The position numbers and the translations under genes are program-made. Below, piece by piece: positions 1 through 64,000 of a stretch of 64,000 nt of DNA. Origin of the DNA: an uncultured Alphaproteobacteria bacterium (GTDB lineage: Bacteria > Pseudomonadota > Alphaproteobacteria > HIMB59); NCBI GenBank assembly GCA_902557145.1, contig CACDYZ010000005.1, forward strand, positions 1 through 64,000, given 5' to 3'. The notes below the pieces were generated by a model that did not search any database, was not told the origin of the DNA, and was given only the letters and a program-made list of their open reading frames with translations. Position 1 is the first letter of the stretch. The number at the start of each line of letters is the position of its first letter.

Positions 1-644
1 CAAAATCTAAGTGATATTTTCTGTTTAAAAATATCCCAGCTGAATTGGCAATACTAAGTGGCTTATTAAATATCCTTTTAAATTTCAAAAGGTTTTTTTA
101 ATTGATTGTTACACTCGTTTTTATTTAGGTCATCTGCAGACGAAAAATGTGACATAACAAATTTTATTCTTTTAAAGTCAATATTATTTATATTTTCTTC
201 AAAATTTTTAATTTGAAATCCTAATCTATTCATTCCGGTATCAATATGTAATACGTAATTTAATTTTTTCGATGATGTTTCAATAATATCTAATTGTTCA
301 GGGCTATTGATTATTGGTATTATTTTTTTACTTTCTATCTCTTTGACATCATTTTTTTTAATCATGCCTGACAGTAGATAAATATTAATATTTTTATGAT
401 TTTCCCTGAGTCTTAAAGCATCGTCTAATCTAGCTACATAGAAATCATTACAATTACTCGTTTTTAAAATCTTACAACATTCTAATAAGCCATGACCATA
501 GCCATCACCCTTGATAACACTTATAACTTTGGATTTTTTTACATGTTTTTGAATTAGCTTGTAATTATAAGAGAGATTATCCTTGTTTATAAAAATAAAT
601 TTTTTGTTAATTTTACTGTCAATTTGGGACAAATTGTGTTTCAT
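1..644 (-). CDS. alr: alanine racemase, partial and frameshifted
   Basis: PLP-dependent racemase supplying D-alanine for peptidoglycan. Reading leftward from the ATG at 644, the N-terminal barrel carries the PLP-lysine motif VIKGDGYGHG (usually KANAYGHG) and then HIDTGMNRLGF. The open frame stops at 78, but the next frame continues at once with PLSIANSAGIFLNRKYH, the family's conserved SLANSAG segment, and runs off the window. Dropping one base from the seven-T run at 93-99 (plus strand) restores a continuous protein through NNQLKNLLKFKRIFNKP. So this is one gene broken by a single-base homopolymer insertion, either real or a sequencing error. It is divergent from tmoX. The C-terminal half, with the catalytic Tyr, lies outside the window. 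Confidence 0.85.
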
Positions 645-656
645 AATCTGAAAAAA
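636..656. promoter_or_regulatory. degenerate copy of the IclR-type palindrome upstream of tmoX
   Basis: GTGTTTCA-TAATC-TGAAAAAA matches 18 of 21 positions of the perfect palindrome TTGTTTCA-TAATT-TGAAACAA that flanks the IclR-family gene near 18.2 and 19.0 kb. It overlaps the alr start codon and lies just upstream of a plausible tmoX promoter. Its role as an operator is inferred. Part of the match falls in alr coding sequence, so chance is possible. Confidence 0.4.
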
Positions 657-661
657 TATAC

Positions 662-690
662 TTCAACCTTTATGGCAATTACCTTATATT
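662..690 (+). promoter_or_regulatory. possible sigma70-type promoter of tmoX
   Basis: TTCAAC (662-667), a 17-bp spacer and TATATT (685-690) sit 35-60 bp upstream of the tmoX start. A TATAAT at 702-707 is too close to the ribosome-binding site (AAGGAGG, 713-719) to be the main -10. The call is by motif only. Confidence 0.3.
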
Positions 691-724
691 AGCCTCACTA
701 TTATAATAGATAAAGGAGGAATAA

Positions 725-1666
725 ATGAAAAAATTTATTTCATTATTTTATGCACTAGTCTTATTTGCTGGCTTAACTACTGTAGCCAAAGCAGCAGATC
801 CGATTAGAATTCCAGTTTTAAACTGGTCAAGTCAAATAGTTACAGCTCACGTTATGAAGCAAGCTTTTGAAGAGCTCGGTTATGATGTTGAACTAGTTCC
901 TGCAGAGTCAGCAACTAGATACGAAGCTGTAAGAGTTGGAGAATTACACGTAGCTCATGAAACATGGCAATCAACAATGGCTAAACCAATGTATGAAGCT
1001 ATGGATAAAGGTGGTCTAATTGATGCTGGTTCACATCCAGCACCGACACTTGAAGATATGGGTGTTCCACAGTGGGTTATAGATGAAAACCTATGTCCAG
1101 GACTTCCTAACTGGGAAGCTTTAAAATCTGATGAGTGTGTTGCAAACTTTGCTACTCCTGACTCAGAAGGAAAAGGTAGATGGCTAGAGGGCCCATATGA
1201 GTGGCACACAGACGTTATGCCTAATAGACTTAAAGGTCTTGGCCTTGATGACAAGTGGATGGTTAAATTTGCAGGTAGTGCTGATGCATTATGGGCAGAA
1301 CTTGAAGCAGCAAAAAAAGAAGGAAGAGGAACAGTGATCTTTAACTGGACTCCAAACTTTACAGATGCTGAAGGTTTCGTGTTCATCGAATTCCCTCCAT
1401 TTTTCCAAGGATGTAGATTAGAAGATGGTGGAACTCTTGAAACTACAGGTTGTGGATCTCCAGTTGGTTGGTTAAAGAAAGCAGCTCACATTAAGTTCCC
1501 AATCACTCACCCATCTGCTTACAAATTCTATACAAAGATGGAATTTACATCAGGTAACATTGGTGAAATGGCTAACTACGTAGATAATGGTGGCATGACT
1601 CACGCTGAGGCAGCTACAGCATATATTGCTAATAATAGAGATCAAATTGATCTCTTTATGAAGTAA
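725..1666 (+). CDS. tmoX: TMAO/betaine-type ABC transporter substrate-binding protein (TmoX-like)
   Basis: Periplasmic binding protein of the ProX/OpuAC quaternary-amine family, 313 aa. Residues 1-24 are a classic signal peptide ending in AKA. Tryptophans that build an aromatic cage in this family are visible: LNWSSQ (near 35), HETWQST (near 80) and GRWLEGPYEW (near 160). A strong Shine-Dalgarno, AAGGAGG, precedes the ATG. An ATPase and a permease follow, and tdm lies immediately beyond them, which is the tmoXWV-tdm arrangement. TMAO as ligand is inferred from that context. Glycine betaine or choline are alternatives because the family cannot be resolved by motif alone. A terminator directly after the gene would let it be made in excess over the membrane subunits. 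Confidence 0.8.
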   Translation: MKKFISLFYALVLFAGLTTVAKAADPIRIPVLNWSSQIVTAHVMKQAFEELGYDVELVPAESATRYEAVRVGELHVAHETWQSTMAKPMYEAMDKGGLIDAGSHPAPTLEDMGVPQWVIDENLCPGLPNWEALKSDECVANFATPDSEGKGRWLEGPYEWHTDVMPNRLKGLGLDDKWMVKFAGSADALWAELEAAKKEGRGTVIFNWTPNFTDAEGFVFIEFPPFFQGCRLEDGGTLETTGCGSPVGWLKKAAHIKFPITHPSAYKFYTKMEFTSGNIGEMANYVDNGGMTHAEAATAYIANNRDQIDLFMK

Positions 1667-1680
1667 TATTTATTTTTTAT

Positions 1681-1717
1681 AAACCCTCTCTAAGCTTTAG
1701 AGAGGGTTTATTTTTAT
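1681..1717 (+). terminator. intrinsic terminator after tmoX
   Basis: A perfect 13-bp stem (AAACCCTCTCTAA, 1681-1693, pairing with 1697-1709) closes a 3-nt loop and is followed by ATTTTTAT. It lies between tmoX and tmoW, so it probably attenuates read-through and sets a high binding-protein to transporter ratio. Confidence 0.85.
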
Positions 1718-1752
1718 AGAAAGAATTTTATTTTAATTAGGGTTATTATTTA

Positions 1753-2766
1753 ATGTCTCCAACAATCAGTTGCTCCTCTGTATATAAAATATTTGGTGGC
1801 AACGCTCACAAACTCCTAGAAGAGAATGATGGCAGAGTAGATGCTGCTAAATTTCAAGAGTCAGGATGTATTGTGGGAGTAAATGATGCCTCATTTGATG
1901 TAAATAAAGGAGAAATGTTGGTTGTTATGGGTCTCTCTGGCTCTGGCAAATCAACCTTATTAAGATGTATCTCAAGATTAACTGAGGCAACTGCAGGAAA
2001 GATTTTAATTGACGGTGAAGACATATGTTTAATGAATAACAAACAGTTAATTGAACTTAGAAGAGAGAAAATGGGTATGGTTTTTCAAAATTTTGCTCTT
2101 TTACCTCATAAAACAGTTTTAGAAAATATTGCATTCCCACTTCAGGTAAAAGGAGTAACTACCGATAATAGTATTCAAAAAGCTTTAGAGATGGTTGAGC
2201 TTGTCGGCTTAAAGGGTAGAGAAAATTATTTTCCTAGGGAGCTATCAGGAGGTCAGCAGCAGAGGGTAGGTATTGCTCGATCTCTAGCTGTTGAGCCAGA
2301 TATCTGGTTTTTAGATGAACCTTTCTCAGCATTAGACCCACTTATAAGAAAAGAGATGCAAGATGAATTTCTAAGACTCCAATCTGTTTTAAATAAAACT
2401 ATTATGTTTGTTACACATGATTTTGATGAGGCCCTTAGGTTAGCTGACAGAATAGCAATTATGAAAGATGGAATTATTGAACAGTTAGATAAACCAGATA
2501 ACATTGTCTTAAATCCCGCAACTGATTATGTCAAAAGATTTACAGAAGATGTTCCAAGAGAAAAAGTACTTAAGATTGAGTCTATCATGGATGGGGTAGA
2601 CCCAAATGCCTCTAGTGACTTTGCAATTTCTAAAAGTGAAATTATTGAAACAGTTGCTGAGAAAATTTTAAACAGTAAAGAAATTATAAAGGTCACTGAT
2701 GAAAATAATAATATAGTGGGCTCTATAAATCCTTCTAAGGTTATTAAAGTTTTATTTGGTGGATAA
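1753..2766 (+). CDS. tmoW: ABC transporter ATP-binding protein (TmoW/ProV-like)
   Basis: ATPase of the quaternary-amine uptake system, 337 aa. It has Walker A GLSGSGKST (about 58-66), the Q-loop in GMVFQNFALLPH, signature LSGGQQQR, Walker B IWFLDEPFSALDP and the H-loop in FVTHDFDEAL. The N-terminal SSVYKIFGG and inserted VGVNDASFDV segments are typical of ProV-type ATPases. At 337 aa it is shorter than E. coli ProV (400) and probably has only a residual C-terminal regulatory region. It overlaps the next gene by a few bases, so the two are translationally coupled. Substrate assignment to TMAO follows from the neighbours. Confidence 0.8.
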   Translation: MSPTISCSSVYKIFGGNAHKLLEENDGRVDAAKFQESGCIVGVNDASFDVNKGEMLVVMGLSGSGKSTLLRCISRLTEATAGKILIDGEDICLMNNKQLIELRREKMGMVFQNFALLPHKTVLENIAFPLQVKGVTTDNSIQKALEMVELVGLKGRENYFPRELSGGQQQRVGIARSLAVEPDIWFLDEPFSALDPLIRKEMQDEFLRLQSVLNKTIMFVTHDFDEALRLADRIAIMKDGIIEQLDKPDNIVLNPATDYVKRFTEDVPREKVLKIESIMDGVDPNASSDFAISKSEIIETVAEKILNSKEIIKVTDENNNIVGSINPSKVIKVLFGG

Positions 2767-4831
2767 GACTTATTTAGAAACAATTAGAAACTCAAAACCA
2801 ACTCAGTTTGGTATCCTCTTAGTTTTATTCTTTGCCTTATATCATTTAGTCCCTCACAATGATGGTAACTATCTTTGGAGATTACCTTCACTTCTTAAGG
2901 GCATTCCGCTTGCAATTAATAACGTTATTTTTTCTGCACTCTACGATTGGTTTCCTTTAAAGGTTTGGGACCCTATCTTTGAAATGTATGAGGAAAAAGC
3001 AGCCTTTCGAGAATTTACAAAAGCTGTATCTCAGGGTTTATTATTTTTAATAACATTTGTAAGGGAATTATTATTAGGAGGAGACAAAATTATTGACGTC
3101 TTTGTAAGCGATGCATGGCTTAAAGAAAACGAATGGCTATCTTGGCCAGCCTTACCCTGGACAGCGGGCGCTGTTGGGGCTTTTATTTTAGGTTATCAAC
3201 TGAATGGTATTCGACTTGGCTTATTGGGAGGAATAGGCGCTTTATACATTGCCATATTTGGAAATTGGGTGCCTTCTATTCAAACACTTTCTTTTGTTTT
3301 GATTACCACTCCTATTTGTTTTGTTTTGGGTCTATCCTTTGGTATTTGGGGCTATCTAGATAAGAAAGTTGAAACAGCTCTTCAACCAGTCTTAAACGTA
3401 ATGCAAACAATGCCACAATTTGCTTATTTGGTTCCTATCATAGCTCTTTTTGGATTGGGTGATCATGCAGGATCAATAGCAACTATAATCATCGCTACAC
3501 CTCCTATGATAAGAAACACTATCTTAGGTTTGAAAAGAATTTCCCCGGAGGTGGTTGAGGCGGGATTAATGAGCGGCTGTACTAAATCTCAGTTACTATT
3601 TAAAGTTCTTATACCTACGGCTAGAAGGGATATTTTAAACGGAGTGAATACCGTGATCATGCAATGCTTAGCGATGGTTGTTATTGCATCATTTGTTGGA
3701 GCTAAAGGCTTAGGTTTGAATTTAAAAATTGCTTTAAATAGTTTAAAAATTGGAAAAGCTGCTGAAGCAGGATTATGCATAGTAATCATTGCAGTTATTT
3801 TAGATAGATTTACTAAAGCTTGGGCCAACAAGCCAGTAGATTATTTTGAAAACTTAACTCTATTTGAAAGACATAGATCCCTAGTAATTTTTGGTGCTGC
3901 CATACTTGTTTTTTCTATTATCGCTTTTATCGCTAATGGATATTTTGATAAAATAAATTATCTTTACATAATTCCCATTGAAAAAGGTTTGACGATTGCC
4001 CATTACATAGACTCAGGTGTTGACTGGGTATGGGATACTTTTTTTTATACCTTAAATACTTTTAATAAATTTTTACTAACTCAAGTTTTAGGCCCCATGA
4101 AAAAAGCTTATTTAGGTATGCCCGTTATATCTACTTTTACTTTAGCTATGGGAGCTGCTTATATAGTTGGTGGATTAAGAACTGGTTTAATAGTAGGGGG
4201 CATGTTGCTCTTCATAGCTCTATCTGAATATTGGGATCGTGCCTTAATTACAATGTACATGGCTACATTTGCAGTCTTAATGGCATCTTTAAATGGTATC
4301 GTATTAGGATCTATCTTTGGTAGATCTGAAAGAGGTTCGCAAATTCTTTTATCTGTTTGTGATTTCTTTGAAACATTTCCATCATTTGTTTATTTAATTC
4401 CTGTAATATTTTTATTTAATATCACTGATACATCAGTCTTAATTGCAGCTATTATCTATGCAACAGTGCCAGCAACCAGATATACAGTATGGGGTTTAAA
4501 AAGTGTTCCCCTTTCACTTCACGAAGCTGGAACTATGTCAGGCGTCTCACCTTTTCAAAGATGGACCAATATAGAAATACCTATTGCTTTTCCTACGGTA
4601 ATGTTGGGCGTAAATCAAACGGTAGTTTTTTCATTACAAATGGTCATATTAGGAGCATTAATTGGAACTGAGGATTTAGGGCAAATTATTTTTGGAGCTC
4701 TATCAAGGACAAAAGATGGCGCAGGTGTTGCTCTTACACTTGGTATTTTTGTATCTCTTATCGCAATATCTGTTGATGTAATAGTAAGAAATTGGGCTGA
4801 GGATAGAAAAAAAGCACTAGGTTTAGATTAA
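2759..4831 (+). CDS. tmoV: double-length ABC permease (TmoV-like, fused ProW domains)
   Basis: Integral membrane permease of about 690 aa holding two complete ProW-type domains in one chain. Each has its own cytoplasmic EAA-like loop: EAGLMSGCTKSQ then IPTARRDI near residue 280, and EAGTMSGVSPFQR then IPIAFPT near 605. Membrane segments flank both, and a hydrophilic stretch lies around 360. The standard ABC importer has two copies of a roughly 300-aa permease, so this fusion would supply both halves. The start is GTG at 2759 or TTG at 2756, both overlapping the end of tmoW. It forms the transporter with the two genes upstream, and tdm follows after 2 bases. Confidence 0.8.
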   Translation: MDKTYLETIRNSKPTQFGILLVLFFALYHLVPHNDGNYLWRLPSLLKGIPLAINNVIFSALYDWFPLKVWDPIFEMYEEKAAFREFTKAVSQGLLFLITFVRELLLGGDKIIDVFVSDAWLKENEWLSWPALPWTAGAVGAFILGYQLNGIRLGLLGGIGALYIAIFGNWVPSIQTLSFVLITTPICFVLGLSFGIWGYLDKKVETALQPVLNVMQTMPQFAYLVPIIALFGLGDHAGSIATIIIATPPMIRNTILGLKRISPEVVEAGLMSGCTKSQLLFKVLIPTARRDILNGVNTVIMQCLAMVVIASFVGAKGLGLNLKIALNSLKIGKAAEAGLCIVIIAVILDRFTKAWANKPVDYFENLTLFERHRSLVIFGAAILVFSIIAFIANGYFDKINYLYIIPIEKGLTIAHYIDSGVDWVWDTFFYTLNTFNKFLLTQVLGPMKKAYLGMPVISTFTLAMGAAYIVGGLRTGLIVGGMLLFIALSEYWDRALITMYMATFAVLMASLNGIVLGSIFGRSERGSQILLSVCDFFETFPSFVYLIPVIFLFNITDTSVLIAAIIYATVPATRYTVWGLKSVPLSLHEAGTMSGVSPFQRWTNIEIPIAFPTVMLGVNQTVVFSLQMVILGALIGTEDLGQIIFGALSRTKDGAGVALTLGIFVSLIAISVDVIVRNWAEDRKKALGLD

Positions 4832-4833
4832 AA

Positions 4834-7185
4834 ATGATCACTCCAAGAATTACAAATCCCTATGAACCTGGATTACCTGCATTAGGAGATGATCTTGAAA
4901 ATTATTTAGTTACAGGAGGGGGGTCAATAACACTAAAATTAGAGCCCGATGATAAAATTAAAATTATTAATCTAGAGGGTCAACAACAGGCTGAGTTAGT
5001 ATGTTTTAGTTCAAAAAAATTATGTGACTTATCACCTCTTAGTTTAAAACATGAACACAAAGGAGAATTAACAAAAAAAATTTTAGTTAGTGACGATGAA
5101 TCAGCTAAAATAGCAAGAACAAAATTAAAAAAACTTGGATATGAAGTAGAGTCAATTAATAAATCAATTTTAGTTTTCTCTAAAAACTCTTTAGCAAATT
5201 CTATTGAAGAATTTACCTCCAATGACTCTGTTGTATGTATAATTTCAGCCCCTGGTGAAAATGAAATCACTCATGGGAATTATCCCTCATCCGAACTTCG
5301 AGTAATTGTTCAAAGATCTAAGAAGCGTCAGGAAGGAGAGTTTCTATTACCTGATCCTCTAATGGATCCAGTAGAGGAAATATTTGTAAAGCGCTACACG
5401 GCTATGTCTTATGAGGTTCAAGAGGGTGATTATATTCAGATCATTGATGTCTATGGGAGACAGTGCTCAGACTTCATGGCTTTTGATGCAAAAAAACTTC
5501 AAAAGGGCCACGAGCTTGCAATTGATACTACTAATAGTCGGTATTTAATGGGAAGTGCTTATCCTTTGCCAGGTCTTCATTCAAAATACTACGATGAAAA
5601 TCAATTCCCAATGATTGAAGTTTATCGAGATACGGTTGGACGCCATGACACTTTTGGAACAGCGTGTACTTCAAAATTTTATGATGATTTAGGATATTTT
5701 GGCCATCCAAATTGTTCTGATAATTTTAATTATGTATTAGATAAATTTACTCTTAGAAAAAGGTTAGGTTGGAATGCGATTAACCTTTTTTACAATACGG
5801 CAATTGATGCAAATAATGCTCTTATATTTGATGAACCTTGGTCCAGACCTGGTGATTATGTCTTGTTCAAGGCGCTGAAAAACCTTGTCTGTGTTTCATC
5901 AGCTTGCCCAGATGACGTTGATGCAGCTAATGGATGGAATCCTACTGATATTTTTGTTAGAGTCTACAGACCCAATAAGCCTTTTAGTAAAGGAGTTGCA
6001 TATAGAATGAAAGCAGACTCAGAACCAAAATTAACCAAAGAGACTGGTTTTCACCCAAGAGTTTCTAATTTAACTGAAAATATAATTGAATATAAAGGTT
6101 TCTGGTTAGCCTCAAATTATAACAATCATGGTGCTCTTCAAGAATATGAGGCTTGCAGAGAAAGAGCCATTATCATGGATTTATCTGCACTCAGAAAGTT
6201 TGAAGTAAGTGGGCCAGATGCAGAAGAATTACTCCAAAGAACTTGTACAAGAAATATTAGGAAATTATCTGTAGGACAAGTTGTTTACACAGCGATGTGT
6301 TATGACCATGGCGGTATGTTGGATGATGGAACAGTTTTTAAGATGACAGATGATAATTTTAGATGGATTTGTGGAGATGAATATTGTGGAGAGTGGCTAC
6401 GCTCAAAAGCTAAGGAATTTAATTTAAAAGTTTGGATTAAGTCTTCCACTGACAATCTTCATAATATCTCTGTTCAAGGTCCTAAAAGTAGAGAAATATT
6501 AAATAAAATAATTTGGACTCCTCCTCATCAGACCCCACTGAACGATTTAGAATGGTTTAGATTTACAATCGCAAGATTAAAAACTTTAGATGGTATACCT
6601 TTGATGGTTTCAAGAACTGGTTACACAGGTGAGCTTGGGTATGAAATTTTCTGTCATCCTAAGAAAGCGACAGAGGTTTGGGATGCAGTCATGGAGGCAG
6701 GAAAAGAATTTGATATAACTCCAATGGGCTTAGATGCTCTCGACTTGGTCAGAGTGGAAGCAGGGTTAATTTTTGCAAATTATGAATTCGATGACCAAAC
6801 TGATCCCTTTGAAGCGGGAATAGGTTTTACTGTTCCCCTAAAATCAAAAGAGGATGATTTTATAGGTAAAGAATCTTTAATTGAAAGAAAAGCTAACCCA
6901 CAAAGAAAATTAGTGGGATTGGAAATTGAAGGAAATGAAATCTGTGGCCACGGTGATTGTGTTCATCCCTCAAATGATGGAAGAGAGCAAATTGGTGTTA
7001 TTACCAGTGGTATGAAGTCACCGGTTTTAAATAAAAATATAGCTTTGTGTCGAATGAACATTAAATATTGTGAGCTTGATACAGAAGTCGAAATCGGTAA
7101 GTTGGATGGACATCAAAAAAGAATAAAAGCTAAAGTTGTAAATTTTCCATTCTATGACCCGACTAAATCAAGAGTAAAATCTTAA
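4834..7185 (+). CDS. tdm: trimethylamine N-oxide demethylase (Tdm)
   Basis: Cytoplasmic enzyme converting TMAO to dimethylamine and formaldehyde, 783 aa. The N-terminal half is a DUF1989 domain. Cys278 (FGTACTSKF), Cys294 (GHPNCSDNF) and Cys358 (VSSACPDDV) are spaced 16 and 64 apart, matching my recollection of the zinc-binding cysteines of Methylocella Tdm (263/279/343). The C-terminal half (from about 415) is a GcvT-type tetrahydrofolate-binding domain with ARERAIIMDLS, SVQGPKSREIL and SRTGYTGELGYEIF, which can capture the formaldehyde as methylene-THF. It lies directly downstream of the transporter and upstream of another GcvT protein. Domain order and size fit Tdm closely. Confidence 0.9.
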   Translation: MITPRITNPYEPGLPALGDDLENYLVTGGGSITLKLEPDDKIKIINLEGQQQAELVCFSSKKLCDLSPLSLKHEHKGELTKKILVSDDESAKIARTKLKKLGYEVESINKSILVFSKNSLANSIEEFTSNDSVVCIISAPGENEITHGNYPSSELRVIVQRSKKRQEGEFLLPDPLMDPVEEIFVKRYTAMSYEVQEGDYIQIIDVYGRQCSDFMAFDAKKLQKGHELAIDTTNSRYLMGSAYPLPGLHSKYYDENQFPMIEVYRDTVGRHDTFGTACTSKFYDDLGYFGHPNCSDNFNYVLDKFTLRKRLGWNAINLFYNTAIDANNALIFDEPWSRPGDYVLFKALKNLVCVSSACPDDVDAANGWNPTDIFVRVYRPNKPFSKGVAYRMKADSEPKLTKETGFHPRVSNLTENIIEYKGFWLASNYNNHGALQEYEACRERAIIMDLSALRKFEVSGPDAEELLQRTCTRNIRKLSVGQVVYTAMCYDHGGMLDDGTVFKMTDDNFRWICGDEYCGEWLRSKAKEFNLKVWIKSSTDNLHNISVQGPKSREILNKIIWTPPHQTPLNDLEWFRFTIARLKTLDGIPLMVSRTGYTGELGYEIFCHPKKATEVWDAVMEAGKEFDITPMGLDALDLVRVEAGLIFANYEFDDQTDPFEAGIGFTVPLKSKEDDFIGKESLIERKANPQRKLVGLEIEGNEICGHGDCVHPSNDGREQIGVITSGMKSPVLNKNIALCRMNIKYCELDTEVEIGKLDGHQKRIKAKVVNFPFYDPTKSRVKS

Positions 7186-7203
7186 TTTTTAGTTTCATAA
7201 ATA

Positions 7204-8370
7204 ATGACTTCAGTTTTTTTAGATAAATCAGTATCTCTGCCTATAAGCATTAATAGATTTGATAAAGGACCATATTTTGATTTTTATCATCAAAAAGGCA
7301 ACACCTATGGTGTTTATGCAGATCGTTATTTTCCAATTTCTGTTGGAAATAATGTTGAATCAGCTTACTGGAGCCTTAGAAGGAAAGCTGTTATGTATGA
7401 CGTTCCTGAAAAACCAATCCAAATTGAAGGACCACAAGCTCCAGAGTATCTAGATAAAATCTTCAGTCGAAAAATATCCGATATGAAAGTAGGTCGAGGA
7501 AAGTATGCAATTGCGTGCTATGAGGACGGTGGAATATTTATTGATGGTGTTTTTTTTAGATTAGAAGAAAATAAATTTTGGTACGTCCAACCAGATGGCC
7601 ATCTTCAAACATGGTTAAAAGCACACCAAGAAAACTATAATGTAAAAATTTCAGATCCAAATTCTAGAGTTATTCAAATTCAAGGGCCAATATCTAAAGA
7701 TATAATCGTACAACTAACTAATGGTTCAATAGATGATAACTTCAAGTATTATCACTCAGGTTATTTTAAAATAGCAAATCAGAGTGTTTATATTTCAAGA
7801 ACAGGATGGACTTCAGAGTTAGGCTTTGAAATCTATACTTTAGGATCAGATACAAATTACAAAAAAATTTGGGACACTATTAATGAAATTGGCAAACCAA
7901 TGGGTATGATTTTTGATGGATTAGAGTCCATGGATATTAGAAGAATAGAAGCTGGAATACTAGACAACAATACAGACTTTGATCAATCTATGAACCCATA
8001 CGATGCTGGTCTTGGTTCTTTAGTAGATTTGAGCAAAGATGATTTTATTGGCAAAAAAGCACTAGAAGCTTTTGAAAAAAAAAATGAGAAAAAACTATAT
8101 GGAATAACTTCTGAAAAACCAATCGTTCATCGATCAAATGTATATCTAACTCAAACTCAAAAAGTTGGCTATTTAAGTGCTTGCACTTGGTCACCCACTT
8201 TAAATAAATTTGTTGGTTATGTAAGATTTGATCACGCTAATAATTGGAAAGAGCACGAGGTGAAGGTTGAAAATGTTAACGGTAATCTATTAGAGTGTGA
8301 AATAGTAGATTTACCTTTCTATGATAAAGAAAAATTAATTCCCAAGGGCTTAGACAAAAATATTCCCTAA
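7204..8370 (+). CDS. GcvT-family tetrahydrofolate-dependent methyltransferase, substrate unknown
   Basis: A 388-aa aminomethyltransferase-fold protein resembling GcvT, DmdA and the C-terminal half of Tdm. Typical segments are VMYDVPEKPIQIEGPQA, IQIQGPISKDI, YISRTGWTSELGFEIY and GLESMDIRRIEAGI, with PYDAGLGSLVDL near the end. It follows tdm by 18 bp and is probably co-transcribed, so a role in moving a C1 unit from a methylated amine (or DMSP) onto folate is likely. DmdA is possible, but I see no diagnostic residues that separate DmdA from other GcvT paralogues, and no other DMSP gene is nearby. The end overlaps a small convergent ORF by 3-4 bases. Confidence 0.75.
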   Translation: MTSVFLDKSVSLPISINRFDKGPYFDFYHQKGNTYGVYADRYFPISVGNNVESAYWSLRRKAVMYDVPEKPIQIEGPQAPEYLDKIFSRKISDMKVGRGKYAIACYEDGGIFIDGVFFRLEENKFWYVQPDGHLQTWLKAHQENYNVKISDPNSRVIQIQGPISKDIIVQLTNGSIDDNFKYYHSGYFKIANQSVYISRTGWTSELGFEIYTLGSDTNYKKIWDTINEIGKPMGMIFDGLESMDIRRIEAGILDNNTDFDQSMNPYDAGLGSLVDLSKDDFIGKKALEAFEKKNEKKLYGITSEKPIVHRSNVYLTQTQKVGYLSACTWSPTLNKFVGYVRFDHANNWKEHEVKVENVNGNLLECEIVDLPFYDKEKLIPKGLDKNIP

Positions 8371-8540
8371 TCTTTATTTTTATCCTTTCTAAAGAAGGGA
8401 ATTAAAAAAATAAAGCACGCAACGAAGAAAAATAAACTACCAAACATCGCCCAAAAACTTCCAATACTGGAAATAATAAATCCAACTGCAGATATTATAA
8501 ACAAAATCCAACCAATAAAATTGAGGGTTTTATTGGACAT
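8367..8540 (-). CDS. small two-helix membrane protein downstream of tmm
   Basis: A 57-aa ORF, starting at ATG 8540 eight bases after the tmm stop. Residues about 7-26 (NFIGWILFIISAVGFIIS region) and 28-50 (SFWAMFGSLFF then CFIFLIPFF) are strongly hydrophobic, followed by the basic tail RKDKNKD. That suggests a hairpin of two membrane helices with a cytoplasmic positive end. No family is recognised. Position implies co-transcription with tmm. It fills an otherwise empty 170-bp gap without rare features. Confidence 0.6.
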   Translation of the reverse strand: MSNKTLNFIGWILFIISAVGFIISSIGSFWAMFGSLFFFVACFIFLIPFFRKDKNKD

Positions 8541-8548
8541 TTGTCTAG

Positions 8549-9883
8549 TTATTTAGTCTTTAAGTATGTTTGCATAGAGTCGTCCATTGCCTCTAACCAT
8601 GTGGTGTGGTGTGAAGGCCCAACTGTTCCAGTGACGGGTGAGGGAAAGGATTTATCTCTGTAAGTCAGAATATTTTCCTCCTTGTGATCCTCCCACTCAT
8701 AAAAATTTTTACGAATTAACTCAAAATCAATCTTGGGATAGTCAATAGATGAGCAAAGATCAACGCAGTAATCTGTTTGAAAATCTATCATCTGATGGGC
8801 ATCTTCTAATGCTTCCTCTTTACTAACCCAGTTTTTAATATCCTTTTCCATTTCATCATTGGAAGGAAGCGAAATTTTATTCATGATGATGTCTCTTACA
8901 TACCAAGCTTGAGCGTCAAACATATTAAAAGTATGAAATTGGTCCTGCATACCTAAATAAAACAAATTTGGATTATCTTGCCAAGCAACCCCTTTGTAAA
9001 GTTTAGGAGGGTATAATCTATTATGAGTTTTTAATTTTAATTCTTCAGATAAAAAAGGAAAGTGATGAAGGTAACCAGTACACAAAATTAGAGCATCCAT
9101 CTCTTGAACAGTCCCATCTTTAAATATTGCCTTATTGCCTTCAATCCTATCCATATAATGAACTTCCTTCATTCCCTCTGGCCAATGAAATCCCATAGGA
9201 TTATTTCTATAACCAATAGTTACAGACTTAGCTCCATATTTATGACACTGTAAGGCAACATCCTCTGCAGAATAACTACTACCTAAAACTACAACGTTTT
9301 TATTTCGAAACTCTTCTGCATCTCTGAAATCATGTGAGTGCATAATCCTTCCAGGAAAAGAACTCATGCCTTTATATTCAGGTATATAAGGAACTGAAAA
9401 GTGACCTGTTGCTACAACAACGTTATCAAAACTTTCAGTACTAATCTTATCTTCAACCTTATCCTTGTAAGAAACATTAAATGAATCTCCATCACTGGTA
9501 ACACTAGTGACAGTAGTATTAAACTTTACATTTTTTTTTAATTCTGATTTTTCTGCTCTACCAATTATATAATCTTTTAAAACTTCTCTAGGTGGGAAGG
9601 AGGGTATTGGCTTATTAAAATGCTCATCAAAAGAATAATCTGCAAACTCTAAGCACTCCTTTGGACCATTAGACCATAGATACCTGTACATACTATTAGG
9701 AATCGGATCACCAAACTCATCAGATCCTGTTCTCCAACTATAATTCCAAAGTCCACCCCAGTCAGACTGTTTATCAAATGCTACTACTTCCGGTATATCT
9801 TCACCTTTTTTTTTGGCTTGATATAAGGATCTAAGAAATGATAAACCACATGGACCGGTACCAATTAAAGCTACTTTTGTCAT
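8549..9883 (-). CDS. tmm: trimethylamine monooxygenase (Tmm)
   Basis: Flavin-containing monooxygenase oxidising trimethylamine to TMAO with NADPH and O2, 444 aa (usual Tmm length near 445). FAD motif GTGPCGLSFLRSL lies at 8-20. The FMO signature FPGRIMHSHDF (family FxGxxxHxxxF/Y) is near 185, with VVATGHF before it. NADPH motif VVLGSSYSAEDVA is near 205, and CTGYLHHFPFL near 280. The gene is divergent from mgdA across a 174-bp region that holds a palindrome shared with the IclR site family. It supplies TMAO to Tdm encoded just beside it. Confidence 0.93.
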   Translation of the reverse strand: MTKVALIGTGPCGLSFLRSLYQAKKKGEDIPEVVAFDKQSDWGGLWNYSWRTGSDEFGDPIPNSMYRYLWSNGPKECLEFADYSFDEHFNKPIPSFPPREVLKDYIIGRAEKSELKKNVKFNTTVTSVTSDGDSFNVSYKDKVEDKISTESFDNVVVATGHFSVPYIPEYKGMSSFPGRIMHSHDFRDAEEFRNKNVVVLGSSYSAEDVALQCHKYGAKSVTIGYRNNPMGFHWPEGMKEVHYMDRIEGNKAIFKDGTVQEMDALILCTGYLHHFPFLSEELKLKTHNRLYPPKLYKGVAWQDNPNLFYLGMQDQFHTFNMFDAQAWYVRDIIMNKISLPSNDEMEKDIKNWVSKEEALEDAHQMIDFQTDYCVDLCSSIDYPKIDFELIRKNFYEWEDHKEENILTYRDKSFPSPVTGTVGPSHHTTWLEAMDDSMQTYLKTK

Positions 9884-9982
9884 AATATTCTCCCCTGAAT
9901 AGCCAATATATTAAATATAATAAATAAATTTCCAATCCATTTTTTAGTCATTAAGGTAACAGAATAAAGGATAAATAAAATA

Positions 9983-10003
9983 TTGTTTCATATTATGGAA
10001 CGT
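9983..10003. promoter_or_regulatory. IclR-type palindrome in the tmm-mgdA divergent promoter region
   Basis: TTGTTTCA-TATTA-TGGAACGT matches 16 of 21 positions of the perfect sites beside the iclR gene. The left arm is identical and the right arm is degenerate. It is 55 bp upstream of mgdA and 100 bp upstream of tmm, so it could control either. The function is inferred from sequence similarity. Confidence 0.5.
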
Positions 10004-10057
10004 CATTATTGAAGCAATTAATTTATATATATATTTTCGAATAGGTAAATTTGAATC

Positions 10058-11314
10058 ATGCAAAAATATTCTGTCTTCAGCTTAGTTAAAAATGCTTTCA
10101 CTAACCACCAAGATTGGGAAGTAGCTTGGAAAGACCCCGAACCTAAAAAAGAGTATGATGTAATTATTATAGGTGGCGGTGGTCACGGTCTAGCAACTGC
10201 ATACTATCTCGCAAAAGAGCACGGCATAACTAATGTTGCTATTTTAGAGAAAGGCTGGATAGGTGGAGGTAATGTTGGAAGAAATACAACGATCCTTCGA
10301 TCGAATTACATGTTTGACTCGAATGCCCATTTTTATGAATTTGGAATGAAATTATGGGAAACACTTAGTCAAGAACTTAATTATAATGTCATGTATTCAC
10401 CAAGAGGAATTATTAATCTAGCTCACTCTGATGCACAAATGAATGCTTATGCAAGAAGAGGGAATTCAATGAGGCTTAATGGTATTGATGCAATTCTACT
10501 TGGTAGGGATGAAATTAAACAAATGATCCCATTTGCAGATTTTTCTGAAACTTGTCGTTTTCCAATACATGGTGGACTGATGCAACCTCGAGGGGGAACA
10601 GCAAGACACGATGCTGTTGCTTGGGGTTATGCAAGACAAGCGGACTCAATGGGTGTTGATATAATTCAAAATTGTGAAGTCACAGGCTTTGATGTTAATA
10701 ATGGAAAAATTGAAGGTGTTCAAACATCAAGAGGAAGTATTAAAACAAAAAAAGTTGGACTATGTGTTGCAGGTAGTACAACTCTTCTTGCTGACATGTT
10801 AAATATGAGATTACCAATCGAAGCTCATGTTTTACAAGCTTGTGTCTCTGAACCGGTAAAACCATTACTACATCAAGTTGTAACTTTTGGAGCAGGACAC
10901 TTTTATTGTAGTCAGTCTGATAAAGGTGAAATGGTTATGGGCGGCGACCTAGACGGTTATAATAGTTATGCCCAAAGAGGTAATATGCCTATGATTCAGC
11001 ATGTTCTCACAGGGGGATTAGCAGTATTCCCAAACTTTAGTAGACTGAAAATGCTTAGAACTTGGGGTGGAATTATGGATATGTCCATGGATGGCTCTCC
11101 TATAATAGATAAAACGCATATAGACGGTGTCTATCTAAATTGTGGCTGGTGCTACGGAGGGTTCAAAGCAACTCCTTGTTCAGGGTGGGTTTTTGCTCAC
11201 ACAATTGCTCAAGACAAGGTGCATGAATTAAATTCCGACTTTAATTTAGAACGTTTTCATACCGGTAAAATTATTGATGAAAAAGGTGTCGGCCCTAAGC
11301 CCTGGATCGGTTAA
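10058..11314 (+). CDS. mgdA: N-methylglutamate dehydrogenase subunit A (SoxB-like)
   Basis: Flavoprotein subunit of the four-subunit enzyme that oxidises N-methylglutamate to glutamate and methylene-THF. It is 418 aa and homologous to the beta subunit of tetrameric sarcosine oxidase. It has FAD motif IIIGGGGHGLATAYY (about 37-51), GGGNVGRNTTILRSNY and TARHDAVAWGYAR, where His184 corresponds to the His that carries covalent FMN in SoxB. The C-terminal NCGWCYGGFKATP is the typical catalytic-face loop. It is first in a seven-gene run, mgdABCD-mgsABC. The methylamine role rather than sarcosine oxidation is assigned from linkage to mgsABC, tmm, tdm and gmaS. Confidence 0.88.
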   Translation: MQKYSVFSLVKNAFTNHQDWEVAWKDPEPKKEYDVIIIGGGGHGLATAYYLAKEHGITNVAILEKGWIGGGNVGRNTTILRSNYMFDSNAHFYEFGMKLWETLSQELNYNVMYSPRGIINLAHSDAQMNAYARRGNSMRLNGIDAILLGRDEIKQMIPFADFSETCRFPIHGGLMQPRGGTARHDAVAWGYARQADSMGVDIIQNCEVTGFDVNNGKIEGVQTSRGSIKTKKVGLCVAGSTTLLADMLNMRLPIEAHVLQACVSEPVKPLLHQVVTFGAGHFYCSQSDKGEMVMGGDLDGYNSYAQRGNMPMIQHVLTGGLAVFPNFSRLKMLRTWGGIMDMSMDGSPIIDKTHIDGVYLNCGWCYGGFKATPCSGWVFAHTIAQDKVHELNSDFNLERFHTGKIIDEKGVGPKPWIG

Positions 11315-11317
11315 TTA

Positions 11318-11590
11318 ATGTTAGAAATAAAATGCCCCTATTGTGGCAAACGATCTCAAAATGAATTCTCTTATGGTGGTGACGCTACTGTCAAACGTCC
11401 TACGCTAGGGGAAGAAATCTCAACAGAAGATTGGGACAACTTTGTATATTTTAGAGACAACCCCAGAGGTAAACATACAGAACTATGGCATCATGTTTCA
11501 GGTTGTAGACAATGGTTCAAGGCTTCCAGAGACACTGCTACTCATGAAATCTTTGATACATGTAAAATGAACGAGGCTTTCAATGAGTAA
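11318..11590 (+). CDS. mgdB: N-methylglutamate dehydrogenase subunit B (SoxD-like)
   Basis: A 90-aa zinc subunit homologous to sarcosine oxidase delta. The four zinc ligands are all present at positions matching those I recall for the family: Cys6 and Cys9 (KCPYCGK), His59 and Cys63 (HHVSGCRQWF). It starts 3 bp after mgdA and its end overlaps mgdC by 8 bp, so it is translationally coupled into the complex. Confidence 0.88.
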   Translation: MLEIKCPYCGKRSQNEFSYGGDATVKRPTLGEEISTEDWDNFVYFRDNPRGKHTELWHHVSGCRQWFKASRDTATHEIFDTCKMNEAFNE

Positions 11591-14582
11591 TGCCTATAGA
11601 ACAAAAAATTCAACTGGCTTAATAAATAAAAATAAAAAAATTAATTTCTCTTTTAATGGCCACACTTATCATGGATACGAAGGAGACACTCTCGCATCTG
11701 CTTTAATATCAAATGGTATTCATTTAATTGGAAGAAGTTTTAAATATCACCGACCAAGAGGCTTTTTAGGAGTTGGAGTAGAAGAACCAAACGCAATGGT
11801 TCAACTACATGAAGGTAACAAGTCAGAACCCAATATTATGGCAACGGAAGTAGAACTTGTTGAAGGTCTTAAAGCAAAAAGTCAAAATTGTTGGCCGTCA
11901 GTTCAATTTGATATAGGCGAAGTTAATAATTTACTTAATCGTTTTTTCCCAGCAGGTTTTTATTACAAAACCTTCATGTGGCCAAAGAGCTTCTGGATGA
12001 AAATATATGAACCTTTTATAAGAAAAGCCGCAGGGATGGGAGTGGCTCCACTTCAACCTGATCCCGATAGATATGAACATAATTACGAACACTGTGATGT
12101 TCTTGTTGTTGGTTCTGGCCCCTCTGGTTTAGCCAGTGCATTAGCAGCTGCAAAAAACGGTGCTAGGGTTATTCTTGCTGAAGATAAAGCTAACTTCGGA
12201 GGATCACTTCTTACAGATGAAGTTACAATTGGAAATATGTCAGGTAAAGAATGGGCGAACGATACTGTAGCCCAATTAAAAAGTTTACCGAATGTAATAA
12301 TGAAAAAAAGATCTCAGGTTTTTGGATATTATGATCATAATATGACTGTAATGATCGAAAGGGTCAGCGATCACCAAGAAAACCCATCAAAATATACCCC
12401 AAGACAAAGATTACATTATATTAGAGCAGGTGAGGTAATTGTATCGACGGGCTCTATAGAAAGACCAATTTCTTTTGGTAATAATGACAGACCAGGGATT
12501 TTGTTAGCATCTGCGGCTAAGGAATATATGAAAGTTTACGAAACGTTGGTTGGTAAAAAACCTATTATTTTTACGAACAATGATACTGCTTATTCAACTG
12601 CCCTAGAATTTTTAAAAAACGACATTGTCCCAGTAATTTTAGATACTAGAAATAATTCCAACGGCGAGTTGGTTAAGGAAGTTAAACAAAAAGGGGTCAA
12701 TATTAGATTTAATTCTGGTATTGCTGACACAAAAGGTCATTTAAAAATTAAATCTGCAGTCATTGGTGAATTAGATAAAGACAAAGAAAACTTCACTAGC
12801 TTGGAGAGTATAGACTGTGATTGCATTTGTATGTCTGGTGGTTGGACTCCAACAGTTCATTTATCATCTCAAGCTGGCAATAAATTAAAATTTAATGAAG
12901 AAATAGATGCTTTTGTTCCTGACAAAAAAAGACAAAGAGAAAGTGCAGTGGGAGCAGCTAATGGATCATTTACACTAAACCAATCTTTAGCTGAAGGTTT
13001 TCAAGTTGGATTTGATCTATCAAATAAGTTTACAGATAATAATATTGAAACTAACACACCAAATTCAAAAGAACCAAAATACGAAAAACATGAAAGATTA
13101 TGGTGTATGCCTTTACCACAGGGTAAAAAACCAAAACGTTTCATCGATTTTCAAAATGATGTTGCTGTGTCCGATGTTGAATTAGCTATCAGAGAGGGCT
13201 TTAGATCTATTGAACACGTCAAAAGATATACAACTTTAGGAATGGCTGGAGATCAAGGTAAAACCAGTAATCTAAACGGTCTTCAGTATGTCTCAAATAT
13301 TGAAAAGAAAATTGTCCCTGAGGTTGGTCATACAACATTTCGACCACCTTATACTCCTGTAACTATTGGAGCAATTGTAGGTAGAGAAGTTGGCAACCAT
13401 TACTTACCGACTAGGAAATCTCCAATTCATAATTGGCATGAAGAAAATAATGCTGTTTTTGTTGCAGCAGGGTTATGGCAAAGACCTAGATATTATCCTA
13501 AAGAGTCAGAGAACATGAATGATGCAGTTAATAGGGAAGCTGCAAACGTAAGAAAAAATGTTGGAATATGTGATGTAACAACGCTTGGAAAAATAGATAT
13601 TAAAGGCCCAGATGCTCCTGAGTTTTTAAACAGAGTTTACACAAATGCTTGGTTAAAATTACCTGTAGGTAAAGCTAGATACGGTGTGATGCTTAGAGAA
13701 GATGGCATGGTTTTTGATGATGGGACTACTTCAAGACTATCAGAAAATCATTTTCATATGACGACTACCACAGCACAAGCAGCGAATGTTCTCTCTCACT
13801 TAGAATATTATCTCCAAGTGGTCTGGCCGGAATTAGATGTTAATGTTTTATCAACAACTGAGCAGTGGTCAGGTATTGCTGTTGCGGGACCAAAGTCCAG
13901 AGAACTTTTATCAAAATTATTTCCCAATATAGATTTATCTAATGAAGGATTGCCGTTTATGGGATTAGTTGACACCAACATTGATGGTATTTTTGCTAGA
14001 ATTTATCGAATATCTTTCTCCGGAGAGTTAGCTTATGAAGTAAACGTTGAGTCTAATTTTGGTCTTCATATGTGGAAGAAGATTATGGATGAGGGTAAAG
14101 CTTTTAATATAGAGCCTTATGGTACAGAAGCATTGTCCACACTTAGAATTGAAATGGGTCACGTTGCTGGTGCTGAGTTAGATGGAAGAGCAGTTCCTTT
14201 TGACGTGGGTTTAAATGGAATGGTAAGTAAGAAAAAAGATTTCATTGGTAAAAGATCTCTATCTAAAGAAGCGTTCACATCAGAAGACAGACAAACTATT
14301 GTTGGATTAGTTCCACTTGATAAAAGAACTAAAATTCCTGAAGGTTCTCATATTGTTGAGAATGATAAAGTAGCATCTCCTGTACCAAAACTAGGTCATG
14401 TATCTTCATCTTGTTGGAGTGTGGAATATAATAACCCATTTTCTATAGCAATAATAAAAGATGGAAAAAATAAAATAGGAAAAAATCTTTTTGCTGTATC
14501 CCCTTTAAAAGATATTTCAATTCCAGTTGAGGTTGTTTCTTCTCATTACGTTGATCCAGATGGCGAGAGAGTTAGATCTTAA
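11583..14582 (+). CDS. mgdC: N-methylglutamate dehydrogenase subunit C (SoxA-like)
   Basis: Largest subunit, 999 aa, homologous to sarcosine oxidase alpha. The N-terminal part (FSFNGHTYHGYEGDTLASAL) is the ferredoxin-fold segment. Then comes an NAD-binding Rossmann motif, VVGSGPSGLASALAAAKNGA, near residue 175. From about 615 a GcvT-type folate domain runs to the end (RKNVGICDVTTLGKIDIKGPDA, then SFSGELAYEVNV and PYGTEALSTLRIEMGH). The folate domain receives the C1 unit released in a channel from MgdA. The length matches the family (about 965-1000). Confidence 0.88.
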   Translation: MSNAYRTKNSTGLINKNKKINFSFNGHTYHGYEGDTLASALISNGIHLIGRSFKYHRPRGFLGVGVEEPNAMVQLHEGNKSEPNIMATEVELVEGLKAKSQNCWPSVQFDIGEVNNLLNRFFPAGFYYKTFMWPKSFWMKIYEPFIRKAAGMGVAPLQPDPDRYEHNYEHCDVLVVGSGPSGLASALAAAKNGARVILAEDKANFGGSLLTDEVTIGNMSGKEWANDTVAQLKSLPNVIMKKRSQVFGYYDHNMTVMIERVSDHQENPSKYTPRQRLHYIRAGEVIVSTGSIERPISFGNNDRPGILLASAAKEYMKVYETLVGKKPIIFTNNDTAYSTALEFLKNDIVPVILDTRNNSNGELVKEVKQKGVNIRFNSGIADTKGHLKIKSAVIGELDKDKENFTSLESIDCDCICMSGGWTPTVHLSSQAGNKLKFNEEIDAFVPDKKRQRESAVGAANGSFTLNQSLAEGFQVGFDLSNKFTDNNIETNTPNSKEPKYEKHERLWCMPLPQGKKPKRFIDFQNDVAVSDVELAIREGFRSIEHVKRYTTLGMAGDQGKTSNLNGLQYVSNIEKKIVPEVGHTTFRPPYTPVTIGAIVGREVGNHYLPTRKSPIHNWHEENNAVFVAAGLWQRPRYYPKESENMNDAVNREAANVRKNVGICDVTTLGKIDIKGPDAPEFLNRVYTNAWLKLPVGKARYGVMLREDGMVFDDGTTSRLSENHFHMTTTTAQAANVLSHLEYYLQVVWPELDVNVLSTTEQWSGIAVAGPKSRELLSKLFPNIDLSNEGLPFMGLVDTNIDGIFARIYRISFSGELAYEVNVESNFGLHMWKKIMDEGKAFNIEPYGTEALSTLRIEMGHVAGAELDGRAVPFDVGLNGMVSKKKDFIGKRSLSKEAFTSEDRQTIVGLVPLDKRTKIPEGSHIVENDKVASPVPKLGHVSSSCWSVEYNNPFSIAIIKDGKNKIGKNLFAVSPLKDISIPVEVVSSHYVDPDGERVRS

Positions 14583-14583
14583 T

Positions 14584-15180
14584 ATGCTTGTTATGGAGAA
14601 TATTTCACCACTTCACTTTGATCATAAACTTGGTTTTTATGGGGACTATGAAAATAAAGAGGACATACTTAAATTAACTGAAGTAAAAGAATTATCTATT
14701 TTTCAAATTGCTAAATTTAAAAAAAGTAGCGTTGATATAAATCAAATAACTTTTAATAATTTAAAATTACCAACTAAAAGTCTAACAGTTACTTCAGATA
14801 ATATTGTTAGGATTTTATGGGTAGGTCCTGATACATGGTTGATTATATCTAAAGATAAAAAACTCATTGAGGATATTCATAGTATTTTTAATGAAAATGA
14901 TTTTGCTGTTACTGACATCTCTCAATCAAGAGCAGTCATTGAAATCAGTGGCTCAAAGTCAAAGGACGTATTAAAAAAAGGTTCACCGTTAAACTTTAAC
15001 GACGATATGTTTAAACCGAATAATTGTGCTAACACAACTTATAATGGAATTAATATTATTATTGATTTTATTAGTGAAGAACCAGACTGCTTTAATCTTT
15101 TTGCCCTCAGAAGTTTTGGAGGCTCTTTTTATCATAGTATAACTGACTCATGTTTAGAGTATGGTTATGAAGCCATATAA
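14584..15180 (+). CDS. mgdD: N-methylglutamate dehydrogenase subunit D (SoxG-like)
   Basis: A 198-aa gamma-type subunit of the heterotetramer. It has the weak GcvT-like fold of SoxG, with RILWVGPDTWLIIS and FAVTDISQSRAVIEISGSKSKDVLKKGSPLNF, split here by dissimilar linker. The frame is open from 14527 inside mgdC, but ATG 14584 (or 14593) directly after the mgdC stop is the natural start and gives the usual SoxG length. It is the least conserved subunit and is recognised mainly by position and these two segments. Confidence 0.8.
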   Translation: MLVMENISPLHFDHKLGFYGDYENKEDILKLTEVKELSIFQIAKFKKSSVDINQITFNNLKLPTKSLTVTSDNIVRILWVGPDTWLIISKDKKLIEDIHSIFNENDFAVTDISQSRAVIEISGSKSKDVLKKGSPLNFNDDMFKPNNCANTTYNGINIIIDFISEEPDCFNLFALRSFGGSFYHSITDSCLEYGYEAI

Positions 15181-15185
15181 CAAAG

Positions 15186-16067
15186 ATGTGTGGAATAGTC
15201 GGTCTTTACCTAAAGAATAAAAAATACAATAAAGATCTTGGTAAATTTTTAACCGGAATGATGAATAATATGTCTACTCGAGGACCTGACAGCGCAGGTT
15301 TTGCAATCTATTCAACTGAAAGAAAAAAGAAATACAAATATTCTATTTGCTATAACAAAAACAATATCAAAGAAATTAAAAAAAAACTTAGTAAAGAAAT
15401 TAAAGATGCAAAAATAAAAATAATATCTGATCATTTTGTCTTAGAGACATCATTAAAACCTGTAAAAGTAATAAGTATTATCAAGGGTTATAATAATTTA
15501 AATTTAGTTGGCTATGGAAGTTCAATAGAAATATTTAAACAGGTTGGAAATCCAAGAGATGTTGTAAATAATTTTTCACTTAAAAATTTTTCTGGTACTC
15601 ATGCTATTGGGCATACAAGAATGGCTACAGAAAGTGCAATTACAACAGATGGATCACATCCTTATTCAACAGGAGAGGATGAGTGCCTAGTTCACAACGG
15701 CTCACTGTCAAATCATAACAATTTAAGAAGAACACTAAAAAAAAAGGGAATAGAAATTAAATCTCAAAACGACACAGAGGTAGCTGCTGGTTACATTTCA
15801 AATGGTTTATCAAATAAGAAATCTTTAAAAGAGACATTAATTGATGGATTAAAAGACTTAGATGGTTTTTATACTTTTATTTCTGGTACCAAAAATGGTT
15901 TAGCAATAGTAAGAGATGAAATTGCTTGTAAGCCTGCTGTTGTGGCAGAAACAAAGGATTACGTTGCTATAGCTTCAGAGTTTCAAGCAATGGCTCATTT
16001 ACCTAATGTTAACAAAGCAAAAATTTTTGAACCTGAACCTGGTTTAGTATACAGCTGGGGAAAATGA
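15186..16067 (+). CDS. mgsA: N-methylglutamate synthase subunit A, class-II glutamine amidotransferase domain
   Basis: A 293-aa Ntn-type amidotransferase subunit. Met-Cys-Gly-Ile at the start gives the catalytic N-terminal Cys after Met removal. RGPDSAGF, GIGHTRMATES-like AIGHTRMATES and LVHNGSLSNH are the glutamine-site loops. Homologous to GlxB and the glutaminase domain of glutamate synthase. It is 6 bp after mgdD and overlaps mgsB (ATGA). With B and C it transfers methylamine, or the methylamide of gamma-glutamylmethylamide, to make N-methylglutamate. A paralogue lies at 21948. Confidence 0.82.
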   Translation: MCGIVGLYLKNKKYNKDLGKFLTGMMNNMSTRGPDSAGFAIYSTERKKKYKYSICYNKNNIKEIKKKLSKEIKDAKIKIISDHFVLETSLKPVKVISIIKGYNNLNLVGYGSSIEIFKQVGNPRDVVNNFSLKNFSGTHAIGHTRMATESAITTDGSHPYSTGEDECLVHNGSLSNHNNLRRTLKKKGIEIKSQNDTEVAAGYISNGLSNKKSLKETLIDGLKDLDGFYTFISGTKNGLAIVRDEIACKPAVVAETKDYVAIASEFQAMAHLPNVNKAKIFEPEPGLVYSWGK

Positions 16068-16750
16068 TTAAATTAAATCTTAAAAAAGACTCTTTGAGAA
16101 AAGTTAACGAGTTACTTCAAAATCTTGACCAAAAATCAAATGATAGAAGTTTCAAAATAATCAATCCAGATGGTAATCATGCTATTTGTGCGGGTTTAAA
16201 AGATGAAATGGATGTAACCATTGAAGGTCATGTTGGTTATTACTGTGCAGGGATGAACATGAAAGCCGATGTGACAGTTAATGGTAATGTAGGAACAGGC
16301 GTAGCTGAGAATATGATGTCAGGATCTGTTCACGTAAAAGGTAATGCTTCTCAGTCGGCTGGTGCTACTGCCCATGGTGGAACATTAATTGTTGATGGAG
16401 ATACAAGTTCTCGTTGTGGAATTTCTATGAAGGGTATAGATATTATTGTAAAAGGCTCAGTTGGTCATATGTCTGCATTTATGGCACAGTCAGGGAACTT
16501 AGTAATTTGTGGAGATGCTGGTGATGCGTTAGGAGATAGTATTTATGAAGCAAAAATTTTTATTAAAGGTGAACCTAAATCCTTAGGAGCTGATTGTGAA
16601 AAAAAAAATATGAATAAAAAAGATCAAGACCTTCTAAAATCTCTTTTGAAAAAAGCAAGTATTGATGAAAATCAATTAACACATTTTAAAATGTATGGCT
16701 CAGCAAGAAAGCTTTATAATTTTAATATAGATAATGTATCGGAGTATTAA
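16064..16750 (+). CDS. mgsB: N-methylglutamate synthase subunit B (GlxC-like beta-helix)
   Basis: A 228-aa homologue of the C-terminal GXGXG beta-helix domain of glutamate synthase. Repeating turns are visible: GHVGYYCAGMNMKADVTVNGNVGTGVAENMMSG (split over about 55-87), HVKGNASQSAGATAHGG and VICGDAGDALGDSIYEA. It is structural and positions the amidotransferase against the FMN domain. It is 50 aa shorter than the paralogue at 22877, mainly at the N-terminus. It overlaps both neighbours by 1-4 bases. Confidence 0.8.
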   Translation: MIKLNLKKDSLRKVNELLQNLDQKSNDRSFKIINPDGNHAICAGLKDEMDVTIEGHVGYYCAGMNMKADVTVNGNVGTGVAENMMSGSVHVKGNASQSAGATAHGGTLIVDGDTSSRCGISMKGIDIIVKGSVGHMSAFMAQSGNLVICGDAGDALGDSIYEAKIFIKGEPKSLGADCEKKNMNKKDQDLLKSLLKKASIDENQLTHFKMYGSARKLYNFNIDNVSEY

Positions 16751-18072
16751 TGTCTGAAAAATTTAAAACCGTTCCCAGAAAATCATGGACCTTTGATGAT
16801 TACACGAACTCAGAAATAAGAAGAGCAGCAGAAACTGGAATTTATGACATACGAGGAGGTGGTTCCAAAAAAAGACTACCTCATTTTGATGATTTATTAT
16901 TTTTAGGAGCGTCTATGTCTAGATACCCACTCGAGGGTTATAGAGAGAAATGTTCAACAAACGTTACTCTAGGGACTAGACATGCAAAAAAACCATTAGA
17001 GCTTGATATACCTATAACGATCGCAGGTATGAGCTTTGGAGCTTTATCTGGTCCTGCAAAAGAAGCACTTGGTAGAGGCGCTAGTATTTCAGGTACCTCA
17101 ACTACGACAGGTGATGGGGGGATGACCCCAGAAGAAAGAGGACAATCTAAACATTTAGTCTACCAATTACTTCCATCAAGATATGGAATGAACCCAGAAG
17201 ATTTAAGAAAAGCAGATGCTATAGAGGTAGTGATTGGACAAGGTGCAAAACCTGGTGGTGGAGGAATGTTACTTGGTCAAAAAATTAGTGATCGGGTTGC
17301 TGAAATGCGTACCCTTCCAAAGGGAATTGATCAAAGATCCGCATGCCGTCACCCAGATTGGACAGGCCCTGATGATTTAGAAATTAAAATTCTTGAGATA
17401 AGAGAAATTACTGGTTGGAAGGTTCCTATTTTTGTTAAACTTGCAGGAGCTAGACCATACTATGATACAGCTCTTGCTGTAAAAGCTGGAGCAGATGTTG
17501 TTGTTCTAGATGGAATGCAGGGTGGAACTGCTGCAACACAAGAAGTTTTCATTGAAAATGTTGGTCAACCCACTTTAGCATGTATTAGGCCTGCTGTTGA
17601 TGCACTTTTAGATTTAGATATGCATAGAAAAGTTCAGTTAATAGTATCAGGTGGCATTAGAAATGGCGCAGATGTTGCGAAGGCTATGGCCCTAGGCGCT
17701 GATGCTGTTTCAATTGGTTCATCTGCTTTAATAGCACTTGGAGATAATGATCCAAAATGGGAGAGTGACTACAAAAAATTAGGTACAACTGCTGGTGCTT
17801 ATGATGACTGGCACGAAGGAAAAGACCCTTCTGGAATTAATACCCAAGATCCTAAATTAATGAAAAGATTAGACCCTGTTAAAGCGGGTAAACGTCTATC
17901 AAATTATTTGAAGGTAATGACACTAGAAGCCCAAACAATTGCAAGAGCTTGTGGTAAAAACAGCTTACATAATTTAGAACCAGAAGACTTGTGTGCTCTA
18001 ACTGTTGAGGCTGCCGCAATGGCTAGAGTGCCATTAGCTGGTACCGGATGGATCCCGGGATCAAAGTTTTAA
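16750..18072 (+). CDS. mgsC: N-methylglutamate synthase subunit C, FMN glutamate-synthase-like domain lacking Fe-S cysteines
   Basis: A 440-aa FMN barrel of the GltB/GlxD type: IAGMSFGALSGPAKEALGRGA, TTTGDGGMTPEER, GMLLGQKISDRVAEMR and VSGGIRNGADVAKAMALGADAVSIGS. At the place where glutamate synthases and the paralogue at 23713 carry a cysteine triad, this copy reads AYDDWHEGKDPSG. The triad positions are Tyr351, Trp354 and Asp359, so no [3Fe-4S] cluster can form there. The reaction amine + glutamate to N-methylglutamate + ammonia is redox-neutral overall, which fits loss of the cluster. It is the last gene of the mgd-mgs operon. Confidence 0.83.
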   Translation: MSEKFKTVPRKSWTFDDYTNSEIRRAAETGIYDIRGGGSKKRLPHFDDLLFLGASMSRYPLEGYREKCSTNVTLGTRHAKKPLELDIPITIAGMSFGALSGPAKEALGRGASISGTSTTTGDGGMTPEERGQSKHLVYQLLPSRYGMNPEDLRKADAIEVVIGQGAKPGGGGMLLGQKISDRVAEMRTLPKGIDQRSACRHPDWTGPDDLEIKILEIREITGWKVPIFVKLAGARPYYDTALAVKAGADVVVLDGMQGGTAATQEVFIENVGQPTLACIRPAVDALLDLDMHRKVQLIVSGGIRNGADVAKAMALGADAVSIGSSALIALGDNDPKWESDYKKLGTTAGAYDDWHEGKDPSGINTQDPKLMKRLDPVKAGKRLSNYLKVMTLEAQTIARACGKNSLHNLEPEDLCALTVEAAAMARVPLAGTGWIPGSKF

Positions 18073-18170
18073 ATAATTTACTTATTTCTAAAAATGCACA
18101 ATATGCAGATTTTATATACATAGCCATAGAAAAAATAACTACCAAATAGAAAAAATTATGTTGTGATAAT

Positions 18171-18186
18171 ATAACAGTACTGTTAT
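18171..18186. repeat. perfect 16-bp palindrome ATAACAGTACTGTTAT
   Basis: Self-complementary over all 16 bases and placed 4 bp before the first perfect IclR-type site, 99 bp after mgsC. It could be a second operator, or a short hairpin (6-bp stem, GTAC loop, then TTTATTGTTT) ending the mgd-mgs transcript. The stem is all A/T but one pair, so as a terminator it would be weak. Confidence 0.4.
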
Positions 18187-18190
18187 TTTA

Positions 18191-18211
18191 TTGTTTCATA
18201 ATTTGAAACAA
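18191..18211. promoter_or_regulatory. perfect palindromic operator overlapping the iclR ribosome-binding site
   Basis: TTGTTTCA-TAATT-TGAAACAA, with perfect 8-bp arms and a 5-bp spacer. Its right end runs into the Shine-Dalgarno AAGGAG of the IclR-family gene (ATG 18225), the position expected for an autoregulatory operator. An identical copy lies downstream of the gene at 19014-19034. Confidence 0.75.
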
Positions 18212-18224
18212 GGAGAAACCTTAA

Positions 18225-18995
18225 ATGGGGCAGGATTTAAAGTACATAAATAAATCTTTAGAAAAATCATTTAAAATTTTAGAGATACTCTCTAAATCAA
18301 TTTTTCCTCTTAAAGCTTCTAATATCTCTCGCAAGGCGACTCTTTCAAGAACGACAACTTTTAGATTACTATCTGTTCTCAGTGATCTTGGGTATATTCA
18401 TAAAAATTTAAGTTCGAATACTTATACAATGGGACACAAAGCATTTCAATTTGGTGAAACTTCTGATTATCTCCAGTCTATTTCAGAAACATCAAGAGAG
18501 ATTTTAAAAGATATATCGAGTCAAACAAATTTGATTACATACTTAGCCATGTTAGAGGGATCTCAAATTGTTCACTCTGATAAAATTTCAAATAATACTG
18601 ATGACGCAACGATAAGAACTTTTAGAATGAGGCTAGACGCACATTGTTGTGCTCTAGGAAAAGTAATGCTTGCTTATAGACCTGAAAATGAGATTTCAAC
18701 AATCTATAGAAGTTATAATTTTTACCCTCATACAAATAATACAATAATCAACTTAAATGATTTAAGAAAACAACTAACAAAGATTAGAGGTAGTGGTTAC
18801 GCCTTAAATCATGGTGAGGCTTTTGAAAATTCTTATGGTATTGGTGTAGCAATTTTAGATAAAGATAAAAGATCCTTTGCTGGAATCGCTTTATCTGGAA
18901 GCAAAAATATTCTTAATCCAAAGACAATGGATAATTACATTAATTTGTTGCAAGACGCTTCTATTAAAATTTCTAGATTAATTGTTGATAATTAA
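18225..18995 (+). CDS. IclR-family transcriptional regulator
   Basis: DNA-binding effector-responsive regulator, 256 aa, the usual IclR length. The N-terminal winged helix-turn-helix spans about 8-70: SLEKSFKILEILSK, then ASNISRKATLSRTTTFRLL as recognition region, then LGYIHKN. The C-terminal ligand domain (about 85-250) contains HCCALGKVMLAYRP, GYALNHGEAFENSYGIGVAI and FAGIALSG. It is bracketed by two identical palindromes and is the first gene before the FAD/GS/glx operon, which it most likely controls. Weaker copies near mgdA and tmoX suggest a wider regulon. The ligand is unknown; an amine or its glutamyl derivative is a reasonable guess. Confidence 0.88.
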   Translation: MGQDLKYINKSLEKSFKILEILSKSIFPLKASNISRKATLSRTTTFRLLSVLSDLGYIHKNLSSNTYTMGHKAFQFGETSDYLQSISETSREILKDISSQTNLITYLAMLEGSQIVHSDKISNNTDDATIRTFRMRLDAHCCALGKVMLAYRPENEISTIYRSYNFYPHTNNTIINLNDLRKQLTKIRGSGYALNHGEAFENSYGIGVAILDKDKRSFAGIALSGSKNILNPKTMDNYINLLQDASIKISRLIVDN

Positions 18996-19011
18996 GCCTT
19001 TTCTGATGAAA

Positions 19012-19036
19012 TTTTGTTTCATAATTTGAAACAAAA
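19012..19036. promoter_or_regulatory. perfect palindromic operator upstream of the FAD/GS/glx operon
   Basis: The core at 19014-19034 is identical to the site at 18191. Here the arms extend to 10 bp each (TTTTGTTTCA and TGAAACAAAA) around TAATT. It lies 58 bp upstream of the FAD oxidoreductase start. Two identical copies bracketing a regulator gene are strong evidence for its operator. Confidence 0.78.
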
Positions 19037-19094
19037 TGTGTTTTTTTTGGTATCTAAATCCAAAATAAAACTAATCTTGGAGGATTAAATTAAA

Positions 19095-20441
19095 ATGAGT
19101 CTACCGTCTAAATGTGAATATTTAATAATCGGTGCTGGAATACATGGCTTAAGTACAGCTTGGCATTTATGTAAAAAGTTATCTAGTAAAGGACAATTAA
19201 AAGAAAATTCAGTAGTTGTTATTGAAAAAACAAAGGTTGCAAATGGCGCGAGTGGTGTGGCATGTGGAATTGTAAGAAATAACTACTATCAACCTGCAAT
19301 GAGAAGTTTAATGGCTCACTCTGTAGATGTATGGAATGAAAATGCTGAGGCATTAACATATAAACCAGTTGGTTACATGCAAATCAATTCACAATTAATG
19401 CATGAAGGCATGTCAGAAGTTTACCATCAACAAAAAGAAATTGGCTTTGACTCAGAATTTATTGAAGGAGCCAGTGACTGCGAAAAGTACATGAAAGACA
19501 TGCTTCCAGATTGGCAAGCTCAAGGAATAACTTCTGTCTTACATGAAAAAAAGACTGGCTACGGAGCCAACAGGGGAGCGATTGAAGGATTTCATAAATT
19601 AGCCATTTCATCTGGTGCAAAAGTAATTGAGGGTGTTGAAGCAAATAATCTAATCTCCTCAAACGGTAGTGGTGCCGTAACAGCAGTAGAAACATCTGAG
19701 GGAACAATTGAGTGCACACAACTAGTTGTAGCTGCTGGTCCTTGGGTTAGAAAGTTTTGGGAAATTTTAGAGTTACCAAACTCTGTAAAAATTAAAAAAC
19801 CTGACGGGTCTTTCACTGATGAAATACCTATGTGGTCATACATGGCTCTTGAAGAAGGTGAGCTTGAAGTTGATCCACGAAGTTATAAAACAGCAAAGGG
19901 AACTGAGTACCCTGTAATTCATGTTGATACTGAGTCAACGCTTGTCTCAAACAAAACAGGTGATGTAATTCATGAAAATGTAATGTGGGGTTTTTATTAT
20001 AAACCAGATGTATACAGAAATGGTATTCAGGGAGGTTCATCTCCATATGATGTAACCAAACCTGCAAATGATATTAAACTTGATCCTTATGGACATGACT
20101 CTCTTGAATTTCAACCAAGAGCATCTTTTGAGGATAAATGGACTTCTGCTCTGGCTTTTTGTCAGAAGCAATTTGATGGATGTCACAGTAAATATAAAAG
20201 GCAAAATGCCGGCGGTATTGGATGTGTGACTCCTGATCGTTTTCCTGTATTCGACCAATATAGAGAAAACGTGTATATTATAGCAGACGCAAACCACGGA
20301 TATAAAATGGCTGGTGTTGGTGATTTAGTATCCGATGAATTGCTTGGAGGAAAGTCTGAAATTCTAGAACCTTTCAGATTTTCACGTTATGAAGAAGGGA
20401 AATTACATCCGGTTTCAAAGAGCCCATTCCCTTGGAGCTGA
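19095..20441 (+). CDS. FAD-dependent amine oxidoreductase (DAO family)
   Basis: A 448-aa flavoprotein of the DAO/sarcosine-oxidase-beta family. It has the N-terminal FAD motif LIIGAGIHGLSTAWHL (about 10-25), VANGASGVACGIVRNNY near 52, VVAAGPWVRKFW near 210, and C-terminal GGIGCVTPDRFPVFD and IADANHGYKMAGVGDL. It differs from MgdA and stands without B, C or D partners. It is the first gene of the operon after the palindrome (Shine-Dalgarno GGAGGA at 19079). By analogy with the mgd/mgs pair it may oxidise the N-substituted glutamate made by the synthase downstream. Substrate is not known. Confidence 0.75.
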   Translation: MSLPSKCEYLIIGAGIHGLSTAWHLCKKLSSKGQLKENSVVVIEKTKVANGASGVACGIVRNNYYQPAMRSLMAHSVDVWNENAEALTYKPVGYMQINSQLMHEGMSEVYHQQKEIGFDSEFIEGASDCEKYMKDMLPDWQAQGITSVLHEKKTGYGANRGAIEGFHKLAISSGAKVIEGVEANNLISSNGSGAVTAVETSEGTIECTQLVVAAGPWVRKFWEILELPNSVKIKKPDGSFTDEIPMWSYMALEEGELEVDPRSYKTAKGTEYPVIHVDTESTLVSNKTGDVIHENVMWGFYYKPDVYRNGIQGGSSPYDVTKPANDIKLDPYGHDSLEFQPRASFEDKWTSALAFCQKQFDGCHSKYKRQNAGGIGCVTPDRFPVFDQYRENVYIIADANHGYKMAGVGDLVSDELLGGKSEILEPFRFSRYEEGKLHPVSKSPFPWS

Positions 20442-20458
20442 TGTAGAGGAGGAATAAA

Positions 20459-21925
20459 ATGACGGCATTAGAAACTTACGTTGCGGAAAAAGAAAGAAAC
20501 GAAAACGTAAAAAAAGTAAGAAAAAAGATCGATGAACTTGGTATTGAATATATTTATTATCAATTTATTTCAGTTACAGGTAGAATAGTCGGTAAAGGTT
20601 ACCCCGCTGATCACTGGGAAACAGTTGCACAAAAAGGCTTCCAGTTAGTTTATGGATCAACCGCTAACTTATTTACAAATAGAAATGGTGATTACATTGG
20701 TTATGGACCAGAGGCCCACGAATTAGTCGGTATTCCAGATCCTGAAACCTTTGTTCAACTTCCTTGGGATAAAAGAATAGCTAGAGTTTTCTGTACTTGC
20801 TTCAGAAATAGAGAAGAAGTCGAAGACCCAGGTGGTTTTTTAACATCAGATTGTAGAGGAAATCTTAAAAGGCAGCATAAAGAATTTAAAGAAAAACATG
20901 GCTTAGAATTAAGAGCAGGTACTGAACCAGAAATGATGTGGTTAACCAAGAACGAAGATGGTACGCCTACAGGCTCTGGTTTCTCAAAACCTTATTGTTA
21001 CCACATTGATCAGTTTGAATCTTTAAGACCTGTTTATATGAAGGTTATTGAGTACTCTAGATTTATGGGTCTTGATATTATTCAAGGTGACCATGAAGAT
21101 GCTCCAGGTCAGTTAGAGTTAAACTTCAATTACGACGATGTATTAAGAAACGCTGATAGATTATCAACCTACAGACAGATTTGCGCTCAAGTTGCTAGAG
21201 AATTTAATTTAATAGCATGCTTCTTGTCAAAGCCATTTGTTGGCGTCTCAGCTTCTGGTTGTCACACTAATATTTCTCTTTGGAAAGATGGAGAGGATCA
21301 ACTCATTCCTTGTGGAAATGATACTAAAGCACTTCCAGGAATGAACCAAGTCTACCATCACAGAAGAGGTGGAGAAAACGTATTCATGCCAGATACTGAT
21401 GACAGAAAAATCCCAGGTAAGGTTGGTCTTAACGCAATTGGCGGTGTTATGGAACATCTTCCTGCTCTGACTGCTCTTGGTTCTTCAACAGTGAATTCAT
21501 ATAGAAGACTTTGGGATGCTGGTTTTTGGGCTCCTGTTTACGCTGACTGGGGTTACCAAAATAGAACTTGTGGCCTTAGAGTTTCTGCACCTGGAAGATT
21601 TGAGTACCGATCAGTTGACTCAGCTCACAACCCTTACTTAATGGGTTCTGGTTTATTAGCTGCCTTTGGTCATGGTATCGATGAGAAAATGGATCCAGGA
21701 AAACCAGAACAGCAAAATATGTATGAAGCAAATGCAGGAAAAGAAAAACTACCAATGACTCTTGGAGAGGCACTTGACAAATTAGATAAAGACAAACTAA
21801 TCCAAGATGCACTACCGGGCGACATGTTAAGAGTATTCACTGAATATAAAAGAGATGAATGGGAAGAATTCCTAGCAACTCCAACTCAGTGGGACCTTGA
21901 TAAATATTTGGATTGCCTACCATAA
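20459..21925 (+). CDS. glutamine-synthetase-like gamma-glutamyl-amine ligase, divergent
   Basis: A 488-aa protein of the glutamine synthetase fold. Metal and glutamate sites are kept: GTEPEMMW, GDHEDAPGQLELNF, GCHTNISLW (His269), YQNRTCGLRV and RFEYRS. The N-terminal loop carrying the ammonium-binding Asp of GS (FTDPLG in the GlnA of this window) reads FISVTG, with Ser38 in place of Asp. The second His of the HxH pair is Asn271, as I recall for GSII enzymes. Free ammonia is therefore an unlikely substrate, and ligation of glutamate to an organic amine is inferred. It has strong Shine-Dalgarno GAGGAGG, and the amidotransferase gene follows within 22 bp. Confidence 0.78.
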   Translation: MTALETYVAEKERNENVKKVRKKIDELGIEYIYYQFISVTGRIVGKGYPADHWETVAQKGFQLVYGSTANLFTNRNGDYIGYGPEAHELVGIPDPETFVQLPWDKRIARVFCTCFRNREEVEDPGGFLTSDCRGNLKRQHKEFKEKHGLELRAGTEPEMMWLTKNEDGTPTGSGFSKPYCYHIDQFESLRPVYMKVIEYSRFMGLDIIQGDHEDAPGQLELNFNYDDVLRNADRLSTYRQICAQVAREFNLIACFLSKPFVGVSASGCHTNISLWKDGEDQLIPCGNDTKALPGMNQVYHHRRGGENVFMPDTDDRKIPGKVGLNAIGGVMEHLPALTALGSSTVNSYRRLWDAGFWAPVYADWGYQNRTCGLRVSAPGRFEYRSVDSAHNPYLMGSGLLAAFGHGIDEKMDPGKPEQQNMYEANAGKEKLPMTLGEALDKLDKDKLIQDALPGDMLRVFTEYKRDEWEEFLATPTQWDLDKYLDCLP

Positions 21926-21947
21926 AGTAAAATATAAGGAGAAAAGT

Positions 21948-22889
21948 ATGTGTGGAATAGCTGGAGTAATTAATAAAAAGAAAACAGTAAACGTTGGAGA
22001 GCAAATGGGCCTAATGTTACAAGGACTTAAACATAGAGGACCTGACTCAACTGGTTATGCTATGTATGGAACACCACTTAAAAAAGGTTTTGTTATGAGA
22101 TTTAAAATATCTGAAAATGAAGCTGAAAAAGTTAATGCTAACGTTGACTCACCCGTTGATTTAAAAAATAGAAAAAACGCTGTCGATGCTATTTTAAAAA
22201 AACATGGTGCAAAAGTAACAAAGCAAAGCTCCAGCACCCCATACGCTTTTCGATATATATTTGATTTTAAAGGTGATCTCACAGATTTAGCAACAGAAAT
22301 TGAGACAGTCGAAAAAACAGAGATATTATCAATTGGTAAAGGTCTTGAACTTATAAAAGACCTAGGGGATGCCACAACTGTTTCAGACCAGTACGGTCTA
22401 AATAAATTTATGGGTACCCATGGCATTGGTCATACAAGGATGGCCACAGAGTCTGATGTTGACATAAAATCTGCTCACCCTTACTGGGCTTTTCCATTTG
22501 AAGATGTGTCAGTTGTTCATAACGGCCAATTGACAAATTATTGGGGTAACAGAAGAGTACTTGAAAGAAAAGGTTATAGGTTTAATTCAAACTGTGACTC
22601 TGAGATAATTGCAGTTTATATAGCTGACAAAATGGCCAATGGTATTGAACTTGAAAAAGCGATGCATGACAGTTTAGACGAACTAGATGGAGTCTTTACA
22701 TACGTTGTAGCTACGAAAGATCAACTTGGAATGGCCAAAGATCACATGGCTGCAAAGCCAATGGTAATCTATGAAAGCAAAGATATCGTAGCATGTGCAT
22801 CAGAGGAAGTTGCTATTAGGAATATCTTTCCTCATGAAATTAAAACTTATGACCCTTATGAAGCGGAGGTGAAAGTATGGCAGGCTTAA
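21948..22889 (+). CDS. class-II glutamine amidotransferase, second MgsA/GlxB-like subunit
   Basis: A 313-aa Ntn amidotransferase. The frame is open from 21897, but ATG 21948 with AAGGAG upstream gives MCGIAG, the catalytic N-terminal Cys. Glutamine-site loops are HRGPDSTGYAMYG, GIGHTRMATESD and VVHNGQLTNYWG. Paralogue of the gene at 15186 and 20 aa longer. It overlaps the next gene by 13 bp. In this operon it presumably releases the amine from a gamma-glutamyl amide and feeds it to the FMN subunit. Confidence 0.82.
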   Translation: MCGIAGVINKKKTVNVGEQMGLMLQGLKHRGPDSTGYAMYGTPLKKGFVMRFKISENEAEKVNANVDSPVDLKNRKNAVDAILKKHGAKVTKQSSSTPYAFRYIFDFKGDLTDLATEIETVEKTEILSIGKGLELIKDLGDATTVSDQYGLNKFMGTHGIGHTRMATESDVDIKSAHPYWAFPFEDVSVVHNGQLTNYWGNRRVLERKGYRFNSNCDSEIIAVYIADKMANGIELEKAMHDSLDELDGVFTYVVATKDQLGMAKDHMAAKPMVIYESKDIVACASEEVAIRNIFPHEIKTYDPYEAEVKVWQA

Positions 22890-23713
22890 CAAAAAAAACA
22901 TCTGCTTTTGATGATGAAAATTTATCAGGTAGATCCCAAAAACTCTTTTTTGAGGTAACCGAAGAGGAGAATTATACCTATTACGGAAACCACGAGGTTG
23001 ATTTTAATAAGAGAACTTCTATTGACTGTGAAGGGATTAACGCACACGAATTAAATCAAAAAATTAGAGACTCAATTCGAAAAGGATATGGATCTATAGT
23101 AATTAAAAATCCAGGAGCTAAACACTCTCTAGGAGTAGGGATACTAAATAAGCTTAACTTAATTTTTGAAGGAAGCTTAGGCTACTTCGGTATTGGATGC
23201 ATTGATGGCCCAACTGTTAGAGTTAACGGAAGAGTTGGATGGTCTTGTGCAGAAAATATGATGTCAGGAAAAGTTGTTGTTGAAAATAACGCTGGATCTT
23301 GTTTTGGAGCCGCTTTAAGAGGCGGAGACTTAATTGTTAAAGGTGACGCTGGCGCAAGAACTGGAATTGATATGAAAGGCGGCACCATTTTAATTGGTGG
23401 TAATGCCGGTGCTTACACTGGATTTATGATGCAAAGAGGTAGAATTATTGTTTGTGGTAATGTAAATGCAAACATGGGTGACTCTATGTACGATGGTATC
23501 ATTTTTGTTGGAGGAGAACCTCATTCCTTAGGAACTGACTGTGTTCCTGGAGAAATGAATGAACATGAGGTTAGATGGCTAGAACAAAAAATCAAAAACG
23601 CTGAGATTGATTGTAAGGTTCCAGCATCTAAATTTAAAAAATACGTTGCAGGTAGAATGCTTTGGAATTATGACAATCTAGAGCCAGCAGAAAAGAAAGG
23701 AATATTAGGCTAA
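22877..23713 (+). CDS. GXGXG beta-helix subunit, second MgsB/GlxC-like protein
   Basis: A 278-aa homologue of the glutamate synthase C-terminal domain, with an extra N-terminal segment of about 60 aa not in the copy at 16064. The helix turns are clear: GYFGIGCIDGPTVRVNG, VGWSCAENMMSGKVVV, GSCFGAALRGGDLIVKG, GARTGIDMKGGTILIGG and MGDSMYDGIIFVGGEPHSLG. The stop overlaps the start of the FMN subunit gene. It is a structural scaffold of the three-part synthase. Confidence 0.82.
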   Translation: MAGLTKKTSAFDDENLSGRSQKLFFEVTEEENYTYYGNHEVDFNKRTSIDCEGINAHELNQKIRDSIRKGYGSIVIKNPGAKHSLGVGILNKLNLIFEGSLGYFGIGCIDGPTVRVNGRVGWSCAENMMSGKVVVENNAGSCFGAALRGGDLIVKGDAGARTGIDMKGGTILIGGNAGAYTGFMMQRGRIIVCGNVNANMGDSMYDGIIFVGGEPHSLGTDCVPGEMNEHEVRWLEQKIKNAEIDCKVPASKFKKYVAGRMLWNYDNLEPAEKKGILG

Positions 23714-25047
23714 TGGCAAAACGTAATACACAATTATTAGGACAAAACTCAATCTTTACCCCAGAGGTAATGGATGATATTCATATCAAATCACAACTAG
23801 GTCGTTATCGTATGCGTGGCATGGCCTTAATGAAAAAAATACCTCACTGGGATGATTTAGTATTTTTACCTGGAACATTAACACGATTTGTTATCGAAGG
23901 TTACAGAGAGAAATGTTTAACCGAGACTATCATAGGCCCTAGAGCAAAAAATCCTATTAAACTTGATATTCCTGTTTACATAACGAGTATGAGTTTTGGT
24001 GCTCTTTCTTATGAAGCAAAAACTGCCTTAGCTAGAGGATCATCAATGGCAGGAAGTGCTACATGTTCTGGAGAAGGTGGAATGATACCTGATGAAAGAA
24101 GATATTCTCACAAATGGTACTACCAATGTATTCAATCAAGATACGGTTTTAATCCGCATCATGCTCAACTTGCCGACGCTATAGAGGTTTTCATAGGACA
24201 AGGTCAAAAAGTTGGAATGGGTGGTCACTTAATGGGCCAAAAAGTTACTGACCAAGTTGCTGAAATGAGATCCTTGCCCGCTGGTATTGATCAAAGATCT
24301 CCCGCCAGACACCCAGACTGGATGGGTCCAGATGACTTAGCTCTTAAAGTACAAGAATTAAGGGAGTTAACTGACAATCAAGTTCCAATTCAGTTGAAGT
24401 TAGGTGCTTCAAGGGTTTATGACGATGTTAGAATGGCAGCAAAATGTGATCCTGACTCTATATTTTTAGACTCTATGGAAGGTTCTACAGCTGCTGGTCC
24501 GCATATTGCAGCAGCAAATACAGGTATTCCAGGTATCGGTGCTATTCGAGAAGCAAGAAGAGCTCTAGACGACGTGGGTAAAACTGGCGAAATTTCATTA
24601 GTCTTTGCTGGTGGTATCAGAGATGGTGCTGACATGGCAAAAGCTTTAGCTTTAGGAGCTGATGCTATCGCTATCGGAACAGCTGGTTTAGTTGCCTTGA
24701 ACTGTAATAAAGATATTCCTGAAGCCGATTATGAAAAAGAAATGGGTGTTGAAGCAGGTTACTGCTATCACTGTCATACTGGTAGGTGTCCTGTCGGTGT
24801 AGCTACACAAGATCCTGTTCTTAGAAGTAGATTGGATCCAACTGAAGCGGCGGAGAGAGTTTATAATTTATTAAGCACAATGACTCTTGAGTGTCAAATG
24901 TTAGCAAGAGCATGTGGTAAGACAAATATCCACTCTCTTGAACCAGAAGACTTAGCAGCATTAACAATGGAGTCATCAGCAATGGCTAAAGTACCTTTAG
25001 CTGGAACAGATCTGACTGTGGGTGTCGATAACTACCACTCAATCTAG
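23713..25047 (+). CDS. FMN glutamate-synthase-like subunit with intact Fe-S cysteines (MgsC/GlxD-like)
   Basis: A 444-aa FMN barrel of the GltB type: TSMSFGALSYEAKTALARGS, CSGEGGMIPDERR, MGQKVTDQVAEMR and FAGGIRDGADMAKALALGADAIAIG. The segment YCYHCHTGRCPVGVATQ carries Cys351, Cys354 and Cys359. This matches a glutamate-synthase-type [3Fe-4S] site, although the first spacing (CxxC) is shorter than in E. coli GltB. The segment is collinear, without gaps, with the cysteine-less version in the copy at 16750. An electron-accepting, reductive reaction is therefore possible here and not in the first copy. It ends 9 bp before an unknown gene. Confidence 0.83.
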   Translation: MAKRNTQLLGQNSIFTPEVMDDIHIKSQLGRYRMRGMALMKKIPHWDDLVFLPGTLTRFVIEGYREKCLTETIIGPRAKNPIKLDIPVYITSMSFGALSYEAKTALARGSSMAGSATCSGEGGMIPDERRYSHKWYYQCIQSRYGFNPHHAQLADAIEVFIGQGQKVGMGGHLMGQKVTDQVAEMRSLPAGIDQRSPARHPDWMGPDDLALKVQELRELTDNQVPIQLKLGASRVYDDVRMAAKCDPDSIFLDSMEGSTAAGPHIAAANTGIPGIGAIREARRALDDVGKTGEISLVFAGGIRDGADMAKALALGADAIAIGTAGLVALNCNKDIPEADYEKEMGVEAGYCYHCHTGRCPVGVATQDPVLRSRLDPTEAAERVYNLLSTMTLECQMLARACGKTNIHSLEPEDLAALTMESSAMAKVPLAGTDLTVGVDNYHSI

Positions 25048-25056
25048 GAGACAAAA

Positions 25057-25530
25057 ATGGTTAAAAAGAAAACATCAACAGCAAAATCAAAAAAAACTGC
25101 TAAAAAATCTTCTAAACCGAAAGGTTACCAAGTTGTAGGTGGAGCTAAGTTAAAAGATAAAGAAATAAAAACATCAAGAGAAAAAATGATCGGTCAACAT
25201 ATCGGTTATCGTTATGATGTAAACTTAATTCCAGATTACAAACACCTAACTCCTTTCTTAAAACAATATATTGAGATTATGGGATGGGATGATTTAAACT
25301 GGTTAGAAGATATTCATATGGGATTTGAGGGAGACACACCCGCTGTATTTGACAGAAACGCAAATGCTTGGATCACTCTTCCTAAAAAAATTAAACTTCC
25401 AAAAAACCAACAAGACAGAGATATGTTGGCAAGAGAGCTACTTATTAAATTTCAAATGTCACCCAATCATCCATTGGTTCAATTAAAAAGAACCTATGCT
25501 AAAGGTGAAAACTTTAAGTTAGTCGAATAA
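25057..25530 (+). CDS. unknown 157-aa protein, last gene of the FAD/GS/glx operon
   Basis: No family recognised. Residues 2-24 are a Lys/Ala/Ser-rich basic tail (KKKTSTAKSKKTAKKSSKPK), probably disordered. The rest is a compact, acidic-to-neutral domain with GYRYDVNLIPDYKHLTPFL, MGWDDLNWLEDIHMGF, VFDRNANAWITLP and LLIKFQMSPNHPLVQL. No signal peptide or membrane segment. It has Shine-Dalgarno AGGAG and a 9-bp gap to the FMN subunit, and a strong terminator follows. It belongs to the operon and may be an accessory or electron-transfer-docking subunit of the synthase, but that is only a guess. Confidence 0.7.
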   Translation: MVKKKTSTAKSKKTAKKSSKPKGYQVVGGAKLKDKEIKTSREKMIGQHIGYRYDVNLIPDYKHLTPFLKQYIEIMGWDDLNWLEDIHMGFEGDTPAVFDRNANAWITLPKKIKLPKNQQDRDMLARELLIKFQMSPNHPLVQLKRTYAKGENFKLVE

Positions 25531-25541
25531 GTTTTATTAAA

Positions 25542-25564
25542 TTAGGGGGCTTTAGTCCCCCTAA
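25542..25564. terminator. bidirectional intrinsic terminator
   Basis: An 8-bp stem TTAGGGGG / CCCCCTAA around a 7-nt loop, with A/T-rich flanks on both sides. It ends the plus-strand operon and faces the convergent minus-strand pair ending at 25576. Confidence 0.75.
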
Positions 25565-25575
25565 AGCTAAAATAT

Positions 25576-26130
25576 TTAATCTTTAATCCTAATTAGCTTT
25601 GACTTTTTCCAGTTTGGAATAAATTTTATAACATCGATGTCATTCCCCAATCCTGGATTAAAATTTTTATTATGCCAGAAAATATTTTCCCAATGTTCTT
25701 CATTTTTATCGAGAATAAAGGGAGAGCATAATAATCTATAATTCGTCGATAAGTGAATAAAATCAAGGATACACGACCCTTCTTTAACTACTTTTTTGGA
25801 AATACTTGAGCTCTTGGGGAAAGTAGCAAACAAAGAGTCCGAAAATTTATCTTTATCCATAAAATATTCAGAAGATAAAAATTTATTCATCTTATCAAAT
25901 CTGTCAGCAGGATCGTATGTTCGTTTAAAAGTATGTTCAAAAAGTTTTGTAGTGTTTACTGGATCATTTTCAGATATTACAACAATAATTCTTAGGAGTT
26001 CATTACCTTTCTTATCAAGTAATATCGGTGCCATAGAAGAATTGGGTCTACCACTTTGTGTCCTAAATGCTTGAATTCTTGATTGACATTGCCAATCAAG
26101 AAATTTTTCTTGTAATACCTCTGGAGTCAT
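25576..26130 (-). CDS. unknown 184-aa protein behind gmaS
   Basis: No recognised domain. It is a soluble, mixed-charge protein with WQCQSRIQAFRTQSGRPNSSM near the N-terminus (residues 13-33, conserved-looking Cys and Arg/Gln) and NPGLGNDIDVIKFIPNWKK near the end. It starts 4 bp after the stop of the GS gene at 26135, so the two form one minus-strand operon. That pairing suggests a role linked to amine glutamylation. Confidence 0.65.
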   Translation of the reverse strand: MTPEVLQEKFLDWQCQSRIQAFRTQSGRPNSSMAPILLDKKGNELLRIIVVISENDPVNTTKLFEHTFKRTYDPADRFDKMNKFLSSEYFMDKDKFSDSLFATFPKSSSISKKVVKEGSCILDFIHLSTNYRLLCSPFILDKNEEHWENIFWHNKNFNPGLGNDIDVIKFIPNWKKSKLIRIKD

Positions 26131-26134
26131 TCGT

Positions 26135-27442
26135 TTAACAGTCTAGAGTGGTCTCTCTCTCCCAACTAGAAAGGTGTTTGTTAAAGGTACCCCAATCTTG
26201 ATTTTTAAGTTTTACATAACTATTAACTAAATCATCACCAAATCCTGCTCTTATAATTTTTGATTTATCAAAATCACGAATAGCATCAAGAAGGTTTAAA
26301 GGAAGTTTTTTTACCTTTCCAGCTTTGTGACCTTCTGTGTACATATTTATATCTAATCGTTTCCCTGGATCTCTTTTATTATTGAAACCATCTAATCCTA
26401 AAAGGAGAATACCTGCTTGAAGTAAATACGGATTTGTAGCACCATCCATAAGTCTTAATTCAAATCTACCAGCTCCAGGAACTCTAACCATGTGTGTTCT
26501 GTTGTTGCCAGCCCATGTAATGGAACTTGGCGACCATGTTGCACCTGATGTAGTGACACTTCCATTAATTCTTTTATATGAGTTTACAGTAGGATTAAAA
26601 ACTGCAGCCATTTTGTCTGCACTTTCCATTATGCCCCCCAAGAAATTATAACCAGTTTTTGATAAACCTAATTCATCTTTTTTATCTAAAAACATATTTT
26701 TTTTGCCAGCCTTATCCCATATTGATATATGACAATGACACCCATTGCCTGTTAAATTAGTAAAGGGTTTTGGCATGAAGGTTGCTCTTAATGAATGTTT
26801 TTCAGCTATTGATTTTACCATAAATTTAAAAAAGGCATGTCTGTCAGCAGTAACTAAACAATCTGAAAAATCCCAGTTCATTTCAAATTGCCCATTCGCA
26901 TCTTCATGATCATTTTGATAGGGTTTCCAGCCAAGTGAAATCATTGAGTCACAAATTTCAGTAATAACATCGTATCTTCTCATTAATGCAGAAGAGTCAT
27001 AACAAGGTTTTGCTTGTGTATCTCTTTCATCTGACAAAGAAGTTCCATCTGCATTGACTAAAAAAAACTCACATTCAACACCAGATTTCATATAAAGATT
27101 TTTTTTAGCCGCTTTTTCAATTTGTCTTTTTAAAGCAATTCTTGGAGATGTTTCTACTGGCTTTCCATCCATGTATAAATCAGATGCGACCCAAGCTATT
27201 TCCTTATTCCACGGAAGTTGTATAACGCTATCACCATCAGGCATTCCAAACATATCTGAGTCAGCTGGAGACATATCTAGCCACGTTGCAAAACCTGCAA
27301 AACCAGCTCCTTCAGATTGAATTTCATCTATAGCTGTTGCAGGTACTAGTTTCGATCTTAGAACTCCAAATAAATCTACAAAACTTACAAAAAAATATTT
27401 CACTCCATTTTTTTTAGCGAATTGATGAAGGTTAGTGCCCAT
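26135..27442 (-). CDS. gmaS: gamma-glutamylmethylamide synthetase / type III glutamine synthetase (GmaS/GlnT)
   Basis: A 435-aa GS-fold ligase very like rhizobial GlnT in length and motifs: FVDLFGVLRSKLVPA with the ammonium-site Asp kept, GAGFAGFATWLDMSPAD, GVECEFFLV, YQNDHEDANGQFEMNW, GNGCHCHISIW, NRTHMVRVPGAGRFELR and NPTVNSYKRING. GmaS enzymes of methylamine users belong to this group and have this size. They join glutamate and methylamine using ATP. There is no adenylylation-site motif of the GlnA type. Divergent from amt. GlnT (true ammonia use) is the alternative reading, and linkage to mgs/mgd favours GmaS. Confidence 0.72.
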   Translation of the reverse strand: MGTNLHQFAKKNGVKYFFVSFVDLFGVLRSKLVPATAIDEIQSEGAGFAGFATWLDMSPADSDMFGMPDGDSVIQLPWNKEIAWVASDLYMDGKPVETSPRIALKRQIEKAAKKNLYMKSGVECEFFLVNADGTSLSDERDTQAKPCYDSSALMRRYDVITEICDSMISLGWKPYQNDHEDANGQFEMNWDFSDCLVTADRHAFFKFMVKSIAEKHSLRATFMPKPFTNLTGNGCHCHISIWDKAGKKNMFLDKKDELGLSKTGYNFLGGIMESADKMAAVFNPTVNSYKRINGSVTTSGATWSPSSITWAGNNRTHMVRVPGAGRFELRLMDGATNPYLLQAGILLLGLDGFNNKRDPGKRLDINMYTEGHKAGKVKKLPLNLLDAIRDFDKSKIIRAGFGDDLVNSYVKLKNQDWGTFNKHLSSWERETTLDC

Positions 27443-27462
27443 TAATTTTCTCCTCTTTCATA

Positions 27463-27478
27463 TTTGCATATGCAAATG
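27463..27478. promoter_or_regulatory. perfect 16-bp palindrome upstream of gmaS
   Basis: ATTTGCATATGCAAAT is fully self-complementary. A second partial copy (TTGCATATGATT, 27480-27491) follows directly. They lie 20-50 bp upstream of the minus-strand gmaS start and 170-200 bp upstream of amt. Likely an operator for a dimeric regulator. It is unlike the IclR-type sites and unlike the NtrC consensus. Confidence 0.5.
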
Positions 27479-27575
27479 TTGCATATGATTAAAACACATT
27501 GATAACATTCAATTTTTAACTGAATTTCAAACTATTTTGATTTTATAATTAACTAATTAAAAAGTAAAATACTTA

Positions 27576-27625
27576 AAAGGATATTAAAAATGATTCTCAT
27601 TATGTAGGAGATGAGTTTTTTTTCT
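27576..27625 (+). promoter_or_regulatory. possible leader peptide and hairpin before amt
   Basis: AAAGG at 27576 precedes a tiny ORF, ATG ATT CTC ATT ATG TAG (27590-27607). CTCAT (27597-27601) can pair with ATGAG downstream, and a run of eight T follows. Together this could be a weak attenuator in the amt leader. The stem is only 5 bp, so the evidence is thin. Confidence 0.2.
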
Positions 27626-27662
27626 TTTTATTTTTATAAAAATAAATAAGGAGGTCATTAAT

Positions 27663-28940
27663 ATGACACTTGAAGAACTTGAAGTGTTTGTGACGACGCA
27701 AGCCAACGTAAGTATGGAAGCATACTATTGGTGGTGTACAGCGTTGATGATCGCAATTCACGTAGGTTTTTTAATGTATGAGGTTGGAGCTTCACGTTTC
27801 AAGAATGCCGTTTCCTCAGCAGTAAAAAATCTTTTAGCGTTCGCCTTTATGATACCCACCTTTTGGTTATTTGGTTGGTACATTTACTTGGCGTTCCCTG
27901 GAGGTTTCACTCCGATTGACCTAGAGGGATATGGAACCCCATGGAATGTTTCAATGGGACCAATGTTAAGCGACCAGGCTACTGGTGTTTTCTGGGCAGC
28001 ATTTACACTTTTTGCTTGTACTACAGCATCTGTTTTTTCAGGAGCTGTTTTGGAAAGAATAAGAATTAGTGCATTTGTTTTCTTAGCTGTAATCTTAGGT
28101 TCTGTTGCTTGGATTTTGGGCGCAGCTTGGGGTTGGCATCCTGACGGATGGTTAGTAACACAATTTGGTTACCACGATGTAGGAGCTGCAGGTGTTGTAC
28201 ACATGATAGCTGGTTGGTTTGCATTTGGTGTTGTCCTGAACTTAGGTCCAAGAGTTGGTAAATATAACGCTGATGGCACAGCGAATGAAATTGAAGGTCA
28301 TGATTTGAGATTTTCTTTCGTAGGTCTTCTAATGATTATTGTTGGTTTCTTTGGATTCCTCGGTGGTTGTTTAATCTGGGCTGGTGCTGATTTAGGTGGA
28401 TGGATTAACATCTACGGTGCTCCAGCAACTTTATCATCATTCGCATTTAATACGTTAATGGGTCTAGCTGGAGGTATGATTGGTGCCTTCTGGATGAGTA
28501 AAGGTAATCCTTTCTGGATGATGTCTGGTGGTCTTGCAGGTATATTCTCCTGTGCCTCTGGTCTTGATGTCTGGTATCCAGGATTAGCTTTTGTCCTCGG
28601 ATTTGTGGGTGGTGTAATAATTATTCCTGCGAATAATTGGTTGCATAATACCTTCAAAATCGATGATCCTGTTGGTGCTATTTCAGTGCACGGTGTAGCT
28701 GGTATTTGGGGTGTTGTTGCAATGGGTTTATTTGCTTCAGGATATCCTGCCTCTGGAGACATTCCTCCAACTAGCTTTGGTGGTCAATTAGTTGGCTGTA
28801 TAGTTATGTTCTTAGTAGGCTTTGTGCCTGGATACGGAATATCATTCATCATGAAGGCGATGGGATGGTTGCGTGTACCAGATGCAGTGCAAAAAGCGGG
28901 TATTGACCAAGCTGAACTAGGGCTGAAAGCATATCAATAA
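27663..28940 (+). CDS. amt: ammonium/methylammonium transporter (Amt family)
   Basis: A 425-aa polytopic membrane protein of the Amt/Mep/Rh family with about 11 helices. It has YEVGASRFKNAVSSAVKNLL near 40, GAVLERIRISAF, and the two pore histidines in VVHMIAGWFAFG and ISVHGVAGIWGVV. The cytoplasmic C-tail is short. It has Shine-Dalgarno AAGGAGG. Neighbouring gmaS and the mgs/mgd genes make methylammonium a likely substrate besides ammonium. No GlnK is encoded beside it; the only PII gene in the window is glnB at 50857. Confidence 0.9.
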   Translation: MTLEELEVFVTTQANVSMEAYYWWCTALMIAIHVGFLMYEVGASRFKNAVSSAVKNLLAFAFMIPTFWLFGWYIYLAFPGGFTPIDLEGYGTPWNVSMGPMLSDQATGVFWAAFTLFACTTASVFSGAVLERIRISAFVFLAVILGSVAWILGAAWGWHPDGWLVTQFGYHDVGAAGVVHMIAGWFAFGVVLNLGPRVGKYNADGTANEIEGHDLRFSFVGLLMIIVGFFGFLGGCLIWAGADLGGWINIYGAPATLSSFAFNTLMGLAGGMIGAFWMSKGNPFWMMSGGLAGIFSCASGLDVWYPGLAFVLGFVGGVIIIPANNWLHNTFKIDDPVGAISVHGVAGIWGVVAMGLFASGYPASGDIPPTSFGGQLVGCIVMFLVGFVPGYGISFIMKAMGWLRVPDAVQKAGIDQAELGLKAYQ

Positions 28941-28963
28941 AGGTAATAAGGAAAGGATAAATT

Positions 28964-29137
28964 ATGAATTCATGGCCAGGACCTGAAAACAGTTGGGAAG
29001 GTGTAGATGCTTATTTCACCTCTGCCAATAGTGAAGGTACATTAATATTCTGGACCCTTCTTGTAATAGCCTTGTTAATACTTGTTACAATGCTTGCAGC
29101 AAGACACGAGTCAGATACTGCTAACAAAACTAAATAA
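28964..29137 (+). CDS. small single-helix membrane protein after amt
   Basis: A 57-aa ORF with a good Shine-Dalgarno (AGGAAAGGA, 28949-28957). Residues 1-26 are polar and aromatic (MNSWPGPENSWEGVDAYF start). Residues about 27-46 form one membrane helix (TLIFWTLLVIALLILVTMLA). The tail RHESDTANKTK is polar. It starts 23 bp after amt and is followed by a hairpin, so it looks like the last gene of an amt operon. No family recognised; it may be an Amt accessory peptide. Confidence 0.65.
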   Translation: MNSWPGPENSWEGVDAYFTSANSEGTLIFWTLLVIALLILVTMLAARHESDTANKTK

Positions 29138-29151
29138 ATACTTTATTATTA

Positions 29152-29172
29152 TGGCGGGGATTTACCCCGCCA
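29152..29172 (+). terminator. GC-rich hairpin after the amt operon
   Basis: TGGCGGGG / CCCCGCCA form an 8-bp perfect stem with a 5-nt loop 14 bp after the small ORF stop. It is much more GC-rich than its surroundings. The T tract is short (ATTTAAAC), so it is a probable, not certain, terminator. Confidence 0.6.
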
Positions 29173-29183
29173 TTTAAACTGTT

Positions 29184-29354
29184 ATGGATTACAACACAAC
29201 AAATTATTTTTTCCAAAATCTAGTAAGTCTTGTACTAGAAAATAGATTAATCGCTGCTGTATTATGGATAGTCTTCATGTATTTCATTCTCAGAAAAATA
29301 GCAAAAAAAGATAACGACTATATCCTTCATAAATTTACAAGATCTAATAAATAA
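29184..29354 (+). CDS. small single-helix membrane protein, hypothetical
   Basis: A 56-aa ORF with a hydrophobic stretch at about 21-37 (LIAAVLWIVFMYFIL) and a basic tail (RKIAKKDND then HKFTRSNK), predicting one membrane helix. The ribosome-binding site is weak and the start is 12 bp after the hairpin, so expression is less certain than for the ORF at 28964. It ends 2 bp before the amidotransferase gene. Confidence 0.45.
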   Translation: MDYNTTNYFFQNLVSLVLENRLIAAVLWIVFMYFILRKIAKKDNDYILHKFTRSNK

Positions 29355-29356
29355 AT

Positions 29357-30088
29357 TTGAATTTTTTAATCATAAGTGGCATGGATGAGAGCCATGACAT
29401 TGAACATGCAAGTGCTGAGTGTTTCTTTCAGCATCAATATTTTAGAGATATCATAATTTCTGAAAGGGAAGATGCTAATATTTCTGTATATAATACATAT
29501 AAAAATAAAATAGATGATTTAAATAAGTATGATGCTTTTCTTTGGACAGGCGGTCTAGGAAGTATTTACGAGACTAATAGTCATAATAAAAATCAAATTG
29601 AAATATGTGAGAAAATTTTAAAATTAGACAAGCCTCTTTGGGGGAGTTGCTGGGGGCTTCAAGTTATTGCCTACTGTTATGGTGATGTAATAAAAAAAAG
29701 CAAAAAACCTGAATTTGGATACTCCGAAAAAATTGAAATCATCAAAAATCATAAATCCTATAAAGATAAAATTAATTACTTTACCGCACCAGGTCATCAT
29801 TACGATCATTTAGAGAGTATAAATTCGGAATTTGAAATTATTTCTCAAAATAATCTTTCTATCCAATCTATAAGTCATAAAAGTAAAAATATTTTTTGTA
29901 CACAATATCACCCAGAGTTACCCTATAATTTCATAGGTAGTTTAATGAAATACTGGAAAAAAAATTATCTCAAAATTATGGATGAGTTTAATTTTAATAA
30001 TCTTTTAAATAAATTAGAGATATTAGAGAAAGAGGATAAATATAATAGAAAATTAGAAATTGAAAATTGGCTTAGAGATCTTAATTAG
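29357..30088 (+). CDS. class-I glutamine amidotransferase-like protein
   Basis: A 243-aa single-domain amidotransferase of the GMP-synthase/PuuD type. The nucleophile elbow is WGSCWGLQVIAY (Cys near 99), the catalytic His lies in FCTQYHPELP near 185, and the oxyanion region is LWTGGLGSIYE. The start is TTG at 29357, the only one that keeps the first beta strand (FLIISGMDES). It is separated from a GS-like ligase (30404) only by a small minus-strand ORF. A ligase plus hydrolase pair recalls PuuA/PuuD, where a glutamyl amide is made and later cleaved. Substrate is unknown. Confidence 0.75.
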   Translation: MNFLIISGMDESHDIEHASAECFFQHQYFRDIIISEREDANISVYNTYKNKIDDLNKYDAFLWTGGLGSIYETNSHNKNQIEICEKILKLDKPLWGSCWGLQVIAYCYGDVIKKSKKPEFGYSEKIEIIKNHKSYKDKINYFTAPGHHYDHLESINSEFEIISQNNLSIQSISHKSKNIFCTQYHPELPYNFIGSLMKYWKKNYLKIMDEFNFNNLLNKLEILEKEDKYNRKLEIENWLRDLN

Positions 30089-30336
30089 TTATCTTCTTTT
30101 GTTACTATCATTACAACAAAAAGAAAGAAAAGTGATAAAATTCCACAAAAAACAGATCCAAAAAAAATAGTCGAAAGGATAAAGAAAAAAATATCTAGGC
30201 TAGTTATTTTACTAAAAAATAATGGATTAGTTAAAAATTGATCAACAACTAGTATAAAACTCATTATGAGTAATCCAGATAAAAACCCTCTTTTATAATA
30301 TCTTATCCATGATTTTTTAAAGTAGCTAAAGTTCAT
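30085..30336 (-). CDS. small three-helix membrane protein, hypothetical
   Basis: An 83-aa ORF with hydrophobic segments at about 18-33, 44-60 and 62-78 (GILSLFFLFVVMIV) and a basic N-terminus (KKSWIRYYKRG). It overlaps the end of the amidotransferase gene by 4 bp on the opposite strand. No family recognised. The clean hydrophobic pattern and the lack of any plus-strand gene in the gap support a real gene. Confidence 0.5.
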   Translation of the reverse strand: MNFSYFKKSWIRYYKRGFLSGLLIMSFILVVDQFLTNPLFFSKITSLDIFFFILSTIFFGSVFCGILSLFFLFVVMIVTKEDN

Positions 30337-30346
30337 TATGTATTGG

Positions 30347-30368
30347 TATTTTCTATATTATGAAAATA
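30347..30368. promoter_or_regulatory. inverted repeat upstream of the third GS-like gene
   Basis: TATTTTC (30347-30353) and GAAAATA (30362-30368) are perfect arms around 8 bp. The repeat lies 36-57 bp upstream of the GTG start at 30404. It may be an operator, though A/T-rich repeats of this size also arise by chance here. Confidence 0.3.
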
Positions 30369-30403
30369 TACTTATAAATCTATTAATTTAATTGGAGGAA
30401 TAT

Positions 30404-31801
30404 GTGAGTAATTATCATCAAAATATAAAAGATGCTCTACCTGATCCTAAAAGAGTAAAAAAAATTAAAAAAGACTTAGAGTCAAAAGGAGTTAAATATA
30501 TTTATTCCAATTGGATTGATTTTTTAGGAAGTCCTAAAACGAAACCAATGCCTATTTCAGATTTTGAAGATTTATGTGCTGGAAAAGGTCCCCAATTTGC
30601 AGTTCATTCAGTATCTTTTGTCCCTGAGTTAACACCAGCTGATAATGATCAGATACCCGTACCTGATCTTGATAGTCTTGTTATTTGTCCCTGGGATAAA
30701 ACATGTGCTTGGGTTTTTGCAGATCTTTACTGGAACGACAAACCCTACGATGTTTGTCCAAGAATGACTCTAAAAAGGCAAATTAAAAAATGTGAAAAAT
30801 CTGATTTAAAATTTTTTGTTGGTATAGAACCAGAATTTTTTTTAATGAAATGGGATGGTGATAAACCTGTAAAAGCTATTGATAGAGATCCCATTCCTTT
30901 GAGAAGACAAGCTTTTGGATATGACGCTGAATATTCAATAGATGGAATGAATTTCTTAAAAGAGATTATTGATATTTTAAATAATGATCTGAAATGGGAC
31001 TTACATGATGTCGTAGCTGAGGGTGCTTACGGTCAATATGAATTAGATTTTGGATATACAGATATTCTTTCAATGGCTGATAGATTTGTCTTTTTGCGAG
31101 TTCTTCTAAAAGAGATAGCAAAAAAATATGGTTATTTTGTATCTTTTATGCCAAAAACTACAATTAGTGACTGGCGATCTGGAGCTCATATCAACCACAG
31201 TGTAGCTTCTATAAAAAAGAAAAATAAAAATATTTATAAAGATGGAGATAAATTTTCAGATAAAGCATATAACGCTGTTGCAGGAATACTTAAACATGGT
31301 GCTGCTATCACAGCTTTAGCTTGCCCTACGGTTAATTCTTATAATGGTTTTGTACCTACTGTTGAGGGCTTAGATGGTGGAATGCATACCTGGGCTCCAA
31401 CTCATATGACTTATGGAAATAATAATAGATCTGCCATGATAAGGTTACCTCAAAACAGATATTGTATAGAAGATAGAGCTTCAGATTTAACTCAAAATCC
31501 ATACCTTACTTTCTCATTATTGGCTGCCGCGGCTACTGAGGGCATTGATAAGAAGATGACACCACCTAAAGCCACTAATAAAAGTCTGTATGATTTAACA
31601 GAAAAAGAAAAAAAACAAGTAACCAGTCTTCCAAGAAACTTACTAGAGGCAGTTGATGCTTTCGCAGCAGACCCTTTAACTAAAGAGGTGTTTTCAGAGG
31701 CCATGATCAATAATTTTGTGGGATATAAATACGACGAGTGGTCGAGGTATCATACCACAACTACAGATTGGGAAATTAAAGAATATTTAAAGTTATTTTA
31801 A
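30404..31801 (+). CDS. glutamine-synthetase-like ligase, third noncanonical copy
   Basis: A GS-fold protein of about 465 aa, close to PuuA in length. It shows NWIDFLGSPKTKP (Asp of the ammonium loop kept), VGIEPEFFLMKW, VVAEGAYGQYELDFGY, RSGAHINHSVASI (HxN instead of HxH), CPTVNSYNGFVP and NNNRSAMIRLP. The frame opens at TTG 30392, but that codon overlaps the GGAGG ribosome-binding site. GTG 30404, 5 bp after GGAGG, is the better start. It sits between an amidotransferase and a MetX-like hydrolase. Glutamylation of an amine is inferred; the substrate is unknown. Confidence 0.75.
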   Translation: MSNYHQNIKDALPDPKRVKKIKKDLESKGVKYIYSNWIDFLGSPKTKPMPISDFEDLCAGKGPQFAVHSVSFVPELTPADNDQIPVPDLDSLVICPWDKTCAWVFADLYWNDKPYDVCPRMTLKRQIKKCEKSDLKFFVGIEPEFFLMKWDGDKPVKAIDRDPIPLRRQAFGYDAEYSIDGMNFLKEIIDILNNDLKWDLHDVVAEGAYGQYELDFGYTDILSMADRFVFLRVLLKEIAKKYGYFVSFMPKTTISDWRSGAHINHSVASIKKKNKNIYKDGDKFSDKAYNAVAGILKHGAAITALACPTVNSYNGFVPTVEGLDGGMHTWAPTHMTYGNNNRSAMIRLPQNRYCIEDRASDLTQNPYLTFSLLAAAATEGIDKKMTPPKATNKSLYDLTEKEKKQVTSLPRNLLEAVDAFAADPLTKEVFSEAMINNFVGYKYDEWSRYHTTTTDWEIKEYLKLF

Positions 31802-32818
31802 TTGATAAATAAACAAGAATTAAAAAATTTTGAACTAAAAAATTTCAAACTCAAATCAGGAACAACAATCGATTTAGATTTGAAATACTTAGCATTTGGT
31901 AATCTTAACGAAGACAAATCAAATGTTATTTTGTACCCAACTAGGTATGCAGGAACTCACTTAGAGCAAGGAAATATAATTAATGATAATTTTCCTATTA
32001 ACCCCAATGATTACTTCATCATTATACCTAACATGTTTTGCAATGGAGTATCTTCTTCACCAAGCAATGTAAATGGAGAAATAAAGGGACCAAATTTTCC
32101 GTTAATCACAATCTACGATAATGTTAAAGCTCAAAAAATTTTATTAGAAAAAACATTAGATATTGAAAAAATTAAACTTGTAATAGGGTGGTCAATGGGA
32201 GGGCAACAAGCACTTCAATGGGCTTCATACTTCCCTGACTCGATAGAAAGTGCCATTTCAATGTGTGGTCATGCCAAGACCACGGGTCATACTTATGTTT
32301 TTCTTGAGGGTGTATATGCTGCTTTGATATCTGACCCTAATTGGAATAAAGGCAATTATGAAAGCCAACCAAACCAAGGGAAAACTACAATGGCAAGAGT
32401 ATGGGCGGGATGGGCCCATGGTCAAAACTGGTTCAGAGAAAAACATTATTTAAGTAATGGTTTTAAAAATCCAAAAGAGGTATTAGATAAATTATGGAAC
32501 AAAATTTATTATCAGCGTGATGCGAATGATCTTTTAGCTATGATTAGAACTTGGCAGGAGCATGATATTAGTAACAATGAATTATACCAAAACGACTTTT
32601 CTAAAGCTTTAAATTCAATATCTGCAAAAACAATCCTTATGCCAGGTCATAATGATTTGTATTTTCCACCAGAGGATAATGAAATTGAATTAAAAGATAT
32701 TCCCAATGGAGAATTAAGAATCATTCCCTCAGACTATGGCCATTACGCCGGTGCGGGTAAATCTAAAGAAGACCTTGATTTTATTAATAAAGCTATTAGC
32801 GAGATACTAGTTAATTAA
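31802..32818 (+). CDS. alpha/beta hydrolase of the homoserine O-acetyltransferase (MetX-like) family
   Basis: A 338-aa protein whose nucleophile elbow GWSMGGQQALQW (Ser near 131), acid in PGHNDLYFPPED and His in YGHYAGAG make a full catalytic triad. The N-terminal YPTRYAGTHLEQGN and VNGEIKGPNFP follow the MetX pattern. Homoserine acetyltransferases are usually longer (about 360-380), and the family also contains hydrolases. It begins with TTG directly after the GS-like gene stop, so it is co-transcribed with it, which argues for a role beside the ligase rather than in methionine synthesis. It overlaps tyrS convergently by 8 bp. Confidence 0.7.
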   Translation: MINKQELKNFELKNFKLKSGTTIDLDLKYLAFGNLNEDKSNVILYPTRYAGTHLEQGNIINDNFPINPNDYFIIIPNMFCNGVSSSPSNVNGEIKGPNFPLITIYDNVKAQKILLEKTLDIEKIKLVIGWSMGGQQALQWASYFPDSIESAISMCGHAKTTGHTYVFLEGVYAALISDPNWNKGNYESQPNQGKTTMARVWAGWAHGQNWFREKHYLSNGFKNPKEVLDKLWNKIYYQRDANDLLAMIRTWQEHDISNNELYQNDFSKALNSISAKTILMPGHNDLYFPPEDNEIELKDIPNGELRIIPSDYGHYAGAGKSKEDLDFINKAISEILVN

Positions 32819-34013
32819 ATTTTAGTTTAAAAAGTTTCTTTTTACCAATTTTTAAAACTTGATTATCATTTTTATTATTCAGAACAGTATTAAAGTCATT
32901 TACGGTGCTGTCATCTATCTTAATACCCCCACCTTCAATTAGTCTTTTAGCTTCTGATTTTGAACTAACTAAGTTGTGACTTATGAGTGCATCTATAATT
33001 TTAATATCTAAATTTTTATCTAGTAAAATCTCGTCTAAATTTTCATCTGAATTATTTTCAAATATAGAAATAGCTTTTTTTTCAGCATCCTCTGCAGATT
33101 TTTGTGAGTGGCAATCTGAGGTTACTAAAAAAGCAAGTTTCTTTTTTGCTTCATTGATATTTTCTGAGATGATATTTTTTATTTCACTCTTATCTAAGTC
33201 ACTAAATATAAGTAATAGCTTTTCTACATCGTTATCATCTACATTTCGCCAATATTGATAAAAATCATATGAGTTATACTTATTTTCATCTATCCATACC
33301 GCTCCTTGCTCAGTTTTGCCCATCTTTTTCCCAGTTGAAGTTGTTAACAAAGGTGTGGTAAGTCCAAAAGCGCCTTTTTTATTTATTTTAGATATGATTT
33401 CCATTCCTAAAACTATATTTCCCCATTGGTCAGATCCACCAATTTGTAAATCACATTTTTCATTTTTATTTAAATAAAGAAAGTCATAACTTTGGAGTAT
33501 CATGTAATTAAATTCTAAAAAAGATAATGATTGTTCTCTTTTAAGTCTTTCTTTAACACTTTCAAAAGTTAGCATTCTATTAATTGAAACATGACTACCT
33601 ACATCTCTTAACAATTCGATATAATTTAATTTATCTAACCATTGATCATTATTAATGAAGGTTATATTTTCTTTAAAATCTCTAAAATAATGTTCGAAAA
33701 TTCTTTTGAAATTATCAATATTTTTTTGAATATTGTCGTAACTTAAAATTTGTCTCGCTGTATCTTTACCTGATGGATCTCCTACTTTTGTGGTACCTCC
33801 ACCCAGTAGCACTATTGCTTGATGACCGTGCTTGATAAGTGTCTTTATAGCTCTTAATTGTACCAGACTTCCAACATGTAAAGCATCAGCTGTTGCATCA
33901 AAGCCAATATAAAAAATTATTTTTTTCTTATTTAATAATGTATTTAGTTCAATTTCATTTGTGCACTGATTGAATAGATGTCTATCTTTAAATAACTGTA
34001 TATAATCAATCAT
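32811..34013 (-). CDS. tyrS: tyrosyl-tRNA synthetase
   Basis: Charges tRNA-Tyr, 400 aa. It is a class I synthetase with GFDATADALHVGSL as the HIGH region (about 34-47), SFLEFNYMILQSYDF, QIGGSDQWGNIVLG, and KKMGKTEQGAVW as the KMSKS loop. The C-terminal S4 RNA-binding domain (LVSSKSEAKRLIEGGGIKID) is present. The gene is divergent from anmK with only 33 bp between them, a pairing common in proteobacteria. Confidence 0.95.
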   Translation of the reverse strand: MIDYIQLFKDRHLFNQCTNEIELNTLLNKKKIIFYIGFDATADALHVGSLVQLRAIKTLIKHGHQAIVLLGGGTTKVGDPSGKDTARQILSYDNIQKNIDNFKRIFEHYFRDFKENITFINNDQWLDKLNYIELLRDVGSHVSINRMLTFESVKERLKREQSLSFLEFNYMILQSYDFLYLNKNEKCDLQIGGSDQWGNIVLGMEIISKINKKGAFGLTTPLLTTSTGKKMGKTEQGAVWIDENKYNSYDFYQYWRNVDDNDVEKLLLIFSDLDKSEIKNIISENINEAKKKLAFLVTSDCHSQKSAEDAEKKAISIFENNSDENLDEILLDKNLDIKIIDALISHNLVSSKSEAKRLIEGGGIKIDDSTVNDFNTVLNNKNDNQVLKIGKKKLFKLKFN

Positions 34014-34046
34014 ATATAATAATTAACATAATTTTATAGATATCAA

Positions 34047-35096
34047 ATGGAATATATGGCCCTTGGATGCATGTCAGGAACATCATTAGATGGTATTGAT
34101 TGTAGTCTCATTAAATCAGATGGACTTTCTTTCGCAAATGAAATTTCAAATGAATTCATCCCATATAGCGAAGAATTACAAAAAAAATTACTTAATACAA
34201 TTAGCCAAGAATATTTGAATGACCCAAGTGTATTAACCTTACTAAACGAGGAATACAAGAAAGCTATCAATCAATTTATTAAAAATAATAATGTAAAAAT
34301 TGACTTAATTGCTATGCACGGTCAAACTATCTTTCACGATCAAAAGACTAAAATATCAATACAGCTTTTTGATAAAAGTTTAAGTTTTGATTCTAATTCA
34401 CCGGTTATTTGCAATTTTAGAAAAAACGATCTGCTAAATGGAGGTAATGGAGCACCAATAATGCCAGAATTTCACAAAATGATAGCAATGCAATTAGATT
34501 TAAAAAAAGTAATCTTTGTAAATATAGGTGGAGTAACCAATATAACTCTAATAAACAACGAGGATATTAATGCAGGAGATAGCTCATTTGGTAACGCTAT
34601 TATTAATGATTTAATCTACGAAAGAATTGGTCAAAATTTTGATATAGATGGATCTTTATCTGAGAAGGGAAAAAAAATTGAGACCTTATTTAATAAAATT
34701 CTTACTGATCAATTTTTTGATAAAAAGTTACCAAAATCTTTAGATAGAAATTATTTTCATAAATATAAAAAATATTTTTTTCAACACGATAATTTAAATA
34801 ATACTATTTTTACTTTATTAGAGATTATACCCTATGCTATTAGAGAATTAATTTCATCTCCATCAGACTATAAGATAATCTTAATGGGCGGTGGTAGAAA
34901 AAACCTCACACTTCAAAAAATATTTAAAAAATATTTTGAAGATGTATCTTTAATAGATTTTTACAATATGAATGGTGATTTCATTGAGTCTCAAGGAATG
35001 GCTTATTTAGGTATAAGGTATTTATTAAAGAAACATTCAACTTATTACTCAACTACAAAAGTACTAAAAAATATATATTTAGGAGAACGTTGTTAG
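34047..35096 (+). CDS. anmK: anhydro-N-acetylmuramic acid kinase
   Basis: Phosphorylates 1,6-anhydroMurNAc during cell-wall recycling, 349 aa. The phosphate-binding start LGCMSGTSLDGIDCSL is diagnostic. NIGGVTNITLI and MGGGRKNLTLQKIF are further ATPase-fold signatures, and AMHGQTIFHD matches the family. It overlaps the convergent hydrolase gene by 4 bp. Confidence 0.93.
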   Translation: MEYMALGCMSGTSLDGIDCSLIKSDGLSFANEISNEFIPYSEELQKKLLNTISQEYLNDPSVLTLLNEEYKKAINQFIKNNNVKIDLIAMHGQTIFHDQKTKISIQLFDKSLSFDSNSPVICNFRKNDLLNGGNGAPIMPEFHKMIAMQLDLKKVIFVNIGGVTNITLINNEDINAGDSSFGNAIINDLIYERIGQNFDIDGSLSEKGKKIETLFNKILTDQFFDKKLPKSLDRNYFHKYKKYFFQHDNLNNTIFTLLEIIPYAIRELISSPSDYKIILMGGGRKNLTLQKIFKKYFEDVSLIDFYNMNGDFIESQGMAYLGIRYLLKKHSTYYSTTKVLKNIYLGERC

Positions 35097-35749
35097 CTTT
35101 TGTGCTTTTGAATATATTTGTTTAATGTCCCCATAAGAGGTTCTAGCTTACCTTCAAAAAGATGATTAGATTTGGAGATAGTTTCCATGGAAACATCTGC
35201 ATTTTTCTGCTTCTTAAAAGTTTCAAAAAATTCTTTAAGGTTATCTTTTTTAACTATTTCGTCTTGTTCAGCACGCACTATTAATGTTTTAATAGGACAG
35301 GGAGATAAAAAGTTAAAATCATACATGTTTACTGGAGGCGCTATTAAAATTAACCCATCAACTTCTGGTCTTCTCATTAGTGTTTGAAATCCAATCCAAG
35401 CTCCAAAAGAGAATCCTACAATCCAACAAGATCGAAAGTCTTCATTCTTTTTTTGTAACCAATCCAGTGAAACACTAGCATCATTCAATTCACCTTCTCC
35501 TTCAGTAAAAGCACCGTCACTTTTTCCAACACCTCGAAAGTTAATTCTAAGAGTTGAAAAACCAGCATCCTTCATTACTTTAAAAGCAGCATAATTAACC
35601 TTTGTATCCATCGTTCCACCATGTTTTGGGTTTGGATGTAAAATTATAGCGATATTAGGTTTTTCTTGCTCACTAGGTGAGTATTTGGCTTGAAGTTTAC
35701 CTTCACCACCTTGTATAAATACTTCTGGCATAATTAAAGAAGAGATCAT
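35093..35749 (-). CDS. alpha/beta hydrolase, dienelactone-hydrolase-like
   Basis: A 218-aa serine hydrolase with ILHPNPKHGGTMDTKV near 37, RINFRGVGKSDG, nucleophile GFSFGAWIGF (Ser near 118), acid in RAEQDEIVK and His in KSNHLFEG. This is a widespread proteobacterial family of unknown substrate. MPEVFIQGGEG at residue 7 (35731) is an alternative start. It is divergent from mnmA with 32 bp between. Confidence 0.8.
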   Translation of the reverse strand: MISSLIMPEVFIQGGEGKLQAKYSPSEQEKPNIAIILHPNPKHGGTMDTKVNYAAFKVMKDAGFSTLRINFRGVGKSDGAFTEGEGELNDASVSLDWLQKKNEDFRSCWIVGFSFGAWIGFQTLMRRPEVDGLILIAPPVNMYDFNFLSPCPIKTLIVRAEQDEIVKKDNLKEFFETFKKQKNADVSMETISKSNHLFEGKLEPLMGTLNKYIQKHKS

Positions 35750-35781
35750 AGATTACTTTTGATAAAAAAAGCAAGTTATAA

Positions 35782-36882
35782 ATGAATTCATTAGGTTTTA
35801 ATAAAGATCCAGCTAGTACAACTGTAGTAGTCGCTATGTCTGGTGGAGTTGACAGTTCTGTTACGGCGGGACTATTAAAAAAAGAGGGATACAACGTTGT
35901 AGGTATCACTTTGCAACTTTATAGCTCTAACAACTCAGCCAAAAAGGGTTCTTGTTGCTCTGGCCTTGATATTTACGATGCGAGAAGAGTCGCTCAAAAA
36001 TTAGATATACCACATTACGTTTTCAATTATGAAAAAACGTTTAAATCAGATGTTATAGATTATTTTATTAAATCTTATGAAAATGGTGAGACTCCTATTC
36101 CATGTGTCAAATGTAATGAAACTGTTAAATTCAGAGACTTAATGAACTTTGCAAAAAAATTAGATGCTGACTGTATGGCTACAGGCCATTACATCAGAAG
36201 AAAAGGTGAAATCAAAGATGCTCATATGTATAGAGCTGAAGATAAATCAAAAGATCAAAGTTATTTTTTATTTGCCACAACTCAAAATCAATTAGACTAT
36301 TTGCGATTTCCATTAGGTGAAATATCTAAAGCAGAAACTAGAAAAATAGCTGAGGATCTAGGTCTAATTGTTTACGACAAGAAAGATAGTCAAGATATAT
36401 GTTTTATTCCAGACGGAGATTATAAAAAATTTATTAAATCAAATAAAAAAAAGGGAGAAATAATTGATCTCTCTGGAAATGTATTATCCTCTCATGATGG
36501 TATTCAAAATTTTACAGTTGGACAAAGAAGAGGTTTGGGAATATCTAATGAAGACCCTCTTTATGTGATTGATATTATTAAAGATAAAAATCAAATCATT
36601 GTTGGAGATAAAAAAGACCTTTTAGGAAGTTCTCTTTTACTGGGTGATTTAAATTTTATTATGCCAGAATATGACTTATCAAAAAATATTGTTGAAATTC
36701 CCTGTAGTGCCAAAATTAGATCTTTATCTGATCCTAAAAAAGGAAAACTTATCAAACAATCTACATCTTATTCTTTTGAATTTGATGAACCTGCAGAGGC
36801 TATAACTAGAGGCCAAGCTTGTGTTTTATACGATAATGATAGGGTTTTAGGCGGTGGGATAATTAAGCAGAAACTGAACTAA
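35782..36882 (+). CDS. mnmA: tRNA-specific 2-thiouridylase
   Basis: Thiolates U34 of Lys, Glu and Gln tRNAs, 366 aa. PP-loop VAMSGGVDSSVTAGLL lies at about 18-33. Catalytic cysteines are in IPCVKCNETVKF and DSQDICFIPDGDY, followed by FTVGQRRGLG. The gene directly precedes the suf operon, which fits its dependence on sulfur relay from a cysteine desulfurase. Confidence 0.95.
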   Translation: MNSLGFNKDPASTTVVVAMSGGVDSSVTAGLLKKEGYNVVGITLQLYSSNNSAKKGSCCSGLDIYDARRVAQKLDIPHYVFNYEKTFKSDVIDYFIKSYENGETPIPCVKCNETVKFRDLMNFAKKLDADCMATGHYIRRKGEIKDAHMYRAEDKSKDQSYFLFATTQNQLDYLRFPLGEISKAETRKIAEDLGLIVYDKKDSQDICFIPDGDYKKFIKSNKKKGEIIDLSGNVLSSHDGIQNFTVGQRRGLGISNEDPLYVIDIIKDKNQIIVGDKKDLLGSSLLLGDLNFIMPEYDLSKNIVEIPCSAKIRSLSDPKKGKLIKQSTSYSFEFDEPAEAITRGQACVLYDNDRVLGGGIIKQKLN

Positions 36883-36942
36883 ATAAAGAGTTTACTCGTA
36901 TTTTCTTGTAAAAATCCTTATTTATCATATATATCGAAATCT

Positions 36943-38400
36943 ATGGCAGCTACAGAACAAACAATTAAACAAGTAAATACTTTAGGAGATACTGATTATA
37001 AGTATGGTTTTTCTACTGAACTAGATGAAATACGCCCTCCTAAAGGTTTAAATGAAGATATAATAAAATTTATATCTGCCCAAAAAGATGAGCCAGAGTG
37101 GATGCTTGATTGGAGGCTCAATGCCTTCAAAGTATTTAATAAGCTACCGAAGCCTGAATGGGCTAAGTTGAATATTCCAGAAATTGATTACCAAGATTGT
37201 TATTACTACTCAATTCCTAAAAGTCTCAAAGATAAACCTAAGTCTTTGGATGAAATCGATCCAGAAATAATCAAAACTTATGAAAAACTTGGTATTCCAT
37301 TAAAAGAACAAAAAATGTTATCTGGTATTGCAGTAGATGCCGTTTTTGACTCCGTATCAGTTGCCACTACATATAAAAAACAATTGAGTGATCTGGGTAT
37401 TGTATTTTGCTCAATCTCTGAGGCAGTAAAAACTCACCCTGATTTAGTAAAGAAATATTTAGGAAGTGTTATACCCGTATCTGATCACTCTTTTGCTGCT
37501 CTAAACTCAGCAGTGTTTACTGATGGATCTTTTATTTATATTCCTGAGGGAGTTAGGTGTCCTGTAGAGTTATCAACATACTTTAGAATTAATGCAATGA
37601 ACACTGGTCAGTTTGAGAGGACTCTTATAATTGCAGATAAAGATAGTTATGTAAGTTATTTAGAGGGCTGTACCGCACCAATGAGAGATGAAAACCAGCT
37701 TCACGCTGCTAATGTTGAGTTAGTTGCTCTGGATAATGCAGAAATAAAGTATTCAACAGTTCAAAATTGGTACCCTGGTGATAAAGAAGGTAAGGGGGGT
37801 ATCTATAACTTTGTAACAAAAAGAGGTGCCTGCAGAGGTAAAAATTCTAAAATATCTTGGACCCAAGTTGAGACAGGATCCGCAATAACATGGAAATACC
37901 CAAGCTGTATTTTGCAAGGAGATAACTCTAAAGGAGAATTTTATTCAGTAGCAATAACTAATAATATGCAACAAGCCGATACAGGCACAAAAATGATACA
38001 TATCGGTAAAAATACATCCTCTAAGATAATATCAAAAGGTATATCGGCTGGAAAAGCTAATAACACCTATAGGGGTTTAGTAAATATTTTGTCAAAAGCT
38101 AAAAATGCAAGAAATTTTACTCAATGTGACTCATTATTAATTGGTAATAAATGTGGTGCTCACACTGTTCCGTACATAGAGTCAAGTAACTCAGACTCAA
38201 TGGTTGAACATGAAGCAACCACATCAAAAATTAATGAGGACCAATTATTTTATTGTCAGCAAAGAGGATTGAATAGTGAAGATGCGGTAGGTTTAATTGT
38301 CAATGGTTTTTGTAAAGAGGTATTACAACATTTGCCAATGGAGTTTGCTGTAGAAGCCCAGAAATTAGTAGCAATTAGCTTAGAAGGTAGTGTTGGATAA
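36943..38400 (+). CDS. sufB: Fe-S cluster assembly scaffold SufB
   Basis: Scaffold subunit of the SUF system, 485 aa. SufB segments include [45 protein letters not shown] (over about 193-218), YLEGCTAPM, and [22 protein letters not shown] at the C-terminus. It starts a six-gene run sufBCDS-sufT-sufA. It abuts sufC with overlapping TAATG. No SufR or IscR gene precedes it in the window. Confidence 0.95.
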
Positions 38401-39146
38401 TGTTAGAAATTAAAAACCTTCATGTTTCCATTGAAGAAAAGAAAATTATCAAAGGTTTAAATTTGTCGATAAACAAGGGTGAGGTTCATGCTCTCATGGG
38501 CCCAAATGGTTCAGGGAAGAGCACACTTTCTTATGTATTATCTGGGAAAGACAAATATGAAATAGATGACGGAACAATAGAGTATAACGAAAAAAATTTA
38601 CTAGAATTGGATGTAGATGAAAGAGCAAACGAGGGTTTATTTCTGGCATTTCAATATCCAATGGAGATACCTGGCGTACAAACTTCTTTTTTTTTAAAAA
38701 CAGCAATCAACTCAAAGAGAAAATATTTAGGACATAGTGAAATGGATGCCCTGGAATTTGCTAAATTAATGAAGTCAAAAGCTGAAGAATTAAATATCAA
38801 TAATGAAATGCTCAAAAGAGACTTGAATGTAAATTATTCAGGTGGTGAAAAAAAGAAACAAGAAATTTTACAAATGTCAATGTTAAGCCCCAAGATGGCT
38901 ATCTTAGATGAGACAGACTCTGGTCTAGACATAGATGCTTTAAGAATTGTCTCCGAGGGTGTCAATAAACTAAGAAGCAAAGAAAATTCCTTTTTAGTAA
39001 TCACTCACTATCAAAGGCTTTTAAACTATATAAAGCCTGATTTTGTTCACATTATTGCAGATGGTAGAATTGTGAAATCAGGAGATTACTCCTTAGCTCT
39101 AGAGTTAGAAGAAAAAGGATATGAAGAAATATCTAAATCTGCCTAA
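38400..39146 (+). CDS. sufC: Fe-S assembly ATPase SufC
   Basis: ABC-type ATPase of the SufBCD complex, 248 aa. It has Walker [11 protein letters not shown], signature [13 protein letters not shown] and Walker [17 protein letters not shown]. The substitution of the usual ABC core by SGGEKKK is characteristic of SufC. It overlaps sufB and sufD by one base each. Confidence 0.96.
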
Positions 39147-40246
39147 TGGAACTGACATTAAATTTAGACAAGATACAATCTGATAATGTATCAAAATATG
39201 CAAAAACTATATTAGATAAACAAAATCCTTATAAAAATTTTAAAATTGAAAACTATAAGTATGCTCAACTTCATAGGGATATAAAATCTGAAACTTTACT
39301 AAGAGATATAGACATATCTGAATTATTAAGAATCTCTAAAAATATTTCCTCTCTCACTTCAAATCCAGTTGATTTAGCTTCTGATTTAAATTTATGGAAA
39401 TACAAAAATGATGACAGTTTCTTTAGAGTTTCCTCTTTATTAAAAAGAGATACAAGTTCTATAAATTTAGATTTAATAGACGATAAGAATTTATTTTTAG
39501 ATATTTCACAAATAAACGAGAATATTCATTTTTTTAAATCTTCAAAAAATGTAATTAATCTTATTATCATGAATAGTAAATCAAATGACGAATACCCCAA
39601 ATCTATATTCTTTGACATATCTAATGATTCAAATTTAAATGTAATTCACTTTAATATATCAAATTATAAATCTTTTTTATATTTTGAGTCAAATCTTCAA
39701 GATAACTCACATTTAAACTTTGTTTCTTTTCAGTCTGATAATATTCATACCAGAAATGAGTTTTATGCCTCTTTAAATCTTGAGTGTAATTTTGATTTAT
39801 TTGGTTTGAATATTAATAACTACGGAGTAAATGATAATTATTCATTTATTCAGCACCTGAAACCCTCCTCATCAAGCAGAGAAATTTTTAAATCTATAGT
39901 TGAGAAAGGTGCTATAACTAATTTTCAAGGGAAGATATATGTCGACTCTATAGCTCAGAAAACTGATGGATATCAAATGAGTAGATCTTTACTTTTAGAC
40001 GATATTTCAAAGGCAAATAATAAACCTGAACTTGAAATTTATGCTGATGATGTAAAATGTAGTCATGGTTCTACTGTTTCTAAATTAGATGAGGATCAAA
40101 TTTATTATTTTAAATCTAGAGGTATTGACAGTGAAATGGCTAAAAAAATACTAAAAAAAGCATTTATTGCAGAGATTATTGAGTCTATTAAAGATGATAA
40201 TTTACGAGATTATTCCAATAATATAATTGAAAGTTTATTAACATGA
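39146..40246 (+). CDS. sufD: Fe-S assembly protein SufD
   Basis: Partner of SufB in the scaffold, 366 aa. The N-terminal half is poorly conserved. The C-terminal half shows the SufD signature YADDVKCSHGSTVSKLDEDQIYYFKSRGI (split about 293-321), then AKKILKKAFIAEII. Its frame overlaps sufS by 4 bp. Confidence 0.93.
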   Translation: MELTLNLDKIQSDNVSKYAKTILDKQNPYKNFKIENYKYAQLHRDIKSETLLRDIDISELLRISKNISSLTSNPVDLASDLNLWKYKNDDSFFRVSSLLKRDTSSINLDLIDDKNLFLDISQINENIHFFKSSKNVINLIIMNSKSNDEYPKSIFFDISNDSNLNVIHFNISNYKSFLYFESNLQDNSHLNFVSFQSDNIHTRNEFYASLNLECNFDLFGLNINNYGVNDNYSFIQHLKPSSSSREIFKSIVEKGAITNFQGKIYVDSIAQKTDGYQMSRSLLLDDISKANNKPELEIYADDVKCSHGSTVSKLDEDQIYYFKSRGIDSEMAKKILKKAFIAEIIESIKDDNLRDYSNNIIESLLT

Positions 40247-41451
40247 ATAATGTAAAATTAGATTTTCCAATTTTAGATAAAAAGATAAGAGATAAAACCA
40301 TTACTTATCTTGATTCTGCTGCAAGTACCCAGAAACCAAAACAAGTTATACACTCAATTTCTGAGTTTCTTGAAAACTCATATGAAAACGTCCATAGAGG
40401 GATGAACTCGCTTAGTATCGATGCTACAGATTTATATGAAAAATCTAGAGAAGTAGCTAAATCGTTTATTAATGCAAATTCTACAAACGAAATAATTTTT
40501 ACAAGAGGAGCTACCGACTCTATAAATATTATTGCCAATTCACTAGCAGAGCATTTAAATAAGGGTGATAAGATTGTTGTGACAGAATTAGAACATCACT
40601 CTAATTACTTACCATGGATGCATTTATGTAAAAAATTAGAATTAGAATTAAAAATTATCCCAATTTCTAAAGAAGGCATTCTATCTGAAGAAGAAATTAT
40701 AAATAATTGTGATGATACTACTAAGGTTCTTTCCTTAACACATATGTCAAATGTTACTGGTCAAATACTTGATTTAAAAAAAATTAAACAAGAAATTAAT
40801 AAAGATATTTATGTAGCTGTTGATGGATGCCAGTCAATTGCACACCTTAATATTGATGTCAAAGATTTAGACTGCGATTTTTACTCTTTCTCTTCTCACA
40901 AACTTTACGGTCCATCTGGTATTGGAATTATGTATGGTAAAGAAGATATACTTAACCAACTTAACCCTCCAACATTAGGAGGGGGGATGATCAATGAGGT
41001 ATCTTCAAACGATTTTTCTTACGCCATGTTGCCAAATAAATTTGAACCAGGAACACCCTCTATTGAGGCCGCCATTGGTTTTAAAGCTGCCATGGAGTAT
41101 CTAAATAGTATTAATTACCAAGATTATTTTTCAAAAGAAAAAAAACTTAGATCTACATTAATTTCAGCTCTTAATGACTTTGAAGAAATAGAAATATATG
41201 GCTCAAACGACAATGGAAATGCCACCTCAATTGTTTCTTTTAACATCAAAAACCAAAATTTTAATGATATAGCCACTTTTCTCGACCAATATGGAATAAT
41301 GATCAGAGGAGGTCACCATTGTTGTCAACCTTTTATGAAAAAATTAGGTATACCAGGCTCCTGCCGAGTTTCTTTTGGGATTTATAATGACATTAATGAT
41401 ATAGACCACTTTGTTGACTCTATGAAAAAAACTTTAAAATTATTACAATAA
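40243..41451 (+). CDS. sufS: cysteine desulfurase SufS
   Basis: PLP enzyme delivering sulfur, 402 aa, group II. The PLP lysine is in FYSFSSHKLYGPSGIG (near 226). ELEHHSNYLPW and VDGCQSIAH are cofactor contacts. The active-site cysteine lies in GIPGSCRVSFGIYN. No sufE or sufU gene accompanies it here, so its sulfur acceptor is either elsewhere or SufB itself. Confidence 0.95.
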   Translation: MNNVKLDFPILDKKIRDKTITYLDSAASTQKPKQVIHSISEFLENSYENVHRGMNSLSIDATDLYEKSREVAKSFINANSTNEIIFTRGATDSINIIANSLAEHLNKGDKIVVTELEHHSNYLPWMHLCKKLELELKIIPISKEGILSEEEIINNCDDTTKVLSLTHMSNVTGQILDLKKIKQEINKDIYVAVDGCQSIAHLNIDVKDLDCDFYSFSSHKLYGPSGIGIMYGKEDILNQLNPPTLGGGMINEVSSNDFSYAMLPNKFEPGTPSIEAAIGFKAAMEYLNSINYQDYFSKEKKLRSTLISALNDFEEIEIYGSNDNGNATSIVSFNIKNQNFNDIATFLDQYGIMIRGGHHCCQPFMKKLGIPGSCRVSFGIYNDINDIDHFVDSMKKTLKLLQ

Positions 41452-41454
41452 GAT

Positions 41455-41844
41455 ATGGACGATAAGACACTTTCTGACTTTATGCCTAAAGTTAATTCTG
41501 AAGGGGATATTTCCTTTGGAGATGTATCAACATCAGAGTCAGTAAACTTGACAAATGATATAATTATAGAGGTTCTTACAAAAATAAAAGATCCAGAACT
41601 AGATATAAATATATATGATCTTGGATTAATTTATGACCTATCAATTGATAAATTCAACAATATTAAAATTATAATGACGCTAACAACTGTTAATTGTCCA
41701 GTTGCGGATAGTTTTCCATTAGATGTTGCAAAAAAAGTTCACGAACTTCCAAATACAGGACAAGTTAGTGTTAATCTAACCTTTCAACCTCCTTGGAATA
41801 AAGATATGATGAGTGAAGACGCAAAATTAGCTCTAGGTTTTTAA
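41455..41844 (+). CDS. sufT: MIP18/DUF59-family Fe-S protein maturation factor (SufT)
   Basis: A 129-aa protein. After a variable acidic N-terminus (about 1-35) comes the DUF59 domain with KIKDPELDINIYDLGLIYDL and LTTVNCPVADSFPLDVAKKV, containing the conserved Cys. Helps maturation of Fe-S proteins. It lies 3 bp after sufS and 1 bp before sufA. Confidence 0.88.
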   Translation: MDDKTLSDFMPKVNSEGDISFGDVSTSESVNLTNDIIIEVLTKIKDPELDINIYDLGLIYDLSIDKFNNIKIIMTLTTVNCPVADSFPLDVAKKVHELPNTGQVSVNLTFQPPWNKDMMSEDAKLALGF

Positions 41845-42180
41845 ATGTCTAATCCCTTATTTACATTATCTAAAATGGCTCAAGAACAAATTTCTAAATT
41901 GTTAGTAGATAACAATAACGCAATTGGATTAAAAATTGGTTTAAGTACAAAAGGTTGTGCTGGTCTTAGCTATACAATGGAATATGTCAATGAAAGTGAC
42001 ATACAAGGATGTGAACTAGTTAATGATTATAAATTTCCTCTTTATATTGATAATAAAGCTGTAATGTATGTTATTGGTACAGAAATGGACTTTATAAAAG
42101 AAGAGTATGGAGAAAGATTTGTTTTCAAAAATCCCAATCAAACTAGTGAGTGCGGTTGCGGCGAAAGTTTTCACGTTTAG
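41845..42180 (+). CDS. sufA: A-type Fe-S carrier protein (SufA/IscA family)
   Basis: A 111-aa A-type carrier with the three cluster cysteines: GLSTKGCAGLSYTMEY and SECGCGESFHV. Transfers clusters from SufBCD to targets such as the NADH dehydrogenase encoded further on. Last gene of the suf run; an EamA gene follows after 13 bp. Confidence 0.92.
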   Translation: MSNPLFTLSKMAQEQISKLLVDNNNAIGLKIGLSTKGCAGLSYTMEYVNESDIQGCELVNDYKFPLYIDNKAVMYVIGTEMDFIKEEYGERFVFKNPNQTSECGCGESFHV

Positions 42181-42193
42181 TTTTTATTAGTTC

Positions 42194-43048
42194 ATGGCTA
42201 TTCTTTTAGGTATTCTCTCAGCGGTTAGCTTTGGAGTAGGAGATTTTTTAGCAAGATTTTCATCACAAGAAGTTGGTTTTAAGAACTCACTTTTTTGGAT
42301 GTTAGTTGTTGGCTCAATATTTTATTTATTTTTATTTTATTTCTTTGGAAGTGGGTTATCTCCAAATACCATAGGTTTGAGCAATAGCTTTCTATCAGGA
42401 ATCTTAATAATGTTTGGACTGTTATGCTTATATAAGGGTCTTCAAATGGGGCCTGTATCAATTGTTGCCTCAATAGCAGCAACTAATCCTTTTTTCGTTT
42501 TTGTTATAAGATTTTTTTTAGGAAGTGAGCCTACACTCACTCAATGGATTGCGACTTTGATAGTAATTTCAGGAGCAGTATTTGTGTCAATTAGTGCGGA
42601 CAGTTTCAAAGAAAGCCTTGGTTTATCAAAAAAACATATAAAAGAGTCTTTAATTGTATCATTTATGGCAAGTGGAATGTTAGCTTTAGGTCTTATTTTT
42701 TCACAAGAAGCCTCTAACACCTTGGATCCAATCGAAGCTGTTATATATGTTAGATTTTTTAGTTTATTGGGTATTGCAATCTTATTGTTATTTACAAAGT
42801 CTAAGATAACAATGACAAAAAAAGCAGCACCCATTTTATTTTTTCAGGGAATATTAGAGACTACTGGTTATTTCTGTTTAGTTTCGGCGTATACTTTTGA
42901 TAAAGTGAGTATTGCAGTAGTGATTTCCTCAGGCTTTGGTCTTGTAACTGTTTTATTAGCCAGAATGGTTTTAAAAGAAAAAATATCTAAAATTCAAACT
43001 TTGGGTATTTCCTTAACTTTTATTGGAGTTATAGGGCTAACTATCTAA
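42194..43048 (+). CDS. EamA/DMT-family transporter
   Basis: A 284-aa ten-helix membrane protein made of two EamA repeats (about 1-135 and 150-284). Typical segments are GDFLARFSSQEVGF, YKGLQMGPVSIVASIAATNP and VLLARMVLKEKISKIQ, the end-of-repeat basic loop. Substrate cannot be told from sequence. It overlaps the next, oppositely oriented EamA gene by 8 bp. Confidence 0.85.
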   Translation: MAILLGILSAVSFGVGDFLARFSSQEVGFKNSLFWMLVVGSIFYLFLFYFFGSGLSPNTIGLSNSFLSGILIMFGLLCLYKGLQMGPVSIVASIAATNPFFVFVIRFFLGSEPTLTQWIATLIVISGAVFVSISADSFKESLGLSKKHIKESLIVSFMASGMLALGLIFSQEASNTLDPIEAVIYVRFFSLLGIAILLLFTKSKITMTKKAAPILFFQGILETTGYFCLVSAYTFDKVSIAVVISSGFGLVTVLLARMVLKEKISKIQTLGISLTFIGVIGLTI

Positions 43049-43937
43049 TTAAATTCTGAAGTCTTTTTTTATCAAAACGATATGAATTCATAGCAATAGC
43101 TAAACAAATCACTACACCTCCTACTATTGTATTAGTGCTTGGAATTTCATTAATACCAAGTACAGGTAACCATGCCCAAAATATTCCTCCAACTACTTCT
43201 AATAAAGATAACATTGTCAACTCACCTGAGAGAAGGTGTTTTGATCCAACACTAAAAAGAATTAACCCACTTGCAACTATTAAGCCATGCGTAATACTTA
43301 ATAAAATATTTCTGAAGGGTAAATAGATTTCCTGACTATTTATTATCATCAAACAGCAAGAAATAGTTGCGCAAAATATTCCTGCATAAATCAAAATATA
43401 AAACTTTTTGTAATCACTTTTACTTCTTAGGGCAACGGTAAATGCTGCAAATCCTAGACTAGATACAAAACCCATGATCAATCCATATAATGAACCACTA
43501 AATGCACTAGCATATATCATTATTAAAGCACCTATAAATGCAATAATCATACTCATAAAATTTTGTTTTGAAATTTTTTCATTAATAAATACTAATGCAA
43601 TTAATGAAGCTAAAAAGGGCATTAAGGCTAACATAAAAAGAGTGACAGCAGCAGTTGTATTGCTAATTGAATAAATAAAACCAATCATAGCTGTGGTTAA
43701 ACAAAGACCACCGATTATAGAAACTTTATCTATTTTTATTATATTAAGAATAAATTTATTTTGTTCTTTGATTATAAGATACGTAGCTATAATTACTGCT
43801 ACTGTCAGTCCTCTAATGATAAGATAGGGGAGTTGATAGATATGTGGATCTATCATATTTTTTACAACTAGTGGACCAAAACTCCATATTAAACCACTTA
43901 AAACAACTATTATTACTGCCTTAATATGTTCACTCAT
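43041..43937 (-). CDS. EamA/DMT-family transporter
   Basis: A 298-aa ten-helix exporter or importer with duplicated EamA domains: SGLIWSFGPLVVKNM at the start, FLASLIALVFINEKISKQNF closing repeat 1, and TNTIVGGVVICLAIAMNSYRF at the end. Convergent with another EamA gene but not closely similar to it, so not a recent duplicate. Confidence 0.85.
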   Translation of the reverse strand: MSEHIKAVIIVVLSGLIWSFGPLVVKNMIDPHIYQLPYLIIRGLTVAVIIATYLIIKEQNKFILNIIKIDKVSIIGGLCLTTAMIGFIYSISNTTAAVTLFMLALMPFLASLIALVFINEKISKQNFMSMIIAFIGALIMIYASAFSGSLYGLIMGFVSSLGFAAFTVALRSKSDYKKFYILIYAGIFCATISCCLMIINSQEIYLPFRNILLSITHGLIVASGLILFSVGSKHLLSGELTMLSLLEVVGGIFWAWLPVLGINEIPSTNTIVGGVVICLAIAMNSYRFDKKRLQNLIR

Positions 43938-43977
43938 TTACGAGATTAACTTATTTTATAAATGAAGTTATTAATAG

Positions 43978-45762
43978 TTAATTGCTTACAAAGAAATTTG
44001 ACAATAATTTGATGTCATCAAATGAGGTATTCTTCCCCTCATTACTTCTCAGAGTGAATGATTTTGACTCAATTTCTTTTTCACCCATTACTAATGAGTA
44101 AGGTATTTTTTTGGAAACAGAGTTCCTAATCTTGTATCCTAATTTATTATCTGAGCTATCAACAATCGTCCTTACACCAAGTTGTTGAAGCTTTTCTTTT
44201 ATTTGATTGCTATGGTCAACAAATTTTTCAGATACTGGCAGTATTGCAAGTTGAATAGGTGTAACAAATAATGGAAGCCAGCCATTTGTATTTTCTAAAA
44301 TGATCGCTATGAACCTCTCTAATGAACCAACTACAGCACGATGTATCATTATAGGAACTTGATTTTTGTCATCCTTGTCTTTGTATTTAGCTCCTAATCT
44401 ATCTGGTAGATTAAAGTCAATTTGAATTGTGCCACATTGCCATTCACGTCCAAGAGAGTCTTCTAATGTATATTCTATTTTTGGTCCGTAAAATGCACCT
44501 TCTCCCTCTAATATATTAAATTCCTTGTTATTATCTTTTAAAACTTTTTTTAATTGATTTTCCGCATTATCCCAATTTTCTTGAGTGCCAATACTCTTTT
44601 CTGGACGAGTAGAAATATTATATTTAATCTTTTCAAACCCAAACTTCTTATAAACTCTCTCAATTAATTGAGTAGTCTCATTGCACACATCATAAATTTG
44701 ATCGCCAGAGCAAAATATATGTGCATCATCTTGGGTAAATCCTCTCACTCTAAATAATCCATTCAGAGCCCCTGAGGGTTCATATCTGTGACATTTACCA
44801 AATTCAGAATATCTCAGTGGCAAATCTTTATAAGTTATGAGTTGAGAATTAAATAACACTATATGACAGGGACAATTCATGGGCTTTAAAGCAAATGTCT
44901 TGTTATCTGTTTCGGACGTAAACATATTTTCTTTAAAATTGTCCCAGTGACCAGATTTTATCCAGAGTTCATTTGAAACTAACTCAGGTGTTTTTACTTC
45001 AAAATAGTTTAATTTTTGCTGCTCAGAGCGTATGTATTTCTCTATATTTTGATACAAAGTTAAACCTTTATCTTTCCAAAATACATTACCTGCGGATAAA
45101 TCAGTGAGTAGGAATAAACCCATATCTGTTCCCAATCTTCTATGATTTCTTTCTTTGGCTTCTTCTAAATTTTTTAAATATACTCTAAGCTCTTTTTCTG
45201 AATACCAAGCAGTTGCATAAATTCTTTGAAGCATTTTATTGGTGCTTATGCCTCTCCAATAAGCTCCTGAAACACTGGTTATCTTAAAGCTAGCATTATA
45301 ATCCTTTGTGCTTTTATGATGAGGTCCTTTGCAAAGATCTGTAAAATTATTCTGTTCATAAAGAGTTATTTCATCAGAGTTATCCAAATTATTGATAAGT
45401 TCTAACTTATATTTATTATCTTTAAAAATTTCTAAGGCTTCTTTTTTGGAAACAGCTTTTTTTAAAAAATCTCTTCCTTCTAAGAGTATTTCTCTCATTT
45501 TTTTTTCAATATTTTCTAAATCATCATCTGATAATGTACTCTCCATATCAAAATCATAATAAAAACCATTTTTTATAAACGGACCAATAGTTGGTTTTGC
45601 ATTCGGGAAAAGAGATATGACAGCTTCTGCTAAAATATGAGCCATATCGTGACGCATAATGTTTAAAGCATCCTCAGATTTATGTTTTATAGGAGTACTA
45701 TTTTCGACTTCAGTATCCCAATAATTATTATTTGAGTCTTTATATGCTACTACTTCACTCAT
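43978..45762 (-). CDS. thrS: threonyl-tRNA synthetase lacking the TGS domain
   Basis: Charges tRNA-Thr, 594 aa against about 640 usually. The protein opens at the linker (MSEVVAYKDSN) directly before the editing domain, with HDMAHILAEAV and DLCKGPH as editing zinc-site motifs, so the N-terminal TGS domain of about 60 aa is absent. The catalytic core is complete: KPMNCPCHI, RVRGFTQDDAHIFC, GEGAFYGPKIE and MIHRAVVGSLERF, plus anticodon domain. The upstream gene overlaps the start codon, leaving no room for a longer start. It overlaps hisI (ATGA). Confidence 0.94.
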   Translation of the reverse strand: MSEVVAYKDSNNNYWDTEVENSTPIKHKSEDALNIMRHDMAHILAEAVISLFPNAKPTIGPFIKNGFYYDFDMESTLSDDDLENIEKKMREILLEGRDFLKKAVSKKEALEIFKDNKYKLELINNLDNSDEITLYEQNNFTDLCKGPHHKSTKDYNASFKITSVSGAYWRGISTNKMLQRIYATAWYSEKELRVYLKNLEEAKERNHRRLGTDMGLFLLTDLSAGNVFWKDKGLTLYQNIEKYIRSEQQKLNYFEVKTPELVSNELWIKSGHWDNFKENMFTSETDNKTFALKPMNCPCHIVLFNSQLITYKDLPLRYSEFGKCHRYEPSGALNGLFRVRGFTQDDAHIFCSGDQIYDVCNETTQLIERVYKKFGFEKIKYNISTRPEKSIGTQENWDNAENQLKKVLKDNNKEFNILEGEGAFYGPKIEYTLEDSLGREWQCGTIQIDFNLPDRLGAKYKDKDDKNQVPIMIHRAVVGSLERFIAIILENTNGWLPLFVTPIQLAILPVSEKFVDHSNQIKEKLQQLGVRTIVDSSDNKLGYKIRNSVSKKIPYSLVMGEKEIESKSFTLRSNEGKNTSFDDIKLLSNFFVSN

Positions 45763-46091
45763 AATTCTAACTTTTTATAGAAACAACTTTTTGAACCTGT
45801 ATGACAGGCACCGTCTCCTTCAAGCTCTACTTCAAAAATTAGAGTATCGCTATCACAATCTGTATAAATATTAATTATATTGAGTTTGTTACCGGAGGTT
45901 TCACCTTTTTGCCATAATTTTTTTTTACTTCTGCTCCAAAAGTGAGCTTTTTTAGTTTCAATTGTCATTTGAATTGAATTTTGATTTGAATAAGCCAACA
46001 TAAGAATTTCATTTGTCGATTTCTCTTGAGCTATTGTAGGTATTAGCCCATCAGAATTAAAAACTAGTTGATTTATGTTGAAATTTTCCAA
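45759..46091 (-). CDS. hisI: phosphoribosyl-AMP cyclohydrolase (stand-alone HisI)
   Basis: Third step of histidine synthesis, 110 aa. KKAHFWSRSKKKLWQKGETSGN is the substrate loop (about 48-69), and IYTDCDSDTLIFEVE then GACHTGSKSCFYK give the metal-binding Asp and Cys residues. It has no HisE domain, as in other alphaproteobacteria. It forms a two-gene operon with thrS. Confidence 0.93.
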   Translation of the reverse strand: MENFNINQLVFNSDGLIPTIAQEKSTNEILMLAYSNQNSIQMTIETKKAHFWSRSKKKLWQKGETSGNKLNIINIYTDCDSDTLIFEVELEGDGACHTGSKSCFYKKLEL

Positions 46092-46136
46092 TGTCTTGAT
46101 TTTTAATGATTTTTACTTTTATTAAAGTATTTTTCA

Positions 46137-47084
46137 ATGAATAAAAGAATTTTTTCGATGAATTATTATTTAGCACCAATGATGGGATACACCGACTGCT
46201 ATTTCAGAAGTTTAATAGAAAATATTTATGGAAATCGTGTTCTTACTTTCTCTGAAATGATTGTTGATAAAGCAATTATTCATAATGAGATTAAAACAAT
46301 TAGTAAGCATTTTTTAGAAAAAAATAAAAGCGCTATACAAATTGCTGGTTCAGATCCTCAAGAAATTAAAAGAACAATAAATATTTTAAATCGGATAGAT
46401 ATCATAAAACACGTCAATTTCAATTTAGGATGCCCAAGTTCAAGAGTGCAAGAAAATATGCTAGGTCTTGCATTAACTCAAAATTACGACTTGGTAAAAA
46501 AATGCTTATTTGAATTAATCAACTACAAACATGAAGTGTCAGTAAAATGTAGATTGGGATTAGGAATGAATGAAGATAAGAATTATATTTTCAGTTATCT
46601 AAATCTTTTTAAAGATATAGGAATTAAAAAAGTTTTTATTCATTGTAGAAATGGTGTTTTAAATTTAGATACAAAGAAAAATAGAACAATTCCACAAATT
46701 AACTATGAATTATTTTTGGAGTGTTCAAAAAAATTTCCTGAAATGGAGCTAATTCCTAATGGTGAGGTAAATGATTTAGAAACTTTTAACTCTTTCAAAT
46801 CAAAAAATATTAATAAATACATGATTGGTAGGCAGTTTGCTAAAGATGCACTTTTTTTAGAAAAGTTAAAACTTGAAAAAATCAATGATAAGACCTCTTT
46901 AGTTTTAGATTCAATTAAAGAATTAGATAACTATAAGTATTTAAATATTAATTTACTTAAAAAAAGTTTGTTCACATTAATTAATAACATATCAAATTCT
47001 AAAGGTATAAAAAAAGATATTTCTATAATAGACAACACAAAAGATCTACTTAATTACATTGAAAGGAAAATTATTTGGACTTAG
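46137..47084 (+). CDS. dusA: tRNA-dihydrouridine synthase (DusA-like)
   Basis: FMN enzyme reducing uridines in tRNA D-loops, 315 aa. APMMGYTDCYFR, YGNRVLTFSEMIVD, and FNLGCPSSRVQENMLG with the active-site Cys. The loop HCRNGVLNLDTKKNR then TIPQINYE follows the DusA pattern, not DusB or DusC. Two possible starts (46137 and MNYYLAPMM at 46158) differ by 7 residues. Confidence 0.88.
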   Translation: MNKRIFSMNYYLAPMMGYTDCYFRSLIENIYGNRVLTFSEMIVDKAIIHNEIKTISKHFLEKNKSAIQIAGSDPQEIKRTINILNRIDIIKHVNFNLGCPSSRVQENMLGLALTQNYDLVKKCLFELINYKHEVSVKCRLGLGMNEDKNYIFSYLNLFKDIGIKKVFIHCRNGVLNLDTKKNRTIPQINYELFLECSKKFPEMELIPNGEVNDLETFNSFKSKNINKYMIGRQFAKDALFLEKLKLEKINDKTSLVLDSIKELDNYKYLNINLLKKSLFTLINNISNSKGIKKDISIIDNTKDLLNYIERKIIWT

Positions 47085-49405
47085 AGAATTTATATAAATA
47101 CTCTTCTTTTTTATCTAAATACAATTATCTAAATAAATCTTATGAAGTTAGCAATATTGATTTAAAACAAATTTTAAATCACTACAAAAATAATATTCAA
47201 AAATATTATATCTCTCAATCTTCTCACTCACTTAATATAAATATTTTAAAAAATGAATTAATATATTTAATTTTTATTTCTATTCACTCTGATTTAATTT
47301 CCCAATCAGTTGGCTCAAGATTATGGTCTTTATTATGTAAAAATATTTTAAGTAGGATTATTAATTCTCACATCTCAAAATCTTTTAATGTAGGTTTAAA
47401 AAAATATTATTTCATTTTAGGAATGGGAAAAATAGGAGTAAAAGATTTAAATTTTGCTTCTGATATTGATTTAATTATATTTTATGATTCTAAAAATAGT
47501 CCAGTTAAAATTGAAGAATTTAATAAATCTATAAAGAGATTAATTAGTGATATTTCAAATGTATCAGATAAATTTTTTCATAAAATTGACCTGAGATTAA
47601 GACCAGATTTTGGCAATTCCTTGATTGTTTCTGATATAGACCAGGCAATTGATTATTACACTTCTGTTGGGAGAAATTGGGAAAGACTTGCTTTTCATAG
47701 ATCTAATTTTTTGTGTGGAGATGTTCAAAAATATTTTTTATTTAAAGACGCTATAAAAAGTTTTTTATTTCGGAGATCTTTTGATTACTACGCCATAGAT
47801 GAAATTAAGAAACTTTTTGCTTCTTCCAATGACCAAAAGAAACTCGACATAAAAAAATCTTATGGATTTATAAGATCATGTGAAAATATTATCCATTTTA
47901 ATCAACTTATATGGTCAGGTAAGATAAATTCTTTAAAAGAAAGCAATATACATAAATTATTTATTAATCTTCAATCTCATGAGAATATAATCTCCTATGA
48001 TGATTTGAAAAGTATCAGTGACGCTTATTATTATTTTCGTAAGATTGAGAACTATCTACATATTAAACAAAATACATTTCAAAACTTATTAGGTTCTGAA
48101 GAGAACTATTTAAAGGCAATTTTAGGTAATTATTTAATAACAATAGAGAGACATAAGTTAAATATTCAAAAAATTTATCAACGTTTATTTTTTCCAAAAA
48201 TTAATATAGAAAAATTTAATCCTGATAAATTTAGCTTATCAAGTCAAAAAACAATTACGAACCTCATCAAGCGTGCAGAAAAGATTAACAGTTCTGAAAC
48301 TGTAAAAAACGATTATTTAGAGTCCATTTCAAGACTAATTAATATCTTATCAAAACACAATAAGCGTGATGATTTGATTTTAAAATTTGATTACTTAATT
48401 AATTATTATAAATCAGGAGTTCATTTAACTGCTTTATATAAATACAATAATAAGTTATTTCCAGAATTAATTTTTATTTTTGAAAATTCCCCAAAATTAA
48501 CAAATCTAATATACAAAAATAATTTTTTAATAGAGTCTTTAGTATATTTTTTTAACTATGGCATACCCAAATTTAAATTAAAAGAATACTCAGATAATTT
48601 TGATTTAGATTTAAAAAAATCAATACAAGATATTTATGAAATTTTATTTCTTTTAGACTATTTGTTACTTTCAAAGAAAATTTCAAATAGTGATTTTCTT
48701 AATAAAAGAAACATAGCTGTAAGAAAGTTTATTTTTTATATATTCGAACTTGTAAAAAATGATTATTTATCTAGTAGAGGCAATATTATCTCAGACCTAA
48801 CCCCAATTTTATTTGGAAGTTATGGTATTAAAAAAGCTACTAATTTCTCAGATTTAGACATTTTTTTTATATACCAATCAAAGGAAAATAATCATTTAGA
48901 TAACATAAAAATAGTTAGAAGATTTTACTCTATTATTAAGCAATATATCGATTCAAATATATTAATCATAGATGATAGGAATAAACCTTTTGATAGAGAC
49001 TCAGATCAGGTTATTAATATAGAGATTTTTTTTTCTTTTTATGAAACTACTATCGAGCCATTTCATAAATTATCTTTTTTAAAAATATATCCATTAACAA
49101 ATAATCTTACATTGGCTAAATATTTCAATAAAATGAAAAGAAAAATTATTACTAATTTCTCTAAGATAGATGAAGACTATCTTCTAAAAATTATAGATAT
49201 CAAAAATCCCATACAAAATACCAAAGATCTTTTTCAAATTTATAAAATTTTTGAGGACTTATGCTATATCAATAAAAAAAAATTTTTATGTATTGATAAG
49301 ATTATGAAACTTAGAGAGTTACTTATGATTAATGAATTAACTGGTAGCCCATCTAATATTAATAATAAGCAATATTTAGATGAGCTACTCTTAAAATTAA
49401 ATTAA
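47075..49405 (+). CDS. glnE: glutamine synthetase adenylyltransferase/deadenylylase
   Basis: Bifunctional regulator of GlnA, 776 aa, short compared with about 940-980 in most proteobacteria. Both nucleotidyltransferase domains are present: GMGKIGVKDLNFASDIDLIIFYD (split near 107-130) in the first half and FGSYGIKKATNFSDLDIFF near 585. The loss therefore lies in linker and helical regions. The start is TTG at 47075, overlapping dusA. It is convergent with glnA and overlaps it by 4 bp; GlnA carries the target Tyr. Confidence 0.9.
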   Translation: MDLENLYKYSSFLSKYNYLNKSYEVSNIDLKQILNHYKNNIQKYYISQSSHSLNINILKNELIYLIFISIHSDLISQSVGSRLWSLLCKNILSRIINSHISKSFNVGLKKYYFILGMGKIGVKDLNFASDIDLIIFYDSKNSPVKIEEFNKSIKRLISDISNVSDKFFHKIDLRLRPDFGNSLIVSDIDQAIDYYTSVGRNWERLAFHRSNFLCGDVQKYFLFKDAIKSFLFRRSFDYYAIDEIKKLFASSNDQKKLDIKKSYGFIRSCENIIHFNQLIWSGKINSLKESNIHKLFINLQSHENIISYDDLKSISDAYYYFRKIENYLHIKQNTFQNLLGSEENYLKAILGNYLITIERHKLNIQKIYQRLFFPKINIEKFNPDKFSLSSQKTITNLIKRAEKINSSETVKNDYLESISRLINILSKHNKRDDLILKFDYLINYYKSGVHLTALYKYNNKLFPELIFIFENSPKLTNLIYKNNFLIESLVYFFNYGIPKFKLKEYSDNFDLDLKKSIQDIYEILFLLDYLLLSKKISNSDFLNKRNIAVRKFIFYIFELVKNDYLSSRGNIISDLTPILFGSYGIKKATNFSDLDIFFIYQSKENNHLDNIKIVRRFYSIIKQYIDSNILIIDDRNKPFDRDSDQVINIEIFFSFYETTIEPFHKLSFLKIYPLTNNLTLAKYFNKMKRKIITNFSKIDEDYLLKIIDIKNPIQNTKDLFQIYKIFEDLCYINKKKFLCIDKIMKLRELLMINELTGSPSNINNKQYLDELLLKLN

Positions 49406-50817
49406 TAGTCGTAATATAAATCGTACTCTTTTGGAGTAACTACTAGTTTATTCGGCTCTATTTCTTCTTCTCTCTTGTATTCAATATATGACTCGATTAA
49501 GTCTTTAGTAAAAACATTACCATCAAGTAAATACTCGTGGTTTGCCTCCAAATTATTAATCGCTTCTTCAAGAGTTGCAGGAACTTCTTTTACTTTAGCT
49601 TGTTCTTCTGCAGGTAGGTCATAAAGATTTTTATCCATTGGCTCACCTGGGTCTATTCGATTTTTGATACCATCTAGCCCTGCCATTACCATAGCTGAAA
49701 AAGCTAAGTATGGGTTAGCTGTTGCGTCTGGACATCTAAATTCTACTCTTTTAGCTTTAGGTGAGGGAGAGTAAGCGGGAATTCTACAAATAGCACTTCT
49801 GTTTCTATTTGAGTAAGCAAGTTTTACTGGAGCCTCATAACCTGGGACTAGTCTTTTAAATGAATTTATTGTTGGATTTGTAAATGCTAATAATGAGGGT
49901 GCATGTTTTAGTAATCCACCAATATAAAACTTAGCTTCATCACTTAAGTTAGCATACCCGCTATCTGCATAAAATATTGGCTTACCATTTGACCAAATAC
50001 TTTGGTGACAGTGCATACCTGAGCCATTATCGTTTGATAGCGGTTTAGGCATAAAAGTTGCACTCAGACCATTACTTTTTGCAGTGTTTCTTACAACATA
50101 TTTATATTTTTGAAGATCATCAGCATGGGAGAGTAATGTATCAAACCTTAAATCAATTTCTTGCTGTCCAGCGGTAGCAACTTCATGATGTTGAGCTTCC
50201 ACATTCATTCCAATTGATACCATATGATTAACCATTTCGGACCTTACATCTTGCATAGTGTCATGAGGAGGACAGGGGAAGTAACCACCCTTATTTCTTA
50301 CATGATAACCTAAGTTAGGTCTTTCATCGGAGCCTTTATTCCAAATAGCTTCTCCTGAGTCTACTGAGAAAAATGAGTTACTTGGATCGGTTGATATTCT
50401 TACGTCATTAAAAAGAAAAAATTCTGCTTCTGCACCAAAAAATATACTATCACCAATACCAGAGCTTTTTACAAACTCCTCTGCTTTTTTTGCGACATAT
50501 CTTGGATCTTTATCATATTTTTGACCTGTGATTGGATCTTGAATATCACAAATTAGAACGAGTGTAGGATCTGTAAAGAATGGATCTACAAATGCAGTTT
50601 CTATATCTGGAATTAATATCATATCACTTGCTTCAATTGACTGAAAACATCTTATAGATGAGCCGTCGAAACCGATGCCTTCTTCAAAAACATCCATTTC
50701 AAAAGTATTTATGTGATTTGAAAAGTGATGCCAAGTACCTAGTGGATCGGTAAATCTGAAATCAATATACTTAATTCCATTCTCATCGATCATTTTTTGT
50801 AATGATTTTTTGTCCAT
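49402..50817 (-). CDS. glnA: glutamine synthetase type I
   Basis: Main ammonia-assimilating enzyme, 471 aa. Canonical sites are all present: FRFTDPLGTWHH with the ammonium Asp, GAEAEFFLF, HHEVATAGQQEIDLRF, GSGMHCHQSIW, NRNRSAICRIP and RVEFRCPD. The adenylylation loop NLYDLPAEEQ near residue 400 carries the target Tyr for GlnE, whose gene is adjacent. Downstream of glnB in the same operon with 39 bp between. Confidence 0.97.
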   Translation of the reverse strand: MDKKSLQKMIDENGIKYIDFRFTDPLGTWHHFSNHINTFEMDVFEEGIGFDGSSIRCFQSIEASDMILIPDIETAFVDPFFTDPTLVLICDIQDPITGQKYDKDPRYVAKKAEEFVKSSGIGDSIFFGAEAEFFLFNDVRISTDPSNSFFSVDSGEAIWNKGSDERPNLGYHVRNKGGYFPCPPHDTMQDVRSEMVNHMVSIGMNVEAQHHEVATAGQQEIDLRFDTLLSHADDLQKYKYVVRNTAKSNGLSATFMPKPLSNDNGSGMHCHQSIWSNGKPIFYADSGYANLSDEAKFYIGGLLKHAPSLLAFTNPTINSFKRLVPGYEAPVKLAYSNRNRSAICRIPAYSPSPKAKRVEFRCPDATANPYLAFSAMVMAGLDGIKNRIDPGEPMDKNLYDLPAEEQAKVKEVPATLEEAINNLEANHEYLLDGNVFTKDLIESYIEYKREEEIEPNKLVVTPKEYDLYYDY

Positions 50818-50856
50818 TTAATATCCTCCTAAATTGTTAACTTGGTAAAATAAAAA

Positions 50857-51255
<399 letters not shown>

Positions 51256-51260
51256 TTTTT

Positions 51261-51338
51261 GGCGGGTGTAGCTCAGTTGGTTAGAGCGCCGGTTTGTGGT
51301 ACCGGAGGTCGGGGGTTCAAGTCCCCTTACTCGCCCCA
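51261..51338 (+). tRNA. tRNA-His (GTG)
   Basis: A cloverleaf with anticodon loop TTTGTGG. The His-specific extra G(-1) at 51261 can pair with C73 at 51335, and CCA is encoded at 51336-51338. The acceptor stem GCGGGTG / TACTCGC contains two G-T wobbles. The TAGCTCAG D-arm and GGTTCAAGT T-loop are canonical. Confidence 0.96.
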
Positions 51339-51344
51339 ATTTGT

Positions 51345-51426
51345 GCGCCAGTGGCGGAATGGTAGACGCGCTGGTCTTAGGAACCAGTGGGCAACCGTGG
51401 GGGTTCGAGTCCCTCCTGGCGCACCA
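51345..51426 (+). tRNA. tRNA-Leu (TAG)
   Basis: A class II tRNA. Acceptor GCGCCAG / CTGGCGC, anticodon stem CTGGT / ACCAG with loop CTTAGGA (anticodon TAG), a short variable arm, T-loop GGTTCGAGT, and encoded ACCA end at 51426. It follows tRNA-His by 6 bp, and trigger factor starts 15 bp later, so the three may share a transcript. Confidence 0.95.
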
Positions 51427-51441
51427 AGAAACAAGAAAAAA

Positions 51442-52668
51442 ATGGATTATAAAAATATAGAAAAAAATAGTTACAAATCCTCCTTTGAGGTGTCTCTAGA
51501 TCAAGACGCAATAAGTAAAATTATCGATCAAAAGATTTTAGATAAGCAACCCACTTTTGAAATAGCAGGTTTTAGAAAGGGAAAGGTGCCTATTAATATA
51601 ATAAAATCTAAGATCGGCCCTCAAATTGAAAATGAAGTACTAAACGATGAAATTTCAAAAAAAATTAACACAATCAGTGAAAAGGAAAAAATTCAATCTC
51701 TAGTTCAGCCCGATGTGAGTTTTAAAGACTCTTACAATTTTTCTTTAGCCTTTTATTTGAAACCAGAAATTAAATTGGATGAGTTAAAAGAAAGTGAAAT
51801 TGAAAAAGTTACATCAGAAGTAACTAAAAAAGATATTGATGATTTTAGAGAAAAGGTCAGAAAAGAATATTATTCTTTGGAGAGCATAGATATATCAGAT
51901 GATAATTCTGTAGTTGATTTTGAAATACTAAACTTTGAGGAAGAACAAAAGAAATTATTTACTCAAAAAGAGGTAAGGGTTGATTTAAATACCCAAACAA
52001 AAGAAGAAATATTTATAGATTTAAAGAAAGCTCTATTAAAAATTAAAAACAAATCTGATTTTAGTTTTACTGCAAAGGGAACAAAAATAGAGGCGAAAAT
52101 AAAAGATATTAATAAAAAGATTTATCCAAAAAATGATGAAGAATTAATAAAAATTTTAAAATTAAATTCTACTCAAGAATTAAATGATAAAATCGATAAT
52201 AAATTAAAAGAGGATATGAATTATCTTCAAAAGGAATTTTTTATTGAAAACCTCCTTAAAGTTTTATCTGAGAAAAAAAAGATAGATATTAATGATGAAG
52301 TTGTAAATTTAGAACTCAAAAGAAAATATCAAATTGACCTATCTTCAATGAAAGATGAACACAAAGAGAGAATTGAAAGTTTAAAAAAACTTACAAGTGA
52401 GAATATACAAAAAGATGTATTATTTTCAGAATTGGTTAAATTCTTAAATGTGAAAGTTGATCAAAATGAATTACAACAATATATTCAAAAATACTATGGT
52501 GAAAAAATTGATCAGAGAACAGCTGAGACTGCTTACGGAACTCTATTAAGAAATAAAATAGCAGATGAGTCTATGAAAACTTTCAAAATCAAAGAAACTA
52601 AGTTAAGTTTAGAACAGTTAATGAAAAAAGGATCTCAAAATCATGAATCTGGTACCCATAGTCATTGA
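51442..52668 (+). CDS. tig: trigger factor
   Basis: Ribosome-bound chaperone and peptidyl-prolyl isomerase, 408 aa. The ribosome-docking signature [17 protein letters not shown] lies at about 42-58. A reduced isomerase domain ([18 protein letters not shown]) and a long helical C-terminal arm follow. The frame is open upstream through both tRNAs, but ATG 51442 is the correct start. It overlaps clpP by 26 bp, with the clpP ribosome-binding site inside tig. Confidence 0.92.
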
Positions 52669-53233
52669 ACAATCTGGGAAAGGAGAAAGATCATTTGATA
52701 TTTTCTCCAGACTACTTAGAGAAAGAATAATCTTTCTTACAGGCCCAATTAATGATGAAACTGCCTCATTAATATGTGCTCAACTATTATTTCTAGAGTC
52801 TGAAAATCCAGAGGAACCTATTAATTTATATATAAATTCACCTGGTGGACTGGTTACGGCTGGCTTAGCCATGTATGACACAATGCAATATATTAAATGC
52901 CCCGTTCATACAGTTTGTATAGGACAAGCTGCTTCTGCGGGTTCACTGATACTTGCGGCTGGTAAAGAGGGAAATAGATATGCCTTGCCTCATGCTAAAA
53001 TTATGATCCATCAACCATCAGGTGGTTTTTCAGGGCAAGCTAGTGATATTAAAATTCACGCTGAAGAAATTTTAAAAACAAAAAAAAGACTCAACGAAAT
53101 TTACCAAAAACACACCAATATTAGTATTAGTGAAATCGAGAAGGCAATGGAGAGAGATAGATTCTTTGACCCAGAGGAGGCTCAAAAATTTGGTTTGATT
53201 GATAAAGTTATAACTACTAGAATTGAAAAATAA
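52643..53233 (+). CDS. clpP: ATP-dependent Clp protease proteolytic subunit
   Basis: A 196-aa serine peptidase. Catalytic Ser is in [13 protein letters not shown] (near 96), His in [13 protein letters not shown] (near 121), and Asp near 170. The N-terminal [22 protein letters not shown] is the axial-pore loop. It forms a barrel with the ClpX encoded 2 bp downstream. Confidence 0.97.
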
Positions 53234-53235
53234 AT

Positions 53236-54489
53236 ATGTCTGATGAAAAAATAACTTCTGCTAATAGCTCTGATAAAAAAATATCATGTTCTTTTTGTGG
53301 TAAAAGCCAAGAAGAAGTAAAAAAACTAATAGCTGGACCCAATGTTTATATTTGTAATGAATGTGTAGTCCTATGTAAGGATATACTTGTTGAAGACGAT
53401 AAAATCGATACAAAGAAAAAATTTGAAATACCAAAACCTAGTGAGATTTATGATTATCTTGATGATCATATAATTGGTCAAGATCATGCAAAGAAAATAT
53501 TGTCTGTCTCTGTATACAATCACTACAAAAGAGTTCAAAATCCTTCAAAGGACATTGAAATATCTAAATCAAACATATTATTAATTGGACCTACAGGATG
53601 TGGTAAAACTCTTCTTGCACAAACTTTAGCAAAATTTTTAAATGTTCCTTTTACAATTGCAGACGCTACTACTCTTACTGAGGCTGGATATGTTGGTGAA
53701 GATGTTGAAAATATTATTTTAAGATTACTTCAACAATGTGATTATGATGTGTCTTTAGCGCAAAAAGGTATCGTCTACATCGATGAAATTGATAAAGTTG
53801 GAAGAAAAAGTGAGAATCCCTCAATAACTAGAGATGTTTCCGGAGAGGGTGTTCAGCAAGCTCTTTTAAAAATTATTGAAGGCACTACTGCAAGTGTGCC
53901 TCCGCAAGGTGGAAGGAAACACCCACAACAAGAGTTTCTTCAAGTTGATACTAAAAATATATTGTTTGTTTGTGGCGGTGCCTTTGAGGGTGTAGATAAA
54001 ATTATAAAAAATCGTGTTAATAAAAAGTCTATAGGCTTTAATAAATCAGTTAATCAGGACCAGCCAATGACAGCTCAACTTGAAAACGATGATTTAATTA
54101 AATTTGGACTTATTCCCGAATTGGTTGGACGACTTCCTGTTAGCGCCAGCCTTAACGAGTTATCTTTAGAGGATTTAAAAGAAATACTTACCAAACCAAA
54201 AAATGCTATTTCTAAGCAATACAAAGCACTTTTTTCTTTTGAAGGTGTGGAATTTGAAATAACTGAGGATGGAAGGGAGCAAATAGCTCAATTAGCAGTA
54301 GAGAAAAAAATTGGAGCTAGAGGACTTAGGTCAATCATGGAAAAGTTACTTCTAGATTGTATGTTCGATATCCCGGATAAAGATTCTGTGGATAAGGTCG
54401 TTTTGAGCAAAGAGTCAGTAATCTCAAATAATCCAATAATCGTATACAAAGAAAAAGCTAAAATAAAAAAAAAAGTGGGTGAAAATTAA
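53236..54489 (+). CDS. clpX: Clp protease ATPase subunit ClpX
   Basis: A 417-aa AAA+ unfoldase. N-terminal zinc domain CSFCGK then [10 protein letters not shown], Walker [13 protein letters not shown] near 111, pore loop GYVGEDVE, Walker [11 protein letters not shown], and C-terminal LVGRLPVSA and [10 protein letters not shown]. Feeds ClpP, in the standard clpP-clpX-lon order. Confidence 0.97.
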
Positions 54490-54512
54490 AAATTCCTCAC
54501 TATCTTAATAGT

Positions 54513-56930
54513 ATGGAAAATCAAATCATCGGACCTATTCTACCTTTAAGGGATTTAGTGGTTTATCCCTCAATAACATCACCTTTATTTGTTGGCCGAG
54601 CCAAATCGATAGATGCAATTAATTTTGCAATGAACAATAACAACAAAATTATTTATCTATTTACCCAAAAGGAGCCAACCACCGATGATCCTCAAGTAAA
54701 AGATGTCTACTCTTATGGAGTAAAATCCAAAATTATTCAATTCCTCAAGTTACCAGATAACACTTATAAGGTTCTTACTGAAGGTTTAGAAATTGTTAAA
54801 ATAAAATCAGCTGTTAAAGCTAGCAATAACTTTCTTACTGCCAAGCTAGAGCCAGTAGTTATTAATAAAAAAAATTCAGCTGAGTTAAAAGCTTCATTAA
54901 GAGTTTTGAAAAATGAATTTCAAAATTATATCCAAAATATTGGTAATAATAATGACATTCTTGAGGGTCTTTTAAACATAGAAGATCCATATCAATTTAT
55001 TGATAACATTTATTATAATCTAAATGTAGGTATTGATGAAAAACAAAAAAACTTAGAAATTATTGATATCAATAAAAAAATTCAAAACTTACTAAATTTC
55101 TTTTCAAAAGAATTAAATTTTTCCGCTCTTGAGAAAAAAATCAAAAATAGAGTTAAAAGACAAATGGAAAAAACTCAAAGAGAATATTACTTAAATGAAC
55201 AAATGAAAGCTATTCAAAAAGAACTCGGTGATGGTGAGGACGGTTCTAACGAGTATTCTGAAATTGAGAAAAAAATTAATGAAGTAAAACTATCAAAAGA
55301 AGCAAAGGAAAAAGCCTTAAACGAATTTAAAAAGCTAAAGTCTATGAGCCCTATGTCTGCTGAGGCATCTGTTATTCGCAATTATTTAGAATGGATTTTA
55401 GATATTCCATGGGAAAAATTCTCCAAAGAAGTCATTGATATCAAGGGGTCTGAGAAGATATTAAATGATGATCATTATGGTCTTGAAAAAGTAAAAGAGA
55501 GAATTCTCGAGTTTTTGGCAGTAAAGAAAAGGTCAAAAAAAGCATCTGGAACAATACTTTGTTTTGTAGGACCTCCTGGCGTTGGTAAAACATCCTTGGG
55601 TAAATCTATTGCAAGAGCTACTGGTAGAGAATTCGCTAAAATTTCCCTTGGGGGAATTCGAGACGAGGCAGAGATAAGAGGTCATAGGAGAACTTATATT
55701 GGTTCAATGCCAGGTCGTTTTATTCAGGCTATGAAAAAAACTAAAACATCGAATCCAATTATCCTACTTGATGAAATTGATAAGGTGGGCAGTGATTGGA
55801 GAGGCGACCCTTCTTCAGCTCTATTAGAGGTTCTTGATCCTGAGCAAAATAATCAATTTAACGATCACTATTTAGAAGTTGATTATGACCTTTCAAACGT
55901 AATGTTTATATGTACTGGAAATACTTATAACATCCCAGGTCCTTTGCTTGACAGATTAGAAGTTATAGAAGTCTCTGGTTACACAGAGAAAGAAAAAGTT
56001 GAAATTGCAAGGAAATATCTAATTCCAAGAAAAATGAATAAAAATATTTTGAAAAATAATGAATTTAAACTCGATAAATCCTCTATCACTAAAATAGTTA
56101 GACACTATACCAGAGAGTCAGGAGTTAGAGGCCTTGAAAAAGTTTTTGATAAACTTTTTAGAAAACTTGTTTTTCAATTGGAAAAAAATAAATCAAGATC
56201 AAAAAAACCTTTTATTTTTGATGATAAAGCTATCAAGAATTTCTTAGGTGCAGAGAAATTTAAAGACAGTGTTCTCGAAAAGAAAAATTTAGTTGGTATT
56301 ACAAATGGATTAGCATGGACACAGGTAGGTGGCGATATCTTAAATATTGAAGTCAACTTATCCTCAGGAAAGGGAATGATTAACGCCACTGGTAAACTCG
56401 GTGATGTTATGAAAGAGTCTATTACTGCAGCTCTTGGTTATATTAAATCTAATTCTGTTGAATTTGGTGTTAATCCAAAGGTTTTTGATAAAGTAGACAT
56501 ACACCTTCATGTCCCAGAGGGAGCTATTCCAAAAGATGGTCCGAGTGCCGGTATAACTATATTTACATCACTAATTTCATCACTTACTGAAATTAAAATC
56601 AAAAGAGATATAGCGATGACTGGTGAAATTACTTTAAAGGGTAGAGTCCTCCCAATTGGCGGTTTAAAGGAAAAACTTCTTGCTGCGATAAGGTATGGTA
56701 TAAAAACTGTTATCATTCCTAAAGAGAATGAGAAGGACTTGGCTGAAATACAAAAGGATATTCAAAATAAACTTGTTATAAAAAAAGTTGAGTTTGCTAA
56801 AGAGGTGCTGGACTTAGCTCTCGATGGAAAAATCAGTAAAATCAACAAAAAATTAGACTGGAGACACTTAGTTACAGAGTCTATGAAGCCTAAAAATCAA
56901 CAAAATCAAGAAAAAACATTCGTTAACTAG
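54513..56930 (+). CDS. lon: ATP-dependent protease Lon
   Basis: An 805-aa cytoplasmic protease. The N-terminal substrate domain (LPLRDLVVYPSITSPLFVGR) is followed by the AAA+ module with GPPGVGKTSLGKSIA near 355 and ILLDEIDKVG. The peptidase domain has the catalytic Ser in PKDGPSAGITIFTSL and Lys in MTGEITLKGRVLPIGGLKEKL. Full family length. Confidence 0.97.
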   Translation: MENQIIGPILPLRDLVVYPSITSPLFVGRAKSIDAINFAMNNNNKIIYLFTQKEPTTDDPQVKDVYSYGVKSKIIQFLKLPDNTYKVLTEGLEIVKIKSAVKASNNFLTAKLEPVVINKKNSAELKASLRVLKNEFQNYIQNIGNNNDILEGLLNIEDPYQFIDNIYYNLNVGIDEKQKNLEIIDINKKIQNLLNFFSKELNFSALEKKIKNRVKRQMEKTQREYYLNEQMKAIQKELGDGEDGSNEYSEIEKKINEVKLSKEAKEKALNEFKKLKSMSPMSAEASVIRNYLEWILDIPWEKFSKEVIDIKGSEKILNDDHYGLEKVKERILEFLAVKKRSKKASGTILCFVGPPGVGKTSLGKSIARATGREFAKISLGGIRDEAEIRGHRRTYIGSMPGRFIQAMKKTKTSNPIILLDEIDKVGSDWRGDPSSALLEVLDPEQNNQFNDHYLEVDYDLSNVMFICTGNTYNIPGPLLDRLEVIEVSGYTEKEKVEIARKYLIPRKMNKNILKNNEFKLDKSSITKIVRHYTRESGVRGLEKVFDKLFRKLVFQLEKNKSRSKKPFIFDDKAIKNFLGAEKFKDSVLEKKNLVGITNGLAWTQVGGDILNIEVNLSSGKGMINATGKLGDVMKESITAALGYIKSNSVEFGVNPKVFDKVDIHLHVPEGAIPKDGPSAGITIFTSLISSLTEIKIKRDIAMTGEITLKGRVLPIGGLKEKLLAAIRYGIKTVIIPKENEKDLAEIQKDIQNKLVIKKVEFAKEVLDLALDGKISKINKKLDWRHLVTESMKPKNQQNQEKTFVN

Positions 56931-57000
56931 TATATTGTTGTTGATTTTGTTATCTTTTTCTTACTACAATTAACTAATAGAATCACTAAGGAGGTTCGGT

Positions 57001-57282
57001 ATGAATAAAAATGAACTCATTGCTGAATATAGTACGAAAAATGGTGTTGGAAAATCAGATGCAACTAAGGCTGTAGAAAGTTTATTTGATATTATTACAT
57101 CTACTTTAAAGGCTGGAGGCGATGTTAAGATTGCCGGTTTTGGTACTTTCAAGGTAGCAGACACTAAGGCTAAAACTGGAAGGAACCCAAGAACGGGTGA
57201 GTCAATCCAAATTCCTGCATCAAAAAAGCCAAAATTTCTTGCTGGAAAACAGCTTAAAGAACTAATAAAGTCCACAGTCTAA
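57001..57282 (+). CDS. hupB: DNA-binding protein HU
   Basis: A 93-aa nucleoid protein. MNKNELIAEYSTKNGVGKSDA, VKIAGFGTFKV and the DNA-wrapping arm GRNPRTGESIQIPASKKPKF are canonical. A strong Shine-Dalgarno, AAGGAGG, lies 6 bp upstream. Linked to lon as in most alphaproteobacteria. Confidence 0.96.
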   Translation: MNKNELIAEYSTKNGVGKSDATKAVESLFDIITSTLKAGGDVKIAGFGTFKVADTKAKTGRNPRTGESIQIPASKKPKFLAGKQLKELIKSTV

Positions 57283-57297
57283 TTTTTTGCAAATTAG
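57279..57297 (+). terminator. hairpin at the hupB stop codon
   Basis: CTAATTT (57279-57285) pairs with AAATTAG (57291-57297) around TTTGC, overlapping the stop codon. There is no T tract after it, so it may mark processing between hupB and the tRNAs rather than true termination. Confidence 0.35.
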
Positions 57298-57300
57298 ATA

Positions 57301-57376
57301 GGGCGATTAGCTCAGTTGGTAGAGCATCTCGTTTACACCGAGAGGGTCGGCGGTTCGAGTCCGTCATCGCCCACCA
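57301..57376 (+). tRNA. tRNA-Val (TAC)
   Basis: Acceptor GGGCGAT / ATCGCCC, D-arm TAGCTCAGTTGGTAGAGC, anticodon stem CTCG / CGAG with loop TTTACAC (anticodon TAC), T-loop GGTTCGAGT, and encoded ACCA. Confidence 0.96.
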
Positions 57377-57389
57377 TTCGACAATAGTC

Positions 57390-57467
57390 GGGGGTGTAGT
57401 TCAGTTTGGTTAGAACGCCTGCCTGTCACGCAGGAGGTCGCGGGTTCGAGTCCCGTCGCTCCCGCCA
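57390..57467 (+). tRNA. tRNA-Asp (GTC)
   Basis: Acceptor GGGGGTG / CGCTCCC with G-T wobbles, anticodon stem CCTGC / GCAGG with loop CTGTCAC (anticodon GTC), T-loop GGTTCGAGT, discriminator G and encoded CCA. It follows tRNA-Val by 13 bp. Confidence 0.96.
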
Positions 57468-57550
57468 TAATTACTCTTACTTGCGTCACTTTTATTATTA
57501 ATTATTTGCTTTAGTTTTTTATAATACACTACAAAAAACCTTTATATTTT

Positions 57551-57910
57551 ATGTACAACTTGGATTATATATTTATTTTAATTTTCATCTTAATTGGTGC
57601 AGGCATGGCTATTGCCATGTATTTGCTTTCAAAAATTTTATCACCAAGTTCACCTGATAGCGAAAAATTGTCAGCATATGAATGTGGATTCGAAGCCTTT
57701 GATGATGCTCGATCAAAATTTGACGTTAAGTTTTATTTAGTATCAATACTATTTATAATTTTTGATTTAGAGATTGCGTTTTTATTTCCTTGGGCTGTAA
57801 GTCTAAGCAATATTGGTGCCTTAGGTTTTTATTCAATGATGTTTTTTTTATTTATCCTCACAGTTGGATTTATTTATGAATGGAAAAATGGAGCATTAGA
57901 TTGGGAGTAA
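57551..57910 (+). CDS. nuoA: NADH dehydrogenase I subunit A
   Basis: A 119-aa membrane subunit of respiratory complex I with three helices. [39 protein letters not shown] spans about 43-81 and is the family signature. A TATAAT lies 26 bp upstream, but no good -35. First gene of nuoABCDEFG. Confidence 0.95.
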
Positions 57911-58410
57911 ATATAGAACATAATAATTCTCTTAATATAGATGAAGTCTTTGAAAAAAAAGGTTTCATTACAGCTTCATTTGAAAATTTGATTAATTGGG
58001 CACGCTCTGGTTCTTTATGGCCTATGACATTTGGTTTGGCTTGCTGTGGAGTTGAGATGATGCATTCTTATATGAGCAGATATGATTTAGATCGTTTAGG
58101 TGTAATACCTAGAGGATCACCAAGACAATCTGATGTGATGATTGTTGCTGGAACTCTTACAAACAAAATGGCACCTGCTTTACGGAAGGTTTATGATCAA
58201 ATGCCTGAACCAAGATGGGTAATCTCTATGGGTTCTTGCGCTAATGGTGGAGGTTATTATCATTACTCTTACTCCGTTGTTAGAGGATGCGATAGAATAG
58301 TACCTGTAGATATTTATGTCCCAGGTTGCCCACCAACTGCTGAAGCTCTTTTGTATGGCATCATGCAACTTCAAGATAAAATTAAAAAGAAAAAGAAAAT
58401 TTATAGGTAA
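57880..58410 (+). CDS. nuoB: NADH dehydrogenase I subunit B
   Basis: Carries cluster N2, the last Fe-S centre before quinone, 176 aa from ATG 57880. Cluster ligands are in [24 protein letters not shown] and [15 protein letters not shown]. The ATG gives a 31-bp overlap with nuoA. TTG 57901 (residue 8) is an alternative that shortens the overlap. Confidence 0.95.
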
Positions 58411-58415
58411 ATTAT

Positions 58416-59009
58416 TTGTCCCCTAATATTTTACAAAAATATTCAACTGGAAGTTTTCATTTCCCAATCAAGGCCGGCATTGACAATATTTTAGTAAACA
58501 AGGACTCAATTTTAGATGTTACTCAAAAAATTAAAGAAGATGAAGATTTACTCTATGACCAGTTAATTGATATTACGGTCACAGATAACATGTTATCTAA
58601 ATCAAGTTATGCTCAAGAAAGATTTACACTCATATACTCTTTTTTGAGCTTAAAATTTAATAAAAGATTGTTTATTTTCGCCAATATTTCTGAAGATAAT
58701 TTAAATATTAATTCTATAACTCAAATTTTTGAGTCTGCTGACTGGTTTGAAAGGGAGTGTTATGATCTTTTTGGTATAAACTTCATAAATCACCCTAATC
58801 TTCAGAGAATAATGAATGATTATACCTTTCAAGGTCATCCACTAAGAAAAGATTTTCCTTTAACTGGATATGAGGAAGTTCGTTATGACGAAAACATAAA
58901 AAAAGTTGTTTATGAGCCTGTTACCTTAAAGCAAGAATTTAGAGACTTTGATAATGAGAGCCCTTGGGAGGGAATGAAAGAAACAATTAAAGAGGAACTA
59001 GGTAAATAA
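58416..59009 (+). CDS. nuoC: NADH dehydrogenase I subunit C
   Basis: A 197-aa hydrophilic connecting-module subunit. [26 protein letters not shown] and [21 protein letters not shown] are the 30-kDa-subunit signatures. The start codon is TTG at 58416 (TTGTCCCC). It is not fused to nuoD, unlike in E. coli. Confidence 0.94.
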
Positions 59010-59013
59010 ATAT

Positions 59014-60189
59014 ATGTCCGAGAACTTTAAACCTGTCACACTTAATTTTGGACCTCAACATCCAGCTGCACACGGAGTGCTTAGACTGCTAGTGCAATTG
59101 GAGGGAGAGGTAGTAAACAAAGCAGAACCACATATTGGACTTTTACATAGAGGCACTGAAAAATTAATTGAACAAAAAACTTATACCCAAGCTATACCAT
59201 ATTTTGATCGTCTTGATTATGTATCGCCAATGTGCCAAGAACATGCATTCGCTTTAGCAGTTGAGAATTTGTTGAACATTGAGGCACCTAAAAGAGCTCA
59301 ATATATCAGAGTTATGTTTGCAGAAGTTACCAGAATATTGAATCATTTGCTTAACATTCCTGCTTTTGCAATGGACATAGGTGCAGCTACTCCAATGCTA
59401 TGGGCTTTCGAAGAGAGAGAAAAAATGTTGGAATTTCATGAAGCTGTTTCTGGAGCAAGATTTCATGCAGCTTATTTTCGACCTGGTGGTGTTCATCAGG
59501 ACTTACCCGAAAATCTCCTAGAAAAAATGAAAAACTATTTTTCAAATTTTCCTAAGTTTATTGATACCCTTGAAGAATTACTTACTGAGAATAGAATATT
59601 TAAGCAACGCTCAGTAGATATAGGAATATTAAAAAAAGATGACGCAATAAGACTTAGTTGTAGTGGCCCGGTTCTTCGTGCGAGTGGCGTAGCTTGGGAT
59701 CTAAGAAAATCTCAACCTTATGATGTATATTCAGATATAGATTTTGACATTCCTGTTGGAAAAACAGGTGATACCTATGACAGATATTTAGTAAGAATGG
59801 AAGAGATGAGAGAGTCTGTTAAAATTATTTTGCAGTGTATTGACAATATTCCACAAGGACCTGTAATGGTTGAAAATAATAAAATTACACCACCTAAAAG
59901 ATCAGAAATGAAAAATTCAATGGAAGCTATAATTCATCATTTTAAGTTATTTACAGAGGGATATAGGGTTCCTGAGGGAATTACATACAAAAGTGTAGAG
60001 GCACCAAAAGGAGAATTTGGAGTTGTTTTAGTAGCTGATGGAAGCTCAAAACCTTATCGTTGTAAATTGAGAGCTCCAGGCTTTGTTCATTTACAGGCAT
60101 TACATTTTTTATCTAAAGGCCACCAACTTGCAGACCTACCATCAATCTTAGGAAGTTTAGACATTGTATTTGGTGAGGTTGACAGATGA
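59014..60189 (+). CDS. nuoD: NADH dehydrogenase I subunit D
   Basis: The 49-kDa subunit forming the quinone pocket with NuoB, 391 aa. [18 protein letters not shown] near the start, [23 protein letters not shown] and the C-terminal [13 protein letters not shown] are invariant. It overlaps nuoE by 4 bp. Confidence 0.96.
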
Positions 60190-60773
60190 GTGGTAATCAT
60201 CCAGGTTTATCAAATAATTTTTCAAGATCAGGTGTGAAATTTTCATGGTCTAAAGATAATCTCAAATCAATTAAAAATATTATTTCTAAATATCCAAAAG
60301 GTAGGGAGCAAAGCGCTGTAATGCCTCTCCTTTATTTGGCACAAGAACAAAATCATAATTGGATAAGTATTGAATGCATAGAAACAATTGCTGAGACTTT
60401 ATCTATGCCTAAGATAAGAGTTACAGAAGTAGCTTCATTTTATTCAATGTATAATACAAGACCAGTTGGTGAGAACCTAGTTCAGATTTGTAGAACATCT
60501 CCTTGTTGGCTCAGAGGCTCAAATAAAATTACAAATACGATTTGTAAAGAAACAAAATGTGAAATTAACGATACAAGCGAAGATAATAAATTTACAGTTG
60601 TTGAAGTGGAGTGCCTTGGTGCTTGTTCTAATGGACCTATGATACAAATTAATAATGATTTTTTTGAAGACTTAGATGAAGACTCTACAAAGAAAATTAT
60701 AGACAATATTAAAGAAGGAAAACCGAATATTATTGGTTCTCAAAAAGGTAGGAGAAGCTCAGAAAATGCTTAA
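60186..60773 (+). CDS. nuoE: NADH dehydrogenase I subunit E
   Basis: A 195-aa thioredoxin-fold subunit with cluster N1a. The four cysteines appear in [11 protein letters not shown] and [12 protein letters not shown]. The N-terminal helical part contains [21 protein letters not shown]. It overlaps nuoF by 8 bp. Confidence 0.94.
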
Positions 60774-62037
60774 TGCTAAAGATAAAGTTTTTCAAAACCT
60801 TCATGGTTTTCAAGAACCTTTTATTGAAGGAGCCTTAGAAAGAGGTTCTTGGTCTAACACAAAAGAAATTTTGTCCAAAAATCAAAATGATATTATTGAA
60901 TTAGTGAAATCAAGTCAGCTCAGAGGAAGAGGTGGTGCAGGTTTTTCTACTGGTCTTAAATGGTCATTTATGCCGAAAGATACAGGCAAGCAACATTATT
61001 TAGTTGTTAACGCGGATGAGTCCGAACCTGGAACTTGTAAAGACAGAGAAATTATAAGAAACGATCCTCATACCCTTGTTGAAGGTTGTTTGATTGCATC
61101 ATATGCTATTCAAGCATCAAAGTGCTATATATATATTAGAGGTGAATACCACTATGAGTACGTTCAATTAGAAAAGGCGATCGAAGAAGCTTATAACCGA
61201 GGCTATATAGGAAAAAATGCCTGTGGTAGTGGATTTGATTTCGATCTTTATGTTCATAGGGGTGCTGGAGCGTATATATGTGGAGAAGAAACCGCTCTTT
61301 TAGAGAGTTTAGAAGGAAAAAAAGGTCAACCACGACTAAAACCCCCTTTTCCTGCAGGTGTCGGTTTATACGGCATGCCCACAACTATTAATAACGTTGA
61401 GTCAATTGCTGTAGTTCCTACTATATTAAGAAGAGGTCCAGATTGGTTTAAATCAATTGGTTCTGAGAATAACACAGGTACAAAAATTTTTTGTATATCT
61501 GGAAGTGTCAACAAGCCTTGCACGGTTGAAGAAGAAATGGGGATACCATTAAAGGAATTAGTTGAAAAGCATTGTCATGGAGTTGAGGGCGGATGGGACA
61601 ACTTAAAAGCAATAGTTCCAGGAGGGTCAAGCACTCCAATGCTCCCTAAAAATATTTGTGAGTCAGTTCTTATGAACTTTGATGATTTAAAAGCTAATGG
61701 TTCTGGCTTAGGTACAGCGGGAGTGATTGTTGTTAACAAGAATAATGATATTGCAGAAGTAATTGAACGATTTGCACACTTTTATAAACATGAAAGCTGT
61801 GGTCAATGCACACCGTGCAGAGAAGGAACAGGTTGGATGCACAGAATGATGCAAAGACTAGTAAGAGGAGAAATATCTCCTGAGCAAATAGAACTTTTAG
61901 AGAATGTAACAAAGCAAGTAGAAGGACACACTATATGTGCCTTAGGAGATGCAGCGGCGTGGCCTATTCAAGGACTTATTAAGAACTTTAAATCAGAGTT
62001 GATTAGCAAATATAATAAAAAGTTAAAAGCTTCATGA
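60766..62037 (+). CDS. nuoF: NADH dehydrogenase I subunit F
   Basis: NADH- and FMN-binding subunit, 423 aa from ATG 60766, which is preceded by AGGAGAAG. The frame is open from 60733, but that start lies inside nuoE. FMN loop [18 protein letters not shown] site [19 protein letters not shown] and N3 cluster cysteines [15 protein letters not shown] with [12 protein letters not shown]. It overlaps nuoG (ATGA). Confidence 0.95.
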
Positions 62038-64000
62038 GTGAAAATCTAGTAAACATAAAAATTAATCAAAAAGAAATTCAAGTTGATAAAAATCTCACTG
62101 TCATGCAAGCATGTGAAATTGCAGGTGAAGAAATACCAAGATTTTGTTATCACGACAAACTGTCTATAGCTGGAAATTGTAGAATGTGTTTGGTTGAAAT
62201 AGAAAAGGCTCCAAAACTTGTTTCTTCCTGCACAATGCCCTTAATGGAAGGCATGTCTATAATCACTAATTCAGAAAAAGTAAATGCAGGTAGAAAAGGT
62301 GTGATGGAATTTTTATTAATTAATCATCCTTTAGATTGCCCAATATGTGATCAAGGCGGAGAATGTGATTTACAAGATCAGGCTATGTACTACGGCTTTG
62401 ATAAGTCTAGATACAAAGAAAATAAAAGAGCCGTTGATAATAAAAACATGGGCCCTTTGGTAAACACCATAATGACCAGATGTATTCATTGTACAAGATG
62501 CGTAAGATTTGCAACCGAAGTAGCAGGGGTACCAGAATTAGGTATGTTGGGCAGAGGTGAGAACGCAGAAATTACCACCTATCTTGAACAATCAATCACC
62601 TCAGAGCTTTCTGGTAACGTTATTGATTTATGCCCTGTTGGTGCACTTACAAGCAAACCATATCAATTTAAAGCCCGTCCCTGGGAACTAAAAAGAACAG
62701 ACTCAATTGATATTTTTGATAGTGTTGGCTCCAATATCAGGGTTGATAGCAGAGCAGAGGAAATTTTAAGAGTCACACCGAGAACAAATGAATTCATTAA
62801 CGAGGAGTGGATATCTGACAAAGTAAGATTTAATTATGATGGTTACTACCAACAGAGAATAGACATACCTTACATTAAAAAAAATCAAAAATTATCCAGT
62901 TCAAGTTGGGAAGAATCCTTAAAAATTTTAAAAAATAAATTGAAATCTTTAAAGCCTTTAGCTTTGGTTGGAGAGCATGTTGATTTAGAAACCGGATACG
63001 CAATTAATAAATTCATGTCAAACTTTGGTAAAGACAATGTAGAATGTCGTACTGACAATCAAGCTATCCTTGAAAATTTAGATAGTTATCGTTTTAATAC
63101 ACCTTTAAACGAAATAGAAAATTCTGATTTAATAGTACTTTTAGGTACAAACCCGAAAATTGAAACACCAATAATCAACCATAAGATTTTTAAAGCTTAC
63201 AATAATAATTCAAGAATATTTAACATTGGTGAAAATATATCTTTGAACTATCAGACAGAGTATTTAGGAGACAAGTTATCAAATTTAAATAATGAAAAAT
63301 TAATTAAAGCTCTTAAAAAATCCTCTAATCCTTTAATTATAATAGGTTCAGCTTTTTTAAGTAAAATAAAAAATATAAAAACATTAAAATCTATTTTTTC
63401 TTTTGCTGATAAATATAATGTCATTACAAAAGATAAAAATAACTTAAACTTTTTAAATCCATATGCCTCTCGTGTGGGCCAATTAATATTAGGTAATACT
63501 ACCAAAAACCTCTGCGAACCATTTTCAAAATTAAAAAAAGAAAAATTTGAAATTGTTCTTTCATTTGGTTCAGAACACATTGCCAGTGAACAATTTGATA
63601 ATTGTTTCAGGGTCTACTTTGGTCATCATGGAGATGAAGGTGCTATGAAATCAGATATTATTTTACCAACACCTCTTTACACTGAGAAGAATGGTATATT
63701 TGTAAATATTGAAGGAAGACCGCAAGAGGCTAAAAAATGTCATAATCCTATTGGATCTGCAAAAGAAGAGTGGTCGATAATTAAAAAATTATCTGATGAG
63801 TTTTCCTTTGTTTTCGAACCAAATACCTTTGAACAATTAAGATCTGAATTATTAAAAAAACATACAAAATTATCTATTTTTCATGAAATTTTGAGTAATG
63901 ATAATGCTTCTCCAATTATAACTGATATTGAATTTGAAGACTGTAAAACACAGTATCCAATAAATAACTTTTATATGTCTGATATTATTTCTAAAAATTC
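62034..64000 (+). CDS. nuoG: NADH dehydrogenase I subunit G, 3' end beyond window
   Basis: The open frame continues to the last base, about 655 codons, near the usual 690. The N-terminal ferredoxin domain has [19 protein letters not shown] and SCTMPLMEG. Next come [19 protein letters not shown] and the 4Fe-4S pair [13 protein letters not shown], with [15 protein letters not shown]. The molybdopterin-like C-terminal domain follows ([22 protein letters not shown], split near 220-242). It couples NuoF to the quinone arm. Confidence 0.95.

Follow-up and report, generated by a model that had tools for sequence, protein, structure and literature searches.

A glutamine-synthetase-like amine ligase and its conserved cassette as a candidate for the DMA step in SAR11 and other Alphaproteobacteria

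Which amine is handled by GSx, a glutamine-synthetase-like ligase that lies close to TMAO genes in a 64,000-nucleotide stretch of alphaproteobacterial DNA (the window, that is, the whole stretch analysed)? The question bears on SAR11: according to the published view, these bacteria make DMA via Tdm and have no known enzyme that uses it; all SAR11 representatives lack dmmDABC, coding the DMA monooxygenase of marine bacteria, despite the presence of tmm, tdm and gmaS, and a DMA bottleneck was proposed and invoked to explain the DMA found in marine aerosol (PMC5520151). HTCC1062 can nonetheless use TMAO as its only source of nitrogen, and an unknown isoenzyme was supposed (PMC8918994). A cassette near tdm that combines a ligase for amines with a complex resembling N-alkylglutamate synthase and an enzyme of sarcosine-oxidase type is a natural candidate for the DMA step.

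Genes of the cassette and of its surroundings

The features of the window that are relevant to the argument are the following.

725..4831, + strand: tmoXVW-like TMAO ABC transporter (context), assigned by homology and gene order
4834..7185, + strand: tdm, TMAO demethylase yielding DMA and formaldehyde (context); NF053776 1154.6 bits, equivalog cut-off 1100
8549..9883, - strand: tmm, trimethylamine monooxygenase (context); NF058570 734.7 bits, cut-off 675
10058..18072, + strand: soxBDAG-like genes (N-methylglutamate dehydrogenase, MgdABCD), then MgsABC1 (N-methylglutamate synthase); soxB subfamily 694.6 bits
18225..18995, + strand: IclR-family regulator, directly upstream of the cassette
19095..20441, + strand: DAO, FAD-dependent amino-acid oxidoreductase, 448 aa; PF01266 115.8 bits; proposed N,N-dimethylglutamate demethylase
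20459..21925, + strand: GSx, glutamine-synthetase-like amine ligase, 488 aa; proposed gamma-glutamyl-dimethylamide synthetase
21948..22889, + strand: GlxB2, class II glutamine amidotransferase subunit, starting MCGIAG (true start 21948)
22877..23713, + strand: GlxC2, GXGXG-repeat (glutamate synthase C-terminal type) subunit, overlapping both neighbours
23713..25047, + strand: GlxD2, glutamate synthase FMN/Fe-S type subunit; PF01645 286.8 bits
25057..25530, + strand: p157, small conserved cassette protein
25576-26130, - strand: p184, between the cassette and gmaS; no family match
26135..27442, - strand: gmaS, gamma-glutamylmethylamide synthetase (context); TIGR03105 644 bits, cut-off 469.6
29357-30088: class I amidotransferase
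30392-31801: GS3, third GS-like protein, after the class I amidotransferase and before a MetX-like hydrolase
49402..50817, - strand: glnA, canonical type I glutamine synthetase (control); TIGR00653 653.9 bits, cut-off 429.15; keeps FDGSS

The GSx gene, which the earlier note had read from the letters, is real: the open reading frame 20459-21925 (+) codes for 488 aa and has a ribosome-binding site immediately 5'. It is the second gene of an operon in the order DAO-GSx-GlxB2-GlxC2-GlxD2-p157, whose members are separated by gaps of 17, 22 and 9 bases or overlap, DAO ending 17 bases 5' of GSx. Beyond the cassette, on the 3' side, there are gmaS, an ammonium-transporter-family gene, the class I amidotransferase, GS3 and the hydrolase, while on the 5' side the gene order of soxBDAG-MgsABC1 matches the N-methylglutamate pathway (PMC3160333). 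p184 is also found near the cassette in distant genomes.

DAO is assigned to the sarcosine/dimethylglycine oxidase superfamily. Its nearest solved relatives include sarcosine oxidases and dimethylglycine oxidase/dehydrogenase; they are remote (best E 1e-21), and amino-acid deaminases and glycine oxidase are matched as well among solved structures. GlxBCD2 is homologous to MgsABC, and GlxD2 keeps the motif CYHCHTGRC with conserved cysteines; together with GlxB2 and GlxC2 it is proposed to form an N,N-dimethylglutamate synthase. As for the paralogous complex, in MgsC1 (16750-18072) the glutamate-synthase Fe-S motif reads DDWHEGKD, without its three cysteines, which are likewise absent from the Rhodobacteraceae-type MgsC of two loci (L107, L108) and present in MgsC1 homologs of two others (L117, L129). 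The last protein of the cassette, p157, consists of a lysine-rich N-terminal tail and a highly conserved core; it has no Pfam or NCBIfam match, and its predicted fold (pLDDT 61.8) has no PDB match with E < 0.001.

Family assignment and active site of GSx

Profile searches place GSx in the GS superfamily by its catalytic domain (PF00120, 268 bits, cut-off 24) and below the curated cut-offs of each family compared: TIGR03105 for GmaS (298.4 bits, cut-off 469.6), TIGR00653 for type I GS (243 bits, cut-off 429.15), NF045547 for the gamma-glutamylputrescine synthetase PuuA (216.5 bits, cut-off 650) and the NCBIfam profile for GS type III. The gmaS product of the window has RhGmaS as its best PDB match (7cql, E 4e-184). 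In the phylogenetic tree GSx and the related GSx2 sequences form a branch of their own (100/100), apart from the GmaS branch (100/100); the deeper branching order is unsure because of several long branches. The structure model of GSx, obtained from 17 close sequences, was poor (pLDDT 51.6), and the active site was read from alignments.

The earlier note had reported that the loop FISVTG of GSx carries Ser38 in place of the ammonium-binding Asp of canonical enzymes. The loop and its Ser38 are present as described; the Asp that was replaced is not Asp50. Indeed, in Salmonella GS Asp50, equivalent to Asp53 in B. subtilis, belongs to the motif FDGSS and not to FTDxxG; in RhGmaS the Asp50' loop comprises Phe47'-Ala61', Ala48' takes the place of Asp50, and Asp53' is the counterpart in B. 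subtilis (PMC7948447). The alignment puts K30, F47, A48, A61, Y147, K287, W300, I305 and R312 on the letters given in PMC7948447. The true Asp50 column has Asp in GlnA (FDGSS), Ala in gmaS and GS3, and Val64 in GSx, or Tyr65 if YGST is laid on DGSS; across all GSx and GSx2 sequences it holds V, W or F. The copies at 26135 (gmaS) and 30404 (GS3), cited earlier as retaining the Asp, both have Ala at the true position, so they are not controls and the contrast drawn between them and GSx is invalid. In the alignment, GS3 shows Val in the D177 column and Asp in the N188 column.

As to Ser38 itself, Asp occupies its column in GlnA, gmaS, GS3, RhGmaS, 9qur and an archaeal GS, and the Ser is found without exception in the 26 other aligned sequences of GSx and GSx2, as well as in a second alignment (17 sequences); it is thus neither chance nor a sequencing error, and in the aligned sequences it is a genuine mark of the GSx clade. 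No other acidic residue was found to fill the position, as there is no invariant acidic residue between E54 and E85, in keeping with what the earlier note had expected. The HxN in place of HxH, which had been singled out as well, is ordinary, since the solved structures 8oow and 7tdp, named glutamine synthetase, show HTN and HCN.

The residues which form the MMA pocket of RhGmaS are kept in GSx: K46 (K30'), Y181 (Y147), Q209 (Q175), D211 (D177), E213 (E179), E220 (E186) and N222 (N188); R369 corresponds to R312 and W357 to W300, the latter at the place where canonical GS has the Glu-flap Glu. D211, E220, R369 and W357 are conserved across all GSx sequences of the alignment and D50 is absent from them; in RhGmaS D177 deprotonates MMA, and GmaS enzymes are known to be marked by the lack of Asp50 (PMC7948447), a trait that gmaS and GS3 of the window have as well. 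The retention of this GmaS-type catalytic set supports an organic-amine ligase, an assignment that, as read from the alignments, is well supported for GSx. Thus, the proposal of a pocket for an organic amine is supported by this other evidence, and the Ser38 argument first given for it, which rests on a misnumbered residue, falls.

GSx resembles GmaS (TIGR03105; RhGmaS, 7CQL series; PDB 9qur) in the fold family, in the absence of Asp50 and of the Glu-flap Glu, in the D177/E186/R312 catalytic set and in having a glutamate-synthase-like complex as partner; it differs in Ser38 for Asp, in Val/Tyr for Ala48, in an insertion after the Asp50 loop, in its own GlxBCD2 and DAO and in its separate branch. 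An ammonium-using variant of glutamine synthetase has a next to negligible likelihood: GSx is a PF00120 member with ATP, metal and glutamate motifs, but both type I hallmarks, Asp50 (FDGSS) and the Glu-flap Glu, are missing (V64/Y65, W357), a canonical GlnA is present and the type I score is far under its cut-off (243 vs 429 bits). RhGmaS accepts DMA with a Km of 16 mM, vs 27 uM for MMA; DMA ligation is thus chemically possible within this fold, but GmaS is a poor enzyme for it and a dedicated one would be needed.

Conservation and distribution

Conservation of the operon was read in 80 related loci, mostly from SAR11-type single-cell genomes. DAO adjoins GSx in 71 of the 72 testable relatives and GlxB2 does so in 76/76, while the full GlxBCD2-p157 set was present in all 68 testable loci; tdm lies <=8 kb away in 58 of 61 testable loci, in 37 of them immediately 5' of DAO. 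The arrangement DAO-GSx-GlxB2C2D2-p157, beside TMAO/TMA genes (tmm, tdm, tmoXVW), is conserved in SAR11-type bacteria and in many other Alphaproteobacteria, and adjacency of GSx to tdm, tmm or tmo genes recurs in distant families. In HTCC1062, mapping by gene order and annotation taken from PMC3160333 and PMC5069961, rather than by sequence comparison, gives SAR11_1302 as the TmoX-type gene, SAR11_1303 as the Tdm-type gene, SAR11_1304 (called monomeric sarcosine oxidase) as DAO and SAR11_1305 (glnT) as GSx; SAR11_1302 and SAR11_1305 are similarly lowered in sulfur-limited stationary cells (0.22 and 0.19; PMC5069961).

Some variants of these loci were also observed. A GntR-like regulator often adjoins the cassette (L131, L132, L134, L136, L137, L157), an assignment confirmed with Pfam in L131 and L157 and made by sequence look only in the other loci; the GntR regulator TmoR of Ruegeria pomeroyi responds mainly to DMA (PMC13390433). 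A nitrilase-superfamily amidase lies 3' of p157 in a Rhodobacteraceae-type cassette (L157:13304-14158). GSx2 (53-63% identity; L119, L120, L121, L126, L139, L142) is found beside a second divergent GS-like gene, often with an ABC transporter gene and without GlxBCD2 or DAO, and probably acts on another amine, as judged from its surroundings.

Two Rhodobacteraceae-type islands with tmm and tdm (L159:9479-12141, L161:9411-12097) carry GSx followed by a cytochrome P450, without GlxBCD2 or DAO; a Rieske oxygenase, considered for this gene, was rejected. Here the P450 could demethylate the amide directly, which fits the same first step by GSx, and the arrangement speaks for a route in which the ligation product is demethylated to gamma-glutamylmethylamide and enters the GmaS pathway, GlxBCD2 and DAO doing something else. 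As a general account this is highly improbable, however, as the window cassette has no P450 and the GlxBCD2-DAO set is nearly constant elsewhere.

The distribution was examined in an even draw of 385 Alphaproteobacteria, 34 of which have tdm. GSx occurs in 27 of these 34 (tdm-GSx co-occurrence, p 2e-25) and in 13 genomes with no tdm hit, namely 11 with main-clade GSx and two with the GSx2 type. DmmA was scored as PF11927 proteins of the DmmA type (>=214 bits, vs <=199 for a short subfamily, a split set after the scores had been seen); PF11927 at large was rejected as a marker when a Rhodobacteraceae-type draw showed the short subfamily to be common. For the comparison 32 tdm+ genomes were kept at a Tdm identity of at least 47%, leaving out the divergent G126 (45%), whose PF11927 match (172 bits) was not counted as DmmA, and G753 (44%). 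Twenty-seven of the 32 have GSx without DmmA, four have DmmA without GSx (G158, G374, G087 and G731, with dmmD nearby in 4/4), and one (G029), whose contig ends at tdm, has neither. This mutual exclusion gave a Fisher p of 1.4e-4, or 4e-4 when counted by family, values which overstate independence because the genomes are related.

The same picture was obtained among 249 genomes of one Rhodobacteraceae-type family, that of G158: 21 have main-clade GSx, 35 have DmmA and none has both (p 0.036, with the same overstatement of independence). Each of the 10 GSx loci read in this family has tmm, tdm or tmo genes as neighbours, and most of the dmmDABC loci read there adjoin tmm, tdm, gmaS, mgsABC or tmo genes; in islands of this kind the two systems appear to stand in for each other. 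A distant, lone PF11927 protein, with about 24% identity to DmmA and no dmmD around it, is carried by two GSx genomes of the window's genus (L130:10079-10792 (-)).

These counts bear on two further readings. A small chance is given to the operon being a second MMA system, made of a divergent GmaS, an N-methylglutamate synthase belonging to it, and DAO as an N-methylglutamate oxidase of one subunit. The retention of all MMA-pocket residues of RhGmaS and the homology of GlxBCD2 to MgsABC agree with this, as do five tdm+ GSx+ genomes with no GmaS hit, including all three of one family, four of the five being only 81-86% complete. However, GmaS is already present in 22 of the 27 tdm+ GSx+ genomes, window included, so GSx is no substitute for it; the island of the window that holds the cassette also contains MgsABC1, and the exclusion with DmmA would be left without a reason. 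If the route bypasses free MMA, as proposed below, absence of GmaS in five genomes is expected.

Slightly more weight, still well on the unlikely side, goes to another amine as the substrate of GSx, derived from quaternary-ammonium breakdown or a small primary one such as ethylamine or ethanolamine, the TMAO neighbourhood being simply a shared amine island. The 11 main-clade GSx genomes without tdm would then find an explanation, as they imply either DMA from elsewhere or another amine, and the related GSx2 has other surroundings, with ABC transporters and a further GS-like gene as neighbours. Against this are the repeated tdm, tmm or tmo adjacency in distant families and the exclusion with DmmA; furthermore, no constant gene marking another amine was found in the cassette.

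Proposed route for DMA and its significance

The reading we favour, and consider rather probable, is that GSx joins glutamate and DMA, with GlxBCD2 and DAO continuing to N-methylglutamate. The sequences show how the genes are built and arranged, that the operon is conserved and set among TMAO genes, that the active site of GSx is of the GmaS type, and that GSx and DmmA are distributed in a complementary way; from these observations we infer the substrate of GSx and every reaction of the pathway. GSx would form gamma-glutamyl-dimethylamide from glutamate, DMA and ATP; the amidotransferase domain of GlxB2 would free DMA inside the GlxBCD2 complex, where GlxD2 would reduce the iminium of DMA and 2-oxoglutarate to N,N-dimethylglutamate. 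Oxidative demethylation by DAO would then yield N-methylglutamate, to be converted by an MgdABCD-type enzyme to glutamate and methylene-tetrahydrofolate. DMA made by Tdm from TMAO would in this way be degraded via glutamate, without DmmDABC and without free methylamine. A literature search that covered for the most part open-access journal articles, judged from its result lists, found no naming of gamma-glutamyl-dimethylamide, no N,N-dimethylglutamate as a bacterial pathway intermediate and no precedent for its formation by a glutamate-synthase-type enzyme.

The scheme parallels the N-methylglutamate pathway (GmaS, MgsABC, MgdABCD), in which the amine is activated on glutamate, moved to the alpha position and oxidised; unlike that pathway, the cassette has paralogous parts, a single-subunit DAO and the extra p157, and it is proposed for DMA rather than for MMA. 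With DmmDABC it would share the step, removal of the first methyl group from DMA after Tdm, whereas its proteins are unrelated, the window cassette includes no oxygenase and the two systems are mutually exclusive in the genomes examined. The Puu pathway also combines a GS-like ligase (PuuA) with an FAD oxidoreductase, as GSx and DAO are combined here; it is not known to have a glutamate-synthase-like complex.

The general idea of an organic amine, formulated in the earlier note, has thus been retained with a different amino acid at its base; the operon and the TMAO context, which point to the likely amine, had gone unseen. The odds are about even that a glutamate-mediated DMA pathway takes the place of DmmDABC in SAR11 and many other Alphaproteobacteria, and that much of the DMA of the ocean is turned over by it. 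TMAO and TMA figure among the important nitrogen compounds of the ocean, and DMA serves as a marine aerosol precursor; if the cassette handles DMA, the SAR11 bottleneck would in part be an annotation gap, GSx would serve as a genetic marker of DMA use, and N,N-dimethylglutamate would be a new metabolite to test for. Even with another amine as substrate, the cassette would represent an amine route that is uncharacterised and widespread among abundant marine bacteria. It probably fits the missing DMA step of SAR11, in the most abundant bacteria of the ocean and their relatives.
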